A stretch of 64,000 nt of DNA, from the NCBI GenBank assembly GCA_037179385.1, contig CM074187.1, positions 15,811,450 to 15,875,449 of the forward strand, read 5' to 3'. Every line of letters starts with the position of its first letter. Positions within the stretch are counted from its first letter, which is position 1. Shown here in pieces: positions 1 through 64,000 of this stretch. The stretch is from Holothuria scabra. Lineage: Eukaryota > Echinodermata > Holothuroidea > Aspidochirotida > Holothuriidae. The translations under genes were made by a program, and so were the position numbers. The notes beneath the pieces are model-generated. The model worked only from the letters and a program-made list of their open reading frames with translations, did not search any database and was not told the DNA's origin.

Positions 1-1634
1 TTCTTTGTTTTTCTGAAAGTTACTGCACCTTGTACCAAGGTGTGATAGCACTCTAACTCTAATGGGGTGATGTTATTAATTAAGTCCTCTCTGTACAACA
101 TGCTGTGCAAGCAAACAGGGAAGTGTTCAAGATCATAAAAACATTTTTAATTTTAAAGGAAGACAAAGCAGGTTCTTTGAGTTGTACAACAAGAGAGTCA
201 CAAATTATTGCACAATGGACCCATTTGTTTTAAGTGAGTTAACTTCAACATTTTACATCTCAGCACAGGAATGTCCTCTGAAAATGCCAGTTTGACTGTT
301 ATATAGAATTCATTTTCATGCTCTTAATTATATATTTTTTAATTTTTTGACTTGAGGTACACTTTAACTGAGTAATAAAAGTAACCCTGTTAACCTGACA
401 AAAGTCAACATGCTTTTAAAATACTGTTGCAGCAAATTGTTTTAAAAATTTGCATACTGGTCAAAATATACTGGAGAAAAAGAGCCATCCAATATGTAAA
501 CAGTTTTCATTTTTAACAAGTACAAATACCTTACCATAAAAATTGAGTCATTAAAAGTACAGATTAGCTCACAAATATTTCAGATAATAATTGACAACAA
601 TGGTAATTTGACAAGTCAATAATGTAAAATATCTACAATTTGAAGTCAATAACTGCTAAACAACCAGATGTGGGGTTAAACATCAAGTAACACACTCCTT
701 GTGACTAATCATGACTGGTATCTTTGGGAAATCCTCCTCCTAATTCCTTCTGACTTCCAAATATAACTACCCCACTACCCAATTTTCTGTTACTGAATTT
801 TTGGTATGCTGCTAGTATTTTTATCATTTAAAAGTTCAACCCTTTTCATCCATCTGGACCACTGTTTCTTTGTCAAAGTGGAAGCTACTGCATCAATCAG
901 TGAGTGTTTTACAGCTCGGCAGTTGTGACATTTTCTTTCACTTGCAGAGCTTTGCAGGTGCTATGAATGGGGGAAGTCTTGGCATGAGCTGTCCAGGGAA
1001 TGGCTCATGCAGTAGATAGGTGCAGAAAGCCGACCAAGTTCTGATAATACAGCAGCTAGTTTTACAGACACATATGACTGATCATTAAACGATCCCAAAT
1101 TGTTGTGATTGAACATGTAGTGATTGCACAGCACTAATACTCTGAAGAAAGAAGAGTACAAAAGGACTATATTGAGTATTAGAAATTTTCAATGTGTATA
1201 GCAAGATTATTTGGTGGTAAATCAATTCCTGAGATGAAAGAAAAATTTTCACAATATCAAATGGATCTTACAATGAAACTGACAATCGTTCCACACCAGT
1301 TGATTCTTACCTAGTGTTACAAATAAACTATTCAGTTTAATCATCTCTGTATCCTCTTGATTCTCACTGACATAACACCAAAGATTTCTTCTTTCAGCTA
1401 ACAGCAATTATAAGGTTGTTGTCACAAACACAAAAGTGCAAATTACAAGCACACCCTTACAATAAATGGTATGGTTTTGATGGTACTTTCTAAAAAGCCT
1501 GAGTAGAAAGTAGTTCTGGCATTTCCTTTTACAAAATGTTGACAGCACATTTTCATTTAAGAACTGAGAAATCTTGGCTTTTTCCATCCAGTTTTGTCCA
1601 ATACTTCACGTAAAACATCTATACTTCTTTAATA
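1..1634. other. Left edge, downstream of the Rab gene
   Basis: AT-rich sequence that may include further Rab 3'UTR. Short frames only, no family recognised. Confidence 0.5.
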
Positions 1635-1640
1635 TTTATT
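1635..1640 (-). terminator. Candidate polyadenylation signal of the Rab gene
   Basis: The plus strand reads TTTATT, so the minus strand reads AATAAA shortly after the Rab stop codon. Position and sequence are consistent with 3' end formation. Longer 3'UTRs are possible. Confidence 0.4.
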
Positions 1641-1700
1641 TGTGTCCACTCAACTTCTCGTTGACTAAGCCAGCTTCATCATCATTTTCCTCATCCTACA

Positions 1701-1924
1701 CTAGCAGCATCCTCCATTTTTTGTTTCTTCACCCTCCTCCAAGATGTTTTCATCTTCTTCTGCAATTTTATCCTGGAGAATCTTGAGTGATGGTGGGACT
1801 GCAACTATATCTGCAGATCTTCTACGACTAGAGTCATAGTCCTTAACCAGCAAACCACAATTAGGGGCTGACTGACTGAGAGATATTAAAGCCAGTGACA
1901 ATCTTAGAAATGCCTCCTCAATTC
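1701..1924 (-). CDS. Rab gene coding exon 6 with prenylation motif
   Basis: The exon encodes the last helix ([18 protein letters not shown]), an acidic hypervariable tail and the terminal GGCC before the stop at 1701-1703. The acceptor TTTCCAG adjoins 1924. A candidate polyadenylation signal (AATAAA on the minus strand) is at 1640-1635, 61 nt after the stop. Confidence 0.95.
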
Positions 1925-4900
1925 CTGGAAAATAACAGACATAGTCATTGTTAATCTTTAAAACCAACTGCACACCTTTATCTCACAGTATCTTACACAA
2001 TTTGAGGCAGCGACTACAATTTCTGTAATTTTTCTCGCAACATGTCACAATCTGGAGCGTTACAATGTAGATTCGATTTGTACCTGTTTTGGGGCAAGTC
2101 CAAGCTAAGGTCCCTTTGAATGACAAAATATTATTGGTGTCATCATATAAATAACATTTCATTTTAAATCATAACACACTTTTTTTTGAAGAAATCCGTA
2201 ATTCAGGTGTTGTGAAGAGTTGTAAATCTTTTTGATATTCTCAGTATCTCTAATTTACGAGACAGTCATCTTACTTAATCACCTTGTGCTTCATATTTTT
2301 TTGGTTCGTTATCTTTAACTAATTAATTGTTTTCTTTTTAAAAAAATTATGTTATGTATGGGACATTTGTGTTTCGTATGGGATAAAATATTCCACAGCA
2401 GATTCTTAACAATATTAAGCCATGGAAGTGTATAGTATATCTGATAGTACTAGCTATGAATAGCTGGACTCATGGGTTTTTTGAGCTACTATTAAGCTTG
2501 TGGTCTCTTTCCCTGTCCTACCAACAAAAATAACCTCTTACCTTTAATTTATACCAACCTATTGAAAGCTATCACAGACAAATCACTGTTGTAGACATGG
2601 TCTATGAAGACGGAGCCAATTGCACCTTCTTTCTCCCACAAGGTAAGAAAGGCAAATCAAAACGTTTGTGTCCACAATCAAACAACATCTTTTCCCCCTC
2701 CATACACATTTCTTTGTGGGTAGGGGAGGGACAGGGGAAACAGGACACTTAAAGGCCCAGTTCTCTCACCCCAAACAGTACCAATTCTCCTAACCTTCTT
2801 ATTTAAGCCCCTCCCACAATTGTCTGAAATTCATCCTCATCCAGACACAATCTCAGTTTATTGCTTCAAGGTGGGGAAAGAAAAAATAAATTTATATAAT
2901 CAAAACCCTCTCAATACTGTTGATGCTGTGTAATATAAGCTTTGGTACTCTGCATTGTTTGAATTAGCTGTCAATCAAAGAGCTGAGTTAATTGAGAATT
3001 TTGGTACCCCCCTACCCCGTATCAAAATTGTAGTCTGGGGTGAGAAGTTTGGCCCTTTTAGTATGTCATTAATTTTCAGGAAGACTATTTTGTTCATTCG
3101 CCTATAAAACTTTCAAATATTTCATAGATTGTGGTGCTATATAACTTACATCCTTAAGAGACACTGAAATATTTGTTAAATATGCCAAAAGTTTGGTTAA
3201 CAAGCCAAATTTCACATAGTTGTAAAAATAATCATAATATAATACTTCAGAGACTCGTGCAACAGTTCAGAATGTTACATGTGAGTTATTAAAACCAACA
3301 AGTAACATTTCTCTGTAAAATTTATGCAAATGGTAAACATGGTAAGCAACTTTAAACAGTTTTCATGAAGATGGTATCCTGTATATTTATGTGCATCACA
3401 TGCTATTGATATGCAATAAAGGTAAAGGTAAAAACTGTCCTTTATTCCCAGCACACTCTAGACTGCAGTTTGTTATATTATGGAATAATAGCTAAATAGC
3501 AAAGGTTTACTTGCTTCTTGTCATTGTTGCAACCGTATAGGCACAGATCCAGACATTCCAAAAAGGTAGGGGGCTGAAGTTAAGAGAAAATAGGGGTCTG
3601 AGGGAGTTGCACTGCTAATTTCCTGTATGTTTTATTGTTGATGTGGCAAAAAGGAAGGGCTGAGGCTGTAAACCCCCCCTTGAATCCGTGCATGTGTATA
3701 ATGATAAAAAGTGAAAATAAGTTGCTACATGCAATGCAATCTCTTTCTCCCTGCTGCAAATTTGTGTTTGAATGCAAAGTCTTTCCATTAAACAGACATC
3801 TTCTCTTTTTTAAGCAGTCTGTAACATGTTATTTAGTCATGGGATGTAACATTAGCACAAAAATCTTTTCTTTATACTTCTCAGCTCCCTTTGCTGAATT
3901 CCTTTCCTTTAGTACTCTATATGAATTTTACAAATAATATTGTGAGCAATCATTTTTCAAAGAAGGGTTTCTTGTTCACTGAACACAGCAATACAGGCAA
4001 TCACTACCAAAAGTAAACAAAACAAACCCTTTCCTCTGTTTCAATATTGTCATTCCCAACCAAAATTGACGTGGGGGGGGGAGGGGAGGGGGGAAAGGGG
4101 TGAACATGAGAGAGGGATAATAGGTTTAGGTTATGGACCATTTGCATCCATTGGGCTTTTTTCATTTGTTTTGGTGCAATTGCTGTTTTTTCTTTGGAAC
4201 CCTTCTAGATTTTGACCTTACACTTGAGCAGGAGCCAAGAAGGTCCCCTGCACAATAATTTCCCATGGCAAATTTTGTAAGTTCACCATTAATATACAAG
4301 ATAGTGGATTTTGTTCTACATTTGACTATTTATTTCACCTAACAGGCTTACATACATATGTACGTACGTACGTACGTACGTACATACATACATACATACA
4401 TACATACATACATACATACATACATACATACATACATACATACATACATACATACATACATACATACATACAAACTTTTATAAAGCCCAAATTCCATATG
4501 ATCAATGCGCTAAGAAACCAAGAAAAATAACACTAGCAAAACACAATCAACTAAATAAGTAAGTCTTAAGTTGTTTTTTGAACAGTGCAACAGATTTGGA
4601 ATTCCTTATGTGAGAAGGAAGAGAGTTCCATCACATAGAACCTGCAATGGAAAAGGCCCCCTCACCTACTCGCTTCTTGAAAGGAGGTATGAGGAGTAGA
4701 GCCTTGTCCATTGCAGACCTAGTAAAGGACCAGATAAAGGCGTGGTTCTCCTTTGGGGCATATTAAGAGATAGGCCGGAGCCAAACCATTGAAACATTTG
4801 TAAACATATAAACAACTTTAAATTGGATTCCTTTTGCGAATAGGTAACCAGTGAAGGGCACGTAGAAGAGGTTTTGGGCTATCTAATCTACCTTCAGAGA

Positions 4901-7900
4901 AAATAAATTTAGCACAACGATTTTGCAAGGACTGAAGGTGATTAAGGTCCTTTGATGAAGCACCATATAAAAGGGCATTGCGGTAATCAAAACATGATAG
5001 GAGAAAAGCACGGACAGCAGAATGACGAGTCTCTTCATGAAGGTACCGACACATACGAAATAAATTCCTAAGATGATAATTACAAGATGAGACTAGGCTG
5101 TTAACCTGTTTCGTCATTTTAAAGTTTCAATCAAACATAATTCCTAAATTACGAATTTCACTAGAGGGGTTGATATGACTGGCTCCAACTTCTAAATGCA
5201 GTGAAGGAAGTTTTTGGAGACTTTGTTTGTACCAGCTATAAAAAACTCAGTTTTGTCATTATTTAATTTTCTCCTTTTTCTGAATCACTGTATTATGTCC
5301 TAGTTTTTAATAGTTGTACAGGTATATTCAACTACTTCCATTCCTATCTTTGTGCTGTGCCTTTGCTTATATTATTGGAAGGTATGCAAAACTGAAATTA
5401 AGTTGCTATCATAGACATATACTATGTACCGTATATTCCCTAATTAATGCCCCCCTCCCCCCCTTAATAAACACCTCCCTCAAAATTTTTAAAATTTTTT
5501 TCTTTTTTTAATTTGTGAAGCCAAGTCCTTCTCGCGCTATAGGCCAAAACCACAGATTAAGCCTAAAGTTACCATTACAACAATAGCCTAATGTCAAAAA
5601 AAAGTTTACCTTTTCAAATGTAGATCTCCACACCATACACATTGAAGTGTTAGAAACACAAAATAACACTTGTGTAGGTTCTAGTGATAAGTAAATTTTT
5701 TTATTAAAATATACCCTCAAATAAACACCCCCTTTTCAAAAATGTGCATTATATCATAAGGGAATAGACTGTAAATAAAACCAGAATGCAAAAATGCATT
5801 GAGGTTTCGATGATACATACATGCTCTTTTCAATGAAATGCTACATTTCTTGTAAGAACTGGTGACCCGAAGTGACCTTTGACTCCACATGTTAGTAACT
5901 GGTTTTTTTCTTTAAACCCAAACAATTCTACAAATTTCATACTGTGCCTTAAGATATTTCGCAAACAATCAGCTTACATCATACACATCAACATATCAAG
6001 TTTGAAATGAATCCCAAGTTTCCTACCTTAAGATATTGTGTTAAAGAGTTTTTCAGGATTTGTCCCCTTCTGACCCCAAATGACCTTTGACCTCTACCAA
6101 AATAAAAAGGATTCTTCTTTACATCATAATACATCTACATATCAAGTCTGAAATGAATCCAACTTTCCTATCATGATGTATCATGTAAACAAGGATTTCA
6201 GTGTTTGAACCCCATGTGACCCCAAATGACCTATGACCTCCACCAAAATTCTTGGGTTTTTTCTTACATCATTACGCATCAACATATCAAGTTTGAAATG
6301 GATCAAAGTTTCCTACCTTGAGGTATAGTGTAAACCAGGATTTCCCGGGTTTGACCCCATGTGACCCAAAATGACCTTTGACCTCCACCAAAATATATCC
6401 AGTTCTTTCTCACATTATAACGCATCAACATATCAAGTTTGAAATGAATCCAAGTTTTCTATCTTGAGATATTGTGTAAACAAAGATTTTGGTCTTTGAC
6501 CCCCTGTGACCCCAAATGACCTTTGACCTCCACCAAAATATATCCTGTTCTTTCCTACACCATTATGCATCAACATATCAAGTTTGAAATGGATCAAAGT
6601 TTCCTACCTTGAGGTATAGTGTAAACCAGGATTTCCGGGGTTTGACACCACGTGACCCGAAATGACCTTTGACCTCCACCAAAATATATCCAGTTCTTCC
6701 TCAAATTATAACGCATCTACATATCAAGTTTGATATAAATCCAAGTTTTCTATCTTGAGATATTGTGTAAACAAAGATTTTGGTCTTTGACCCCCTGTGA
6801 CCCCAAATGACCTTTGACCTCCACCAAAATATATCCCGTTCTTTCCTACATCTTAACGCATCAACATATCAAGTTTGAAATTAATCCAAGTTTCCTACCA
6901 TGAGATATCGTGTAAATAAGGATTTCAGGGTTTGACCCCACATGACCCCAAATGACCTTTGACCTCCACCAAAATCAATAGGGTTCTTCCTTACATCATA
7001 ACGCATCTACATATCAAGTTTGAAATTAATCCAAGTTTTCTATCTTGAGATATTGTGTAAACAAAGATTTTGGTTTTTGACCCCCTGTGACCCCAAATGA
7101 CCTTTGACCTCCGCCAAAATATATCCCGTTCTTTCCTACATCTTAACGCATCAACATATCAAGTTTGAGATTAATCTAAGTTTCCTACCATGAGATATCG
7201 TGTAAATAAGGATTTCAGGGTTTGACCCCACATGACCCCAAATGACCTTTGACCTCCACCAAAATCAATAGGGTTCTTCCTTACATCGTAACGCATCTAC
7301 ATATCAAGTTTGAAATTAATCCAAGTTTTCTATCTTGAGATATTGTGTAAACAAAGATTTTGGTCTTTGACCCCCTGTGACCCCAAATGACCTTTGACCT
7401 CCGCCTAAAATATATCCCGTTCTTTCCTACATCTTAACGCATCAACATATCAAGTTTCAGATTAATCTAAGTTTCCTACCATGAGATATCGTGTAAATAA
7501 GGATTTCGGGGTTTGACCGCACATGACCCCAAATGACCTTTGACCTCCACCAAAATCAATAGGGTTCTTCCTTACATCATAACGCATCTACATATCAAGT
7601 TTGAAATTAATCCAAGTTTTCTATCTTGAGATATTGTGTAAACAAAGATTTTGGTTTTTGACCCCCTGTGACCCCAAATGACCTTTGACCTCCACCAAAA
7701 TATATCCCGTTCTTTCCTACATCTTAACGCATCTACATATCAAGTTTGAAATTAATCCAAGTTTTCTACCATGAGATATCGTGTAAACAAGGATTTTGGG
7801 GTTTGACCCCACGTGACCCCAAATGACCTTTGACCTCCACCAAAATCAATAGGGTTCTTCCTAACATCATAACGCATCTACATATCAAGTTTGAAATTAA

Positions 7901-10900
7901 TCCAAGTTTCTATCTTGAGATATTGTGTAAACAATGATTTTGGTTATTGACCCCCTGTGACCCCAAATGACCTTTGACCTCCACCAAAATCAATAGGGTT
8001 CTTCCTAACATCATAACGCATCAACATATTAAGTTTCAAATTAATCCAAGTTTTCTACCATGAGATATCGTGTAAATAAGGATTTCGGGGTTTGACCCCA
8101 CATGACCCCAAATGACCTTTGACCTCCACCAAAATCAATAGGGTTCTTCCTTACATCGTAACGCATCTACATATCAAGTTTGAAATTAATCCAAGTTTTC
8201 TATCTTGAGATATTGTGTAAACAAAGATTTTGGTTTTTGACCCCCTGTGACCCCAAATGACCTTTGACCTCCGCCTAAAATATATCCCGTTCTTTCCTAC
8301 ATCTTAACGCATCAACATATCAAGTTTCAGATTAATCTAAGTTTCCTACCATGAGATATCGTGTAAATAAGGATTTCGGGGTTTGACCGCACATGACCCC
8401 AAATGACCTTTGACCTCCACCAAAATCAATAGGGTTCTTCCTTACATCATAACGCATCTACATATCAAGTTTGAAATTAATCCAAGTTTTCTATCTTGAG
8501 ATATTGTGTAAACAAAGATTTTGGTTTTTGACCCCCTGTGACCCCAAATGACCTTTGACCTCCACCAAAATATATCCCGTTCTTTCCTACATCTTAACGC
8601 ATCTACATATCAAGTTTGAAATTAATCCAAGTTTTCTACCATGAGATATCGTGTAAACAAGGATTTTGGGGTTTGACCCCACGTGACCCCAAATGACCTT
8701 TGACCTCCACCAAAATCAATAGGGTTCTTCCTAACATCATAACGCATCTACATATCAAGTTTGAAATTAATCCATGTTTCTATCTTGAGATATTGTGTAA
8801 ACAATGATTTTGGTTATTGACCCCCTGTGACCCAAAATGACCTTTGACCTCCACCAAAATCAATAGGGTTCTTCCTAACATCATAACGCATCAACATATT
8901 AAGTTTCAAATTAATCCAAGTTTTCTACCATGAGATATCGTGTAAATAAGGATTTCGGGGTTTGACCCCACGTGACCCCAAATGATCTTTGACCTCCACC
9001 AAAATCAATAGGGCTCTTCCTTACATCATAACGCATCTACATATCAAGTTTGAAATTAATCCAAGTTTTCTATCTTGAGATATTGTGTAAACAAAGATTT
9101 TGGTTTTTGACCCCCTGTGACCCCAAATGACCTTTGACCTCCACCAAAATCAATAGGGTTCTTCCTCTCAGTTAGGGGTATCTGTGTACCAAGTTTGAGA
9201 ACTGTCGGACTTTCCCTTCTCAAGATATCGTGTAAACAAGCAAAGTGTCACAAACACACACACATACACACACACATACACACACACATACACACGCACA
9301 TACACACATACATACACACACACGCCATCATGAATGCATAGGTTTCTCTTTTCATCGAAACCAAAAAAACTCCCAAGATTAAAGAAATGTGAGAGCATAT
9401 CTAAATGCGGTACAGTACCTTCATTTTTAAGAGCTGATGTTTCAAAGAAGAGGGCTCCAATAGATGCAGCAAACTGGACACCTTCCTCTATATGTACCTG
9501 CCTGTGTTCCACCAAATCACATTTGTTTCCCAAAACACAAATCACTGGAAAGAGTTATCAAATGAAATTTGTTCAACTTAACTATCTGAAAAGTGTGATC
9601 ATGTCAAGCGCTATTTAAAGGAATAGTCCAAAGCCAAATTTCATTCATTTCCCATGTTCAGTTCTCAAGATATTAGCGATTGAATGTGACAAATTTTCTA
9701 CATAAAATGTACTTGGAGCACACAGGTGTGATGTCATGGCTTCACATCATCAGCCAATCAATGTTTTGCATTTATTTATAATTTACCACTAATTTTATGA
9801 GACAAAAATTTTATATGTAAATACCATTGTTGCATCCTGAGCAATGGGATTTTAAGAACTTCATGTGCCTTAGGGGCAAGATAACATTTCTAATCAATTC
9901 AAGGTCAAACTACAGTACAGTAACAGGAAGAGAAATTTAAAAAAAACCAAACATTGGCTAACATAGCGAATCCATGACATCACACCTGCTTGCTTCAAGT
10001 TAATTTCAATTGCTAATATCTTGAAAAGCAAGCATGGGAAATGAATGAAACTTTTACCAGAATGCTTAGACTATGCTCCTCTTTAGCATATCAAACATAC
10101 ATTAGGTTCTGGACTACTATTTTTTTATTACTAAAAATAGTCCCCTTTATGAAGGAGTCCTGCAAAGATACAAATTATAATGCTTCTAAGTTCATCTACT
10201 GGGTATTGCTACTTGGAAGTGCTTCTCCAGAAAATGTCCATAACTATGTTTCACTTAAATGATTTTATACTCCAATAGGAAAAGATTGATCTCTGCAAAA
10301 CATGACAACCTGTACAGCAAAGGACAATTACTGTCTTATGATGACAATGTCATATACAGTATTGTCAATATTGCTCCTGGGATGCGTTTTGCTTTGTAAA
10401 TGGGATGTTTGTTCCACAGAACACTACTGTTTAGTGTAACTTACACAGGGCTCTTGGAAAAGAAACTTTTTACCCTTTACAAAGTACTTTTAATGACATC
10501 TCTAGTGAACTTACTTTCTTACTGTTGAGGTATGCCATCCCATTTGTCCATCTGAACACAATGTGCTATGGGACATGCAGGATACTGTTAGGAAATCCTG
10601 CCCCATCCCCACCCAATTCAGATCTCCTTAAAGTGTTTATACAAAATGTCTCCCTATTAAAGTTAATTATACATAAATGATTCTCACAATCTTTGACAGT
10701 GCACCAGAGAAAATATTTATGCAGTAAGTTCAAACAGTTTAAGTCCCACTAGTTAGACAACTGCAGGAGTCTACTGATTCATTTCCATGTTGCAAACCCC
10801 TTGTAAATTTTTAGCAGCATGCAGGATTCATCTTGTAACTAAAATTAGCTCTTCAGATGCCTTTAAATTTAAAAAAAAAAATTAATGTTTAAAAGTAAAT

Positions 10901-13900
10901 TTCAATTGACAATCTTACCTAAGGGAGTATCGACATTTTTCTTCAATTCTGTAAAGACAAAATAAAAAAAATTCTTGGACCTTGCAGGTAAATGTAAACT
11001 AGAAGAATACAGTATTTCAGTAACAAACAAAGAATAAATTAAGCTTGAAAGTTTGTCTATCTAAACCTGGGAATTCATGTGCATTGCCATAGACTGTAAC
11101 TAGTTTGGAATTCTCTAAAAAATTGAAAATCGACTCTGGAAGCATCATTGTGAAGTATTGATTTTCTATGGCAATAATAGCACACTTATAGCTGTTTTAT
11201 ACTAAACTAAGAGTGCAACTAAATTAAAACAAACAAAATTCAATAAATGATCTTTCTCTGTACTGGGACTTTGGAGTTATGATTATTTGTGTGAAGTAAC
11301 AGCCTGTTATTATCAGAGCAATGACAGACTCTGCAGAACTCTTACGATGAGTTGGTTTCTACAGTATGTGCCTCACTAACATTACCAAAGGATTGTACTG
11401 CTCTGACATTTAAACTTTACAGAAGTGAAATGAGTCCTTATTCTACTGAACATACCTTCAACCCATAACTTCACCGAATCAAAACTTTCATATGATGTAA
11501 TGTCATACACAATGAAGGCAGCATTAGCTTTACGGTAGTACATGGGGGCCATCGAACGAAACCTCTCTTGTCCTGCTGTGTCCCATAACTGCAGTTTAAC
11601 TCGGTAGTTATCAACTGTCCTGTTTTAAAGAAAAATTGGTGATTCTTGTTTAGTTTTATTTTGTGTATGAGTAAGTGGGATAAAAGAAACCATCTGTGAT
11701 AAATGTTTACATAAATCTTTATACTTCTTTGGCCACTGGATTATGACATGACCCCCAAAAGAAGAGAACCTAAAGCTTTAACCCGATACCACTTTTGAGG
11801 CCAAAATTTCAATAAATAAAATTTCAAGAAAACACTGTCATTTAATGAGTTATAATGCCTACACACTTCTTGGAAAATGAACAACTTGTGATGGGCAGAT
11901 CTGAACACTGGAGGCTCGTAGTCACAAAAGTTGAACTTAGGAATTCTTAAGGATTCCATGCAAAAATGGCCAATCATTTTGCAAAAAATATTTGTTGGCC
12001 TTGGCTAATAAGGGTACAAAACTTGTTTTTATGGGTAAAGTATGGACGGCATAACAAAACTACCTTGATCTACTACTCTGTTTACAACACCCACAAAAGT
12101 AAAACAACTACTTCCAAGTATTCATACAAAAATGTCAATGAAATTAAATGAGATGAGCTATGCATTTAAGCATAACCAAATAAAAAGTGTTATCATTATA
12201 CTGCAGCTACCAATCTTCACAGCTAACTGAATGGCTTCACACGATACATTGTTTACTTTATTGAAATATTGCACCTAGCAGGACTTCAAAGTTGTCATAC
12301 GAAATACTTACCACACTTAAAAACTGCATGACAACAATTTTTAAGCCTAATCTGCAAGACTAAGTTGTACAGCAGCCCAGGAACTGCTTTTAAGTTTTAC
12401 ACTACAAACACATACCAGGCCCTAAATATATTCAAATTCTTCAACTCCAGCCCAATTGTCTCTACTGGAAACAGTGAACTTAATTCTACAGTATCACCTT
12501 TTCATTGAAAACCATTTTAAAGAATATTAGTCCAGATGAAAATTTGTTGATACTGTATGTTAAAGGAGAATATCACCAAGCAATTGGGTGAAATTTTAGT
12601 TTTTCCCTTGTTCCGTTCTCAAAACTGAACTCAAGTAACACATTTTTGGTTTCCCAAAAGGGAAAACCTATGGACTCGTGCAGACAAGACTTTTGCAAAA
12701 TGTGTTGGATTGTGCATTTTAGTGTTGGCATAAGCTATGGTTTATAAGCCTAACTAAGGAGAATTATGTGTTTGTTTTGCATTGTTTTCAGTTGCGCAGT
12801 AAGAAGCCAATTTGTGTATTCATTTTGGACGTTAGAGATTGTTGTTGCTAGGGTAGATCATTGACAACTGTATTATGAAGGGTGATTCTGGACACTAAAT
12901 TAAACAAAAATATATTGCAATGTTTGGATGTTTGTTTCTGTTTGAAAAAAGACTGAGACTTCCTTTGGGTATTTCCATAATTCTAAGTTGCATGAACTAT
13001 AAATTTTGCTGCGAAACTTTGTTCACCTGGGCCATCAGAAATATGTGTACCTTCTGTAAAATTTAGCAATCTATACACAGCTTTGTGTCAATTAGGGGTT
13101 GTACATTAGTTGGTAGCAGGGCATAGTCAAATATTGCCATGCTTTTTTAAATAGAGACTAACATTTATACAACAAAAATTGTGTTAAAAATTATAATTTA
13201 ATTACTCTTCCGCCATGGTAAACTTGTACGATACCTTCACTAAGAACTGTGAGTACACTAATTTTAGCCAAGATACAGTTTTTACTCCCTATTATTTAAG
13301 TGGAAGAAATTGTACCTTCTAAAAGGCCATACATCGGTCGGCTTTCCGACAGCAGTTACGTAACAGAAACACAATGCATGCCTTCCGATCAGTTAGTGGT
13401 TTTGACATTATTTGATAAGAGGGCAAAGTCAATATTGCCGTGTTTTGTACATAGTGGCTGACATTTCTACATCAACAGTTGGACAAAAATTTTGTTTAAA
13501 ATCACTTTTAAAAAACTTGTCGTCCATTTGTGGGCTTCGACGATACTTTTGCTAAGAATTCTAAGGTACTTCTTAGTCAAGATGCAGTTTCTACTCCCTA
13601 CAAGTAGAAGACACTGTACCTCTTGGAAGGTCACATATCTGCTCAGCCTTTTGACTACAGTTATTTGAAAAAAACATCTTCTGACTGCAGTTATGTGAAA
13701 GAAAAAGCTTCCCTGATCTTTCCACTTACATCACCTGTACTACAACTAAAGCAAACGGGATCAACGATTTCAATTGTCCCACCTTGAGTCTCCTCACTTT
13801 CAGGAAACTTTTCTTTTAATAACAGATAAGGTTTTGCTTTTACAAACAGTGAGTTTAAAGCAAGCAGCTGTGATGTAATGGATGGACACTGGTACTGTAG

Positions 13901-16900
13901 TTCTGATACATTGATATAGTAGCATAAAGTCCTGAGCAATGGAATTCAGCTAAAGATAGAATTGGGAATCAATCCAAAATAGAAACAGTAGGACGAAAGA
14001 AAGGGAAAGTCATACTGTATTGGTCATCAATGTGACATACACCGGCTTCATTCAAGTTCACTTTTCATTAAATCTGTGTCAACTTAAATTTCTGGTACTG
14101 GTAACCAAACATGGGAAATGAATGAAAATTTCCGCAGAACCCTTACTATACTGTACATTCCCCCTTACAATATCAAACACAAATTTGTTTCTGGACTATT
14201 CTTTAAAATATTGCTTTTGTAATGAATACAATGTATATAACTGTTGTTTGATATTTTTTGGCATATACTGACAGTATTAATGCAAAGCAAATATGTGTGT
14301 ACCATATTTTGCAAGGATATGGTGTTTCCACTGTACAGTAGCTGACACAGACAATGATGTACAATAAACAGATGATAAGGGTCAACAAATAATGAATCAA
14401 TGAGAAATAAATAAATGCATAGTTAATTTGAATAAAGTGAATCACTATGGTAGGGATCTATTGAAAATCTCTAAGCATCACAAAGCTGGCTCAAACAAAA
14501 AAAAATTATGCTATAGAATCACCAACTGGTAAAACACCAACCTTTCCAGAAAATACAGGATATTACAGTGGGGTCTTTACACAAGCAGTTTTATTTTTAA
14601 ACCAAACACTTTACTTCAGGATGTTTGAAGCTTTCACCATGTCAATGTTGGCTGCTGCCTATAATTATGTGCATTGATTGCCTAATGTGCGAGTGCTGTG
14701 CTACATATTAAAAGTAAGGGAGTAGACTGCAACCTCCTTCAACAAATGGAAACTGTTTCATCAGCAAACAATTTCCACAATATGTTATACAACACTGGAA
14801 TGTATCCATACTCCACGGTTATTAAGTCCTCGAAATTTAATTTATGGTACTGTATGTACTTTTATGGGAAAGAGCAGTCACCCCAACTTGAGTGAGTTTT
14901 AGTACATCAGTACATCCTGTTTCATAATTGGTCCTTAAGGATCACATTACCATATTTTTTCTCAAATGTGAAATATACGTACTTGGATTGACTGCTTTGT
15001 TATTATGTTTTAAGAGTAATTTACAGTATTCACATACAGTACATGGCAAAATATTAATCTTTATGGATATCTGTCATGACTACAGCAGTTGTAGGGGAAA
15101 AATGCACTTCCCAGTTTATACAGCACCTGACCACTGGTTCATTACACCAATTAACTGCTTCAATGAACAACAACTTTGGTTACCATTCATCTTGTTCAAT
15201 GAAAGTCCAACAGTTAAGGGTTCAAATAAATGCTGACCAAGGTAAGTGCTGGCAAAAATGGGATAAAATTGGTAGGCCTACAGTACTCATTGTGCATTGA
15301 AGGGTTAGATCCTTTTCCACTTTCATCTGAGATTAACTGCTATCAAGTGTCAACCTTCAGGGCTGTTGTCAAATGCTTGAATGGGCATCTAATATCTAAT
15401 AAGTATTGATAACAGTTCTTTTCAAGATGATTTTCTGAGATGATTTGCTATTTTCTGTTGAATCATTTATTTTGGATGACTGACATTGAATGTATATACT
15501 GAATTTCATGACTTTTCCATGACAGTTTTGGACTTTTTGACTTCCTTCCATGACTGCACCTACCTCATGTTATCTCAATAATCATTTCTGCTTCCAGCAT
15601 ATAGTGCTTGAAGTAAAATTTTGTGTTTATTAGGCCTTTCATGTTACTGTATGTTGATGACACAATTATTTAACACCTAAACTATATTTTGAATAACTAT
15701 GAATGATTTCACAATGCTTTCAAGTTCAACATACAAATGAAAACACGACTTTGAAACAGATACTGTACAGGTATATGCTTGAAGGATATAATGAAATGAT
15801 CACATCCAAATAATACTTGATGAGCTGAAAGAGAACTAACAAGTCTCACATTTTAAAAGTGAAAAAAGACGATCCTATAGTTGGGCTGACCTTCTTGCTA
15901 AAAATTTTGCCCACATATCGAACAACAATGCTGGTCTTTCCAACACCTGATGGCAGAATAAAATAATATAATATACATGAATCATAAAAACCCAGTCTGG
16001 AGTATATTTTTTTTCATCTCATCTGGGTATGGAGGTCTGGACAAAAAGTATCATGTTGTATTTGTTTCTGCAAAGTAAGTAACACAGAGAACTTACAATT
16101 AAATAACTGTAAGCTTACATGAAAGAGTTCCACAGTAGTATAGCAGAGGACAGTGGCAGAACTACCATATAGTCAAATGGGTTGCCCTCCTTGACAGACT
16201 GAAAATTGTCCAAACACACCCTTTTTACTCTTTTTACCATATTGAGGCATATGTATCTACCTACATAAAAGCGCCCCTACAGCCTATTTTCCCCCCCACC
16301 AACCAAATATTTTGCCCTATAAACTTTGAAGCATCCCCACAGGCCATTTTTGCCCCTTCTAGCTGAATTCCCTTCCTCTGCCACTGGCAGAGGACTTACA
16401 AAAGATGCTGTTTGCTATTAGCACTTCTACTGTACGAGATGTATACTTAATCTACGTCATCTTCAGTACAGTATCAGATGGAAGCAAAGTTTGGGACTAT
16501 GTAAATGTATAAGCATTTACAGGGATCGGACAATCTGAAGTGAATAATTGGACATTACCACAACAGTCTTGCTGTCTACATGACAAAGAGGTTTTGCATT
16601 ATACATCTTTTTGTTCCGTGTCTGGTGCTTGATATGGCTTTGCTATTATCCTCAAACCATTGCTCCTTGCTTTTTTGTTGAGTAGTGAAATCAATTTCCT
16701 AATATGAAACTTAAATTGGAAGTGGTCTAATTCTAAAACATGGTGCTGCATGAACTTGATTTGATCAAAATGTTTTTTCTGAATGACATTTGGCTCCTTT
16801 GCAAGATTTGAACAAAGTTCAAAACATTCACTCAGTGGATTAGCATGCAATTTCTTACTAAGGCAATCAAAGTCCAAATTGAGACAGCTTGTAAAATGTA

Positions 16901-19703
16901 TACACTAAATACTTCAACTCCTAGACTGTAATTGATTCTAGTGCAAGGAAGTTCTTCCAGCCTGTGGATTAATAAAATTTTAAAACAAAATTGAACTGTA
17001 GGGCTATTGAGAAGAGATGTTTATTTGTGAAAATTTGTAAATATACTGTACAGTACACCATGACCTGATCTATTTGCTGCAGTTCTGACACTGCTCACCC
17101 AATTATATGGCTACTAAAATAGTCATTACAGGGTACTTGGTCTAAAAATGGAATGATTATCTGTTAAAAGCCTTTTCTTGCAAACCACATAATTTTGTAA
17201 ATCAACATTTGTGGTTTGAGTCCTAGGTTATGAGCTTCACCAGCCCAGCATCATGTACAGTCAGTGAGGTTTAAGTACAAGAGAACCTTATCACTTTGAC
17301 AACTATTAGTAAACAGCTGAAGCAAACATGCGACGATGAGACTAGAACAAATTTGTCCCCTTTAAATATGTCCTCTATATTGTGACGGACTTTGATCAGG
17401 GTCCACATGTGTTCTCAAAAGGTAAACACAGAGTGGTATCTACTGTATTAGTGTACTACTTACAAAGAAAACAATCAATCACAAGGAATACAAATCTGTA
17501 CTCATTAATTTACCGTGTACTGTATTATTACTGTACAAACTGAATGCTAACCACTAAAATAAAATATATATTCAAAAGTTTTTCACCCACATAAAATGAG
17601 ACTGTGCAGGGATTGCATGATAAGCCAGTCCAACTGAAGTTTTGGCTGTCAGTGTTAAAATCTTGGCATAACGACTTCCAGATGGCCTTTCCACAAAGAG
17701 TTACGCTCAATCTTAAGTTTGATTCACCATACTTAAGCCAACAGTAAATCATACTTAAGATCATGTGTAACTCTTTGTGGAATGGGCCCCAGGTGCTATA
17801 TTCCTGACCCAGGAAATTTTAGTATCAAGACATATTAGAAATGCATAGGTTGCAGTTAGGAATGATGTTTGCCATGATGAAAAATACTGTGAATTGAAAG
17901 CCAAATTTGTAACAAGCAATTAAGTACCGCACATGTGAGCAAACCTATAATATTAGATATCAGTTACATCATTGTGGAAGAATACTGTAAAGTAAATAAT
18001 TTGAATGACTGTGCATTCAATGAAATTGAGGGAAACAATTATGCACTTTGCACTGCACTGTGAAAATAAGGTACCTCAATCATAGCCATCGATCTTCTTC
18101 ATAACAAAACTAGGAACCAAATGAGGGAACCATGGGGTAAAAAGATGGATTCTGTTTCTGATCTGAGGCTTGATAACAGAAAAAAAACCCTCAACTCATT
18201 CTATTTCTAAACCCATGCAAATTTGAATTTGGCAGGTACTGTAGACACACATCTACATACATACTGTACTACAGTTCTATGGTACTGTAAATTGAACTAA
18301 AGCTAAGCAGAAATCTCAGGTAGCAGACTTCCTGTGATATTGTAGAAGTAGAGTGACAGATCAATCTTTCACTTGTACAGTGGCAAGCACAAAATGCATA
18401 TTGCTTTCCTACCATGTCCTTGAACAGGACTGTCAGTATTTATGACTGTAAGTAATTACCCACTTGTGTATAAAAATGTGTACATAGGACAGAGTCCCAT
18501 TCAAGATTTAAGCCTACCTATTGTTGTGCAATGAGACTGGGACCTGCTATCCCTTTATTACTAGGCATCTCTTTCTGACAGCTGTGTGAGGGGGGAGGGG
18601 GGATACACCACACAAAGGATGATGGCACATGCAGTCACTGATACAGATGCATTGAAATGTGCTCAATATACGTGTTACATGTAAGATTCATCTAAGCATT
18701 ATGAATTTAAGTTTCAGGATAGGCATCATGACTCATGAATGGCATTCAGAATTCAATATTGCAAATAGAGCATGTCTGTATGAGAGGGTCACACTCCAAC
18801 CTAATGCAGAGTGCATTTGGCAGCAGAGAGGCTATTGTGTCCTGACATGGTGATGTACTGTACTATATTTTGTCAAACTGCACAATGGGAAAGCTTAATC
18901 CACCTTACCTTCAAACTGAAAAGCTAATTATGTCAGGGCCTTTCAGTGATCACTGAACTAATGCAAAACTTACACTCTTTTTTGGATAAGTTTTTAAGAC
19001 TTAAATTCATACAAAATCATATATAGTTTGCTTCATTCAGGTGGAAGCCCTGGTTTAAGCAAAAAATTATTTAATGCCACTCTGCATCTTAACATTGTTA
19101 AAAATTCCCAAAAAAAGGCCCCTCATGCATTGCATGAGGGGTCGTATTTTGGGAATATGATGGCTGTCTATCTGGGAGATACACTTCATGAATGTAAGGC
19201 TACCTAAAACTTGAGGTGAATAGATGACTGAAGAGAGATGAATAGGGTGAATAATCTGGAGAGAATAGGATTTGTTGGTGTCTATTCACTTCAGTTTGAG
19301 GCTGGCTTACATGAAGTATAAACCCCATATGATATCTTGATTTTAGAAAATGCAGTTGCCTTAAACGTGGTTTGAATGAATCGTACATGGTGATTTTTGA
19401 TACACCTTGTTGGCGGGCAACAATAATGCAGGTACAATGACGCAAAGTTGGCTCTTTTGTATTTTCAAATAAGAGTACAAAAAAGGTGGGAAATAACATT
19501 TGCTCCCTGGGAAATGATGACATTTCCAACTTTACAAATAAAAGGAAGAAGCAACTTGTGCTAATTTGGAACAATGTAGACTACATACTCAATGTCATGT
19601 CCTACAGTAGTATTACCTACTTTTACTGTTGCCAAAGAGGATGATTGATGTCAAGCTTACCCTGTGTGCCAAGAACAACCACCTTAGCTTCTAAAGCCTT
19701 CAT
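1701..19703 (-). CDS. Rab small GTPase, Rab5/21/22/31 group, six coding exons
   Basis: Joined coding exons are 19661-19703, 15850-15946, 11456-11619, 10919-10948, 9419-9544 and 1701-1924 (684 nt, 227 aa). All phases agree and all introns are GT-AG. The protein is a membrane-traffic GTPase. The P-loop GTQGVGKTS is at residues 12-20, the switch I threonine sits in SPTIG (35-39), switch [11 protein letters not shown] is at 59-67, the guanine-binding NKCD is at 118-121 and ETSAL is at 146-150. The C-terminus GGCC is a double-cysteine geranylgeranylation signal. [11 protein letters not shown] and SPTIG most resemble Rab22/31, and the GGCC end resembles Rab5/21. The exact paralogue is not resolved, so no symbol is given. 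The hypervariable tail (about 170-227) is acidic and unlike any Rab I recognise. The P-loop has T-Q where most Rabs have D/E-x. Closest alternative: an invertebrate-specific Rab of the same group. Confidence 0.94.
2749..3060. mobile_element. MITE family M, copy 1 (about 310 bp)
   Basis: The ends read TTAAAGGCCCA...TCTCTCACCCCAAAC and, inverted, GGGGTGAGA...TGGCCCTTTTA. Internal sequence (AGAGCTGAG, TTGATTGACAGC, TTATTGCT) is shared with copies at 24.65 and 61.5 kb in the opposite orientation. Confidence 0.72.
4347..4474. repeat. (TACA/GTAC)n microsatellite at the LINE 3' end
   Basis: A TACG run grades into about 24 copies of TACA. On the minus strand it directly follows the LINE fragment, where CR1/L2-type elements often end in short tandem repeats. 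Confidence 0.92.
4475..5290 (-). mobile_element. Truncated CR1/L2-type LINE, C-terminal reverse transcriptase part
   Basis: The minus-strand translation has the typical end of a non-LTR retrotransposon: [52 protein letters not shown] and [10 protein letters not shown], then a degraded tail. Stops and shifts interrupt it upstream and downstream. It encodes no intact enzyme. It lies in Rab intron 5, same strand. Confidence 0.85.
5780..9369 (+). mobile_element. Family A minisatellite element, copy 1 (Helentron/Pearl-like)
   Basis: It begins ACCAGAATGCAAAAATGCAT followed by GAGGTTTCGATGA, runs through about 23 units of a 145-bp repeat, then a CA-rich microsatellite (9246-9325), and ends with GGTTTC-loop-GAAACC followed by AAAAA. 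The 5' GGTTTCGATGA is the reverse complement of the 3' TCATCGAAACC. It occupies most of Rab intron 5 and stops about 50 bp short of the exon 5 donor. The layout matches non-autonomous Helentron/Pearl elements. No protein is encoded. Confidence 0.75.
5865..9240 (+). repeat. 145-bp tandem array with DR1 nuclear-receptor motif
   Basis: Each unit contains a TTTGACCCC...TGTGACCCC block, then TGACCTTTGACCTCC, ACCAAAAT, a TTCTTCC/TTCTTTCC block, ACGCATCAACATATCAAG, TTTGAAATTAATCCAAG and GAGATATCGTGTAAAC. Two unit types alternate in the middle of the array: one with ACCCCCTGTG and one with ACCCCACATG. About 19 units carry the perfect TGACCTTTGACCT. Confidence 0.92.
9419..9544 (-). CDS. Rab gene coding exon 5
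   Basis: The exon encodes the guanine-recognition part: [19 protein letters not shown] and then [10 protein letters not shown]. The acceptor CCAG is next to 9544 and the donor GTACTG begins at 9418. A family A minisatellite element ends only about 50 bp beyond this donor. Confidence 0.96.
9617..10125. mobile_element. MITE family N, complete copy (about 510 bp)
   Basis: The long imperfect inverted repeats include ATAGTCC / GGACTA, TTTCATTCATTTCCCATG / CATGGGAAATGAATGAAA, CAAGATATTAG / CTAATATCTTG and GGTGTGATGTCATGG / CCATGACATCACACC. It lies in Rab intron 4. Half copies occur at about 14105-14215 and 46145-46245. Confidence 0.75.
10126..10918. other. Rab intron 4, rest
   Basis: AT-rich sequence between the MITE N copy and microexon 4. 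Nothing recognised. Confidence 0.5.
10919..10948 (-). CDS. Rab gene coding exon 4 (30-bp microexon)
   Basis: The exon encodes [10 protein letters not shown], joining the WVE of exon 3 to the [10 protein letters not shown] of exon 5. The acceptor TTTACAG and the donor GTAAGA flank it exactly. The phases (1 in, 1 out) fit. It is too short for ordinary ORF finding, but the homology requires it. Confidence 0.92.
11456..11619 (-). CDS. Rab gene coding exon 3
   Basis: The exon encodes switch II and the following strands: [20 protein letters not shown] then AAFIVYDIT. The acceptor AAAACAG is at 11620-11626 and the donor GTATG starts at 11455. This is the most recognisable Rab exon in the gene. Confidence 0.97.
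13090..13685. repeat. Diverged tandem duplication, about 300 bp x 2
   Basis: Copies at about 13090-13385 and 13386-13685 share AGTCAA-TATTGCC, TACTCCCTA, GATACAGTTTTTACT / GATGCAGTTTCTACT, GAAGAAATTGTACCT / GAAGACACTGTACCT and a shared end around CAGTTA. It is in Rab intron 2. No coding potential is recognised. Confidence 0.65.
14105..14215. mobile_element. MITE family N, right-half fragment
   Basis: Shares CATGGGAAATGAATGAAA, ATATCAAACA and GTTTCTGGACTATT with the 10.0-10.1 kb end of the complete copy. Confidence 0.55.
15850..15946 (-). CDS. Rab gene coding exon 2
   Basis: The exon completes the P-loop (GVGKTS) and carries switch I ([12 protein letters not shown]). The acceptor CAG ends at 15947 and the donor GTGAGA starts at 15849. 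Phase 1 in, phase 2 out, both matching the neighbouring exons. Confidence 0.95.
17684..17792. mobile_element. Foldback MITE family P, single copy
   Basis: The arms TTCCACAAAGAGTTACGCTC and (inverted) GTGTAACTCTTTGTGGAATG enclose ATCTTAAGTTTGATT and its complement. Same family as the 25.7-kb copy, more diverged. It is in Rab intron 1. Confidence 0.75.
19104..19156. repeat. Hairpin with 11-bp GC-rich inner stem
   Basis: CCCCTCATGCA-T-TGCATGAGGGG at 19119-19141 is perfect. Outer arms ATTCCCAAAA / TTTTGGGAAT add ten pairs. It lies in Rab intron 1. Confidence 0.7.
19661..19703 (-). CDS. Rab gene coding exon 1
   Basis: The exon encodes [14 protein letters not shown] plus one base. ATG is at 19703-19701 and the donor GTAAGC follows at 19660. 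It carries the start of the P-loop. The 5'UTR part of this exon may reach 20017, where a good acceptor (pyrimidine tract ending in CAACAG) is seen on the minus strand. Confidence 0.92.
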
Positions 19704-20017
19704 GGTGCTGACATCCTTGATTGGTCCACTTCCTAGTCTAGCTGGTCTTAATGTAGCCTAAACTTCTCACAATCTGTCTCCTTAAAATGACTCCAGAATT
19801 ACCAAACTTCTCAGGGACTTTTTAATAAAATGATAGATAGGGTATGGTCATTGTCTCATTGTTTGACCAATGATGCTACAGTAGTTAGTGGCCCGGTTAA
19901 AAGAAGACTGCAGTGCATGCCACCATTACATAAACTTGCTAGGCTCTGTGATGCATTCCTGGAAAAACTTCAGTAGGATGCACTTCATTGCACTATTTTC
20001 TTCATTCTCTTAAGGGC

Positions 20018-21178
20018 CTGTTGAAAGAAATGAAATAAAATTGCAAACAACTTTTAAAGGTAGAAAACCCTTAAAAAGAACTGACAAAATAAACAATGAA
20101 ATACATATGTAATTTATATCTTAAATGATTGCCAAAAATAAATTCCACCTTAGGTATCAAGGAAATCACAATAAGAACAATACTAGTATAAAACTGGAAT
20201 GAAGACAAAATACCACATAAAAAATGTATCATCTTAATGTGAAACTATCCAAGAGGAAAACAGATTTCCAACAGGGAAATAAATTCCATTAATTTACATA
20301 CCACCAACCACAGACAGCTAGGTGACTTCTTTGGTCTAAACGGTTCATTGTACTAGTCAGTTGTGGAAGAGGGGTACAGTAATTTGGGATTTGCAATAAC
20401 AATCACACTTAGTGCAGCAAAGCTGGCAGGACAATTGGCTACTGAAAATCACCTGTAGATGGGAGCCAACTGTATATTATTTTTGGTGTACGCACAGTAT
20501 AATAACAGACTGCTTTATTTACAATATTTAGAACATCACACTCATATTACTGTGAGGTCATCAAGACCATTTGAACTTTGCCATGCAATTCCATGCAATT
20601 ACGTCCCCATGGAAAGTTTATTGAGTACTGTAAGTTTTCTCCTCTGACTTAAATAGTTCCTGTACACTAATTTAACAAAGTTCTGTAAACAAAGTTCCAT
20701 ATTTTCCAGAAATTTTAGTGTTCCATTTCATTTGTGACATTCTGAAAATGGCCAGTGCAGATGGTAAGCTGAATGTTGGAGCAAATGACCATAAATGAAG
20801 ATATTGTGTACATATTTTGTTTGGATTTTAACTGACCTATGGTAAAGGGAGCTTCATTATTTTGCAAGTGTCTCACAGCTGTATGTCACTATGTATGCAT
20901 GCCTGCACTTATTGTGTATATATGGCAATATACTGTATGGAAATATGCAATAAGAGCAAACTTCAGCAGTTCAAAGCATTGCATTATCTGACCATAATTT
21001 TGCCCCAGTCATGGTTCTAGATTTAGCCTAAAGAGCTGGTATTTGTGTTGTTTTAGTACCTGCCCGAGTTTTTTAATGTTACTTATCTCTCTCTTTTTTG
21101 GCTATGACAAACAAAAATCTCCCTATACTGAAGTCACACAGGTCAACAGGTCTGCAATTGCATAACATTGTGCCATCA
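20018..21178. other. Upstream of the Rab coding start
   Basis: AT-rich, possibly the first intron of the Rab gene. Nothing else recognised before the hairpin at 21.2 kb. Confidence 0.4.
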
Positions 21179-21265
21179 CTTAGAACATTCAGATTCAGGG
21201 CAAACCAATCTGTTACCATAACAGATTAATTTGCCCTGAATCTTCTTTACGTGGATTGTTCTAAG
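21179..21265. repeat. Long hairpin
   Basis: 25-bp arms at 21191-21215 and 21219-21243 (two mismatches, 3-nt loop) centre on AGATTCAGGGCAAA. Outer 9-bp arms CTTAGAACA / TGTTCTAAG extend it. It is a MITE or a precursor-like hairpin. Confidence 0.7.
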
Positions 21266-21432
21266 TTCTATCATGCTGTCCAATCACAGCTTCTTGATAT
21301 GATGTTAGTACATGCTGTGTTACTATGACCACAGGAGAAGTGCAACATGCATACTGCATACAATACAAAGGCCTAAACTTTCAGCTTTAGGATAGCTAGC
21401 ATAGGCCTAGGCTAAGTTCAACTTATTTAAAA

Positions 21433-24400
21433 GCATAGGCGTACGGGAGCATTTCAGTTTGGGGGGGCAGAGGATTCTCTGCCCGAAAAATGTAATTCTG
21501 CCCGAAAGACTATCTAAGCGGAGCGCCACCATCGGTTGGCGCGGAGCGTAGAGAATATTTTGAAAAATCACAACCCCTCAGACACCCGGAAATGGCCTTT
21601 CCCAGGCTTATAAGCAAAATCAAAGCCTTCGATATTTTGAACTTTCGTTTGCAATAAAATTTTCGCCAAAAATGAGCAAATCTACAAAATGGTAAAAACC
21701 TCCCACATGAAATGTACCACTACCATTGGATGACTTTGGGTGTTCTACAAACTATTTTACGTCATGCAGCATGAGATTATCATCAATATAATTTTGAAAA
21801 TTGAAAAACTTCAGAAATCCTCAAAAATCCAAAGGCATTGTCATGGAGGGCGATAGACAGACTCTCAGCGCTCCGCAACACCATGGCTTTACTTGGCCTA
21901 GAATGCCCCAAATTGGCACTTCCAAGGCTATTTAAGAGTTCCAACAACTCAGTAAGTTGAATCAATACGGTGAGATGTATTACCCTACAGTTGTGTAATC
22001 AGAAAGAAAGGAAGGGGAAAGGGCTTTGACAAGGCACTATTCATATATTCTTCCGCCATCCAGCAATCGGTAACTGAGGTTCATCCTTAAAAACATTTGA
22101 GATGTGAAAAAAACATAATACAATGATGAAGTCAGGATGGGATTTTGGAGGGCCTAGGAAAAAGTGGGGGGGGGGGTACCTGTGAAGGTCAGGCATGGCA
22201 AGACTATCTAAGGGGAGCACCACGATTGGTTGGCACGGAGCATACAAGAAAATTTGGGGCTTTAAAACCCCTCCAGATGACCAGAAACGGCACTTCCCAC
22301 ATGTTTTAAGCCGAATGAAACCAGCCTAGAAATATGGATCTCATGTCTGCGACTTCTCAAATAACGAGAATAAAAAATCAATCAATGAAAAATGGTAATA
22401 CCCACACTTTTTAGGGACCCCAAAACTAGGCACATCTGATCTGTGGCGGGGGATGAGACTAAAGGGAAGCGGTATCTCCCTTTCCCTTGGGAAAAATTGT
22501 AAACTTCAGAAGGACGTAGATCGTGAATGCGGCAATATTTGAATCTAAGCGGAGCGCCACCATCAGTTGGCCAAGAGCGTAGAAGAAAATTTTGGGCTTT
22601 AAAACCCCTTCAGATGGCTGCAAACAGCACTTCCCATGTGTTTTAAACTGAATGTACTCAGCCGCAAACGCGGCAATATTTGAATGGATTTCAGCTAACC
22701 TAAGGCAGTTCCTTACCCTTTAACAGGAAAACCAAAAGTAGTTGTGTCCCCCTGTGAGAAACTTTCTTTGCATTAGATTTCCTAGATGCAAAATGGTGCT
22801 ATGTTTGGCAAAACTTTAAACTGATTATAGGCCTAAGTTTTAGAATTTTCCCTTTTTGGGGAACATGAAAAATATCAAAATGTTTTTAGTTTTTATGGAG
22901 ATTTTACAAGAGACATACATACTCGCAAAGGAACGATTGCAAAATGGTGCAGTATTTGTTCGTCGGTACATTACATAGTCAAAATCAAAATACTACGAAT
23001 AAATCTCTCAAAATAATTGAACCGCAAAGCAGAAGTATGCATCATGTGGGAAACACATGAAATCAGGACTTTGTGGACATTTTACAAATCCCCCAGACTT
23101 CAGTGCCAACTACGTAGCAAAAAAGGACTTGTCAAAAAAAATCGTCCTACTTCGCATGGGCAGGAGTGAGGCACGACATAGGCCTAGGCCTACTTGTTAA
23201 GGATGGAAGGGAAGAATTATCTGAATGCAGTACCTTACCCCTTACCTGCTTACGGCATATTTCGTGTATGACAGAGTATAGGAATGGTCGTGTAAAAGTG
23301 GTCTCCAGTGTACGATTACCTTATTTTCAGTAATTAAATCAGCCATCCGAAAGGCAGAAAGGGTTTTGACCTAACAATTAAAAAAGTAACATTTAGGTTT
23401 GTCCTCGAGACTTTCGTTTCTTCTTCTAAGTGAAATGCAATAAACGACAGTGCAGATCACAAACGGTATCTAATTTAGTGAAAGTAGGCATTTTGAAGTT
23501 ATTACTTGATTCAATACGTGCGCACAAAATGTGTTTTACACACAATCATCCATGTTTTTTTTTTTTAATTTTTACACATTTTATTTTTTTCAATTACTTT
23601 ATCAGGATGCAAAAAATCTGGGGGGCATGAAGAAAATCTGGTGGCCTAGGCCCCCCAGGCCCCCCTCCCCGGTGACTACGCTGCTGTGGGAATGTATAAA
23701 ACATTACCTGGTCTTGTATATTTCCAGGGAAAACTGTAGAATGGAATTAAAAACATGTGTACCGTATGTCTGTGACTCTATTGGGACTCTCTCCACTGAA
23801 TTGATACAACTGTCTATACAGTATGACTCGACCAGAACTCCTGACTATATAAAAATGATTTTTCTACGCACGCCGTTTGAGAAAAACCCGGCTTGTAACA
23901 TTGCTAGATGTTTTTACATGAATTTGTGGGCAGACTTACTTGCAGATTTGTTCACACTAAATTCATATGAGTGAGCAAACAAGCTACGCTGATTTGCTTA
24001 CCATTGCCCGAATTTCGGTTCCACAGCACTGCAGGTTAAAAAGTTTCGCACAATTTTAAGAGGATCATTTTGAAAAGAGCAAAATCGTCATCTCATTCAT
24101 ATGCTGCCCAAATACCTGTCGACCAAGTACGTTTCAGTCTTCTGGTGACTATTGGTGATTGTCATTTAGTAATATGGTGAGTCACAAGACAGCTTTTGAC
24201 TGATTTGTTCGGGCAAAATTTTGGGGACTGTATGCATCCTCTCTCCCCTTGTAATCTGGCAATTAAAAATATCCCAAAACTTTTTTGCAACTTTTGCCTG
24301 AATATTGTGTCATTTGGGGCCAAGGTTTGTGCAAGAATATGAAGTGAGGCTGACGAAAAATTGTTTTTTTCATAAGCTGCCCGAATGTGTCGTGAATTTT

Positions 24401-24648
24401 AGTATCTTTTAGAGTTTTCATGAAAATTGTACAGTGACTACATGATGCTTTTTTATTATTTTTTCGGCCAAGTTTTTGAAGGAATTCGGGCGCCTAGGAG
24501 TTTTCTGTGTAAGTAATAACAAACCAGGTTTTAAGACTCAAACGGCTGCCCGAATTTTTCCAGATCCCTGCCCGAATTTTGGGTCTTGAAAAAATTTGGG
24601 GGGGGGGAGCAGTCTGCCGGCCCTGCCCCTGGCCTCATACGCCTATGT
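21433..24648 (+). mobile_element. Composite repeat with CATAGGCGTA ends
   Basis: It begins CATAGGCGTACGGGAGC and ends GCCTCATACGCCTATG, so the termini are inverted over CATAGGCGTA. Three internal copies (about 21510, 22200 and 22545) of a GGAGCGCCACCATC...TTGGCGCGGAGCG module occur, plus repeated TGCCCGAA words in 24000-24600. No intact frame is seen. Related pieces lie at 29570-29750, 36495-36620 and 62690-63050 (reverse). Confidence 0.6.
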
Positions 24649-24942
24649 TTAAGGGGACAATCCTCTCACCCCAAACTACACTTCTAGTATAGGGTAAATT
24701 GGCTCAGCTCTTTGATTGACTGCTAACTCAAACACTGCAAAGTACCAAAGCTTATATTACACAGCATGAACTGTACTGAGAGTGTTTTGATTATACACAT
24801 TGAGCTTTTCTATACTCACCCTTGAGCAATAAACTGAGATTGTGTCTGAGTAAGGACGAATTTCATAGAATTGTGGGAGGGGCTTAAGTAAGAAGGTTAG
24901 GAGAATTGGTACTGTTTGGGGTGAGAGAATTGGACCTCTAAG
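24649..24942. mobile_element. MITE family M, copy 2
   Basis: It starts TTTAAGGGGACAATCCTCTC and ends GTTTGGGGTGAGAGAATTGG. The internal sequence matches copy 1 reversed. It abuts the right end of the CATAGGCGTA composite. Confidence 0.7.
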
Positions 24943-25512
24943 CCACGGCAAAGGTAGGCTACAGGCGCTTGGTACTAGTAGCATAGGCTGGCCAACACTA
25001 GCCTATATTTGAATCATGGAATGGTAGGAAAGTTATCTGGTTCCAGCCTCCAACCAAAGTTTTGGACTTTAACGGTCGGTTCAGTACAATTAACATTGGC
25101 CTAGCCTATCCGTACTTACTAAAAAGTGATTTGGCAATGAATAGATTGCTTTAAAACACGAACTTCCTATATACACTCATGATAGTCTGGCGTACAAGTA
25201 CAGAAAAGATACAGATCTACCTTGGCGTAAATCTTTGGCGTATGGTAGCCTTACTTTCCAGTATGGCCTGTGGGTAAGCTAAGGCTAGTCCTAGCCTAGT
25301 CCTCAGTCAAGCAGTATGTATGGACGGTCGCATAATTGCTACCTGTGTATAATGATATAGGCCTACGTTAGTCCTTTACTGAGCCTGGGACTAGCTAGGC
25401 CTAGGCCTGATAACTACGCCTTATTTTTCGAACGAAGTATGCGATTAAGGTTATAAAAATGTACCACATGGAGGAGTGGCGATGTTTCACACATGACACG
25501 TGAAAACCATAC

Positions 25513-25560
25513 CTGGTAAAAAAAGCCGTAACGTAACAGAATGTCCAAGTGCGCGTTCGC
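25513..25560 (-). other. Possible noncoding first exon and promoter region of the Rab gene
   Basis: Minus-strand sequence ends in CCAG with donor GTATGG at 25512. The segment just upstream (25540-25640) is richer in CpG than its surroundings. The best acceptor upstream of the Rab ATG is at 20018, giving a possible 5.5-kb first intron. No transcript evidence is available, so this is inference only. The upstream end is arbitrary. Confidence 0.25.
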
Positions 25561-25674
25561 ATCCACTCACGTCAGGGTAGCTTTGTTATTGTGCTCTGGT
25601 GAAGTTTCCAATGTCTACCCGCTCACGCGAAGTACGTAGACTATGGGCGTATTACCTACTTACGCACATATGTA

Positions 25675-25886
25675 CTGGGGCCTGTTCCACAAAGAGTTAC
25701 GCACGATCTTAAGTTTGATTCACCATACTGTTAAGCCAACAGTAAATCAAACTTAAGATCGTGCGTAACTCCTTGGCCTGTTCCACAAAGAGTTACGCAC
25801 GATCTTAAGTTTGATTCACCATACTGTTAAGCCAACAGTAAATCAAACTTAAGATCGTGCGTAACTCTTTGTGGAACAGGCCCCAG
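25675..25886. mobile_element. Foldback MITE family P, tandemly doubled copy
   Basis: The outer ends are CTGGGGCCTGTTCCACAAAG and its reverse complement. Inside are two nearly identical units, each a hairpin with 27-bp perfect arms (GAGTTACGCACGATCTTAAG..., reversed on the other side) around an inner TACTGTT/AACAGTA stem. The whole can fold on itself or as two hairpins. Confidence 0.85.
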
Positions 25887-26544
25887 GTCTTACATAATGA
25901 CATTTGAGCATCACATTTTGATCTTTTTCTAGTCCCCACGACTCTCTGGCGAAGAGCCAAGGGGCGAAAACCAAACGATACCTCCCGGAGGAGTTCTGCT
26001 CCCTTATAAGGAGCTTAACGTCCTTGTACATTGAGACCAAGCAAAATTGATTGAATGTTTCCCGTCCCCGTCCGCATCCCTTTTCTTTTTTACATGTTGA
26101 ATGAGAAATATGTCGTTTTTTCCGGTACTTTCAGTATTTTTCCACAAATTGTTGTACGTGCAGTCCTTCGGTGATCGCATCTCACTTGTTTTTGTGCAGG
26201 ATCATGGTGGGGCTGTTACAGCTCCATCCCTGCCAGTACAGATAGGGAGACAACAATTCCAGTGATATCTGGCTCTGTGTCCTGAAAAAGGCATCGACCC
26301 ATACTTGACTGTCTTTACTGTCTGAAGACTTAGTAAAAAACTCCAAAAAGGCTAAAAAGAACCATCACAAGGCACACAATCAACAGCCGGGAAGTCAGCA
26401 AGGGAGAAACAACCATGATCACAAAGAGTGCAAAAGTGCTCATTTTATATACAAGACCACAAAATCACAGGAGTAACGAGGGCAAGTAAAAGCAAAAGAC
26501 AATAAGGGTCCTTATGAGATTAACGCCCTTATAAAAAAAAAAAC

Positions 26545-26820
26545 CCACATAATTCCTGTAGGAAAATTAAAACTTCCTATAGGAATCTGCAATTTTCTGT
26601 CGGAAGTTACAACTTCCCACAGGAATTTTGCAGGATAACGCCCGCGCGAGCCTCCCACGTCAAAGAGTTGAATTCCCACATGATAATTGAAATTACCCTA
26701 TGTGGTAAGTTGAATTCCCACATGGAAAGTTGAAATCCCCATATGGGAAGTTAAATTCCCTTATAAGGAGTTCAGCTTCCCATATAAGAAGCCAACTCTT
26801 CATATGGGAAGTCAACTAAC
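26545..26820. repeat. Short-unit palindromic array (TTCCCATATGGGAA-like)
   Basis: Roughly a dozen 20-25-bp units of the type AAGTTGAATTCCCACATGGG recur with changing centre (CCTATAGG, CCCACATG, CCATATGG, CCTTATAAGG). Each unit is close to a palindrome, and the units appear in sequence. Confidence 0.6.
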
Positions 26821-28250
26821 GTTTGGTATGGGAAGGTACAAAATGGCTGTATGGGTTGTGCAGTGAACAGCTTTGAAGGAAGTCTATTGAGATTGGCTTA
26901 TTCAAAGGCTCTATCACGACAAAGTCCTTTTCAAAGGAGTCTCTGTATGGTACATGTAGAGTGTAAAGCTGTATAGAAAAGCAAGTAGTGTACCACGTTT
27001 AGTTTCTGGTACAGCGCCATCAATTTCAAAAAGTTTGGGAACGTTGTTTTCCTTGACACCACTCTACATGTGGTGCCCCCTGAAGGTCCTCCAGTCTCTA
27101 CCGCATGATCTATTTCATTTGTTTTTATGTTAATAACTGCAGTCTGGGTCAGGACAGGCACATGGTCAGTGACCAGGTGTCATGTGTCCAGAATCCTGAG
27201 AGTGGCGGAAGCATTCATGTAAATAGTAAAAGTGGAACTTTGACCAAGGTTATAACCTCTCCAACTAATCAGGGATAGGCAGGGTTCAGCTACTCGGGGA
27301 ATTCGAAATAAAAGCTAATGCTTTTAGAAACCGGGGCCTGTTTTGACCGTCACCGTTGCGTATAATACACCTTGTTCCGAAACCGTTAGTTTACTTAGTT
27401 TAATGAAGTTGTGATTCCTGTGGAATCTGAGTAGAAAGTTGCTCCTCCCAGTAACCAAAAATTAAGTAGCACCTTCCTCGTTCGGATCTGAAGTTAAACT
27501 TAGTAAGGAGCCACGATATTTCATGGAACAGCCGGAATTTTCCGTAAGTTACACCACTTTTTATATTGTAATGTTTAGTTGAGAGAACCAAGGGAGTATG
27601 TTGCTGCTCATGGAAATCGTTTAAAGTTAACATCTCCTGAGCTATAAAATGTAGCCACTTAGATGAGAGAAGAGGCCTATTAGCGAAAGACTGACGAAAT
27701 AGATTTATTTTAACTTTTTGAACGATGTTTTGCGTTGTTTTTGCCATGTATTTTGTCTCATAATTGTTAAGTCGGAAAAGCTTGGACAGCTGTAACGGCC
27801 GACGTTACAATAGTTAGCAAGTAGTGAGAGGGGATGCACACTGAGCAGTTGTAGATTTGAGTGAAGGCTTTGGACTATGTGCTGAATACTGTTTGTTTGG
27901 TAAGTGACTAAGTCTGAGTGCTGTTTTGTTGCATGCATGGACTGAGATATTTATAAAAGGTGTAGCCTCAGCAATTGGACTTTCATATTCAGAAAAGATG
28001 CAGGCAATGGGATGTACTGTGAAAGGAATCAGTTATTGTGTTGCATACAAACTTGACGAATTTTAAACCACATATAATTTAACTCTCAAACCAGTTGCAT
28101 CTAGTGAACTTTTCTTATGGACATTCATCGGGATTTTGCACATGCCTGTGTCACAAATTATTTTGAAGAAAAGAGTATCGATCAGAACACATGCAGGCAA
28201 TGGGATTAGTTATTATGTTGTATACAAACTTGACGAATTTCAAACATAGC
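26821..28250. other. Intergenic, no gene recognised
   Basis: Short frames only. The composition is less AT-rich than the introns. The GAGACC repeat and a LINE fragment follow. Confidence 0.4.
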
Positions 28251-28455
28251 TAGAACCCTGAGGAACACCGGTACAAATATTTAAATAATCAGAATACGTA
28301 CTATTGACATAAATACATTGTTTTCGGTTGTGTGAATAGCTACTAGACAATAAATTATATGCAATTCCACGAACACCATAATGATATAATTTCTTTAAAA
28401 GAATGGAGTTATCTACGGTATCAAAAGCTTTCTTAAGATCAAGACAATGCAGTAA
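28251..28455 (-). mobile_element. LINE reverse transcriptase fragment (finger-palm part)
   Basis: The minus-strand frame reads LDLKKAFDTVDNSILLKKLY, YGVRGIAYNLL and ends GVPQG, the standard non-LTR reverse transcriptase motifs. It is a short remnant with no flanking domains. Confidence 0.85.
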
Positions 28456-28769
28456 TGTGTTACATTATCCTCATTGACCAAGTTAAAGACCCATGCACTT
28501 ACCAGGGAGCAACTCCCTGCACTTACTAAGTCACAAAAATAAATTAAGTTAAGCATTTATAGATGGAGTATTGAGCTCACTAGATGACTCCCGTATTTCT
28601 TTCCTCAACGATTAGCATATTTTTCAAAGCAATGAAAGTTTTTGAAAAGTTAACTGTGAGTTAATTGAGGTAAAATGAGTAAAGATGAAATTTATTGATA
28701 TCCATCATAAAATAACAATGGACAACAAGCACCCTATTAAAGAACAAGGTAAAATTGAAAACAAAAAAT

Positions 28770-28925
28770 GGCCGGTCTCGAAACGAGACCAGGGCAATCT
28801 CCGAGACCGCAAGAGTCCGAGACCAAGACCGGGACCACAGGGTGTCGAGACCGAGACTGGGAAAACAGGTCTCGAGGTCGAGGCAGGGTGTCAGTGTTGA
28901 GCAATACAACACTGACACCTACCAC
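28770..28925. repeat. GAGACC/GGTCTC-rich repeat with two perfect hairpins
   Basis: GGTCTCG-AAA-CGAGACC (28774-28790) starts the block and many GAGACCG words follow. GTGTCAGTGTTG and its exact complement CAACACTGACAC (28888-28918, 7-nt loop) end it. Overlapping open frames here are low-complexity artefacts. Confidence 0.75.
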
Positions 28926-29559
28926 CAGATACCTTTCAACCCTCTCAGTTGAATAATCTGTGAGTTGATGGATTCTCTAGTAACTTAACTTAAGCAGCTT
29001 TATCCCATGGAGGATCAAATAACCCGAAGTTGCGGCAACGGTCACTTTTTACTAAAACCATGCCCGGAACGAAAGCACTTGGAAGCGCGGAAAGTGCGTC
29101 GAAACAATTTGGGTTTTGCTCGAGAAGTACCGAAAATATTTGGCTCATCTTAATGAAATGAAAAAACGTTTCCACTTCTTCTCGTACCAGAGGAATGCCG
29201 CAACTTCCCCGGCAACTAATTACTTATTCCTAGTCCCTTCCAAAAATACCTTAAAATCTTCTCTATGAAGGTTAAAATCAAATTACATTGTTCCCAAAAT
29301 TTTCTCGAGGAGCATTTCGTTATATGTAATCATCGAACTCTCTGTCCATGTTTAAAAATGTCAGCTATCAAGCATCTTTCGATTTTGATGGCAATCAACA
29401 ATCAGTCAGCAGCTATTGCTTGCTCTTTTCTAAAAAATATGTCTACTTGGGGTGAAAAACCAAGGCATCAGATTTCGGGGGATAATCCTTTCCACTGTAT
29501 CCTAAACTTTTTACTGAGACATTTATTATTTTCTCCAAAATATGATGTATCTGAACAGT

Positions 29560-29755
29560 GGCGTAGCCAGGATTATTGAACAGTGGGGCAAATATACCGA
29601 AAGACTATATAAGCGGAGCGCCACCATCAGTTGGCGCGGAGCGCACAGAAAATTTTGAAATATCGCGACCCCTCAGAAAGCTGGAAATGGCATTTTTAGC
29701 CTGGGCTTGTAAGTAGATTTTGGGCAGCCGTTAATTTGAACTATCTTTTTCAATA
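29560..29755 (+). repeat. Fragment of the GGAGCGCC-module repeat
   Basis: It contains GTGGCGTAGCCAGGAT, CCGAAAGACTATATAAGCGG and AGCGCCACCATCAGTTGGCG as in the 21.5-kb composite. It directly precedes family A copy 2. Confidence 0.65.
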
Positions 29756-29773
29756 AAATGTTCACTTCAATAA

Positions 29774-31975
29774 ACCAGAATGCAAAAATGCATTGAGGTT
29801 TCGATGATACATACATGCTCTTTTCAATAAAATGCTACATTTCTTGTAACAACTGCTGACCCAAAGTGACCTTTGACTCCACCTGTAAGTAACTGGTTCT
29901 TCTTTTAACCAAAACATTTCTATATTCAAAAAGCCAAATTTCATACTGTGCCTTAAGATTTTCTGCAAACAAGGTTTTCAGAGTTTGATGCCAGGTGATA
30001 CCAGATGACCATTTGCCTCCGCCAAAAACAACAGGCACAGTACTTTCAACTCACCATAACACATCCACATACTAATTACGAAATCCATCTCAGTTTCCTA
30101 CCTTGAGATATCCCATTTTGACAAGTTTTTCAAAGTTTGACCGATAATGACCCCAGATATCCTTTCACCTCCACAAAAAGAAACCCTTATACAGACCATC
30201 TTCTCACCATAATTCATCCACATACTAATTATGAAAGCCATCCACGTTTCGTACCTTGAGCTATCCTAAACAGGTTTTTCTGAGTTTGACCCCTTATGAC
30301 CCCAAATGACCTTTAACCTTTATCAAAATCAATAGCGTTCTTAAATTCTTCCTTACATCATAACGCATCAACATATCACGTTTGAAATCAATCCAAGCTT
30401 CCTACCTTGAGATATTGTGTTAACAAGGTTTTCAGGATTTTTCCCCCTCTGACCCCAAATGACCTTTGGTCTCCACCAAAATATATAGGATTCTTTTTTA
30501 CATCATCATACATGAACATATCAAGTTTGAAATGAATCCAAGTTTCATACCATGATGTATCATGTAAACAAGGATTTCAGGGTTTGACCCCATGTGAACC
30601 CAAATGGCCTTTGACCTTCACCAAAAGTAATTGAGTTCTTCCTTACATCATAACGCATCAACATATCAAGTATGAAATTAATCCAAGTTCCCTTTCTTGA
30701 CTTTAGTGTAAACAAGGATTTCGGGGTTTGACCCCATGTGACCACAAAGGACCTTTGACCTCTACGAAAATAGAACTGGTTTTTTCTTACATCATAACGC
30801 ATCAACGTAGCAAGTTTGAAATCAATCCAAGTTTCATACCTTGGGATATCATGTAAACAAAGTTTTGGGGGTTTGACCTCACGTAACCCCAAACGACCCT
30901 TGACTTCCACCAAAATATATAGGATTCTTCTTTACATTATAACCCATCAACATTTCAAGTTTGGAACGAATCCAAGTTTCCTACCTTGAAATGTAGTGAA
31001 AACAAGGATTTCAGGGTTTGACCCCATGTGACCCCAAATGACCTGAGACATCCACCAAAATCAATTGGGTTGTTCCTCACACCAAAACGCATCAACATAT
31101 CAAGTTTGAAATTAATCCAAGTTTCCTACCATGAGATATCGTGTTAACAAAGAATTCAGGGTTTGACCCCATGTGACCCCAAATGACCTTTGACCTCCAC
31201 CAAAATGAATCGGGTTCTTTCTTACATCATAACGCATCAACATAAAGTTTGAAATGAATCCAAGTTTCCTACTTTGAAAAATAGTGAAAAAGGGCTTTCA
31301 GGGTTTGACCTCACGTGACCCCAAACGACCCTTGACCTCCACCAAAATATATAGGATCTTTCTTTACATTATAACCCATCAACATATCAAGTTTGAAGTC
31401 AATCCAAGCTCCTACCTTGAAATGTAGTGAAAACAAGGATTTCAGGGTTTGACCCCATGTGACCCCAAAATGACCTTTGACCTCCACGAAAATGAATCGG
31501 GTTCTTTCTTACATCATAGCACATCAACATATCAAGTTTGAAATGATGCCAAGTTTCCTACCTTGAAATATAGTGAAAACAAGGATTTCGGGGTTTGACC
31601 CCATGTGACCCCAAATTACCTTTGACCTCCACGAAAATGAATCGGGGTTTTTCTTACATCATAACGCATCAACATATCAAGTTTGAAATGAATCCAAGTT
31701 TCCTACCTTGAAATGTGGTGAAAACAAGGATTTCAGGGTTTGTCTCCATGTGACCCCAAATGACCTTTGACCTCCACCCAAAATTAATTGGTTGTTCCTC
31801 ACATCATAACGCATCAACATATCAAGTTTGAAATGAATCCAAGTTTCCTTCTTTGAAATATAGTGAAAACAAGGATTTCAGGGTTTGACCCCATGTGACC
31901 CCAAATGACCTTTGACCTCCACAAAAATGAATCGGGTTCTTTCTTACATCATAACGCATCAACAGTTCAAGTTTG
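29774..31975 (+). mobile_element. Family A minisatellite element, copy 2, 3'-truncated
   Basis: It has the same 5' end as copy 1 (ACCAGAATGCAAAAATGCAT) followed by about 14 diverged core units. It breaks off inside a unit at about 31975 without the CA tract or 3' hairpin. Only about four units keep the perfect DR1 motif. Apparent open frames across it are artefacts of the repeat. Confidence 0.72.
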
Positions 31976-32753
31976 AAAAAGTGTTCGCGTTCAGCGTTCG
32001 TGTGCCGTTGGACATCAACAGAAATGCGGAGCGAACCGTGGAATATGTTTACTAATTGTACAGTTTGGCCCTTGAAGTGCAAAGGCCAGCCTAGGCCAAG
32101 GCGACGAAAGTACCTTTTACTTTCGTAATTTATTGTTTATTTTTCATTCATTTTTTGCGGGCAGGAACAGGGGGGGCCATGGCCCCCTTGTGCCCCTGTC
32201 TATACGCCAGTGTATCTGAATGAAGAATCTTCCAAACAGCAGTCCAAAGAGAACTTTCATTGATTTCACACATATGGTGATTTGGTAGACTGAATAACGC
32301 CCAATCCAAACGAACTCCCAATACGAAGCTAGCAAAAACTACCGTATAATTTCATACATCAACATGTCTGAATCTAGCTACGTTAAAAAGATTTTAAAAC
32401 ACGACGTAAAACTGTGTAAAAAACGTCCAGATATCAAGACTACATGTCACATAGATTACAAAATACCTACTGGTTATAACATTAAAGTAAATTGGTTGGT
32501 ACGCATATTTTTTCTTCATACCTAAGATATTGGGGAGGGGGATTTGATGTATGATGTTCCCCTCAAAAAATAACCCAAACCATAACCCGTGACCGCCCAG
32601 TGCAAGTCAGATGCTGTAATCACTTGACAATACAGATCTTGATTCGCAAGTTCAGGAAAATTTTACAAAAGTTCAGGAAATGGGTCATATCTGAACTTTA
32701 GCCGGCTAGTGATACAGGCCTAGCTCTCTAGCTTGCTAGTATTATACCCAAAC

Positions 32754-32938
32754 CAGTGTTGTAATCGAGTCACTAGCTTAGTGACTCGATTCACCAGTTT
32801 TCAAACTTTTTACTGACTCGAGTAAAGTCATTGACTCGAGTCACTGTACTATTTCAATGGGGAAATTACTCCTGAACTCTAAAGAGTCACTACCATTTTG
32901 AGAGGAAGTGACTCGAGTCGTGACTTGTTACAACACTG
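32754..32938. mobile_element. Short inverted-repeat element with CAGTGTTGTAA ends
   Basis: CAGTGTTGTAA at 32754 and its exact complement at 32928-32938 bound a 185-bp segment full of GTGACTCGA / TCGAGTCAC words. I could not find a clean target duplication. Confidence 0.65.
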
Positions 32939-33034
32939 AGGCTAGCTCGCGGGCGGACGAATTTTTTGTCCAGCTCATCGCTACAAAAGGGGCGGCAGTC
33001 TAAAGGGGGCTGCAGCCATAGAGGTGCTATGCAG

Positions 33035-33215
33035 GCTACACTGAGGCAAACCTACCTATGTCAGCTTGTGAGAGAGCTAATAATAAAATTGAAAATTAAG
33101 AAAAGAGGCGGGCCAAGGAATGAACCCTGTGGCACTCCAGTTGTGCCTCAGTCCATTGAAAAAGAGAAATTATCATTGAAAATAAGACTCTGAAAGATAG
33201 TGTAAACTTGGATGG
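33035..33215 (-). mobile_element. LINE reverse transcriptase fragment (GVPQGS motif)
   Basis: The minus strand encodes TGVPQGSFLGPPLFLIFNFI after a frame with SPTPIQVYTIFQSL, typical of the region before the catalytic box. The catalytic YxDD box is absent. It is a decayed remnant. Confidence 0.7.
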
Positions 33216-33982
33216 GAGTTGGACTGTATGAATCCATTTTTCATGCTGTTATAAACATGGTGAAACAGTTTAAACTGTCTTTCTGGGGTGGCGCAATACC
33301 ATTTATCCCACGCGCACTTCAGAACATCATGATAAAGCTTGGAGTAGCTCGTTTACCGTCTCCTGTAAAAGAGATCCGCGGGTAACTGGTCCCTTTGTAG
33401 TATTGACATCTAAGGATTCATCAAAAGTTGAGATACTATTGTAGTTATCTACGGTGGCGGTTACTTTTGTCCGACACCAGACCCTTAAACAGAGCATAAT
33501 CTTTGCACCACTGAGACACGGAAGTCTGTCCGCATTAGCTAGGTTTTGGCTACCGTTTGGGAGGGGGTGTGCGGCCTTCTGCCTCCTCCCGCCCCCATCC
33601 CCTACGCCCATGCCATTAACTTAACACACTTTATAAGGTTACTTTCCCGGCCTGTAGCTCCTTGTGAAAGTTTTCATCCTTGATCTACCACCCATCTGAT
33701 TAAAGCTCACATTATGAACTTTTATGGCAATTTAAAAATTTTTATACCATGGCCACTGAAGTTTGAGCTATAATTGGTTGTATGCCAGGTACGCCGCCAT
33801 GATCTTTGCTCAAAGAGGGACATGTTCACGCAAAATAAAAATATGGCATTAAGGTGGACATCAAGTTGGAAATTTAAAAAGTATATGAAAAATGGAAAAA
33901 GTGGAGTTTGTTTTGAAGAAAAATTTTGAAAATAGTGTGACTTTTTATAATGGAAAATTAAAAAGTTGGGGTGTTTTATTGA

Positions 33983-35953
33983 ACCAGAATGCAAAAATGC
34001 ATTGAGGTTTCGATGATACATACATGCTCTTTTCAATAAAATGCTACATTTCTTGTCACAACTGCTGACCCAAAGTGACCTTTGACTCCACCTGTAAGTA
34101 ACTGGTTCTTCTTTTAACCAAAACATTTCTATATTAAAAAGCCAAATTTCATACTTTGCCTTAAGATATTCTGCAAACAAGGTTTTCAGAGTTTGATGCC
34201 AGGTGATACCAGATGACCATTGACCTCCACCAAAAACAACAGGTAGCCTACAGTACTTTAAACTCACCATAACACATCCACATACTAATTAGGAAATCCA
34301 TTCAAGTTTCCTACTTTGAGATATCCCATTTTGACAAGTTCTTCAGTTTCACCGATCACGGCCCCAGATGTCTTTTCACCTCCACAAAAAAGAAACCTTA
34401 TACAGACCACCCTCTCACCATAATTCCTCCACATACTAATAATGAAATCCATCTACGTTTCGTACCTTGAGCTACGCAAAACAAGTTTTTCTGAGTTTGA
34501 CCCCTTATGACGGCAAATGACCTTTGACCTCTACCAAAATCAGTAGGATTCTTCTTTACATCATAACGCATCAACATATCAAGTTTGAAATGAATAGAAG
34601 TTTCGTACCTTGACATATCGTGTGAACAAGGATTTCGGGGTTTAACCCCAAATGACCTTTGACCTCCACGAAAACAAATCGGGTTCTTTCTTACATCATA
34701 ACGCATCAACATATCAAGTTTGAAATCGATCCAAGTTTCCTACCATGAGATATCGTGTTAACAAGGATTTCAGGGTTTGACCCCATGTGACCCCAAATGA
34801 CCTTTGACCTCCACGAAAACAAATCGGGTTCTTTCTTACATCATAACGCATCGACATATCGAGTTTGAAACTAATCCAAGTTTCTTACCATGAGATATCG
34901 TGTTAACAAGGATTTCAGGGTTTGACCCCATGTGACCCCAAATGACCTTTGACCTCCACGAAAACAAATCGGGTTCTTTCTTACATCATAACGCATCAAC
35001 ATATCATGTTTGAAATTAGTCCAAGTTTTCTATCATGAGATATTGTGTAAACAAGGATTTTAGAGTTTGACCCCATGTGACCCCAAACGACCTTTGACCT
35101 TCACGAAAACATATCGGGTTCTTTTTTACATCATAACGCATCAACGTATCAAGTTTGAAATTGATCCAAGTTTCCTACCATGAGATATCGTGTTAACAAG
35201 GATTTCTGGGTTTGAACCCACGTGACCCCAAATGACCTTTGACCTCCACCAAAATCAATAGGGTTCTCTCCTCACATCATAAAGCATCAACATATCAAGT
35301 TTGAAATTAATCCAAGTCCTCACATCATAAAGCATCAACATATCAAGTTTGAAATTAATCCAAGTTTTCCATCATGAGATATCATGTTAACAAGGATTTC
35401 AGGGTTTGACCCCATGTGACCCCAAATGACCTTTGACCTCCACAAAAACATATCGGGTTCTTTTTAACATCATAACGCATCAACATATCAAGTTTGGTTT
35501 TGATGCAAGTTTCCTACCATGAGATATCAGGTAAACAAGGATTTCGGGGTTTGATCCCACGTGACCCCAAATGACATTTGACCTCCACCAAAATCAAAAG
35601 GGTTCTTCCTTACATCATAAAGCATCAACATATCAAGTTTGAAATTAATCCAAGTCCTCACATCATAAAGCATCAACATACCAAGTTTGAAATTAATCCA
35701 AGTTTTCTATCATGAGATATCGTGTAAACAAGAATTTCGGGTTTTTGACCCCTGTGACCCCAGATGACCTTTGACCTAAACCGAAATAAATAGGGTACTT
35801 CCTCTCAGTATGGCGTATCTGTGAACAAAGTTTGAGAACTGTCCGGCCTCCCTTCTCACGATATCGTGTAAACAAGCAAAGCGTCACAAACACACACATC
35901 CACACACACGCCACCATGAATGCATAGGTGTCTCTTTTCATCGAAACCAAAAA
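33983..35953 (+). mobile_element. Family A minisatellite element, copy 3
   Basis: Complete layout: the family A 5' end, about 12 core units, a short CA tract (35888-35910) and the 3' end TTTCATCGAAACCAAAAA. The 3' hairpin has a mismatch (GGTGTC). A partial unit is duplicated at both 35310-35370 and 35650-35710, 340 bp apart, marking an internal array duplication. About seven perfect DR1 motifs. Confidence 0.75.
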
Positions 35954-36494
35954 TGTGTTCTGCCTATGAGCAAAATCAAAAACGTTATATGGGCGACAGC
36001 TGAAATTCTTTTGGGGTTACGCATTTTATCGTACTATGCTCTCAAGTAAAACTGGAAATTTGTCCGAAAACTTTTCCCTTGTTTGATGAAAGATTTGAAA
36101 ATTAAGAACTCATTTAATTGGAAAAATGTTGCATTTAAATAAAAGAAAAATTTGTTTTTTGAAACGTGGGGCAATTGAGAGAAGTTGGCTTAGGTTTCAT
36201 ATTGTATGTAGAATACCTTGAAATAGGGAAATTTTGCCATTTTTGACAAATATTTGAAAATGCGAAGCCTATAATGGAGAAAAATTGTAATTTTTTGAGA
36301 GTTTTGGTTTTTTTTAAGGAAGAACATGACCTTCTTAACTGTATGAGCAAAATAAAGTAGCAGGGGATGAGTAAACTTGTTGGGGGGTATTGAACATCAT
36401 TATGCCATTTAAGTCCCTTGGACCGTACTTGCAAATTTCCCTGCGGACAAGTTTGGCTTGCTATATATTTGAGGCTTTATAATTTATATATTGG

Positions 36495-36620
36495 CATAGG
36501 CGTACGGGAGCGTTTCAGTTTGGGGGCGGACAGAAAATTTTTTGTTGAAAATATAATCCTGCCCGAAAGACTAATGAGGAGCACACATATATTTTTAAAA
36601 AATCGAACCCCTTAGACAGA
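36495..36620 (+). repeat. Fragment of the CATAGGCGTA repeat
   Basis: GCATAGGCGTACGGGAGCGT, TTTCAGTTTGGGGGCGGACA and CTGCCCGAAAGACTAA match the start of the 21.4-kb composite. Confidence 0.65.
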
Positions 36621-36700
36621 CAAGGCTAACGTTGAAATGAAATCACAAGATATCTGCATGTGATTTCATTTCAATCACAGACAAGGCTAACGTTGAAATG
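36614..36700. repeat. Hairpin between direct repeats
   Basis: CAGACAAGGCTAACGTTGAA occurs twice (about 36614 and 36678). Between them TGAAATGAAATCACA and its complement form a hairpin. Confidence 0.65.
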
Positions 36701-37926
36701 CAGACTGTGTGAAATTCAGGAAAAGATTACTGGACTTCAGAAAAAGCAAATCTTGCAGTTCGTCAGGCTTGTAATGATCTGTTAAGCCACATCTAGGGCG
36801 TACAATTCCATTCTATTCTAATTTCTTCATTAAACATGGAATTTACTGGAATTTCTGGGCACAAATATATGTTTTTATTGGAAAGCTTGTGTAAGGCATA
36901 TTGAATAAGAAGCATACTGGAAACACCAGACCAAGGACTGGACTCAACTATAATGCACTAACATCTTGGGAATATCAGGTGTTACAGACCGACTGCATGG
37001 TCATATTTAAGACTTCAAAAGTAGAACCAACTGCCATTGTGTTAGGAGCCCAGCATACGCAATGACCCAGTAGCGTAGCCAGCATTGTGTCATGGGGAGG
37101 CAGAGGGGGGAGAGGGCACAACATGGGGGAAAAGTCTGAGTACAGAGAGAAAAAACTGCTAATTTAGGTGTTTTTATTCATTTCATGTTGAGTCATGGGG
37201 GAGGGGGAGAATTTTAACCCTCAAAACAACCCCTGTGGCTACACCATTGGCATAGAGCACAGGAATTTAGGTGTGTATATGTCAGGTTTAGGTCATGCAG
37301 AGATCTTGTGATTTCATGCAAAATGTTGACAAATAGAATCAACATTTCATTGTGACAACAATGTAAGCACACGTCAAGAACTAAGTTGTCAAGTAGCTTT
37401 GAACTAAGTTGTCAAGTAGCTGTGACACCATTTATTTCAAAACATGAATGAGTCTATTGATCTTCCACTGTGTCTGCATCTGAACAGAAATTACTTTTTC
37501 AAAGGCCCAAAGTGGATTACCAAGAGTCACACACTGGTGTAGTGATAATAGCATTAATGTATGTCATACAGACCAAACAAACACATGGCCTGGCATTTTA
37601 TCTTTAAAACCATTTGGTATCAAATATCTAGTCAAGGGTCCAAGATAAGAATGGAACATTGCAATATTTAAAAAAAAGGTAGGAGGGGCAACTAGATCCG
37701 ACTACATTCTGACACATTTTTCGATGCAAAACTTCAGTTTGTACCTCTTTTGCTGCTACCACCATTGCAATATATAATATTGATCTGAAACTTTCTTCCA
37801 AGTACAAAGAGTATGTTTACTTAATTATACCATTACTACTTTGAAATCTAAAAAAAAGTACTTCGATTTGTAGTGACAAAATTATTTGTGCTACATCAGA
37901 ATTCTGCTAGAATTAAATGAAAAAAA
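36701..37926. other. Intergenic between family A copy 3 and the family B element
   Basis: Contains GTAGCGTAGCCAGCATT at 37070, a word also seen at 29555 and typical of dispersed repeats, and a direct duplication of AACTAAGTTGTCAAGTAGCT at about 37381 and 37403. No gene. Confidence 0.45.
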
Positions 37927-39674
37927 ACAAGAGCCCAAGGGCACTATGGTTCCTTGCATTAAAGATGATATTGTATTAAGGTAGTCCCAAGGTAAGGCAT
38001 AATTTGCACCTTTAACCCCAATGACTTTTGGCCATCACCCAAAAACATAGGGGCACATTAAATTTCAAAATCATACAAGCACTTGCCGTTTGAGAGAAAT
38101 GGAACACTAAACTTTTCAAATTATCACACTGCACACTGCCCACTTCCATGCGACAAATACATTTATCACCTTTCACTAAAATGTCATTTACTTGAGTTTG
38201 GGGTAGTATAGGAGGTTAGTTAATTGCCTTTTTGGTCAATCTCAACAATTCAAATCCAGACCTTAAAAAGAAGTCACAAAGGTCAAATACAGTCAAAGTA
38301 GATCAAAACTGATTTTAAATAAACACAGTCTCTTCTGCACCAAAGAAATTTAACAGTCATCTAGTCATTCCTGACCACCAAAATTTATGATGGATGACTA
38401 GAAATTATGTCATGGTTGTCCTTTAGACTACCCAATGTGTTTGCCTGAAAAGCAAAAATAAGGAAAAGCCCACAATTCTGCTACTAAAGGCAGCCCGATA
38501 GTGATTTATTACCACCAATTTCTTCTTCACAATTTAGCTAGAAGACCAAGAAACAAACATAGCTCTGTAGAATCTAATAAATGACTTTCAACTTGACCTT
38601 TTAACCTAAAGAGGGTGTTAGAAACAGCATTGTAGTCCCTAGGGTAAAAGCAGAGGTAAAGAAGAGAAACTGCTTTCATATTTTACTATTGAAATTGGAA
38701 TCTTAGCTTGCACTGTGAATAACTTTATTCAATACTGTATGTGAGGAAAAGGTTGTTTTTAAAAATAATTGCATTACTGTCCTGATTGTTAACTAAACTG
38801 CTTTTAGACTGAGAGGGGGTTATAATTCTTCTTTTCTTTTATACATTGCATTTGTCTAATGGCATTAAACTTCAGCTGGACTTTTAAACCAATTGAACAA
38901 AGACCCAAAGAGTCTTCACGTGCACTTTACTTAGACGAACACAACTTTCCATTATTTCCACTATGTTACTTGGTTATTGAGTAATTGCACCGCATACCTG
39001 GCATTGCAATAGGCCTACATATGACCTACATGTACACACTAGCCTGTCATTTAAATGTCAGTAACTCAAGTAACGAACATTGTAGGAGGGTAGTGTAATA
39101 GCCTTTTTGGTTCGTCTGATCAAGACAAATCTTGACGTCACAAAAAAAGTCTCAAAGGTCAAAAGGTCAAATGAGGTCAAGTGAGGTCAAGGGGGGTCAT
39201 CACGTGCATTTCACTTAGACAAACACAAATCTCCATTACACCACCCCTCTAAAATGTTTCAGTGGCAAGATATCAATAAAACATTACTTTTTGACCTTTT
39301 GACCCTTTCCAATTATTTTGGTTAATGTACCAACATTTTCACCTCCTACCAATCTAACTTATCCTAAAATGATGCCACTGCTTGAACAACGGATACTGAG
39401 TTACAGCTACTAACAGAAATTCAGTTTTTGGCCTCTGGTGATCACCAGTGACCTTTGACCTCCACCAAAAACGATAGGGCACATCTACTCCACAACATCT
39501 ACATACATACCAAGTTTGAAAAAAATTGATCACTCGGTTATTGAGTTATCGCACCACATACCTCGCATTCCAATCCGTCACATACACACACACACACACA
39601 TACACACACGCACACACACATACATACGCCAAGGTGACTGCATAGGTTCCTTTGTTACACAAGGAACCAAAAAA
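37927..39674 (+). mobile_element. Family B minisatellite-type element
   Basis: It starts with a mini-hairpin GCCC-AA-GGGC followed by CTATGGTTCCTTGCAT. It ends with a CA/TACA tract (39580-39627) and GGTTCCTT-loop-AAGGAACC plus AAAAA. The 5' GGTTCCTTG is complementary to the 3' CAAGGAACC. The core is less repetitive than family A but retains TGACCTTTGACCTCC (39449) and a cluster of AGGTCA half-sites (39154-39198). Confidence 0.65.
39154..39198 (+). promoter_or_regulatory. Cluster of AGGTCA half-sites (DR2, DR4, DR4)
   Basis: Four AGGTCA words run in the same direction with 2-, 4- and 4-base spacers, plus a fifth GGGTCA. Such spacings are bound by nuclear receptors with RXR partners in animals. 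Activity here is unproven. It lies in the family B element, about 1.7 kb downstream of the PSMA2 stop. Confidence 0.4.
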
Positions 39675-40867
39675 CATGTAATCATACTTCACAATGAACA
39701 CAACATGTGTGCAGTATTTAAGATGATGCACGGCACTGGTGCTTGTTGCTCCATAATGATAAATACAACTTCTTTCAGGTATTCCTCATTTTCTTGCTCA
39801 AATATTCAAAGTGGAAGATTTTTACAAGATGTTTTTGAGCTTCAGAGACTTACTGCAGGGAGTTGTAAGTGATGAAGATCCACTGCTTGTCTTTCATTTC
39901 AGACTTGCAGCAATTTGAAGCTGTGAGAGACAAAGATTCAGTGATTGTCTCTCATTTAAAAGTAGATGTTCAGCTTATGCTCTGTACTGTCTGGCTTTTG
40001 AAGATCGTTTACACTTAGGGCCTGTAAAACTTTGAAGACCATGTGTTGGTCTGCTATATAATGGGATGATTTCACACCATTGCTGTTATACTGCTGGTCT
40101 TCACTTGAAGTCAAATTTATTTCAACTTTTCCCAGGTACCTGTTTACAAAAGGATAGTAATTTTTAAATTACTGTCTTTAATCATGAAAACAGCCCCCTC
40201 CCCTGCCCTGTTTCAGGGACAACCTAGAATTTTTTCTTGAAAGAAGTTGGCACTTGAGACAATTCAAGAAAAAATACATTCCCTTTGTAGGAAAAATTAG
40301 AACAATAACTAACTTCGAAGAGCATGAACAGTCATTTTGCCTAAATTTTTACAGTTTAATATCTATTTTCTCTGTTACAGGATTTCTGTTCTTTGAAATC
40401 AGACATTAATAAGTGAGCAGCTAAATGATAAGAACAATGAGATCTATCAGACTTTGGTACCATAAAACGATTAAGTTATTGTACAGAAAAGTTCTGCCTC
40501 TCACAGTTCTCTGTTCAAGGTACAGTCAGCAGATCTCTACCTCGACTTACCTACGAACAAGTTGTTCCTTGAGATGAGACAGTAAAAGATAATGAGGACT
40601 GAAAATCGTTAAAAATGAAATCTTTGAACACTTCTCAATTATCACAAATTTAGCTTCAGCCAACTTCATATCTTGCAAAAAGGACCATGGATCGAAGGAG
40701 CAACACTCATTTGTTCTTTCTCAATGCAGGTCTCAAAAGAACAATTGCTTTGAACTTGCAAAAGGCATTCATGCTGCCCTCACAGTGGGGGCAGCAAGTG
40801 ACATATACAGTAATTGTAGAGTCTGTAAGTTCAGTCCAAAGAAAAATAAAGACAATTTTGATAACAG
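39675..40867. other. Downstream of PSMA2
   Basis: AT-rich, may hold the PSMA2 3'UTR. No coding sequence recognised. Confidence 0.45.
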
Positions 40868-40984
40868 CTAGGCAATAGATGCTAGATAGTCTTTGATTTC
40901 CGATGGCTCAAGTCTTCGGAATCCATTTTCATTACTGATGCCAATCTCAATGTTATCTTCATTCATTTGTCCTTCAAAGCTTTC
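40868..40984 (-). CDS. PSMA2: PSMA2 coding exon 5
   Basis: The exon encodes [35 protein letters not shown] and TAG at 40870-40868. The acceptor TTTTCAG adjoins 40984. It lies 4.5 kb downstream of exon 4, the gap being filled mostly by the family C minisatellite element. Confidence 0.96.
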
Positions 40985-42620
40985 CTGAAAATTTAAATTA
41001 ATAGCATTATTTTACGACATACAGGAAAAAATACTAATCAGCAGTTACACAACAAAAAAGAACCAGGATGCAAAACTATTTATAAAGTACTCTGATGACA
41101 TTCAAAGCTTTCTGTGAAAAAAAGTTGCTCATGAATGATACCTTTAACAGATGTAAGCCTAAAAATCTGTTGCCTTTTAATTTGAAAGTCTCTTTGTACA
41201 GAAAACAACAAGCTATCTAGCTGAATTTGAAAGTAAAACTTGAGAGTAGGACACATTTATCAAAACCTCACATAAAGCAACACCATTCCTGTTAGCTTTG
41301 TATTTTTTGACTAATTTTACTTCCACAAAGTGAAAAACAAAGGTGTACAAATTACTTTTTATACAGGTTGACCTCTGCTACTTCCTTCATGTATTACTTT
41401 CAAAAGTAGTAAATTCATTTGATATTTTTCTACAGAACCACATGTTGGAATTAAACAAAAATTCACTGGAATGCTTATATTTGACTTCCTCTTTTATTCA
41501 TAAAATGAAAAACTTCAAAAACATTCCTTTTCAAAATTTTGGGGAAGTTTTTATGCATACATAACAATGGCAGGAAGAATACGCCTATGTGGGGAGGCAT
41601 GGTAAGACAAAATGTATAAATCAATGCCAATGCAGTAATGAGAGTATGTTCATCCTTAACTAAAAAGCCAAAAGGCTTAGTGATTCCTTGCCATAAGATA
41701 TATATTGTAACAAACATGAATTGCCCACATGACAAACATGAGATCCCACACAGTTATCCTAATTGAGATATCATGTTAGAAAGGTCAAAACCTTTTGAAA
41801 TTTTGTAACCCAAATAAACTTTCACCTCCACTTAATAAAACAATAGGGATAACCTACCCTACTGTATATGGCCATCAACATGCTACATATGAACAACTCA
41901 CAAGCTAAGAATGGGATCCCTCACAGTCATCCTTCTTTAAATATCATCTCTATAAAGTTTTGACCTTTTGTGACCCCAAATAACCTTTGACCTCTACAAA
42001 CAAGAGAAAACTCCCAAACCGATATGATGCTGCAGGTAACGAATTGTATTGGGTCGCGTCTAATAACTTGATAAAGAAATGAACATTTATTTTTAATCAA
42101 AATTATAGAACTTTATTTTGTTGAGTTTTAGCTATAGGGGCAGCTCTTTTGTATTTTATTTTTTTTGAATGCCTTTCCCAATGGCTATGATGTCCTTGAA
42201 AATTAACAAAAACTGATAACCCTTTTAAACCGGAATCTAACAAGACTTGTTACTTTGCTTTTTGTCTACTTGAAGACACAACACACAAGTTTCCCTTGTT
42301 TGATACACAGTAGGCAATAGTATAAAGTTGCTTTGATTACCTGAACTACTTTAGTATAAGCCTTGCTCAGAGGGCTAAATAGAAGCAGACACTGTTTGTT
42401 CAGTAAATGGTTCAGTCCATTGAGCACCTGGCTCTACAGGCTGTATGATATTCTGTCCAGACACTTTGGTTTGTACTGGCACTCAACTGTGATAAATTAT
42501 GTCAGATAGCAGTGACCAGTTTGAATAGAGGTACATGGTCAGTTACAATTTGATTTATCCAATCAAGCAATCACTGTTCATGCTGACTCAAAGGTATTTG
42601 ATCCAATGAACAGTACTTTA

Positions 42621-42654
<34 letters not shown>

Positions 42655-45600
42655 AATTGTGGAATAAGGGGAAATTTTTGGGCAAAATATCAACGTAAGG
42701 GGGAAATTACCGTTAGGGGGAAAATTTACGTTCCCCTTTACGTTTTCACACACTGTTTTAATGGGAATACGGTAGTGTATAGTAAAATATATATGGGGGT
42801 ACGTAATATACCTAATTACTTCAATGTTGACCAAATTACGGACTCCTATCTGTTAACACGTACAACAAATTTATATAGATATATATATATACTAAAGTAC
42901 TGTTCATTGGATCATATACATAGATATGTATATAGATATATATATATATATATACTAAAGTACTGTTCATTGTATCATATATATAGATAATTCGGCACTT
43001 AGGGGGAAAGTTGTTGTTGAAAAGTCAACCTTAAGGGGAAAAAATTTTGGGGGCAAAATATAAGTTTCGCCGTTACGTTTCTACACACTTTTTCCATAGG
43101 AATACGTAAACGGACAAGAACGCCCTCCTAGATTTACAAAGTAGGTACAATTACTTCAAAGTTGTCAAATTTACGGACACCTAGCTGTTAACACGAACGG
43201 ATGGCTGGCCATTGAAATAACGTTGTTTATATTTTTAGACATTAGGGCGAATACTTTTTCTTATGTATTGCATTGTTATTTTTTCGCCCTATGTACGTGC
43301 AGATATAACAATTTCCCCCTAAGGTGGGAATTAGCATGCCTAAACAAAGATCTTGGTGTTTTGAGCCACTTCCCTTCTGTGGTTTACAGGGAAGCCAGTA
43401 CTGTTTAACATTCTCGATAGGATTTGTATTGTTTTTTTTTTGTTTTGGTTTTTTTCCTGTTGTTTCTAAATTTTTCTTCACTCCACATAGACGCTGATGA
43501 CAAAGACAGGTGTCTTTGATATATACGTTTCTCTTATCTTGTATGTGCTCTAATATTGTCATATTTGTGGTGTTTTCTACTTATTCTTTTATATTACATG
43601 GAGCATACATGGACTTACTTATATAATATATATATATATATATACATAAACATGACGGAGAAACTGTAAAACAACGGTGCTACAGAATTGAAAGGATGGA
43701 TCTCCGAGGAGATACAAATAATGGAATGCTAGAATTTAGATAAATTAAACAGCCAACAGGTTTGAAGTAGAGCTTTCGAGGAATACTACCTCTTTATATA
43801 TATATATATATTTTATAAAACAAATGACCTGTGGTATATTTAATTAATCAATTCCAATTTCCAATTCATGCATGCTCACATATGCTTATGTGGACAGTTA
43901 GCAGCATAAGGTTTGTAAAATAATAATTTTTGACACTAAATTTAATGTTGTCTGCAAGTTTTCTTTCACGTTATCAAAGAGACAATGTTGGTACTTCTTA
44001 AAAGAAATTCTTGTGCATCACACAAAGCAGTTGATCTGTTCAAAGTTTATACTTATGAAGTCAGAACAGTCCTCTGCTTTGTGTGCACAGAAACCCCTTT
44101 CAATCTTTTCAAACTATGGCCCCAAATGACCATCATACAGCCTTTGTTTGAACTCACATGCTCCAGACACAGATACTGCAGGAACTTCCATTTAACAGTA
44201 GGAAATGAGTTTCATGAAAATCTTTTTATACTTGTGGCAAAATCAGCATATCCATGCCAAACATCCCTCACAGTTGCCCTTCTTGAGTTGTAACTTGTTT
44301 GAAAAGTTTGAATGTTTTGACCTCTGGTGACCCTAAATGACCTTTGACCTCCATCCAAAAAACAATGGGGATCATCTACTCAATACAGGCAATCCACATG
44401 GTTAATATAAGATCCCCCACAGTAACCCATCTCGAGATACAGTGTTTACAAGGTTTTGATGTTTTGTCCTCTGGTGATCCCAAATGGCCTTTGGCATCCA
44501 CCAAAAACAAAAGGGATCATTTATTTAATATGAACAATCTACATGCTATGTATGAGATCACTCACGGTAACCCTTCTTGAGATACAGAGTTTACAAGATT
44601 TTGACCTCTTTACCTCTGGTGACCCCGAACGACCTTTGACCTCCTCCAAAAACAATAGGGATCATCCACTCAATGTGGGCAATCTACACGCCAAGTATGG
44701 GATCTCTTGGAGTTACCCTTCTTGAGATATTGTGTTTACAAACGGGTGTCACACACACATACACACTCACATACTTGTAAATGTTGTTTATCCGGGACAC
44801 AGTATTTAACAGAGATGCCAACATTAACATCCAGAAATCACGGAGGTTTCACACAGGAATCAGGGATATTTTTTAGAATTACATGCAACTCAATGGGGGA
44901 AAAGCTTATCTGAATCAGGGAGATTGTCATATTTGCTAGTTGAAATGGAGAAAATCCTTGAATTTTCAGGGAGTCTCCCTGAGAATCAGGGAGAGTTGGC
45001 ACCTCTGATTTAACCTTTCAACCAGGGACGGGCTGTAGAATGGTCTAGTAGTTTGTTTACTTCTAGTAAATGATGTGCCTTGGTGCAACAGAAGAGGAGG
45101 GAACTCAAAATATTTTCAATCAATATTTATCTAAATAACTGTAGGTGTATAGGATTCTCCACAGAAAACAGTTGACGTAACGTGATACACACATGTATTT
45201 GCAACACGGATGGAAAACACCCCTATCACAGTGGGAACTGATGTTACATTGTCTTTATTTCAATAGATATTTTCATGGAGACATCATTTAGCACTAAGGG
45301 GCTATTTAAAACTGATTTAAAACGAGGACTGTCCCCTGTGTATGTGAGGTCCCCGATCAGTAGGTGTGTATTCACCAAAATGTCCCTGGTTGACGGCGTT
45401 TGTCAACAGGTGCACACAAACACATGACATCACCATTGCAGATTCCTTGCCTGCCTTCTCCAAGGAATCAAAAAAGCCCTCAGAACTAATACTCATTTGG
45501 GATCAATCTTTTACAATGTCAAATTTTTACCTTGAGTGTTAGTATTGCTGTATGTACTGCATCTTCCAGCTCAAGGTCCTCATTGTAACGTTTTTCAAGG

Positions 45601-48600
45601 AATGTCTTTCCATTGATGTGATTCTTCCCCATGGCAGTAGCTTTCCAAGGGAAATAAGCACCAGATGGATCACATTGAAATAAGAATGGCTTTTTGTCAT
45701 CCTCATCCCAACCAGCCACTAAAAGTGAGACTCCAAATGGTCTGACTCCTCTAGAGAGTAGAATGAAAGGGAACGTTAACCTTTCAAAACACATTCAATG
45801 GTACATGGCTCACATCTATTACTAACAGAAGACATACAGAAGACCTCACTCTGTTGTGATGTTGCTGTAGGAATGACACTTACCTCCAACTTGACTTACA
45901 ACAAATATCCACAATGACTAAGATAGGCATTTAAGATTACAAAATTTCTCCACTAAACATGCAATTGGGAAAAGAAAATCATTGTCCTTTTCTTAAAATG
46001 ACATAGACTAATATGCAAGCCGTTTGGCTCAAAAGAAGGGTTTTAATGTATAGCTTTTAATAGAGCTACTGTAGGGCATCCATAAACAATCGAAGGTCAA
46101 AATAATGGAATGAAAAATAAAGCAATCGCATGCCTCAAAATTGAAGGCCTGTGGAAATGAATGAAACTTTCACCAGAGCGCTTGAGAATATGTTGCCCTT
46201 TAACACATCAAACATAACTTTTGTTCTGGACTATTATTTTAATAGGTTATAATAATCAACACTTTACATACAGCGGCTGTAGTTCAGCAGAGTGAGCTAT
46301 CATTGTATGAGTGAGTGCAACTTCATACATTTTTTTTGGACTCCTTGCACCAAAGGCACAAACTTCCAAACATGGGAGCCATTCAAGTCTTTTCAGTAGG
46401 AAACACATTGGACAGTCTTTTTCTCTAATGAATTGCACACATGTTTGTAAATATTCTTACCCAGTTTGTGTATATTCTTGCATTACTGAAGCTACTCTCT
46501 GAACCAACTGAGATGTTGGAATCTGTTCTTGATATGTCAGAAAATAAACCTGAGCTATCTTCCTTGCTCTCCTCACAAGTAACCTGTATAATTAAAATTA
46601 TTGAAAGAAAAAGGAAAATAAAACACTTGGAATTACTTATTTAATGTGATAGTCTATTACATTTTTCTTTTCCTTCCAAGTTTAATCGAAGTATCTTTCA
46701 CGACGTGCCCAAACTTTTACCAAATATACACCAAAAAAAAAGTGATAACTGAATACTTGTAAAAGTTTATTTTCACTAGGGTTTACAACTGAATTTGTTT
46801 TTAGACATACTGTACAGTAAATAGCTTCTTACCTGTAATCTGGCCCCATACCACTGTAAACCATTCCAATGTTCTTGGTAATCATTTCAACTTTATGGAC
46901 ACTACCTTCATCATACAACGAAGATTTGTGTTTCTTTTCTGTTGCAATAACGACACCATTTGATGCTTTGATACCAACTGAGGGGGCTCCTGCTGCCACA
47001 GCACTCAAGGCATATTCAATCTGAACAAGCTTCCCTGAAGGGCTGAAAGAAGATATACAGAATAAAAAGTTATTCAGTGAATGTGCATTACTCAGCAGCT
47101 GAAAAGATTAGTAAGGGAGTTCAGTAAGCCTAAATGTTCTAATTTGCTTTTAGTTCCCATTTTCAGTTCTCAATTTACTCCAAAATAAAGGTACTATACC
47201 TTCCACCTAAGTAAAATTAAAGCAAGCAAATTCTGAAAAACCAGAATGCAAAAAAGCATTGAGGTTCCAATTATATACCAATGTCTAGATTCAAAATAAT
47301 GCTACTGTGTCTCATATCTTCTCAGTCAAATGATATACAAACATGATTGAAAAATAATTTTGTGTTATTCCAGATGACCTTTGACCTCCTCCAACAACAA
47401 TAGGGCCCATCTTCCAACCATGATATGTCTCTTACCAAATATGAGATGTACTTATTAAAGTTATCTATCTTGAGCTACTGTGTTAACTAGGTTTTCTGAG
47501 TTTGGAAAAAAACTCCACCAAAATAACAAAAATTACCTCATTCTACCGTACACTGCCCGAAGAACTCCTTCATCTGATGTAGTTACTCATGTTTAATGTG
47601 ATGAGAGCATAAACTAGGTTATTAGGTTATTTTGCTGTGTTTGTAACTTGACCCAACTTAACGTCTTTTTCAGGCAGGTTAGGTCAACAAGTGAAACAAG
47701 TTTTGCACGGTACTGTGTGTAAGGCTCCAAAACGCCTTACTGCTGAGCGGACTCCATTGCTCAACACTTCTGTGCTACCCTGTTGATTCGCACAAAGGAC
47801 TTAACTATATGGCTTGCTATGTAGGTAACAATACGTTACTGTACAAAGTCAATAAAAATGGTTGCATACTACACATATATGCAAAGTGCATCAATGCCGG
47901 TGCCATTTCGAGATTAACAAAGATTAACGAAGAAAATTTTTAATTAAGTAGAGCTCTCTTAAGGCCAAGGGAATAAAAAAGTCATACTGTAGAATACCAT
48001 TTGGGTGATTAAATAAAACACACTTTTTTTTTCATTATTCATTTTTTGGCAATGCTGGTAATTACAAGCAAGTACCCATGTATAAATAAATAATAATATG
48101 TACAGGTACATATGAAGGAAAGAGCCAAAAATGCACTTTTTACTAAGTTCTTTTTATGTTCTCTTCTGTACAGGTTCCTGGGTGCACTCATTGCACTGGG
48201 GGAAGGTGCTTTCATCATCAGCTACTCCCTCCAAATACTCTACACAGTAGATGCATACTGATTCATTGCCACAGGGGTACAGTACAGCTCACATTCAATT
48301 GGACATGTCTACGCGCAGAGCAAAGCACAGAAAGGCAGAAACAAGCAGAGCAAAGCTGAATCAGGACGATACAAAAATGCCGCGCAGACACTGAGTAGAC
48401 ACTGAGTATAATCCCCAACGTTCCTCTGCGCAGATAAACCTCATTGTGTTTGCACAATAGTCAGAATATTGATCTGTATAGGTTTGCTCACTCTTTCCCA
48501 GTCGTTTTGAAAGAATATGAAAGTAATTCACGAACACAGCCTGCTAGAATTGCTGTGTTAGCGCTGGGAGGGTTAGAGGCGGCCTATGTTGTGATTTGGT

Positions 48601-51600
48601 ACAAATGAACGGGGGAATCGTACCGTAGACCGGGAACTTATGCAATCCCGAAATTGTTTAACATATCCTGTGCGGTAAATGTTACGGCGGGGATTCCGTG
48701 CCTTTGAATCATTTCAGCGGTCAATGTTCAAATAAAAACATTAAGGGGACGGCGATGTTCAAACACCACAATCACGACGCTCAAAAAATCATCACGCCTA
48801 CGAAAAAAAAATGTTTAAAATGTTAACGACCTCATGTAAGGTGTAGACAATCTATCATGTCATTAATTTATTTTAAAAATAGTGATACAACCTTTGCTTT
48901 GAAAACTTGAGTGTACCCCAACAAGCAAAAATGGCTGTGACCGGCTGGAAGAAAACAAATTGGTTAGAAATTTAGGCCTCAAACCCCATCCAACTTGTTC
49001 CATGTTAAGTACTGGCACATAAGGTGCAAAGATAACACTTGGTCACACATAGTTGGTTTATAAAACCAGAATGCAAAAATGCATTGAGGTTTCGATGAAA
49101 CACAAATGTTACATTTCAAAGAGTGCCATCATGCACCATTATCTTCTCATTCAAATGTTATACTAGCAAGTTCAAAAAATAATTTTGTCATTCCAGATGA
49201 CCTTTTGACCTCCATAAAAGCCATACATAGCTAGAATGACAAACAACAGACAGACAAATGGACAAACAGCTATCTTGAGAGATCACATTTAAAAAGGTTT
49301 CCAGCCTTTGACCCCTGGAGGCCCAGATGACCTTTCATCTCTGCCAAAAACTATGGAGACCATCTTCTAACCACAATGCATCCACATACCCAAATATAAA
49401 AACTATCCAAGTTTCCTATCTTGAGATATTGCATAAGCAGGATTTTCAGACTTGGACCAGCAGTGACCCCAGATGACCATAGAACTCCATCAAAAACATT
49501 ATGTACCACTTCCTGATCATAACCCATCCACATAACAAATATGATATCTATCAAAGCTACTTAACATGAGATATCACATAAACAAGGTTTTCAGACTTTG
49601 GCCCCTGGTGACCCCAGATGACCTTTGACCTCTGCCAAAAGCAATAGGGATCATTTACTGACTATAATGCATCCACATACCAAATATGGAATCTATCCAA
49701 GTTACCTATCTTGAGATATGCTGTTAACAAGGCTTCAATACTTTGACCCCTGGTTACCCCAGATGACCTTTGACCTTCACCAAAAACAATATGGACCATC
49801 TCCTGACCAAAACCCATCAAAATACTAAATATTAAATCTATCCAAGTTACCTATCTTGAGATATCCTGTTAACAAGGCTTCAATACTTTGACCCCTGGTG
49901 ACCCCAGATGACCTTTGACCTCCACCAAAAACAATAGGGACCATCTCCTGACCATAACGCATCCACATACTAAATATGACATCTATCCAAGTTACCTATC
50001 TAGAGATACTGTGTTAACAAGATTTTCAGACTTTGACCCCTGGTAACCTCAGATGACCTTTGACCTTCACCAAAAAGCAGTAGGGACATTTACTGACTAT
50101 AGTGCATCCACATACCCAAATATGAAATCTATCCATGTTTCCTACCTTGAGATATTGCCCTAACAAGGCTTTCATACTTTTACCCCTGGGGATCCCAGAT
50201 GACCTTTGACCTCCACCAAAAACAACAGGGACCAACTCCTGACCATAACACATCCACATACTAAATATGACATCTATCCAAGTTACCTATCTTGAAATAT
50301 TGTGTTAACAAGATTTTCAGACTTTGACCCCTGGTAACCCCAGATGACCCTTGACCTCCACCAAAAACAATAGGGACATTTACTGACTATAGAGCATCCA
50401 CATACCCAAATATGAAATCTATCCATGTTTCCTACCTTGAGATATTGCCTTAACAAGGTTTTCATACTTTTACCCCTGGGGACCCCAGATGACCTTTGAC
50501 CTCCACCAAAAACAATAGGGACCGACTCCTGACCAAAACGCATCCACATACTAAATATGACATCTATCCAAGTTACCTATCTTCAAATATTGTGTTAACA
50601 AGATTTTCAGACTTTGACCCCTGGTGACCCCAGATGACCTTTGACCTCCGCCAGAAACAATAGGGGCTATCTCCTGAAGATAATAACATCCACATACTAA
50701 ATATGAAATCTATTCAAGTTTTCTACCTTGAGATATTGTGTTAACGAGATTTTCAGGCGTTGATCCCTGGTGACCCCAGATGACCTTTGAACTACCCCAA
50801 AAACATAAGGCACCATCTACTGACTATAACGCACCCACATACCAAATATGAAATCTATCCAAGCTTCCTATCTAGAGATATTGTGTTAATAAGGTTTTCA
50901 GACTTTGACCCCTGATGACCCCAGGTGACCTTTGACCTCCACCAAAAACGATAGGGTTCTTCCTCTCAATATGGCGCATCTATGTACCAAGTTTGAAAAC
51001 TGTCATGCATTCCTATCTTGAGATATCGTGTTAACAAGCAGTGTCACAAACACACACACATACACACACATACATACATACATACATACACACGCACGCC
51101 ATCATGATTGCATTGGTTTCTCTTATCATCGAAACCAAAAACGCTAAAATGTCAAAAATGTCATATTCCTCCAAAAGAGTGGAATTTAAAGCTTTTGCTT
51201 AAATCATGCATATATTGACATGATGGGTGCTATTCCCGAAAAATAAAGCATTTCACCGACTTGGTAACATCAGATAGTGAACCGCCTACCCCCCACTTCA
51301 CTTTATTATGCTTCTCTTTTCCTCGGAAAATGAGACGTAGGTTAGATGCACTGAAAATTCGGAATGGAATCTCTGACGTATACCGAAAGGAAATACTTGT
51401 ACATCCTTTCGTCCCACAAAAGCGGGACTTTAAACACTTGAAAATAGTCGGTAAGATTTGCAAACTAGAACGAATGTATATGTGATATCTGCACAACCAG
51501 TTGGCCTAAAGCCATTGTCCAATCAGCTATCAGAATTCAGGGATTTTTCTTTCACGTCCGGAGAGGTGTATATAAGCTGTGAATAAACCGTGCTCTGGCA

Positions 51601-54600
51601 TAGAATCAGAATAGATCTCATCCCGGAAACAACAGCTCTATCAACAAACTCCGCAGACTCTGAAGAAGAGAAAATAACTTGTGGAAGAATCCCCCGACAA
51701 AATGAGATATTTCTTCTAAAAGAAGATAAAACAGCTCTAAAAGTCTTGGACAATCTCGGGCAAATAAAAGCCCCTACAATCGCTAATAGGGAATGGCAGG
51801 CCATGGCAAAAAAAGCCTCAAAAACTTTGTCTCTGTCATGATCCCAACCTTTGGCAAAAAAATGAAAAGCTCAAAACACATTAATTGATCATTTAAAGCT
51901 ACAAAAAGCAGCAGAGACTTCACATACATTTTAAGGGAATATCCGGCTACACGTAGCCTTTCAAAGCCCTAGCTCTTCGAAACGAAGCAAAAGCACCCCA
52001 TAAATACGTTACAACATTCTATGCTCCATACGGCCCGTGTTCCTGCAGTCTGGTAAGTTCCAACCTATCCCACCTTCCACAGAATAATGTTCTCCTTCCG
52101 CCACAGAAAAAGTTCCTGGTACTAATTTAGAATCCGTGCCCGGAAGTAGACATCATTTTACTCACTTCACAACTTCCAAAAGAGGGCGCTGAAACTTTAG
52201 AGTTTTTTTTTTTTTTTTCTTTTTTAAGTAAAAAACCCTTTTCTTGTTTTCCTCACTCGAGGAACAGCGCTATGAGTGTGTGCTGTGGAACTGGAAAGAA
52301 GTGAATGGTTAGTGCTGTGGAAGAAAGAAAAGCATTGTTAGTACCGGGACACGAACCCTCGACCCTAGGGGTATAGCGATTCTAGCATGAAGACCAGCGC
52401 GCTTGCCTACTGCGCTACGAGCGCCGTTGCCGGTGGAGGGGTTAAAAATAATATAAGTACTGTCTAATAATACTACCTATTACATATAGCTGTAGGTATA
52501 CGTATATACGTATACCTAAAGCTAACTGTATGTACTTGAGAGTGTACATATATGTACAGTATGAGATACGTATACGTAAATGTTTAAATACCCCTACGTA
52601 TACAGTTCCTATGCATGTGTACACCTGCATATGGCCCACCCTAACCCTATACCTATGCGTACGTAACCTTTATACTATGCGTACTTAACCCTAACCTTAT
52701 TACTATTAGGGAGGTCACTCAAAAAATAAAGTTTCCAGTTAACTTAGTATTTTAGTCTGACTTTGTAGTGCTCCAAAAAAGAAACATTTTGGTGCAAAGA
52801 TGGTGCAAATCGGTTACTGCATTGTCAAGATACGGGCAATTACAGAAATCAATAAAACGCGAAAATGTGTCAAATTTTTGCCAAATATGGCAAAATGGAC
52901 AATTTGCCATTTTTAAGGCTAAATAATTTTTTTATGATGTCCCTTCTGATGCTTGTTATGGTCACACTGAAACAAACCTACAGCATATGTAACAATTTGA
53001 AAACCCCAAGAGGTTCCAATGTTTAGTTTTTGAGAAAATGTCATCAGAAATAGGGGAAAATGATGAAAAAGTCCAGCTAATTAATATGCAAAAATGATAC
53101 AATTCCAAAACGAAATACACTACTGCAATAAAACTTGCAACATACATTGTGGTGATAGTGGAGTACCAATTGTGAAGGTTTTACACAATGCAGCAATAGC
53201 ATTATGCAAATTAGGTAGTGCATAAATTCTCCTTTGTACAGTATATATGGGGTCACATGACCTAATTAATATGCAAAAGTCAAATATCTCTAAAACTATA
53301 CGTCCATCCTGGCTGATTTTTTGAACACTGATTTCAACAGACCAGCAGGTAATGCCTACTTCTTTTGAAGTGTTTTTATTGCATTCTGGGAAATTTGCAT
53401 GATTTTTTTATTAAAACCATGCATTGTATGTATTGCAATACTCAAAATGTACTGAAATTCACTGACATTATATTGCAATACCCAGGATACATTTATTGAC
53501 TTATTCATTCAATATTACAACTGAAAATAGTCTCAAAAGTGTTAAAAAGGCAAATGCAATGAAAAGTACAGTAAATCAATAACAAATAGTGTTATGCAAA
53601 TTGGTTAATACTCCTTTATGCAGTATATATGTGGTCACATGACCTAATTAATATGCAGAAGTTAAATACCTCTAAAATTAAATGTCCTTCTTGGCTGATT
53701 TTTTTAACATGGATTTAAGCAGACCAACAGGTAATGCCTACTGCCTTTAAAGTGATTTTACTGCAATTTGGAAACTTTACATGACTGTATGTATTGCAAT
53801 TAAGCATTTTCACCCTGTATATAACACTATATATCCAAACGGAAGGGTGCATTCATTTACATACTGTACAGTTTTAATTTGAAATAACAACTGAAAAAAA
53901 TCTCTTAAGTGTTAAAAGGGCAAATGCAATGAAAAGTAAATGAAAATGAAAGTGGAATTATGCTAAATTCCTGGCAGAAGATTCAACATCAAATTTGCAA
54001 TGAAATTCAGCATAAATTAATAAAACAATTGTTATATTTCTACAGCACAGACCCAGCCTTCCAATTCAAGTTGCAAGACCCAGTCTGACGACATTTTGGT
54101 TAAGGCCTCCAAGTTCACAGCCATGGTCTGTATGTCGTCCCCCTCCCCATGGCTGCATTTCCCCATGGGGGACAATGTGAACAGGGTCCAGTTTATAGAG
54201 TGGACCAATTGGACTGAGTGAGAACTGAAAACATTATGCATAATTGGGCAAGGTATTGGATAATCAGTTAAATATGTAAACAAACATCAAAGTAGGAGCC
54301 CAACTTTAAGCTGCTGGTAGAAAAGTAACAGAGCTGAATACAAAAGAAAACTCAAAAAAAGAACAATGTAACAGCTGATGCATGCCCATTGAATAACTCC
54401 TTTATTTTTTTTTAAATTTTACTGGAGTATTTACACTGTAGGTGTTAAATTAATACAAATCATCATTAATGATGACCTTTTCCAATTATTTTTTTTTTTT
54501 GCTAAGTCCTCAGACCGAAACTTGTATACACTCTACTGAAAGTATGTGGCAGCTGGCAACAACCTGCAACATAAAGGTAAACAAAAGCAACTAACAACTG

Positions 54601-57600
54601 GCAACTGAAAAGAACACATTGGTGAAGAATGAACAAAGACATCCTTACCGGAGGACCAATCAAACTGTCATTGTGATGTATCTTTGTAAAAATTATCCTT
54701 GCTTTTATATTAAAAAGAGACATTCATCTTTCCACTCCTTCTCCAAAGGGTAGCAGTAGAGAAGTTCATTGTGTGGTGGATCAAACCGGACTGTAAAGAA
54801 GTCCATCTGCCCAATATACTGCTGATCATCTTCCTCAAGGTATTCCTCTATGTCCAGTTGGCTACTCTTCCTTACAACATATCCTTTGTAAAAATGATGA
54901 CGTTTTCCTTGACCGATAAACTTCATACTTATTCTTTTATGTACAATTTCATTTCCAGGAAATGGATTCAATTTCTTCTTTTTTGTGGGAGATGTGCCCT
55001 GATAAGAATATTTTCTTTTTAGTTCTTCTCTTTTTTTCTCCTTTGCATCCTCGTTTTCTGATGGGTGAAATTCTGAACTTGACGAGTGATGGTTTGTGGT
55101 CTCTTCTTCGACTTGGTAAAATTCTAAAATTTTAGTTAAATTGTCAATGAGCTCCAAAGTAGAGAGGGACTGTTTTCCATGAGATAGGTGAAATAATTTA
55201 TAGTCTACTTTCTTGGATATATTAACAGACTTGTAAAACCTAATTTGAGACTTCAAGGCTTCGTGGATCTTCTTGGATATCTCTTCTTCTGTTAAATTTG
55301 TATCTGAATGTTTAACAAGATCTTTCAAGGAAGATATATCTTCCACCTTCTTGCACAAAATGTATTGAGAAGCTTTTTCTGTGTACTTTTGTATATCTTC
55401 CATCTTTTTAACCTCTTTGACTTTTTGTGACTTTTCCATTGCCCGAAGTTTTTTTGCTGTATGTTGTCTGATTTCATTTCTTCGTTGTCTGTATAACTCG
55501 ATTACTTGCTTCCTACTGATCCGAGCTTTTGCTAGTAGGTCTTTTGAATGATCTTGATCGAGAGAATCCAAATATTTCAGAGTGTCATTCATAGACCATA
55601 GAATGAGTCCTTCAATTGTAATTGTATTTGCATTTGGCATTTCTCTTTTCTTACGGTCCAAATGGGAGAAGAGATACTCTGGGGCAAGATTGTCTTTAGG
55701 GCATGATTTGGTTTCTTTGCGTAGTTGCTCTGAGGCATTGTGGTATTTACCACCAGGAAGGTGATCTTCAAGCTGACGCTGAATACAAAGACACAAGCTG
55801 TGTGAAATAATGATTAGTGCCTGCTGGGTTAGGTCTTCTAACTCTGCTGTAACAGGCTGAAAAAGGGAGTCCCATTGCTTGTCCTTAAGAGGGGGAAAAT
55901 TTTCAAAGAGCAAAGTCTGCCCATGCAATAGCTCTGTAGGATCAACCATGAATTGTTTGATCTTTTCAAATGTTCTTGTGTAGAAGGCAGATGTATCAAC
56001 AACTTCAAGGCTACTCTCCAGCATCTCCATCAGTGGCGAAGTTACCTGCTTTTCCAGTAATGCCATTGCACGTATTCCTGCAACAATTAGACTGTCATCA
56101 AGATCCCACAGGCAAGACTTCATTAATCGATTTCTGTCAGATTCTTGGAATGCTCCGATTAGGGATTTAATATGCGGAATGTGATGATACACCGCAGTTG
56201 CATTTTCGAAAGGTATATTAAACCGGTTTCCTCGAAACTCTTTAAGATGCGACTTGTCTTGAAACTGATCTTCTAGATGAACATTAAATTCAAATGAGTG
56301 TCCATGTTGTGGATCAGCGTCAGGACCAAAGCAATTGCAAACTGATCTGATGGCCAGCATAGTTGCCGATTCATTGCCACGATTCCACACAATATGCTTT
56401 TCTCGGCCAAGTTTTCCACTCTCGTTCTCCACCTTTTCCCATTCATACAGTGCAGATTGTGCATATTCTTGAAGGTTTAACACAAGATGTTTGCCACAGT
56501 ACAAATCATTTATTTTTACTAAATCTTCCTGAGCAGCCTTGCTCAACTGTTGCCACTGAGGGACAACCCTTGGTAGCACCTCTTCCCTCCACTGTCCAAA
56601 CTTCCTTACAAATGCCTTATTCACAGCTGCCCTGTCTGTCATGGTATTTTTAATTTTTGCAAGCATTTTCTCCAGGTCTTCTTGCTTCTCATTACTGGTG
56701 TAGAGCAGCAAGTCAGAGAGGCTTTTTAAGGCTTCTTCTGCCTTTTGTATCATTATATCTGAGGTTTCAGAATGAATGTCATTCAATCCTAATGCAACAG
56801 TCTGTTCTGATGTTGATGCCAAGTAAGTTAAAAAATGGTGTCTTTTCTTACTGGTCCCATCAGTGTGAAGAGTAATGTCATCCTCACATGAAGAAATAGC
56901 ATGGTGGGCTGCCTGTTTGGCTAACATGCCCTGTTCTGTTGCCATATACTTTATTATGGTTGGTTTAGGCAACCTTTCGATTTTTAATTTTCCAACACGC
57001 TCAAGGACTGTCTTTATAATTTGAGACACTTTCTTTGAACCTACCCCCATGGACAAGAGTTCATATATTGTTAGTCTGATATCTTTGGAGTAATGCCCAT
57101 TTTCAAAGGTACTTACAATGTGCTCCTCTTCAATCATTACCTTGTCAGTGAGTGCCTCTAGCTCTGCAATTGTAGCATTCTTTTCCTTTAACTCTCTTTG
57201 CAGCTGTTTCATTTTAATGGATCCTTCTTGAAAATCTTCAAATTTTCTCTCATATCTCCTGCACTTTTCCTGGAATTTTCTTTTTTCATGAAACAAGCTG
57301 TTATTGCGCTTCTCCAATTTAATTATCTCAGTTTTTAAATCTTCATTACTTTGCTTTAATGTTTCAATAACCTTCTCTCTGGATTGAATTCTCCTGTTAA
57401 CATTCTTCATTGAAAGATAAGATAATTTTGAATGCAGTTGCTCATTCTCTGTATTTATTGTTTTGCACTGCCTCCTCATTGCATCTCTTTCTTGCTTCAT
57501 ATCAATAAGTTCATACTTGAACCTATCACGTTGGCTTTCTAGTTTGTTATTCAGCTTTTCTATCTTCTGTATTTGTGAGACTAACTCTTTCATGTTCCTT

Positions 57601-60600
57601 TCTGAATTTTGTAAGCATGTTTCTAAGTTTTTCACCTCTTCCAGTTGAAGTATTTGATACTGATCCCAATCTTCTTTGTTGAGGGGCGGAATCCACTCAT
57701 CATCATTTTCATCATCATCACCATCATCCTTATCATCAAAGTCACCCATATGTGCCTTGTCATTTTCACTTGTGTCAGCATTCTTGGGAATTGAACATTC
57801 TCCTACCTGAGGGACATCCTTACATGAATTGCCCTTATGGAATGGTAACTGAAGCCATGCGGAAAGAGCGTCTTTTCCCTTTTTCCTTTCCTTCTCACGC
57901 TGCTTAACCACGCCTAAAAGTTTGCGCCTAACCAGCCCTCTGTCAGGTGTTTTTTCACCCTGAAAAAGCCTTGGCCAGAGACCAGATAATTCACTCCAAG
58001 ACATGTTGTTCTTTGATTTATATTTAGCTATTTCAACCGCCATTCCGTTCGTAACAACAGCTGTTGACACTGACCCACTGTTTTCTTACCATTTAACAGT
58101 TATACCTGCAGATTCACAACATTGCCCTATTTCTTTGTGACACGTCTTGACCTCAGGCACTTCAAAAGATAACCCTACTGTGTTATTTGCCATGGTTAGA
58201 TTCCATGTTTTTGTTTTAATGTTGCGTAAGAAATTTCCAAAATGATTTGGAGTCTTGAGGTGGAGAGCAATGAAAACCTTTTGAAGATTCTCACGGAGGG
58301 AAGTTGGCTGAGCTTTGTTTATAATTGCTAATCGAATGGTCTCAAACAATGCGAAATTTGCATCAGGCTTTTGCCACCAATGATCTGTAAATTAATCACA
58401 GAAAATTGGAAAATAAAAAAAGTAAAAAAAATATGTTGGATTTTTATAGTTTTATGGAGTTTTCAACATATACTGTACCAACTATGGAATACTAGCTAGG
58501 CTACATACATACAGTTCTTGCTGTTTCCCTTGATCTTTGGGGGTCACAAAAAAAACCCTTTATCTTCCTGAGCCATTCCAATCGGACAAGTCTTGACTCA
58601 GCAAATTTGTGCTTATTTTAAAAATCGTAAACCTTACAAGTTAAAATTTCATTGCCAAAATTTAGTTGCCTCCAAAAAAAAAAAAATTATGAGACGAATG
58701 AAGCAGCAAATGCAATTCTTTACAATCCACTGTAAAATGACCCTATTTTGATACAAATTGGAATTATGCCAAATAAAAAGGAGAATGGTTTATTTTCCAT
58801 GACAAGTTACTTTTTTACCAAGCAACTTTTATCCCTTTTGAATTTCAGATTTTTGGTAATTAATGTAAAGCTTCAATAAAAAGAAAACCTCTGGCAGGCC
58901 TTATGAATTGGTGCACTGATCATTGCATGAGGTAAACATAAGTGTTCATCACTTGGCATGCATGCCCTGGTCCTAACAAAGTAGTACCCATCCTGCTTTT
59001 CTTTCCAGAAAAGTTAGGATGAGAAATAAAGAAATAGGCCTGGGCCTATATTTTTACTTGCCACTAATTTGAAATTTGAATGTAGTTGATTGGGAAAATA
59101 CTTCATATTTTTCGTGGCTAATTAAGCCCAACCAATTACAAAGTGGGACAAATTAGGATAATTTATTTGTAGGGCCTAGAATGTAAATTCGTATAGTCTA
59201 TGTGGACCAAAAATGGTTCACTGTTGTGGACTTACTCCCGATATTTAAGCCAAGACCCCTGGGCCTAGTGGTAAAAATTCGAAAAATTTTCATTAGATAC
59301 CCATGTCCAGAGGGAGTAAGTACACAAAATGTTTTTGCAATTCTCATACTCTATGTATTACGGAAGTGGTCATGTTTACGTTCACTCACTCCCTACTGTG
59401 GTTAACGTTCTACGTGAAGCAAAACACTCATTGATTTTGTGCCCTATCGAGTCTTTATAAAAAAGATATGAAGGTTCACTTACCTGGAACTGTTTGGTTA
59501 TCTACCAATTCCTGTATTTCTTGCTCAGTCCATCCTGAAAAACGATTACACAGCCCGATGTGCCTACGGCAAATTTCACGATCGTGTATAGGCTGCTCAG
59601 TGTGGCAACGACGGCACAACGCCGTTTCAGTGTTACCGGAGGTTTCGGTCTCAACAGAAATTTCAGCCATAACGTAGCCTAGTGTTACAGCTTCGCTCGC
59701 ATTGCAACTTTGAAATGAATTTTGCGAGGTGATCTTTACTTCTAATTAAATGACACCTACAGACTTTTTTATTCTAAATAAAATGAATTTTCTAATGGTG
59801 AAAGACACAAATGTGAATTTTGTAATGGTTACCTGTAATCAGCTGGTGAGCAGACGACATCGGCCTCGGTGCTATTAAAAGTTGCGTATCTTCGCCAGCG
59901 GCGGGAATTCCCATATGTGACAACCACTGAAAGAAAGCTGGATTCAACCAATTCCAATGGGGGGTATATCATCTCTCTAGCACATTGAGATCATATCGCA
60001 ACTGTCTCAAAACGCGAGCATTGCAAAATGGCCCATTGAAATTGTACGCAACCATCGGAGCTGACCATCGCGTACGTGGGTAAAAAAAACAGAAAGAACG
60101 TGGATAAATACGGTTTTATTTCTCTGTTTTCTTTTATTTATGGAACATTTCATGAATATAATTTTTACTTGGAAGAAGGAGAAAAGAAAAGACTTTCACA
60201 CTTTATATTTTTTATTCTGTATATTTATTCATCAACAACACCAGCATAGCAAAAGAAATCAGACATGAGTACACAACAGAAGCTGAACACGGAAAATGAA
60301 CAGTTGCTTTGACCTCCCTATTACTATGCGTACGTAACCCTAACCCTACAGCTATGACGCAGTTCCGGGCACGGATGCTAAATTAGAGCCAATTTCCTTT
60401 CTGTCATGGCGGAATGTCACTTTTTCTATGGCAAAATGAGCACATTTTCTATGGCGCAAAGTACCAATGGGGGAATGGCACGGACCCCACCCTAACATAT
60501 GCCTACGTAACCCTAATGTTAGGCCTTACTGTACCCTAATTACCATAAGTACCTAACCCTTACGGTCCCTAACCCAATAACTGTGGGTATGGAAACCCAA

Positions 60601-60873
60601 TTAGAGCCAGGGGTTGGATTACAGACATCGAAAAACCCTCCTTTGCCCTAACCTGTGTTATGTTAGCCTAACCTAGCCTACCATATTGCGATAACGCTAA
60701 TAATAACATTAGGCTTACTTGGTGCTTGTTGTTAGGAGTTATTTTTAATTAACGTTAGGCCTAGGCCTAGGCCTAAGTTAGGCCGGGTGTTACTGCTATT
60801 ACTGTGACGGGAAAGGAAAGTTATTGTTGGCAAACCTGAAAGTTGTGAGCGAAAAACTGTATCTCTCCGTCAT
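40868..60873 (-). CDS. PSMA2: 20S proteasome subunit alpha type-2 (PSMA2), five coding exons
   Basis: Joined exons are 60836-60873, 46833-47042, 46461-46583, 45531-45750 and 40868-40984 (708 nt, 235 aa; the vertebrate protein is 234 aa). The product is a non-catalytic alpha-ring subunit of the 20S proteasome in cytosol and nucleus. The N-terminus [18 protein letters not shown] and the following VQIEYA form the proteasome alpha signature. [36 protein letters not shown] and the ending IKDYLASIA match PSMA2 along its length. All junctions are GT-AG with consistent phase. Exon 1 is only 38 bp and lies 13.8 kb upstream of exon 2, because intron 1 holds a complete DNA transposon and a minisatellite element. 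No frameshift or stop is seen, so the gene looks intact. Confidence 0.97.
42599..43210. repeat. AT-rich inverted and direct repeat module
   Basis: GATCCAATGAACAGTACTTT at 42600 is followed by a long (TA)n. Its reverse complement occurs at about 42884-42914 and, with one change, at 42950-42976. Downstream sequences after each (TA)n share AGGGGGAAA, ACGTTTTCACACACT / ACGTTTCTACACACT, TGGGAATACG-like and ACTTCAA-GTTG blocks, that is, a diverged duplication of about 350 bp. No protein is seen. Confidence 0.6.
42621..42652. repeat. (TA)n microsatellite
   Basis: Uninterrupted TA dinucleotide run. Others lie at about 42880-42893, 42930-42955, 43621-43646 and 43795-43812, all within the same AT-rich insertion. 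Confidence 0.9.
44811..45007. mobile_element. Short inverted-repeat element (MITE), 197 bp
   Basis: The ends AGAGATGCCAAC and GTTGGCACCTCTG are inverted with one mismatch. The 7-bp sequence ATTTAAC lies directly on both sides (44804-44810 and 45008-45014) and looks like a target duplication. It sits in the tail of the family C element. Confidence 0.65.
45531..45750 (-). CDS. PSMA2: PSMA2 coding exon 4
   Basis: The exon encodes [50 protein letters not shown] and AILTLK. The acceptor CTCTCTAG adjoins 45750 and the donor GTAAAA starts at 45530. The insert EDDKK after GW is slightly longer than in vertebrates and accounts for part of the length difference. Confidence 0.98.
46145..46245. mobile_element. 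MITE family N, right-half fragment in PSMA2 intron 3
   Basis: GGAAATGAATGAAACTTTCA, CACATCAAACATAAC and GTTCTGGACTATTATTT match the end of the complete copy at 10.1 kb. Confidence 0.6.
46461..46583 (-). CDS. PSMA2: PSMA2 coding exon 3
   Basis: The exon encodes [11 protein letters not shown], then [20 protein letters not shown] and the first glycine of GGVRPFG. The acceptor ATACAG adjoins 46583 and the donor GTAAGA starts at 46460. Confidence 0.97.
46833..47042 (-). CDS. PSMA2: PSMA2 coding exon 2
   Basis: The exon encodes [21 protein letters not shown], the SLYDE segment and VYSGMGPDY. The acceptor TTTCAG adjoins 47042 and the donor GTAAGA starts at 46832. Confidence 0.97.
47240..47540 (+). 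mobile_element. Family A element fragment, copy 4
   Basis: It has a diverged 5' end (ACCAGAATGCAAAAAAGCAT, then GAGGTTCCAAT) and about two core units, one with TGACCTTTGACCTCC at about 47370. There is no 3' end. It lies in PSMA2 intron 1, about 200 bp from exon 2. Confidence 0.6.
47541..49064. other. PSMA2 intron 1, between two family A copies
   Basis: No gene seen. At 48305-48435, ACGCGCAGAG and CTCTGCGCAGA lie inverted about 110 bp apart around AGCAAAGC words, possibly another short element. Confidence 0.4.
49065..51143 (+). mobile_element. Family A minisatellite element, copy 5
   Basis: Complete: family A 5' end, about 13 core units of a distinct subtype (CTTTGACCCCTGGTGACCCC, then AGATGACCTTTGACC), a CA/TACA tract (51050-51093) and the 3' hairpin GGTTTC/GAAACC plus CAAAAA. 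About eight perfect DR1 motifs. It is inside PSMA2 intron 1. Confidence 0.75.
51261..51841 (+). other. Unclassified open stretch, possible decayed coding fragment
   Basis: Two plus-strand frames (51261-51485 and 51590-51841) have protein-like composition, e.g. [20 protein letters not shown] and [20 protein letters not shown]. No family recognised; both could belong to a dead mobile element. They are in PSMA2 intron 1, antisense to the gene. Confidence 0.25.
52080..52160 (-). repeat. Inverted copy of an outer repeat flanking the 7.6-kb transposon (left)
   Basis: The minus strand reads TTCCGGGCACGGATTCTAAA, then CTTTTTCTGTGGCGG. The same sequence in plus orientation is at 60362-60430. The transposon appears to have inserted into, or between, two arms of an older element. 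Confidence 0.55.
52341..52425 (-). repeat. tRNA-derived SINE-like head or tRNA pseudogene
   Basis: The minus strand starts GGCGCTCGTAGCGCAGTAGG and has a good D-arm (GCGC/GCGC), an A-box-like TAGCGCAGTAGG and a B-box-like GGTTCGTGTCC. The acceptor stem cannot close (GGCGCTC does not pair with the 3' side) and the anticodon loop lacks the usual U33, so it is not a working tRNA. Confidence 0.55.
53201..53960. repeat. Subterminal tandem duplication, about 380 bp x 2, in the 7.6-kb element
   Basis: Copies near 53201-53580 and 53581-53960 share ATTATGCAAATT / GTTATGCAAATT, GGTCACATGACCTAATTAAT (53251 and 53633), CAGGTAATGCCTACT and AAATGCAATGAAAAGTA (53552 and 53932). The period is 380-382 bp with moderate divergence. 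They lie between the gene's 3' end and the left terminus, where transposase-binding repeats often sit. Confidence 0.8.
54401..54406 (-). terminator. Candidate polyadenylation signal of the transposon gene
   Basis: The minus strand reads AATAAA about 300 nt after the stop at 54705. This is the first clear match downstream. Confidence 0.35.
54705..58043 (-). CDS. Large transposase-like protein of the 7.6-kb element (1,112 aa)
   Basis: This is one uninterrupted frame from ATG 58043 to TAA 54705. The following positions count from a GTG nine codons upstream (58070). A basic region holds [19 protein letters not shown] (about 48-66) and an acidic run sits at 109-125. A long coiled coil spans about 135-310 and a helical block with [18 protein letters not shown] begins near 331. 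A likely RNase H-like core has [14 protein letters not shown] (Asp404) and [12 protein letters not shown] (Asp479), then LYCGKHL (about 523-529) and [13 protein letters not shown] (about 612-624). I could not place a third acidic residue. After a lysine-rich nuclear-signal-like run (TKKKKL, about 1030) a C-terminal SH3/Tudor-like module holds FYKGYVV and FFTVRFDPP. It resembles a family of large intronless proteins of unknown class that I recall from cnidarians, molluscs and fish. The transposase role is inferred from the core motifs and the terminal repeats around it. Confidence 0.75.
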   Translation of the reverse strand: MAVEIAKYKSKNNMSWSELSGLWPRLFQGEKTPDRGLVRRKLLGVVKQREKERKKGKDALSAWLQLPFHKGNSCKDVPQVGECSIPKNADTSENDKAHMGDFDDKDDGDDDENDDEWIPPLNKEDWDQYQILQLEEVKNLETCLQNSERNMKELVSQIQKIEKLNNKLESQRDRFKYELIDMKQERDAMRRQCKTINTENEQLHSKLSYLSMKNVNRRIQSREKVIETLKQSNEDLKTEIIKLEKRNNSLFHEKRKFQEKCRRYERKFEDFQEGSIKMKQLQRELKEKNATIAELEALTDKVMIEEEHIVSTFENGHYSKDIRLTIYELLSMGVGSKKVSQIIKTVLERVGKLKIERLPKPTIIKYMATEQGMLAKQAAHHAISSCEDDITLHTDGTSKKRHHFLTYLASTSEQTVALGLNDIHSETSDIMIQKAEEALKSLSDLLLYTSNEKQEDLEKMLAKIKNTMTDRAAVNKAFVRKFGQWREEVLPRVVPQWQQLSKAAQEDLVKINDLYCGKHLVLNLQEYAQSALYEWEKVENESGKLGREKHIVWNRGNESATMLAIRSVCNCFGPDADPQHGHSFEFNVHLEDQFQDKSHLKEFRGNRFNIPFENATAVYHHIPHIKSLIGAFQESDRNRLMKSCLWDLDDSLIVAGIRAMALLEKQVTSPLMEMLESSLEVVDTSAFYTRTFEKIKQFMVDPTELLHGQTLLFENFPPLKDKQWDSLFQPVTAELEDLTQQALIIISHSLCLCIQRQLEDHLPGGKYHNASEQLRKETKSCPKDNLAPEYLFSHLDRKKREMPNANTITIEGLILWSMNDTLKYLDSLDQDHSKDLLAKARISRKQVIELYRQRRNEIRQHTAKKLRAMEKSQKVKEVKKMEDIQKYTEKASQYILCKKVEDISSLKDLVKHSDTNLTEEEISKKIHEALKSQIRFYKSVNISKKVDYKLFHLSHGKQSLSTLELIDNLTKILEFYQVEEETTNHHSSSSEFHPSENEDAKEKKREELKRKYSYQGTSPTKKKKLNPFPGNEIVHKRISMKFIGQGKRHHFYKGYVVRKSSQLDIEEYLEEDDQQYIGQMDFFTVRFDPPHNELLYCYPLEKEWKDECLFLI
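58086..59670 (-). CDS. N-terminal frame of the 7.6-kb element (161 codons, spliced), in frame with the large ORF
   Basis: Exon 1 is 59484-59670 and exon 2 begins at 58384. The donor CCAG/GTAAGT and an acceptor ending in TTTACAG give matching phase. Exon 1 has a cysteine-histidine cluster CRRCH at residues 19-23 and ICRRHIGLC at 33-41, a possible zinc-binding finger. Exon 2 begins [20 protein letters not shown] and ends in VKW followed by TAA at 58088-58086. The next five codons and the large frame at 58070 continue in the same reading frame. So either a nonsense change has cut one protein of about 1,288 codons in two, or the stop is bypassed, or two proteins are made. Confidence 0.65.
59671..60309. 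other. 5' region of the 7.6-kb transposon
   Basis: No long frame is present. A donor-like CAG/GTAACC on the minus strand near 59836, preceded by a short ATG frame beginning MSSAHQLIT, could be an extra first exon. No acceptor that would join it convincingly to 59670 was identified. Confidence 0.3.
60362..60480 (+). repeat. Inverted copy of an outer repeat flanking the 7.6-kb transposon (right)
   Basis: TTCCGGGCACGGATGCTAAA and CACTTTTTCTATGGC mirror the left copy at 52.1 kb. It is followed by CCCTAA-rich sequence to about 60600. Confidence 0.55.
60836..60873 (-). CDS. PSMA2: PSMA2 coding exon 1
   Basis: The exon encodes [12 protein letters not shown] plus AG, which joins exon 2 to give the conserved serine. 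The donor is GTTTGC, weaker than the others. The ATG is at 60873-60871. It was identified by homology to the PSMA2 N-terminus. Confidence 0.93.
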
Positions 60874-61296
60874 TTTGTACTTGAGCAGTAAGAAGCTGAA
60901 CAATGTAACACACAGTGACACACTGAGAATGGATAAGGATGCGCTTTTCGCTCTGACACACTCTCAGTGCTGTTGCAGTCTGTAGCCTAACGTTAGACTA
61001 TTGCACTATGTTCACTGCGCCACGCGAAGATAGTACGTTTTCGCTGATTCACGTACCATGCATGTAACGCTACATCATAGAGCGCTACATTCATCCAATT
61101 GACCTGCGCAAGTGACCAGAAATCTATTGGCAGTCTAAATAACACTGTACCAGTCCGGTATATACATGCATGGACATACACGCTTTGCAAGTTAATAGGT
61201 GTACGTGTACTGTTACAACCTCCATCGATTTATCCTTGATATTGACTCGATATGCACCAATTTGGGGCCACAAGCTGGGGAGGATAAGTCGATTAG
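60874..61296. promoter_or_regulatory. Upstream region of PSMA2
   Basis: The 420 bp between the PSMA2 ATG and the hAT-like element should contain its promoter and 5'UTR. GC and CpG are higher than in the introns (e.g. CACTGCGCCACGCGAAG near 61015). No TATA box is evident. Confidence 0.35.
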
Positions 61297-61479
61297 CAGG
61301 GGTGACGCCAGCGGGAGGGGGCATGGCCCCGTCGGGGAACACTGCCCCCCGTCGGGGAAGGTCGACGGTTTCGTCGTTGAGGCCTAAAATAATAATAAAA
61401 AATAATAATAAAAAAACCTACCAGGGCTGAAGTTACTAGATAGGTGAACATAATTTTTTGTTTTGAAATGATATAAGTT

Positions 61480-61783
61480 TAAAGGCAGTCATTCGTCACC
61501 CTAAACTACAGTTTCAGTATGCATATATCAAAACTCACAATTGGCACAGCTCTTTGATTGGCATCACATTCAAACAATGCATCATAGCTAAATTACACAG
61601 CATGGGCACTGAGAGTGTCTTGATTACACATTATGGACTTGTATGACCACTGGGACAAGCCATGAAGCAATAAACTAGGATTGTGTCTGGATAAAGATGA
61701 GTTTTAGATAAATGTGGGAGGGGCTAGAAGTAAGTAGGTTGGGAGAACTGGAACTGTTTGGGATGATGAAAATATGCCTGTAA
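61480..61783. mobile_element. MITE family M, copy 3
   Basis: It contains CACAGCTCTTTGATTGGCAT, TTACACAGCATGGGCACTGA and GTGGGAGGGGCT as in copy 2, with weaker ends (CACCCTAAACT / GTTTGGGATGAT). It is nested in the hAT-like element at the right edge. Confidence 0.65.
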
Positions 61784-62689
61784 TACATATCAGAATAGTT
61801 TTCAATCACTTCTTCTTTGCTCCGTTATACCACATTCTATGTCGGAGAAGGACGACAATTTCCTTCGGGGACTGAGGTGGATGATTATGAACTGTTTTTT
61901 TTTTCTTTTTGCACTATTCTACTCTTTTGTAACGGTAGCTTAATGCCTCTCTGAATCTGTTTTAATCAGTTCTTACTAGCTCTGCCATCCCTCATCCCAT
62001 CTTCAATCCACAAGGTCATTCCCCCGTCGGGGAAGGTTGTCGGCCTTTCCCCTGTTGTTGAGAAAACCCATGCCCACGGTAAACTTATAAAAGATGCGGG
62101 TCTGATAAACTTCAGTCACCCGAAAGTTTTTCTTGATTTTGCTCACTAGAAGACCATATTCTTCAAGGAAACTCACAATTCCGAATTTTCTTGACAAAAA
62201 ACAGACGAGAGGTTGATCATGTGCATGCAGTACCCAATGGTGTGCCATCTGCCCTGCCCCCCGACAATCGAATTCTAGCAACGGTAATAAAAATCGACCA
62301 GCCCGTTTTCAGTTCACTTACTGATAAACAGTAGTTTGAGAATGTCTCCCCATAAGTCTGACTAAAACATTTATTTGAAGGTACCTAATTGTAACGTGAC
62401 ATATTTTCAAATACGTTGACAATTAAAACCATTTATAGTCTGAAATTCGGACAGTCACGTAAAAAAATCATTTATTTAGTGAACCTTGCAATTATAGTAA
62501 TTCCGTTGGCATAGTTCCCCCGAAAAGAGACAAGACTATTACATTTACTTGTAGAAGTACCTTTTATCTGATACTTTTCTGATCATTTAGCAATTCGGGA
62601 TTTTGCTATCGAAGTGAAACAGTAATTTCAAAGGAAAGCTCAAAATAACGACTGCTTCATTTCTAGTTACAAGTCTGGGAAATGCCATT

Positions 62690-63050
62690 CCGGCTATCTA
62701 AGGGGTTAGATATTTTAACAATTTTCCTGTACGCTCGGCGCCAACTGATGGTGGGACTCCGCATGGATAGTATTTTGGTCGAACAGATTACTTAACAGAA
62801 CAAAGCATGCTTGTAAATTGTTCTTCGTTAGGGGGCAGCATTATGAAGTGAAAATGTTATTCCGAAAAACTGAAAGCTTTTAAATTCTAGTTTCGAACAC
62901 GGAAATGTCATTTCCTGCTGTCTGGGGTTTCTCAATTTTTCAAAAATTTCTGTGCGCTCGGTCTGGTCTTTCGGGGATTACACTTTCAGGACAAAAACCA
63001 ATTCTACTCCTTCCCAAACTGAAACGCTCCCGTACGCCTATGACAAAAAC
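62690..63050 (-). repeat. Reversed CATAGGCGTA / GGAGCGCC fragment
   Basis: The minus strand reads CATAGGCGTACGGGAGCGTT, TGGTTTTTGTCC..., then CCACCATCAGTTGGCGCCGA. It is nested in the hAT-like element. Confidence 0.6.
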
Positions 63051-64000
63051 ATAAACTATGAAACTTTGAATATATGCTAAGCCAAACTTTTTTTTTCGGA
63101 GAATGTTCAAATATGGTCTGAGGGTCTGAATCTGCATGATGATATTCAGTAAGCCCAGAAAAACTACAGATCACCCCTACTTGATTTTTTTTCTCATGAG
63201 AAGGTAAGATTCTTCCATAAAACGCCCAAACTGTCATAAGCTTTACAATTTTTTCCTCAATACAACCTTCATATTGTTAAAAGTGACAAAATTTGCCATT
63301 TCCGATGGATACTCCATACAATAAATACCCAAAGCCAACCCTGTTAATGACTCAGCATATACTGCCTAATTTTGCTCTTGAAAGGCATATAACTTTTAAA
63401 AACCTAATATTGATTACAACCTTAGCAAAAAAAATTTCTTTCATTAAATTCCAAAATTTTTCTAATTTAATAAGATCTTGCTTTTCTATTCTTCGTTCAA
63501 AAAGGGAAAAACTTTCCGGGCAAACTAAGCTTGTAGTCTCGTCTCGATTTAACGCGTAACCTCAAAAGAATTTCAGCTTTCGCCTTTATAACGTTTTTTA
63601 CTTTTGCCATATGAAGGACAGTTTCTCCAATAGAGACCCAAAATTTTTCATGGTACTAACAAAAGCCAAATTTCTTTCAAAAAGAACTCCAGATTTTTAA
63701 GTATGTGTTAGAAAGAAAGCCCAAAATTACGGCGCGCTACGCGCGCCTCAAATTCTACCAAATCACATCCCACCGGGGCATAACATCACCTTTGTCGGGG
63801 CCTTGAAAATCTGACCCCCCTTTCGGGGAGCTTGACCCCCTGTTGGGCAAATCCTGGCACTACCCCTGTAGATTAGTCGCGATAAGCCTAGCTAGCGATA
63901 ATGGTATTAATGTAAGCCCCAAATCTTTTTATGCCTATCTTAGGTCTAAGCAGATTTTTTGAAATTGAAATTTTGCTTCCCAGTTTAGGTTTTGTTGAGC

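What the first reader, a model, noticed from the sequence alone, without database searches (positions are those of the whole stretch)
5865..9240. Mobile minisatellite is a dense array of perfect DR1 nuclear-receptor sites
Almost every 145-bp unit carries TGACCTTTGACCT, whose complement AGGTCAAAGGTCA is the ideal DR1 element bound by HNF4, RXR and COUP-TF-type receptors. Extra TGACCCC half-sites lie just before it. Roughly forty perfect copies occur in this window over the family A, B and C elements, and the motif is better kept than neighbouring sequence. The elements could disperse regularly spaced receptor sites, or recruit a receptor for their own use or silencing.
Basis: partly seen in the sequence, partly recalled or inferred. 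Interest (0 to 1): 0.85.

Follow-up and report, generated by a model that had tools for sequence, protein, structure and literature searches.

The report
Transposon scattering nuclear-receptor binding motifs
A very abundant mobile DNA element in a sea cucumber carries rows of a 145-base repeat whose best-preserved part is a cluster of textbook nuclear-receptor binding motifs; copies that spread keep the motif, but whether any receptor binds it has not been tested.

Summary
The window has 42 perfect TGACCTTTGACCT copies (A 20, B 4, C 7, D 8, three in fragments). The assembly matches Holothuria scabra by published statistics and holds 93,824 perfect copies against 145 for the reversed control. 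The carriers look like HINEs, non-autonomous Helentron elements; no autonomous partner was linked. The conserved feature is larger than DR1: on the element strand AGGTCA-1-AGGTCA-4-GGGTCA-4-RGGTCA (DR1+DR4+DR4), with 45,618 intact copies and 0 in the control. In 12 arrays the four half-site pentamers differ between array consensuses in 1 of 236 comparisons, other columns in 186 of 1,337, while single-unit changes within arrays are about equal (5.0%, 5.7%). So source copies keep the motif and inserted copies decay. Invariant blocks outside the half-sites show that something besides receptors may be constrained, and one flank-first test ranked DR1 only 24 of 146. COUP-TF, HNF4, RXR and TR2/4-type DNA-binding domains are encoded. 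Receptor occupancy, and benefit to the element, are inferred. Verdict: real and strongly patterned; a new variant of transposon-dispersed receptor sites.

The parts
5779..9367 (-). Element A: complete HINE-like element, 145-bp minisatellite array plus CA microsatellite
   Evidence: exact 26-bp end at 5779-5804 and 18-bp end at 9350-9367; array 5973-9166
5973..9166 (-). Minisatellite array of A, about 22 units of 145 bp with a 290-bp higher-order period; 20 perfect DR1
5779..5813 (-). Element 3' end (minus-strand orientation): subterminal inverted repeat TCATCGAAACC, then hairpin AATGCATTTTTGCATT, then CTGGTT
   Evidence: sequence; a 26-bp stretch of it occurs 4,499 times genome-wide, 0 in control
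9341..9367 (-). Element 5' end: TTTTT then GGTTTCGATGA, with a GGTTTC/GAAACC hairpin
9249..9323 (-). CA-rich microsatellite between array and element 5' end
29773..31978 (-). Element B: same element 3' end, tandem units up to 31978, cut off at the other end; 4 perfect DR1
33982..35953 (-). Element C: complete element, 7 perfect DR1
49064..51141 (-). Element D: complete element of a diverged unit subfamily, 8 perfect DR1
47239..47520 (-). Fragment with the same element 3' end (one mismatch in 26) and one perfect DR1; right limit approximate
44307..44741 (-). Three-unit array of another subfamily, one perfect DR1
39420..39674 (-). Single-unit element with perfect DR1 and a different terminal hairpin (GGTTCCTT...AAGGAACC); left limit approximate
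41815..41993 (-). Degenerate two-unit fragment, DR1 with one mismatch at 41981
6352..6384 (-). Example of the composite in one unit of A (window strand TGACCCCATGTGACCCAAAATGACCTTTGACCT); 25 intact composites in the window

Best explanation
The arrays are the central minisatellites of a very abundant HINE-like element (non-autonomous, Helentron-type rolling circle) in Holothuria scabra. Each well-kept unit carries a composite of four nuclear-receptor half-sites, DR1+DR4+DR4 on the element strand, with steps of 7, 10 and 10 bp. Shown: its presence, abundance, and selective retention in source copies with free decay after insertion. Inferred: an NR2-type receptor (COUP-TF, HNF4, RXR or TR2/4) binds the arrays in the germ line or early embryo and opens the chromatin or drives transcription there. 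That would make the copy easier for a Helentron Rep protein to nick and copy, so copies with intact composites leave more descendants. Once inserted, each copy's sites drift, although the total number in the genome stays very large.
For: Element ends with subterminal inverted repeats and hairpins, T-run ends, microsatellite and tandem repeats. 93,824 perfect DR1 and 45,618 intact composites against 145 and 0 for reversed controls. 15 of 15 perfect motifs in 24 sequence-blind regions lie inside units. DR1 differs between array consensuses in 1 of 155 comparisons, other columns in 186 of 1,418; single-unit changes 68/1,430 and 750/13,119; Fisher p 7e-6, and 0.018 with minimum changes. Four TGACC: 1/236 against 186/1,337, p 1e-9, and 6e-4 with minimum changes. 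Stripes: DR4 spacers and sixth positions together differ in 17/113, like the rest (169/1,188). In the first 100 intact composites listed (37 loci) the unconstrained DR1 spacer is T in 98, while columns 66, 68, 69 and 79 vary. At least two other end types carry the same unit, so the unit is not tied to one set of ends. NR2-type DNA-binding domains are encoded. In sea urchin, COUP-TF is maternal and sits on condensed chromatin in mitosis (PMC4227642, passages). No conserved RNA fold.
Against: No binding, accessibility or expression data for this species. The invariant stretch runs on into CTCCAC, and TGAGATAT and AATAGGG are also invariant, which receptors do not explain. Shifting the four-pentamer mask by minus one or plus nine gives as little divergence (2 of 142 shifts; up to 4 in subsets). 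The contrast of pentamers with the 13 tolerant columns in leave-out conservation is weak (p 0.099), and several DR4 spacer columns are nearly fixed. The 12 arrays come from one window and five other loci, and A, B and C are close kin. Flank-first detection ranks DR1 only 24 of 146. The held-out regions had no units. The autonomous partner was not found at the two loci examined.
Confidence: 0.38

Rival explanations
1. The core is conserved for a DNA-level role that has nothing to do with receptors: it helps the array expand or recombine, or is read by the replication or transposition machinery. The likeness to DR1 follows from the short TGACC sub-repeats.
For: Four TGACC sub-repeats at 10, 10 and 7 bp; array expansion is obvious (145 and 290-bp periods); the constrained block exceeds the half-sites (CTCCAC, AATAGGG, TGAGATAT); the one-base-shifted mask does as well.
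Against: The DR1 spacer and both its sixth positions are nearly fixed while columns 66, 68, 69 and 79 vary, as a receptor site predicts. The single-unit element at 39449 and the fragment at 47375 hold perfect DR1. The unit occurs with at least three different end hairpins, so it is not tied to one terminal recognition sequence.
Confidence: 0.37
2. Host use: receptors bound to the arrays recruit silencing (as orphan receptors and TRIM28 do at telomeres) or serve as host enhancers, and the host keeps the sites.
For: Orphan receptors bring H3K9me3 to telomeres in human cells (PMC13187458, abstract). DINE-1-like elements supply MSL binding sites in Drosophila miranda (PMC4067079, Background section read). 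Element A ends about 50 bp from a Ras-family exon. The repeat occurs in Holothuria leucospilota mRNA unigenes, judged by primers.
Against: Single-unit changes inside arrays hit the motif nearly as often as other columns (4.8% and 5.7%), so most inserted copies are not being kept. Individual co-opted copies are not excluded.
Confidence: 0.13
3. No function: the motif looks conserved through recent common ancestry, array homogenisation or a low mutation rate at these bases.
For: Units inside an array are close copies; A, B and C are related; the half-sites contain no CpG.
Against: Single-unit changes occur at an ordinary rate in the motif, so it is no mutational cold spot, while differences between arrays are nearly lacking there; non-CpG columns elsewhere are hardly better kept (0.737 against 0.730 for all other columns). 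The pattern holds in window arrays and in the other loci separately, and with any one array left out.
Confidence: 0.12

Closest known systems
HINE / DINE-1 (non-autonomous Helentrons; PMC4067079: Background, first of three parts of Results, one Discussion section and passages read)
   Same: subterminal inverted repeats, hairpins at both ends, T-rich termini, microsatellite and tandem repeats, high copy number; precedent for carrying binding sites (MSL complex in D. miranda)
   Different: nuclear-receptor composite in the units; subterminal repeat 24 bases from the 3' terminus against about 38-60 in mite HINEs; partner not found
Tsp transposons of sea urchin and pearl elements of bivalves (as cited in PMC4067079; originals not read; Tsp paper not held)
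   Same: cited there as DINE-1-like elements of sea urchin and molluscs, some with tandem repeats
   Different: sequences not compared; nothing on nuclear receptors seen in the passages I read
HNF4alpha sites in Alu repeats (PMC3252374, abstract) and DR2 retinoic acid elements in Alu (PMC1785376, search listing)
   Same: a transposon disperses nuclear-receptor sites in very large number
   Different: Alu is a dispersed retroposon, and its HNF4 sites are described as low-affinity; here perfect DR1 in tandem arrays with retention in source copies; for Alu binding was shown by ChIP, here not
Orphan receptors on telomeric repeats in ALT cells (PMC13187458 abstract; PMC11194075 and PMC7691514 search listing)
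   Same: NR2C/F receptors acting on tandem repeats
   Different: telomeric repeats, with (TCAGGG)n variants proposed as sites, not a transposon; different motif

Membership tests
HINE (non-autonomous Helentron) | subterminal inverted repeats, one close to the 5' end, one inside the 3' end | tested here: met
   GGTTTCGATGA 5 bases from the 5' terminus and TCATCGAAACC 24 bases from the 3' terminus in A and D; 11 bp against 12-15 in mites, and 24 against about 38-60 bases
HINE (non-autonomous Helentron) | palindrome near the 3' terminus | tested here: met
   AATGCATTTTTGCATT 6 bases from the terminus; 26-bp end has 4,499 genome copies
HINE (non-autonomous Helentron) | insertion into T-rich sites without target-site duplication (empty sites) | tested here: inconclusive
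   ends read TTTTT and GGTT on the element strand; no duplication seen by eye in the 20-base flanks of A, C and D; empty sites not searched
HINE (non-autonomous Helentron) | autonomous Helentron sharing its ends | tested here: inconclusive
   69 PF14214 matches, frames up to 2,422 codons; two loci examined: neither end found in the 4.5 and 5.0 kb of L029 and L030; L031 is a Helentron-type Rep remnant (FQQRGSPHIH) invaded by these elements, the nearby 3' end belongs to a separate element
HINE (non-autonomous Helentron) | no coding capacity; microsatellite and tandem repeats | tested here: met
   no open frame above 188 codons overlaps A-D (frames of at least 110 codons listed); arrays and CA runs
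Nuclear-receptor response element (DR1) | two AGGTCA half-sites, direct, one base apart | tested here: met
Nuclear-receptor response element (DR1) | a receptor of the DR1-binding class in the genome | tested here: met
   DBDs best matching COUP-TF1, HNF4alpha, RXRalpha and, narrowly ahead of RXR, NR2C2 structures; that these classes bind DR1 is recalled
Nuclear-receptor response element (DR1) | receptor occupancy and transcriptional response | not testable with these tools
   needs binding assay, CUT&RUN, ATAC-seq, reporter
Tsp transposon / pearl element | sequence kinship with the named family | not tested
   no sequence held; Tsp paper not held

The most novel reading that the evidence does not exclude
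A rolling-circle transposon lineage is under selection to keep a four-half-site nuclear-receptor composite in a tandem repeat of about nucleosome-core length (that length is recalled): it exploits a maternal or germline NR2 receptor for its own spread, has placed tens of thousands of intact composites in one genome, and so acts as a genome-wide receptor sink or a ready-made regulatory grid.
Probability: 0.33. Interest if true: 0.82.

Novelty: new variant of a known kind. Interest (0 to 1): 0.64.

Why it matters
If true, it links a transposon's success directly to a hormone-receptor-type transcription factor and gives a clean system (perfect sites, tandem, about 94,000 copies) for asking whether binding-site arrays help mobile DNA spread. 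It would also mean that receptor studies in Holothuria must deal with a vast pool of repeat-borne sites. Even if receptors do not bind, the contrast between retention in source copies and decay after insertion suggests that something selects on this core.

Tried and rejected
Conserved RNA structure of the unit: rejected (alifold z -0.25 and -0.80, 14 arrays). Rfam families in the window: none at gathering score. A 25-bp core pattern in viral contigs: none, exact matches only. Autonomous partner at C1:5015519: neither end found in 9.5 kb around it; at C1:33391793: nested and separate elements; the other matches were not examined. Papers holding both Helentron and nuclear receptor: none; TGACCCCAAATGACC in papers: none; both in the held library only. 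TGACCTTTGACCT occurs in 10 held papers; of the two echinoderm ones, one is a cloning oligo for a sea urchin tbr3 ORF, the other is the H. leucospilota primer table. NCBIfam gave no match for two receptor domains. Four extra regions (L032-L035) meant as a held-out test had no units, so there is no held-out replication. Flank-first MAFFT test: DR1 rank 24 of 146, kept as a result against; I followed it with the symmetric test because favours the finding flank and keeps some array-end units. From conservation counts I dropped L001-L008 where stated (fetched by the motif); L002, L004 and L008 duplicate their neighbours. Array-end units were dropped (only units bracketed on both sides count), and arrays under 4 units.
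Full report
What is there. The window holds 145-bp tandem units with TGACCTTTGACCT. Counting up to two mismatches there are 61 matches against 2.17 expected, and no shuffle of 100 reached that; 42 are perfect, all on one strand. Single units or small arrays lie at 39449, 41981, 44338 and 47375.

Where it comes from. The window lies in an assembly of 1,192,178,128 bases in 31 contigs, with C1 of 79,750,544 and C10 of 53,516,681 bases. The H. scabra assembly paper gives 31 scaffolds, 1.19 Gb, N50 53.52 Mb and longest 79.75 Mb (PMC11082199, passages). I take this as identification by assembly statistics. That paper lists helitrons at 2.53% and tandem repeats at 4.43% of the genome.

How common. 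Perfect TGACCTTTGACCT occurs 93,824 times (45,861 + 47,963) against 145 for the reversed pattern. The 26-bp element end occurs 4,499 times against 0. In 20 regions of 10 kb taken at fixed places, 15 perfect motifs were found where 15.7 were expected; with four more regions (no motif), all 15 of 15 lie inside units. Units were found in 5 of the 24 regions. The 57 unit matches in L009-L028 extrapolate to the order of 10^5 units; this is a rough figure because units cluster.

What kind of element. Read on the minus strand, A and D begin TTTTT-GGTTTCGATGA with a GGTTTC/GAAACC hairpin, followed by a CA-type microsatellite and the array; they end TCATCGAAACC-TC-AATGCATTTTTGCATT-CTGGTT, i.e. inverted repeat, hairpin, T-ending terminus. 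These are features given for HINEs, the non-autonomous Helentrons (PMC4067079, Background and first part of Results read); that paper says DINE-1-like elements were described in sea urchin and molluscs and that some carry tandem repeats. Distances differ somewhat (24 against about 38-60 bases at the 3' side). Rep-type proteins are present: 69 PF14214 matches, several in frames above 2,000 codons. I could not link one to these ends: at one locus neither end was found in the 9.5 kb examined, and another is a Helentron-type remnant invaded by these elements. The other matches were not examined at the sequence level. Membership is therefore likely, not proven. At least two other end types carry the same unit: GGTTCCTT (39449) and GATTCCTTGCC (L009, L010, L012).

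What is conserved. Aligning 146 units of 24 arrays, the DR1 window has the highest array-weighted conservation, 0.928 against a mean of 0.758, rank 1 of 131; the rank holds in three subsets without motif-fetched loci. In a symmetric test in which each third of the unit is scored only in units found and bracketed by the other two thirds, DR1 scores 0.906 against 0.769, rank 2 of 131, tied with its one-base shift. Of 89 bracketed units, 47 have a perfect DR1 and 25 have one mismatch; in the 37 outside the window these are 13 and 15. Against: flank-first detection gives rank 24 of 146.

The conserved feature is a composite. On the element strand the core reads AGGTCA-1-AGGTCA-4-GGGTCA-4-RGGTCA. 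With spacers left free, 45,618 copies are intact in the genome and 0 in the reversed control; 25 are in the window. In the first 100 places listed (37 loci, all on C1) the free DR1 spacer is T in 98, and the sixth bases of the DR1 half-sites are T in 97 and 97, while the sixth base of the outer half-site is T 48 and C 52, and columns 68, 69 and 79 vary. The other DR4 spacer columns are nearly fixed.

Selection on source copies. For 12 arrays of at least 4 units (120 units; five in the window, seven at five other loci), consensus differences between arrays were set against single-unit changes within arrays. DR1: 1/155 and 68/1,430; other columns: 186/1,418 and 750/13,119; Fisher p 7e-6, or 0.018 counting minimum changes per column. 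Four TGACC pentamers: 1/236 and 109/2,177 against 186/1,337 and 709/12,372; p 1e-9 and 6e-4. Ordinary single-unit change says that the bases mutate normally and that inserted copies are not protected; the near lack of differences between arrays says that the lines that spread kept the core. DR4 spacers and sixth positions differ in 17/113, like the rest (169/1,188). The result holds for window arrays, for the other loci, and with any one array left out. Limits: few loci, related arrays, invariant TGAGATAT, CTCCAC and AATAGGG outside the half-sites, mask shifts of minus one and plus nine that do as well, and a weak contrast of pentamers with tolerant columns in leave-out conservation (p 0.099). 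The contrast is modelled on the McDonald-Kreitman idea (recalled) and is not that test itself.

Receptors. The genome has 48 zf-C4 matches, counted exon by exon. Of 16 fetched, translations of 14 were obtained; four were named by search. One best matches COUP-TF1 (1.1e-45), one HNF4alpha (1.5e-41), one RXRalpha (1.9e-35), one NR2C2 (1.6e-28, with RXRalpha close behind at 1.5e-27). That these classes bind DR1 is recalled. In sea urchin, COUP-TF is maternal and moves between condensed chromatin and nuclear periphery (PMC4227642, passages).

Another species. In H. leucospilota coelomocytes, qPCR primers of three unigenes (6841, 1366, 1518) match this unit with 0 to 3 mismatches, while the 12 primers of other unigenes that I tested have at least 5. 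They are 3 of 13 genes used to validate the LPS response (abstract, sections 6 and 22 and passages). So the unit very probably exists, and is in sequenced mRNA, in a second Holothuria; the unigenes themselves were not seen.

Mechanism. I commit to receptor binding in the germ line or early embryo that helps the element to be copied. Shown: anatomy, abundance, retention in source copies, decay after insertion, receptors encoded. Inferred: binding, chromatin effect, benefit. Nearly as likely is a receptor-independent DNA role of the core. Precedents: HNF4 sites in Alu (PMC3252374, abstract), MSL sites in DINE-1-like elements (PMC4067079), orphan receptors on telomeric repeats (PMC13187458, abstract). 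I found no paper in the held library that holds both the words Helentron and nuclear receptor.

Noticed in passing
window 9405-9554 (-): Exon of a Ras-family gene (PF00071, 4.6e-10; Rab-like by eye) about 50 bp from the end of element A, so A most likely sits in an intron of that gene.
   Followed up: partly
window 39154-39199: A short run of AGGTCA half-sites on the + strand at mixed spacing, about 220 bp from the single-unit element at 39420 and opposite in direction; it might be a relic or a precursor of the unit.
   Followed up: no
window 54705-58085 (-): Open frame of 1,126 codons, coiled-coil-like by eye, with no Pfam match; possibly a domesticated or mobile-element gene.
   Followed up: partly
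window 25679-25871: Two copies of a 96-bp unit at 98% matches that holds an internal inverted repeat, MITE-like.
   Followed up: no
PMC7161275, primer table (passage): Three of the 13 genes used to validate an LPS response in H. leucospilota have both primers matching this repeat, which is very common in H. scabra, so their qPCR may not measure single genes.
   Followed up: partly
L009, L010, L012; window 39420-39674: The same minisatellite unit sits in elements with different terminal hairpins (GATTCCTTGCC, GGTTCCTT, GGTTTC), so the unit appears to be shared between element families.
   Followed up: partly
L031, about 4435-4879 and 8562-9750 in reverse-complement coordinates: A broken Helentron-type Rep gene is invaded by a piece of one of these elements and followed by another.
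   Followed up: partly
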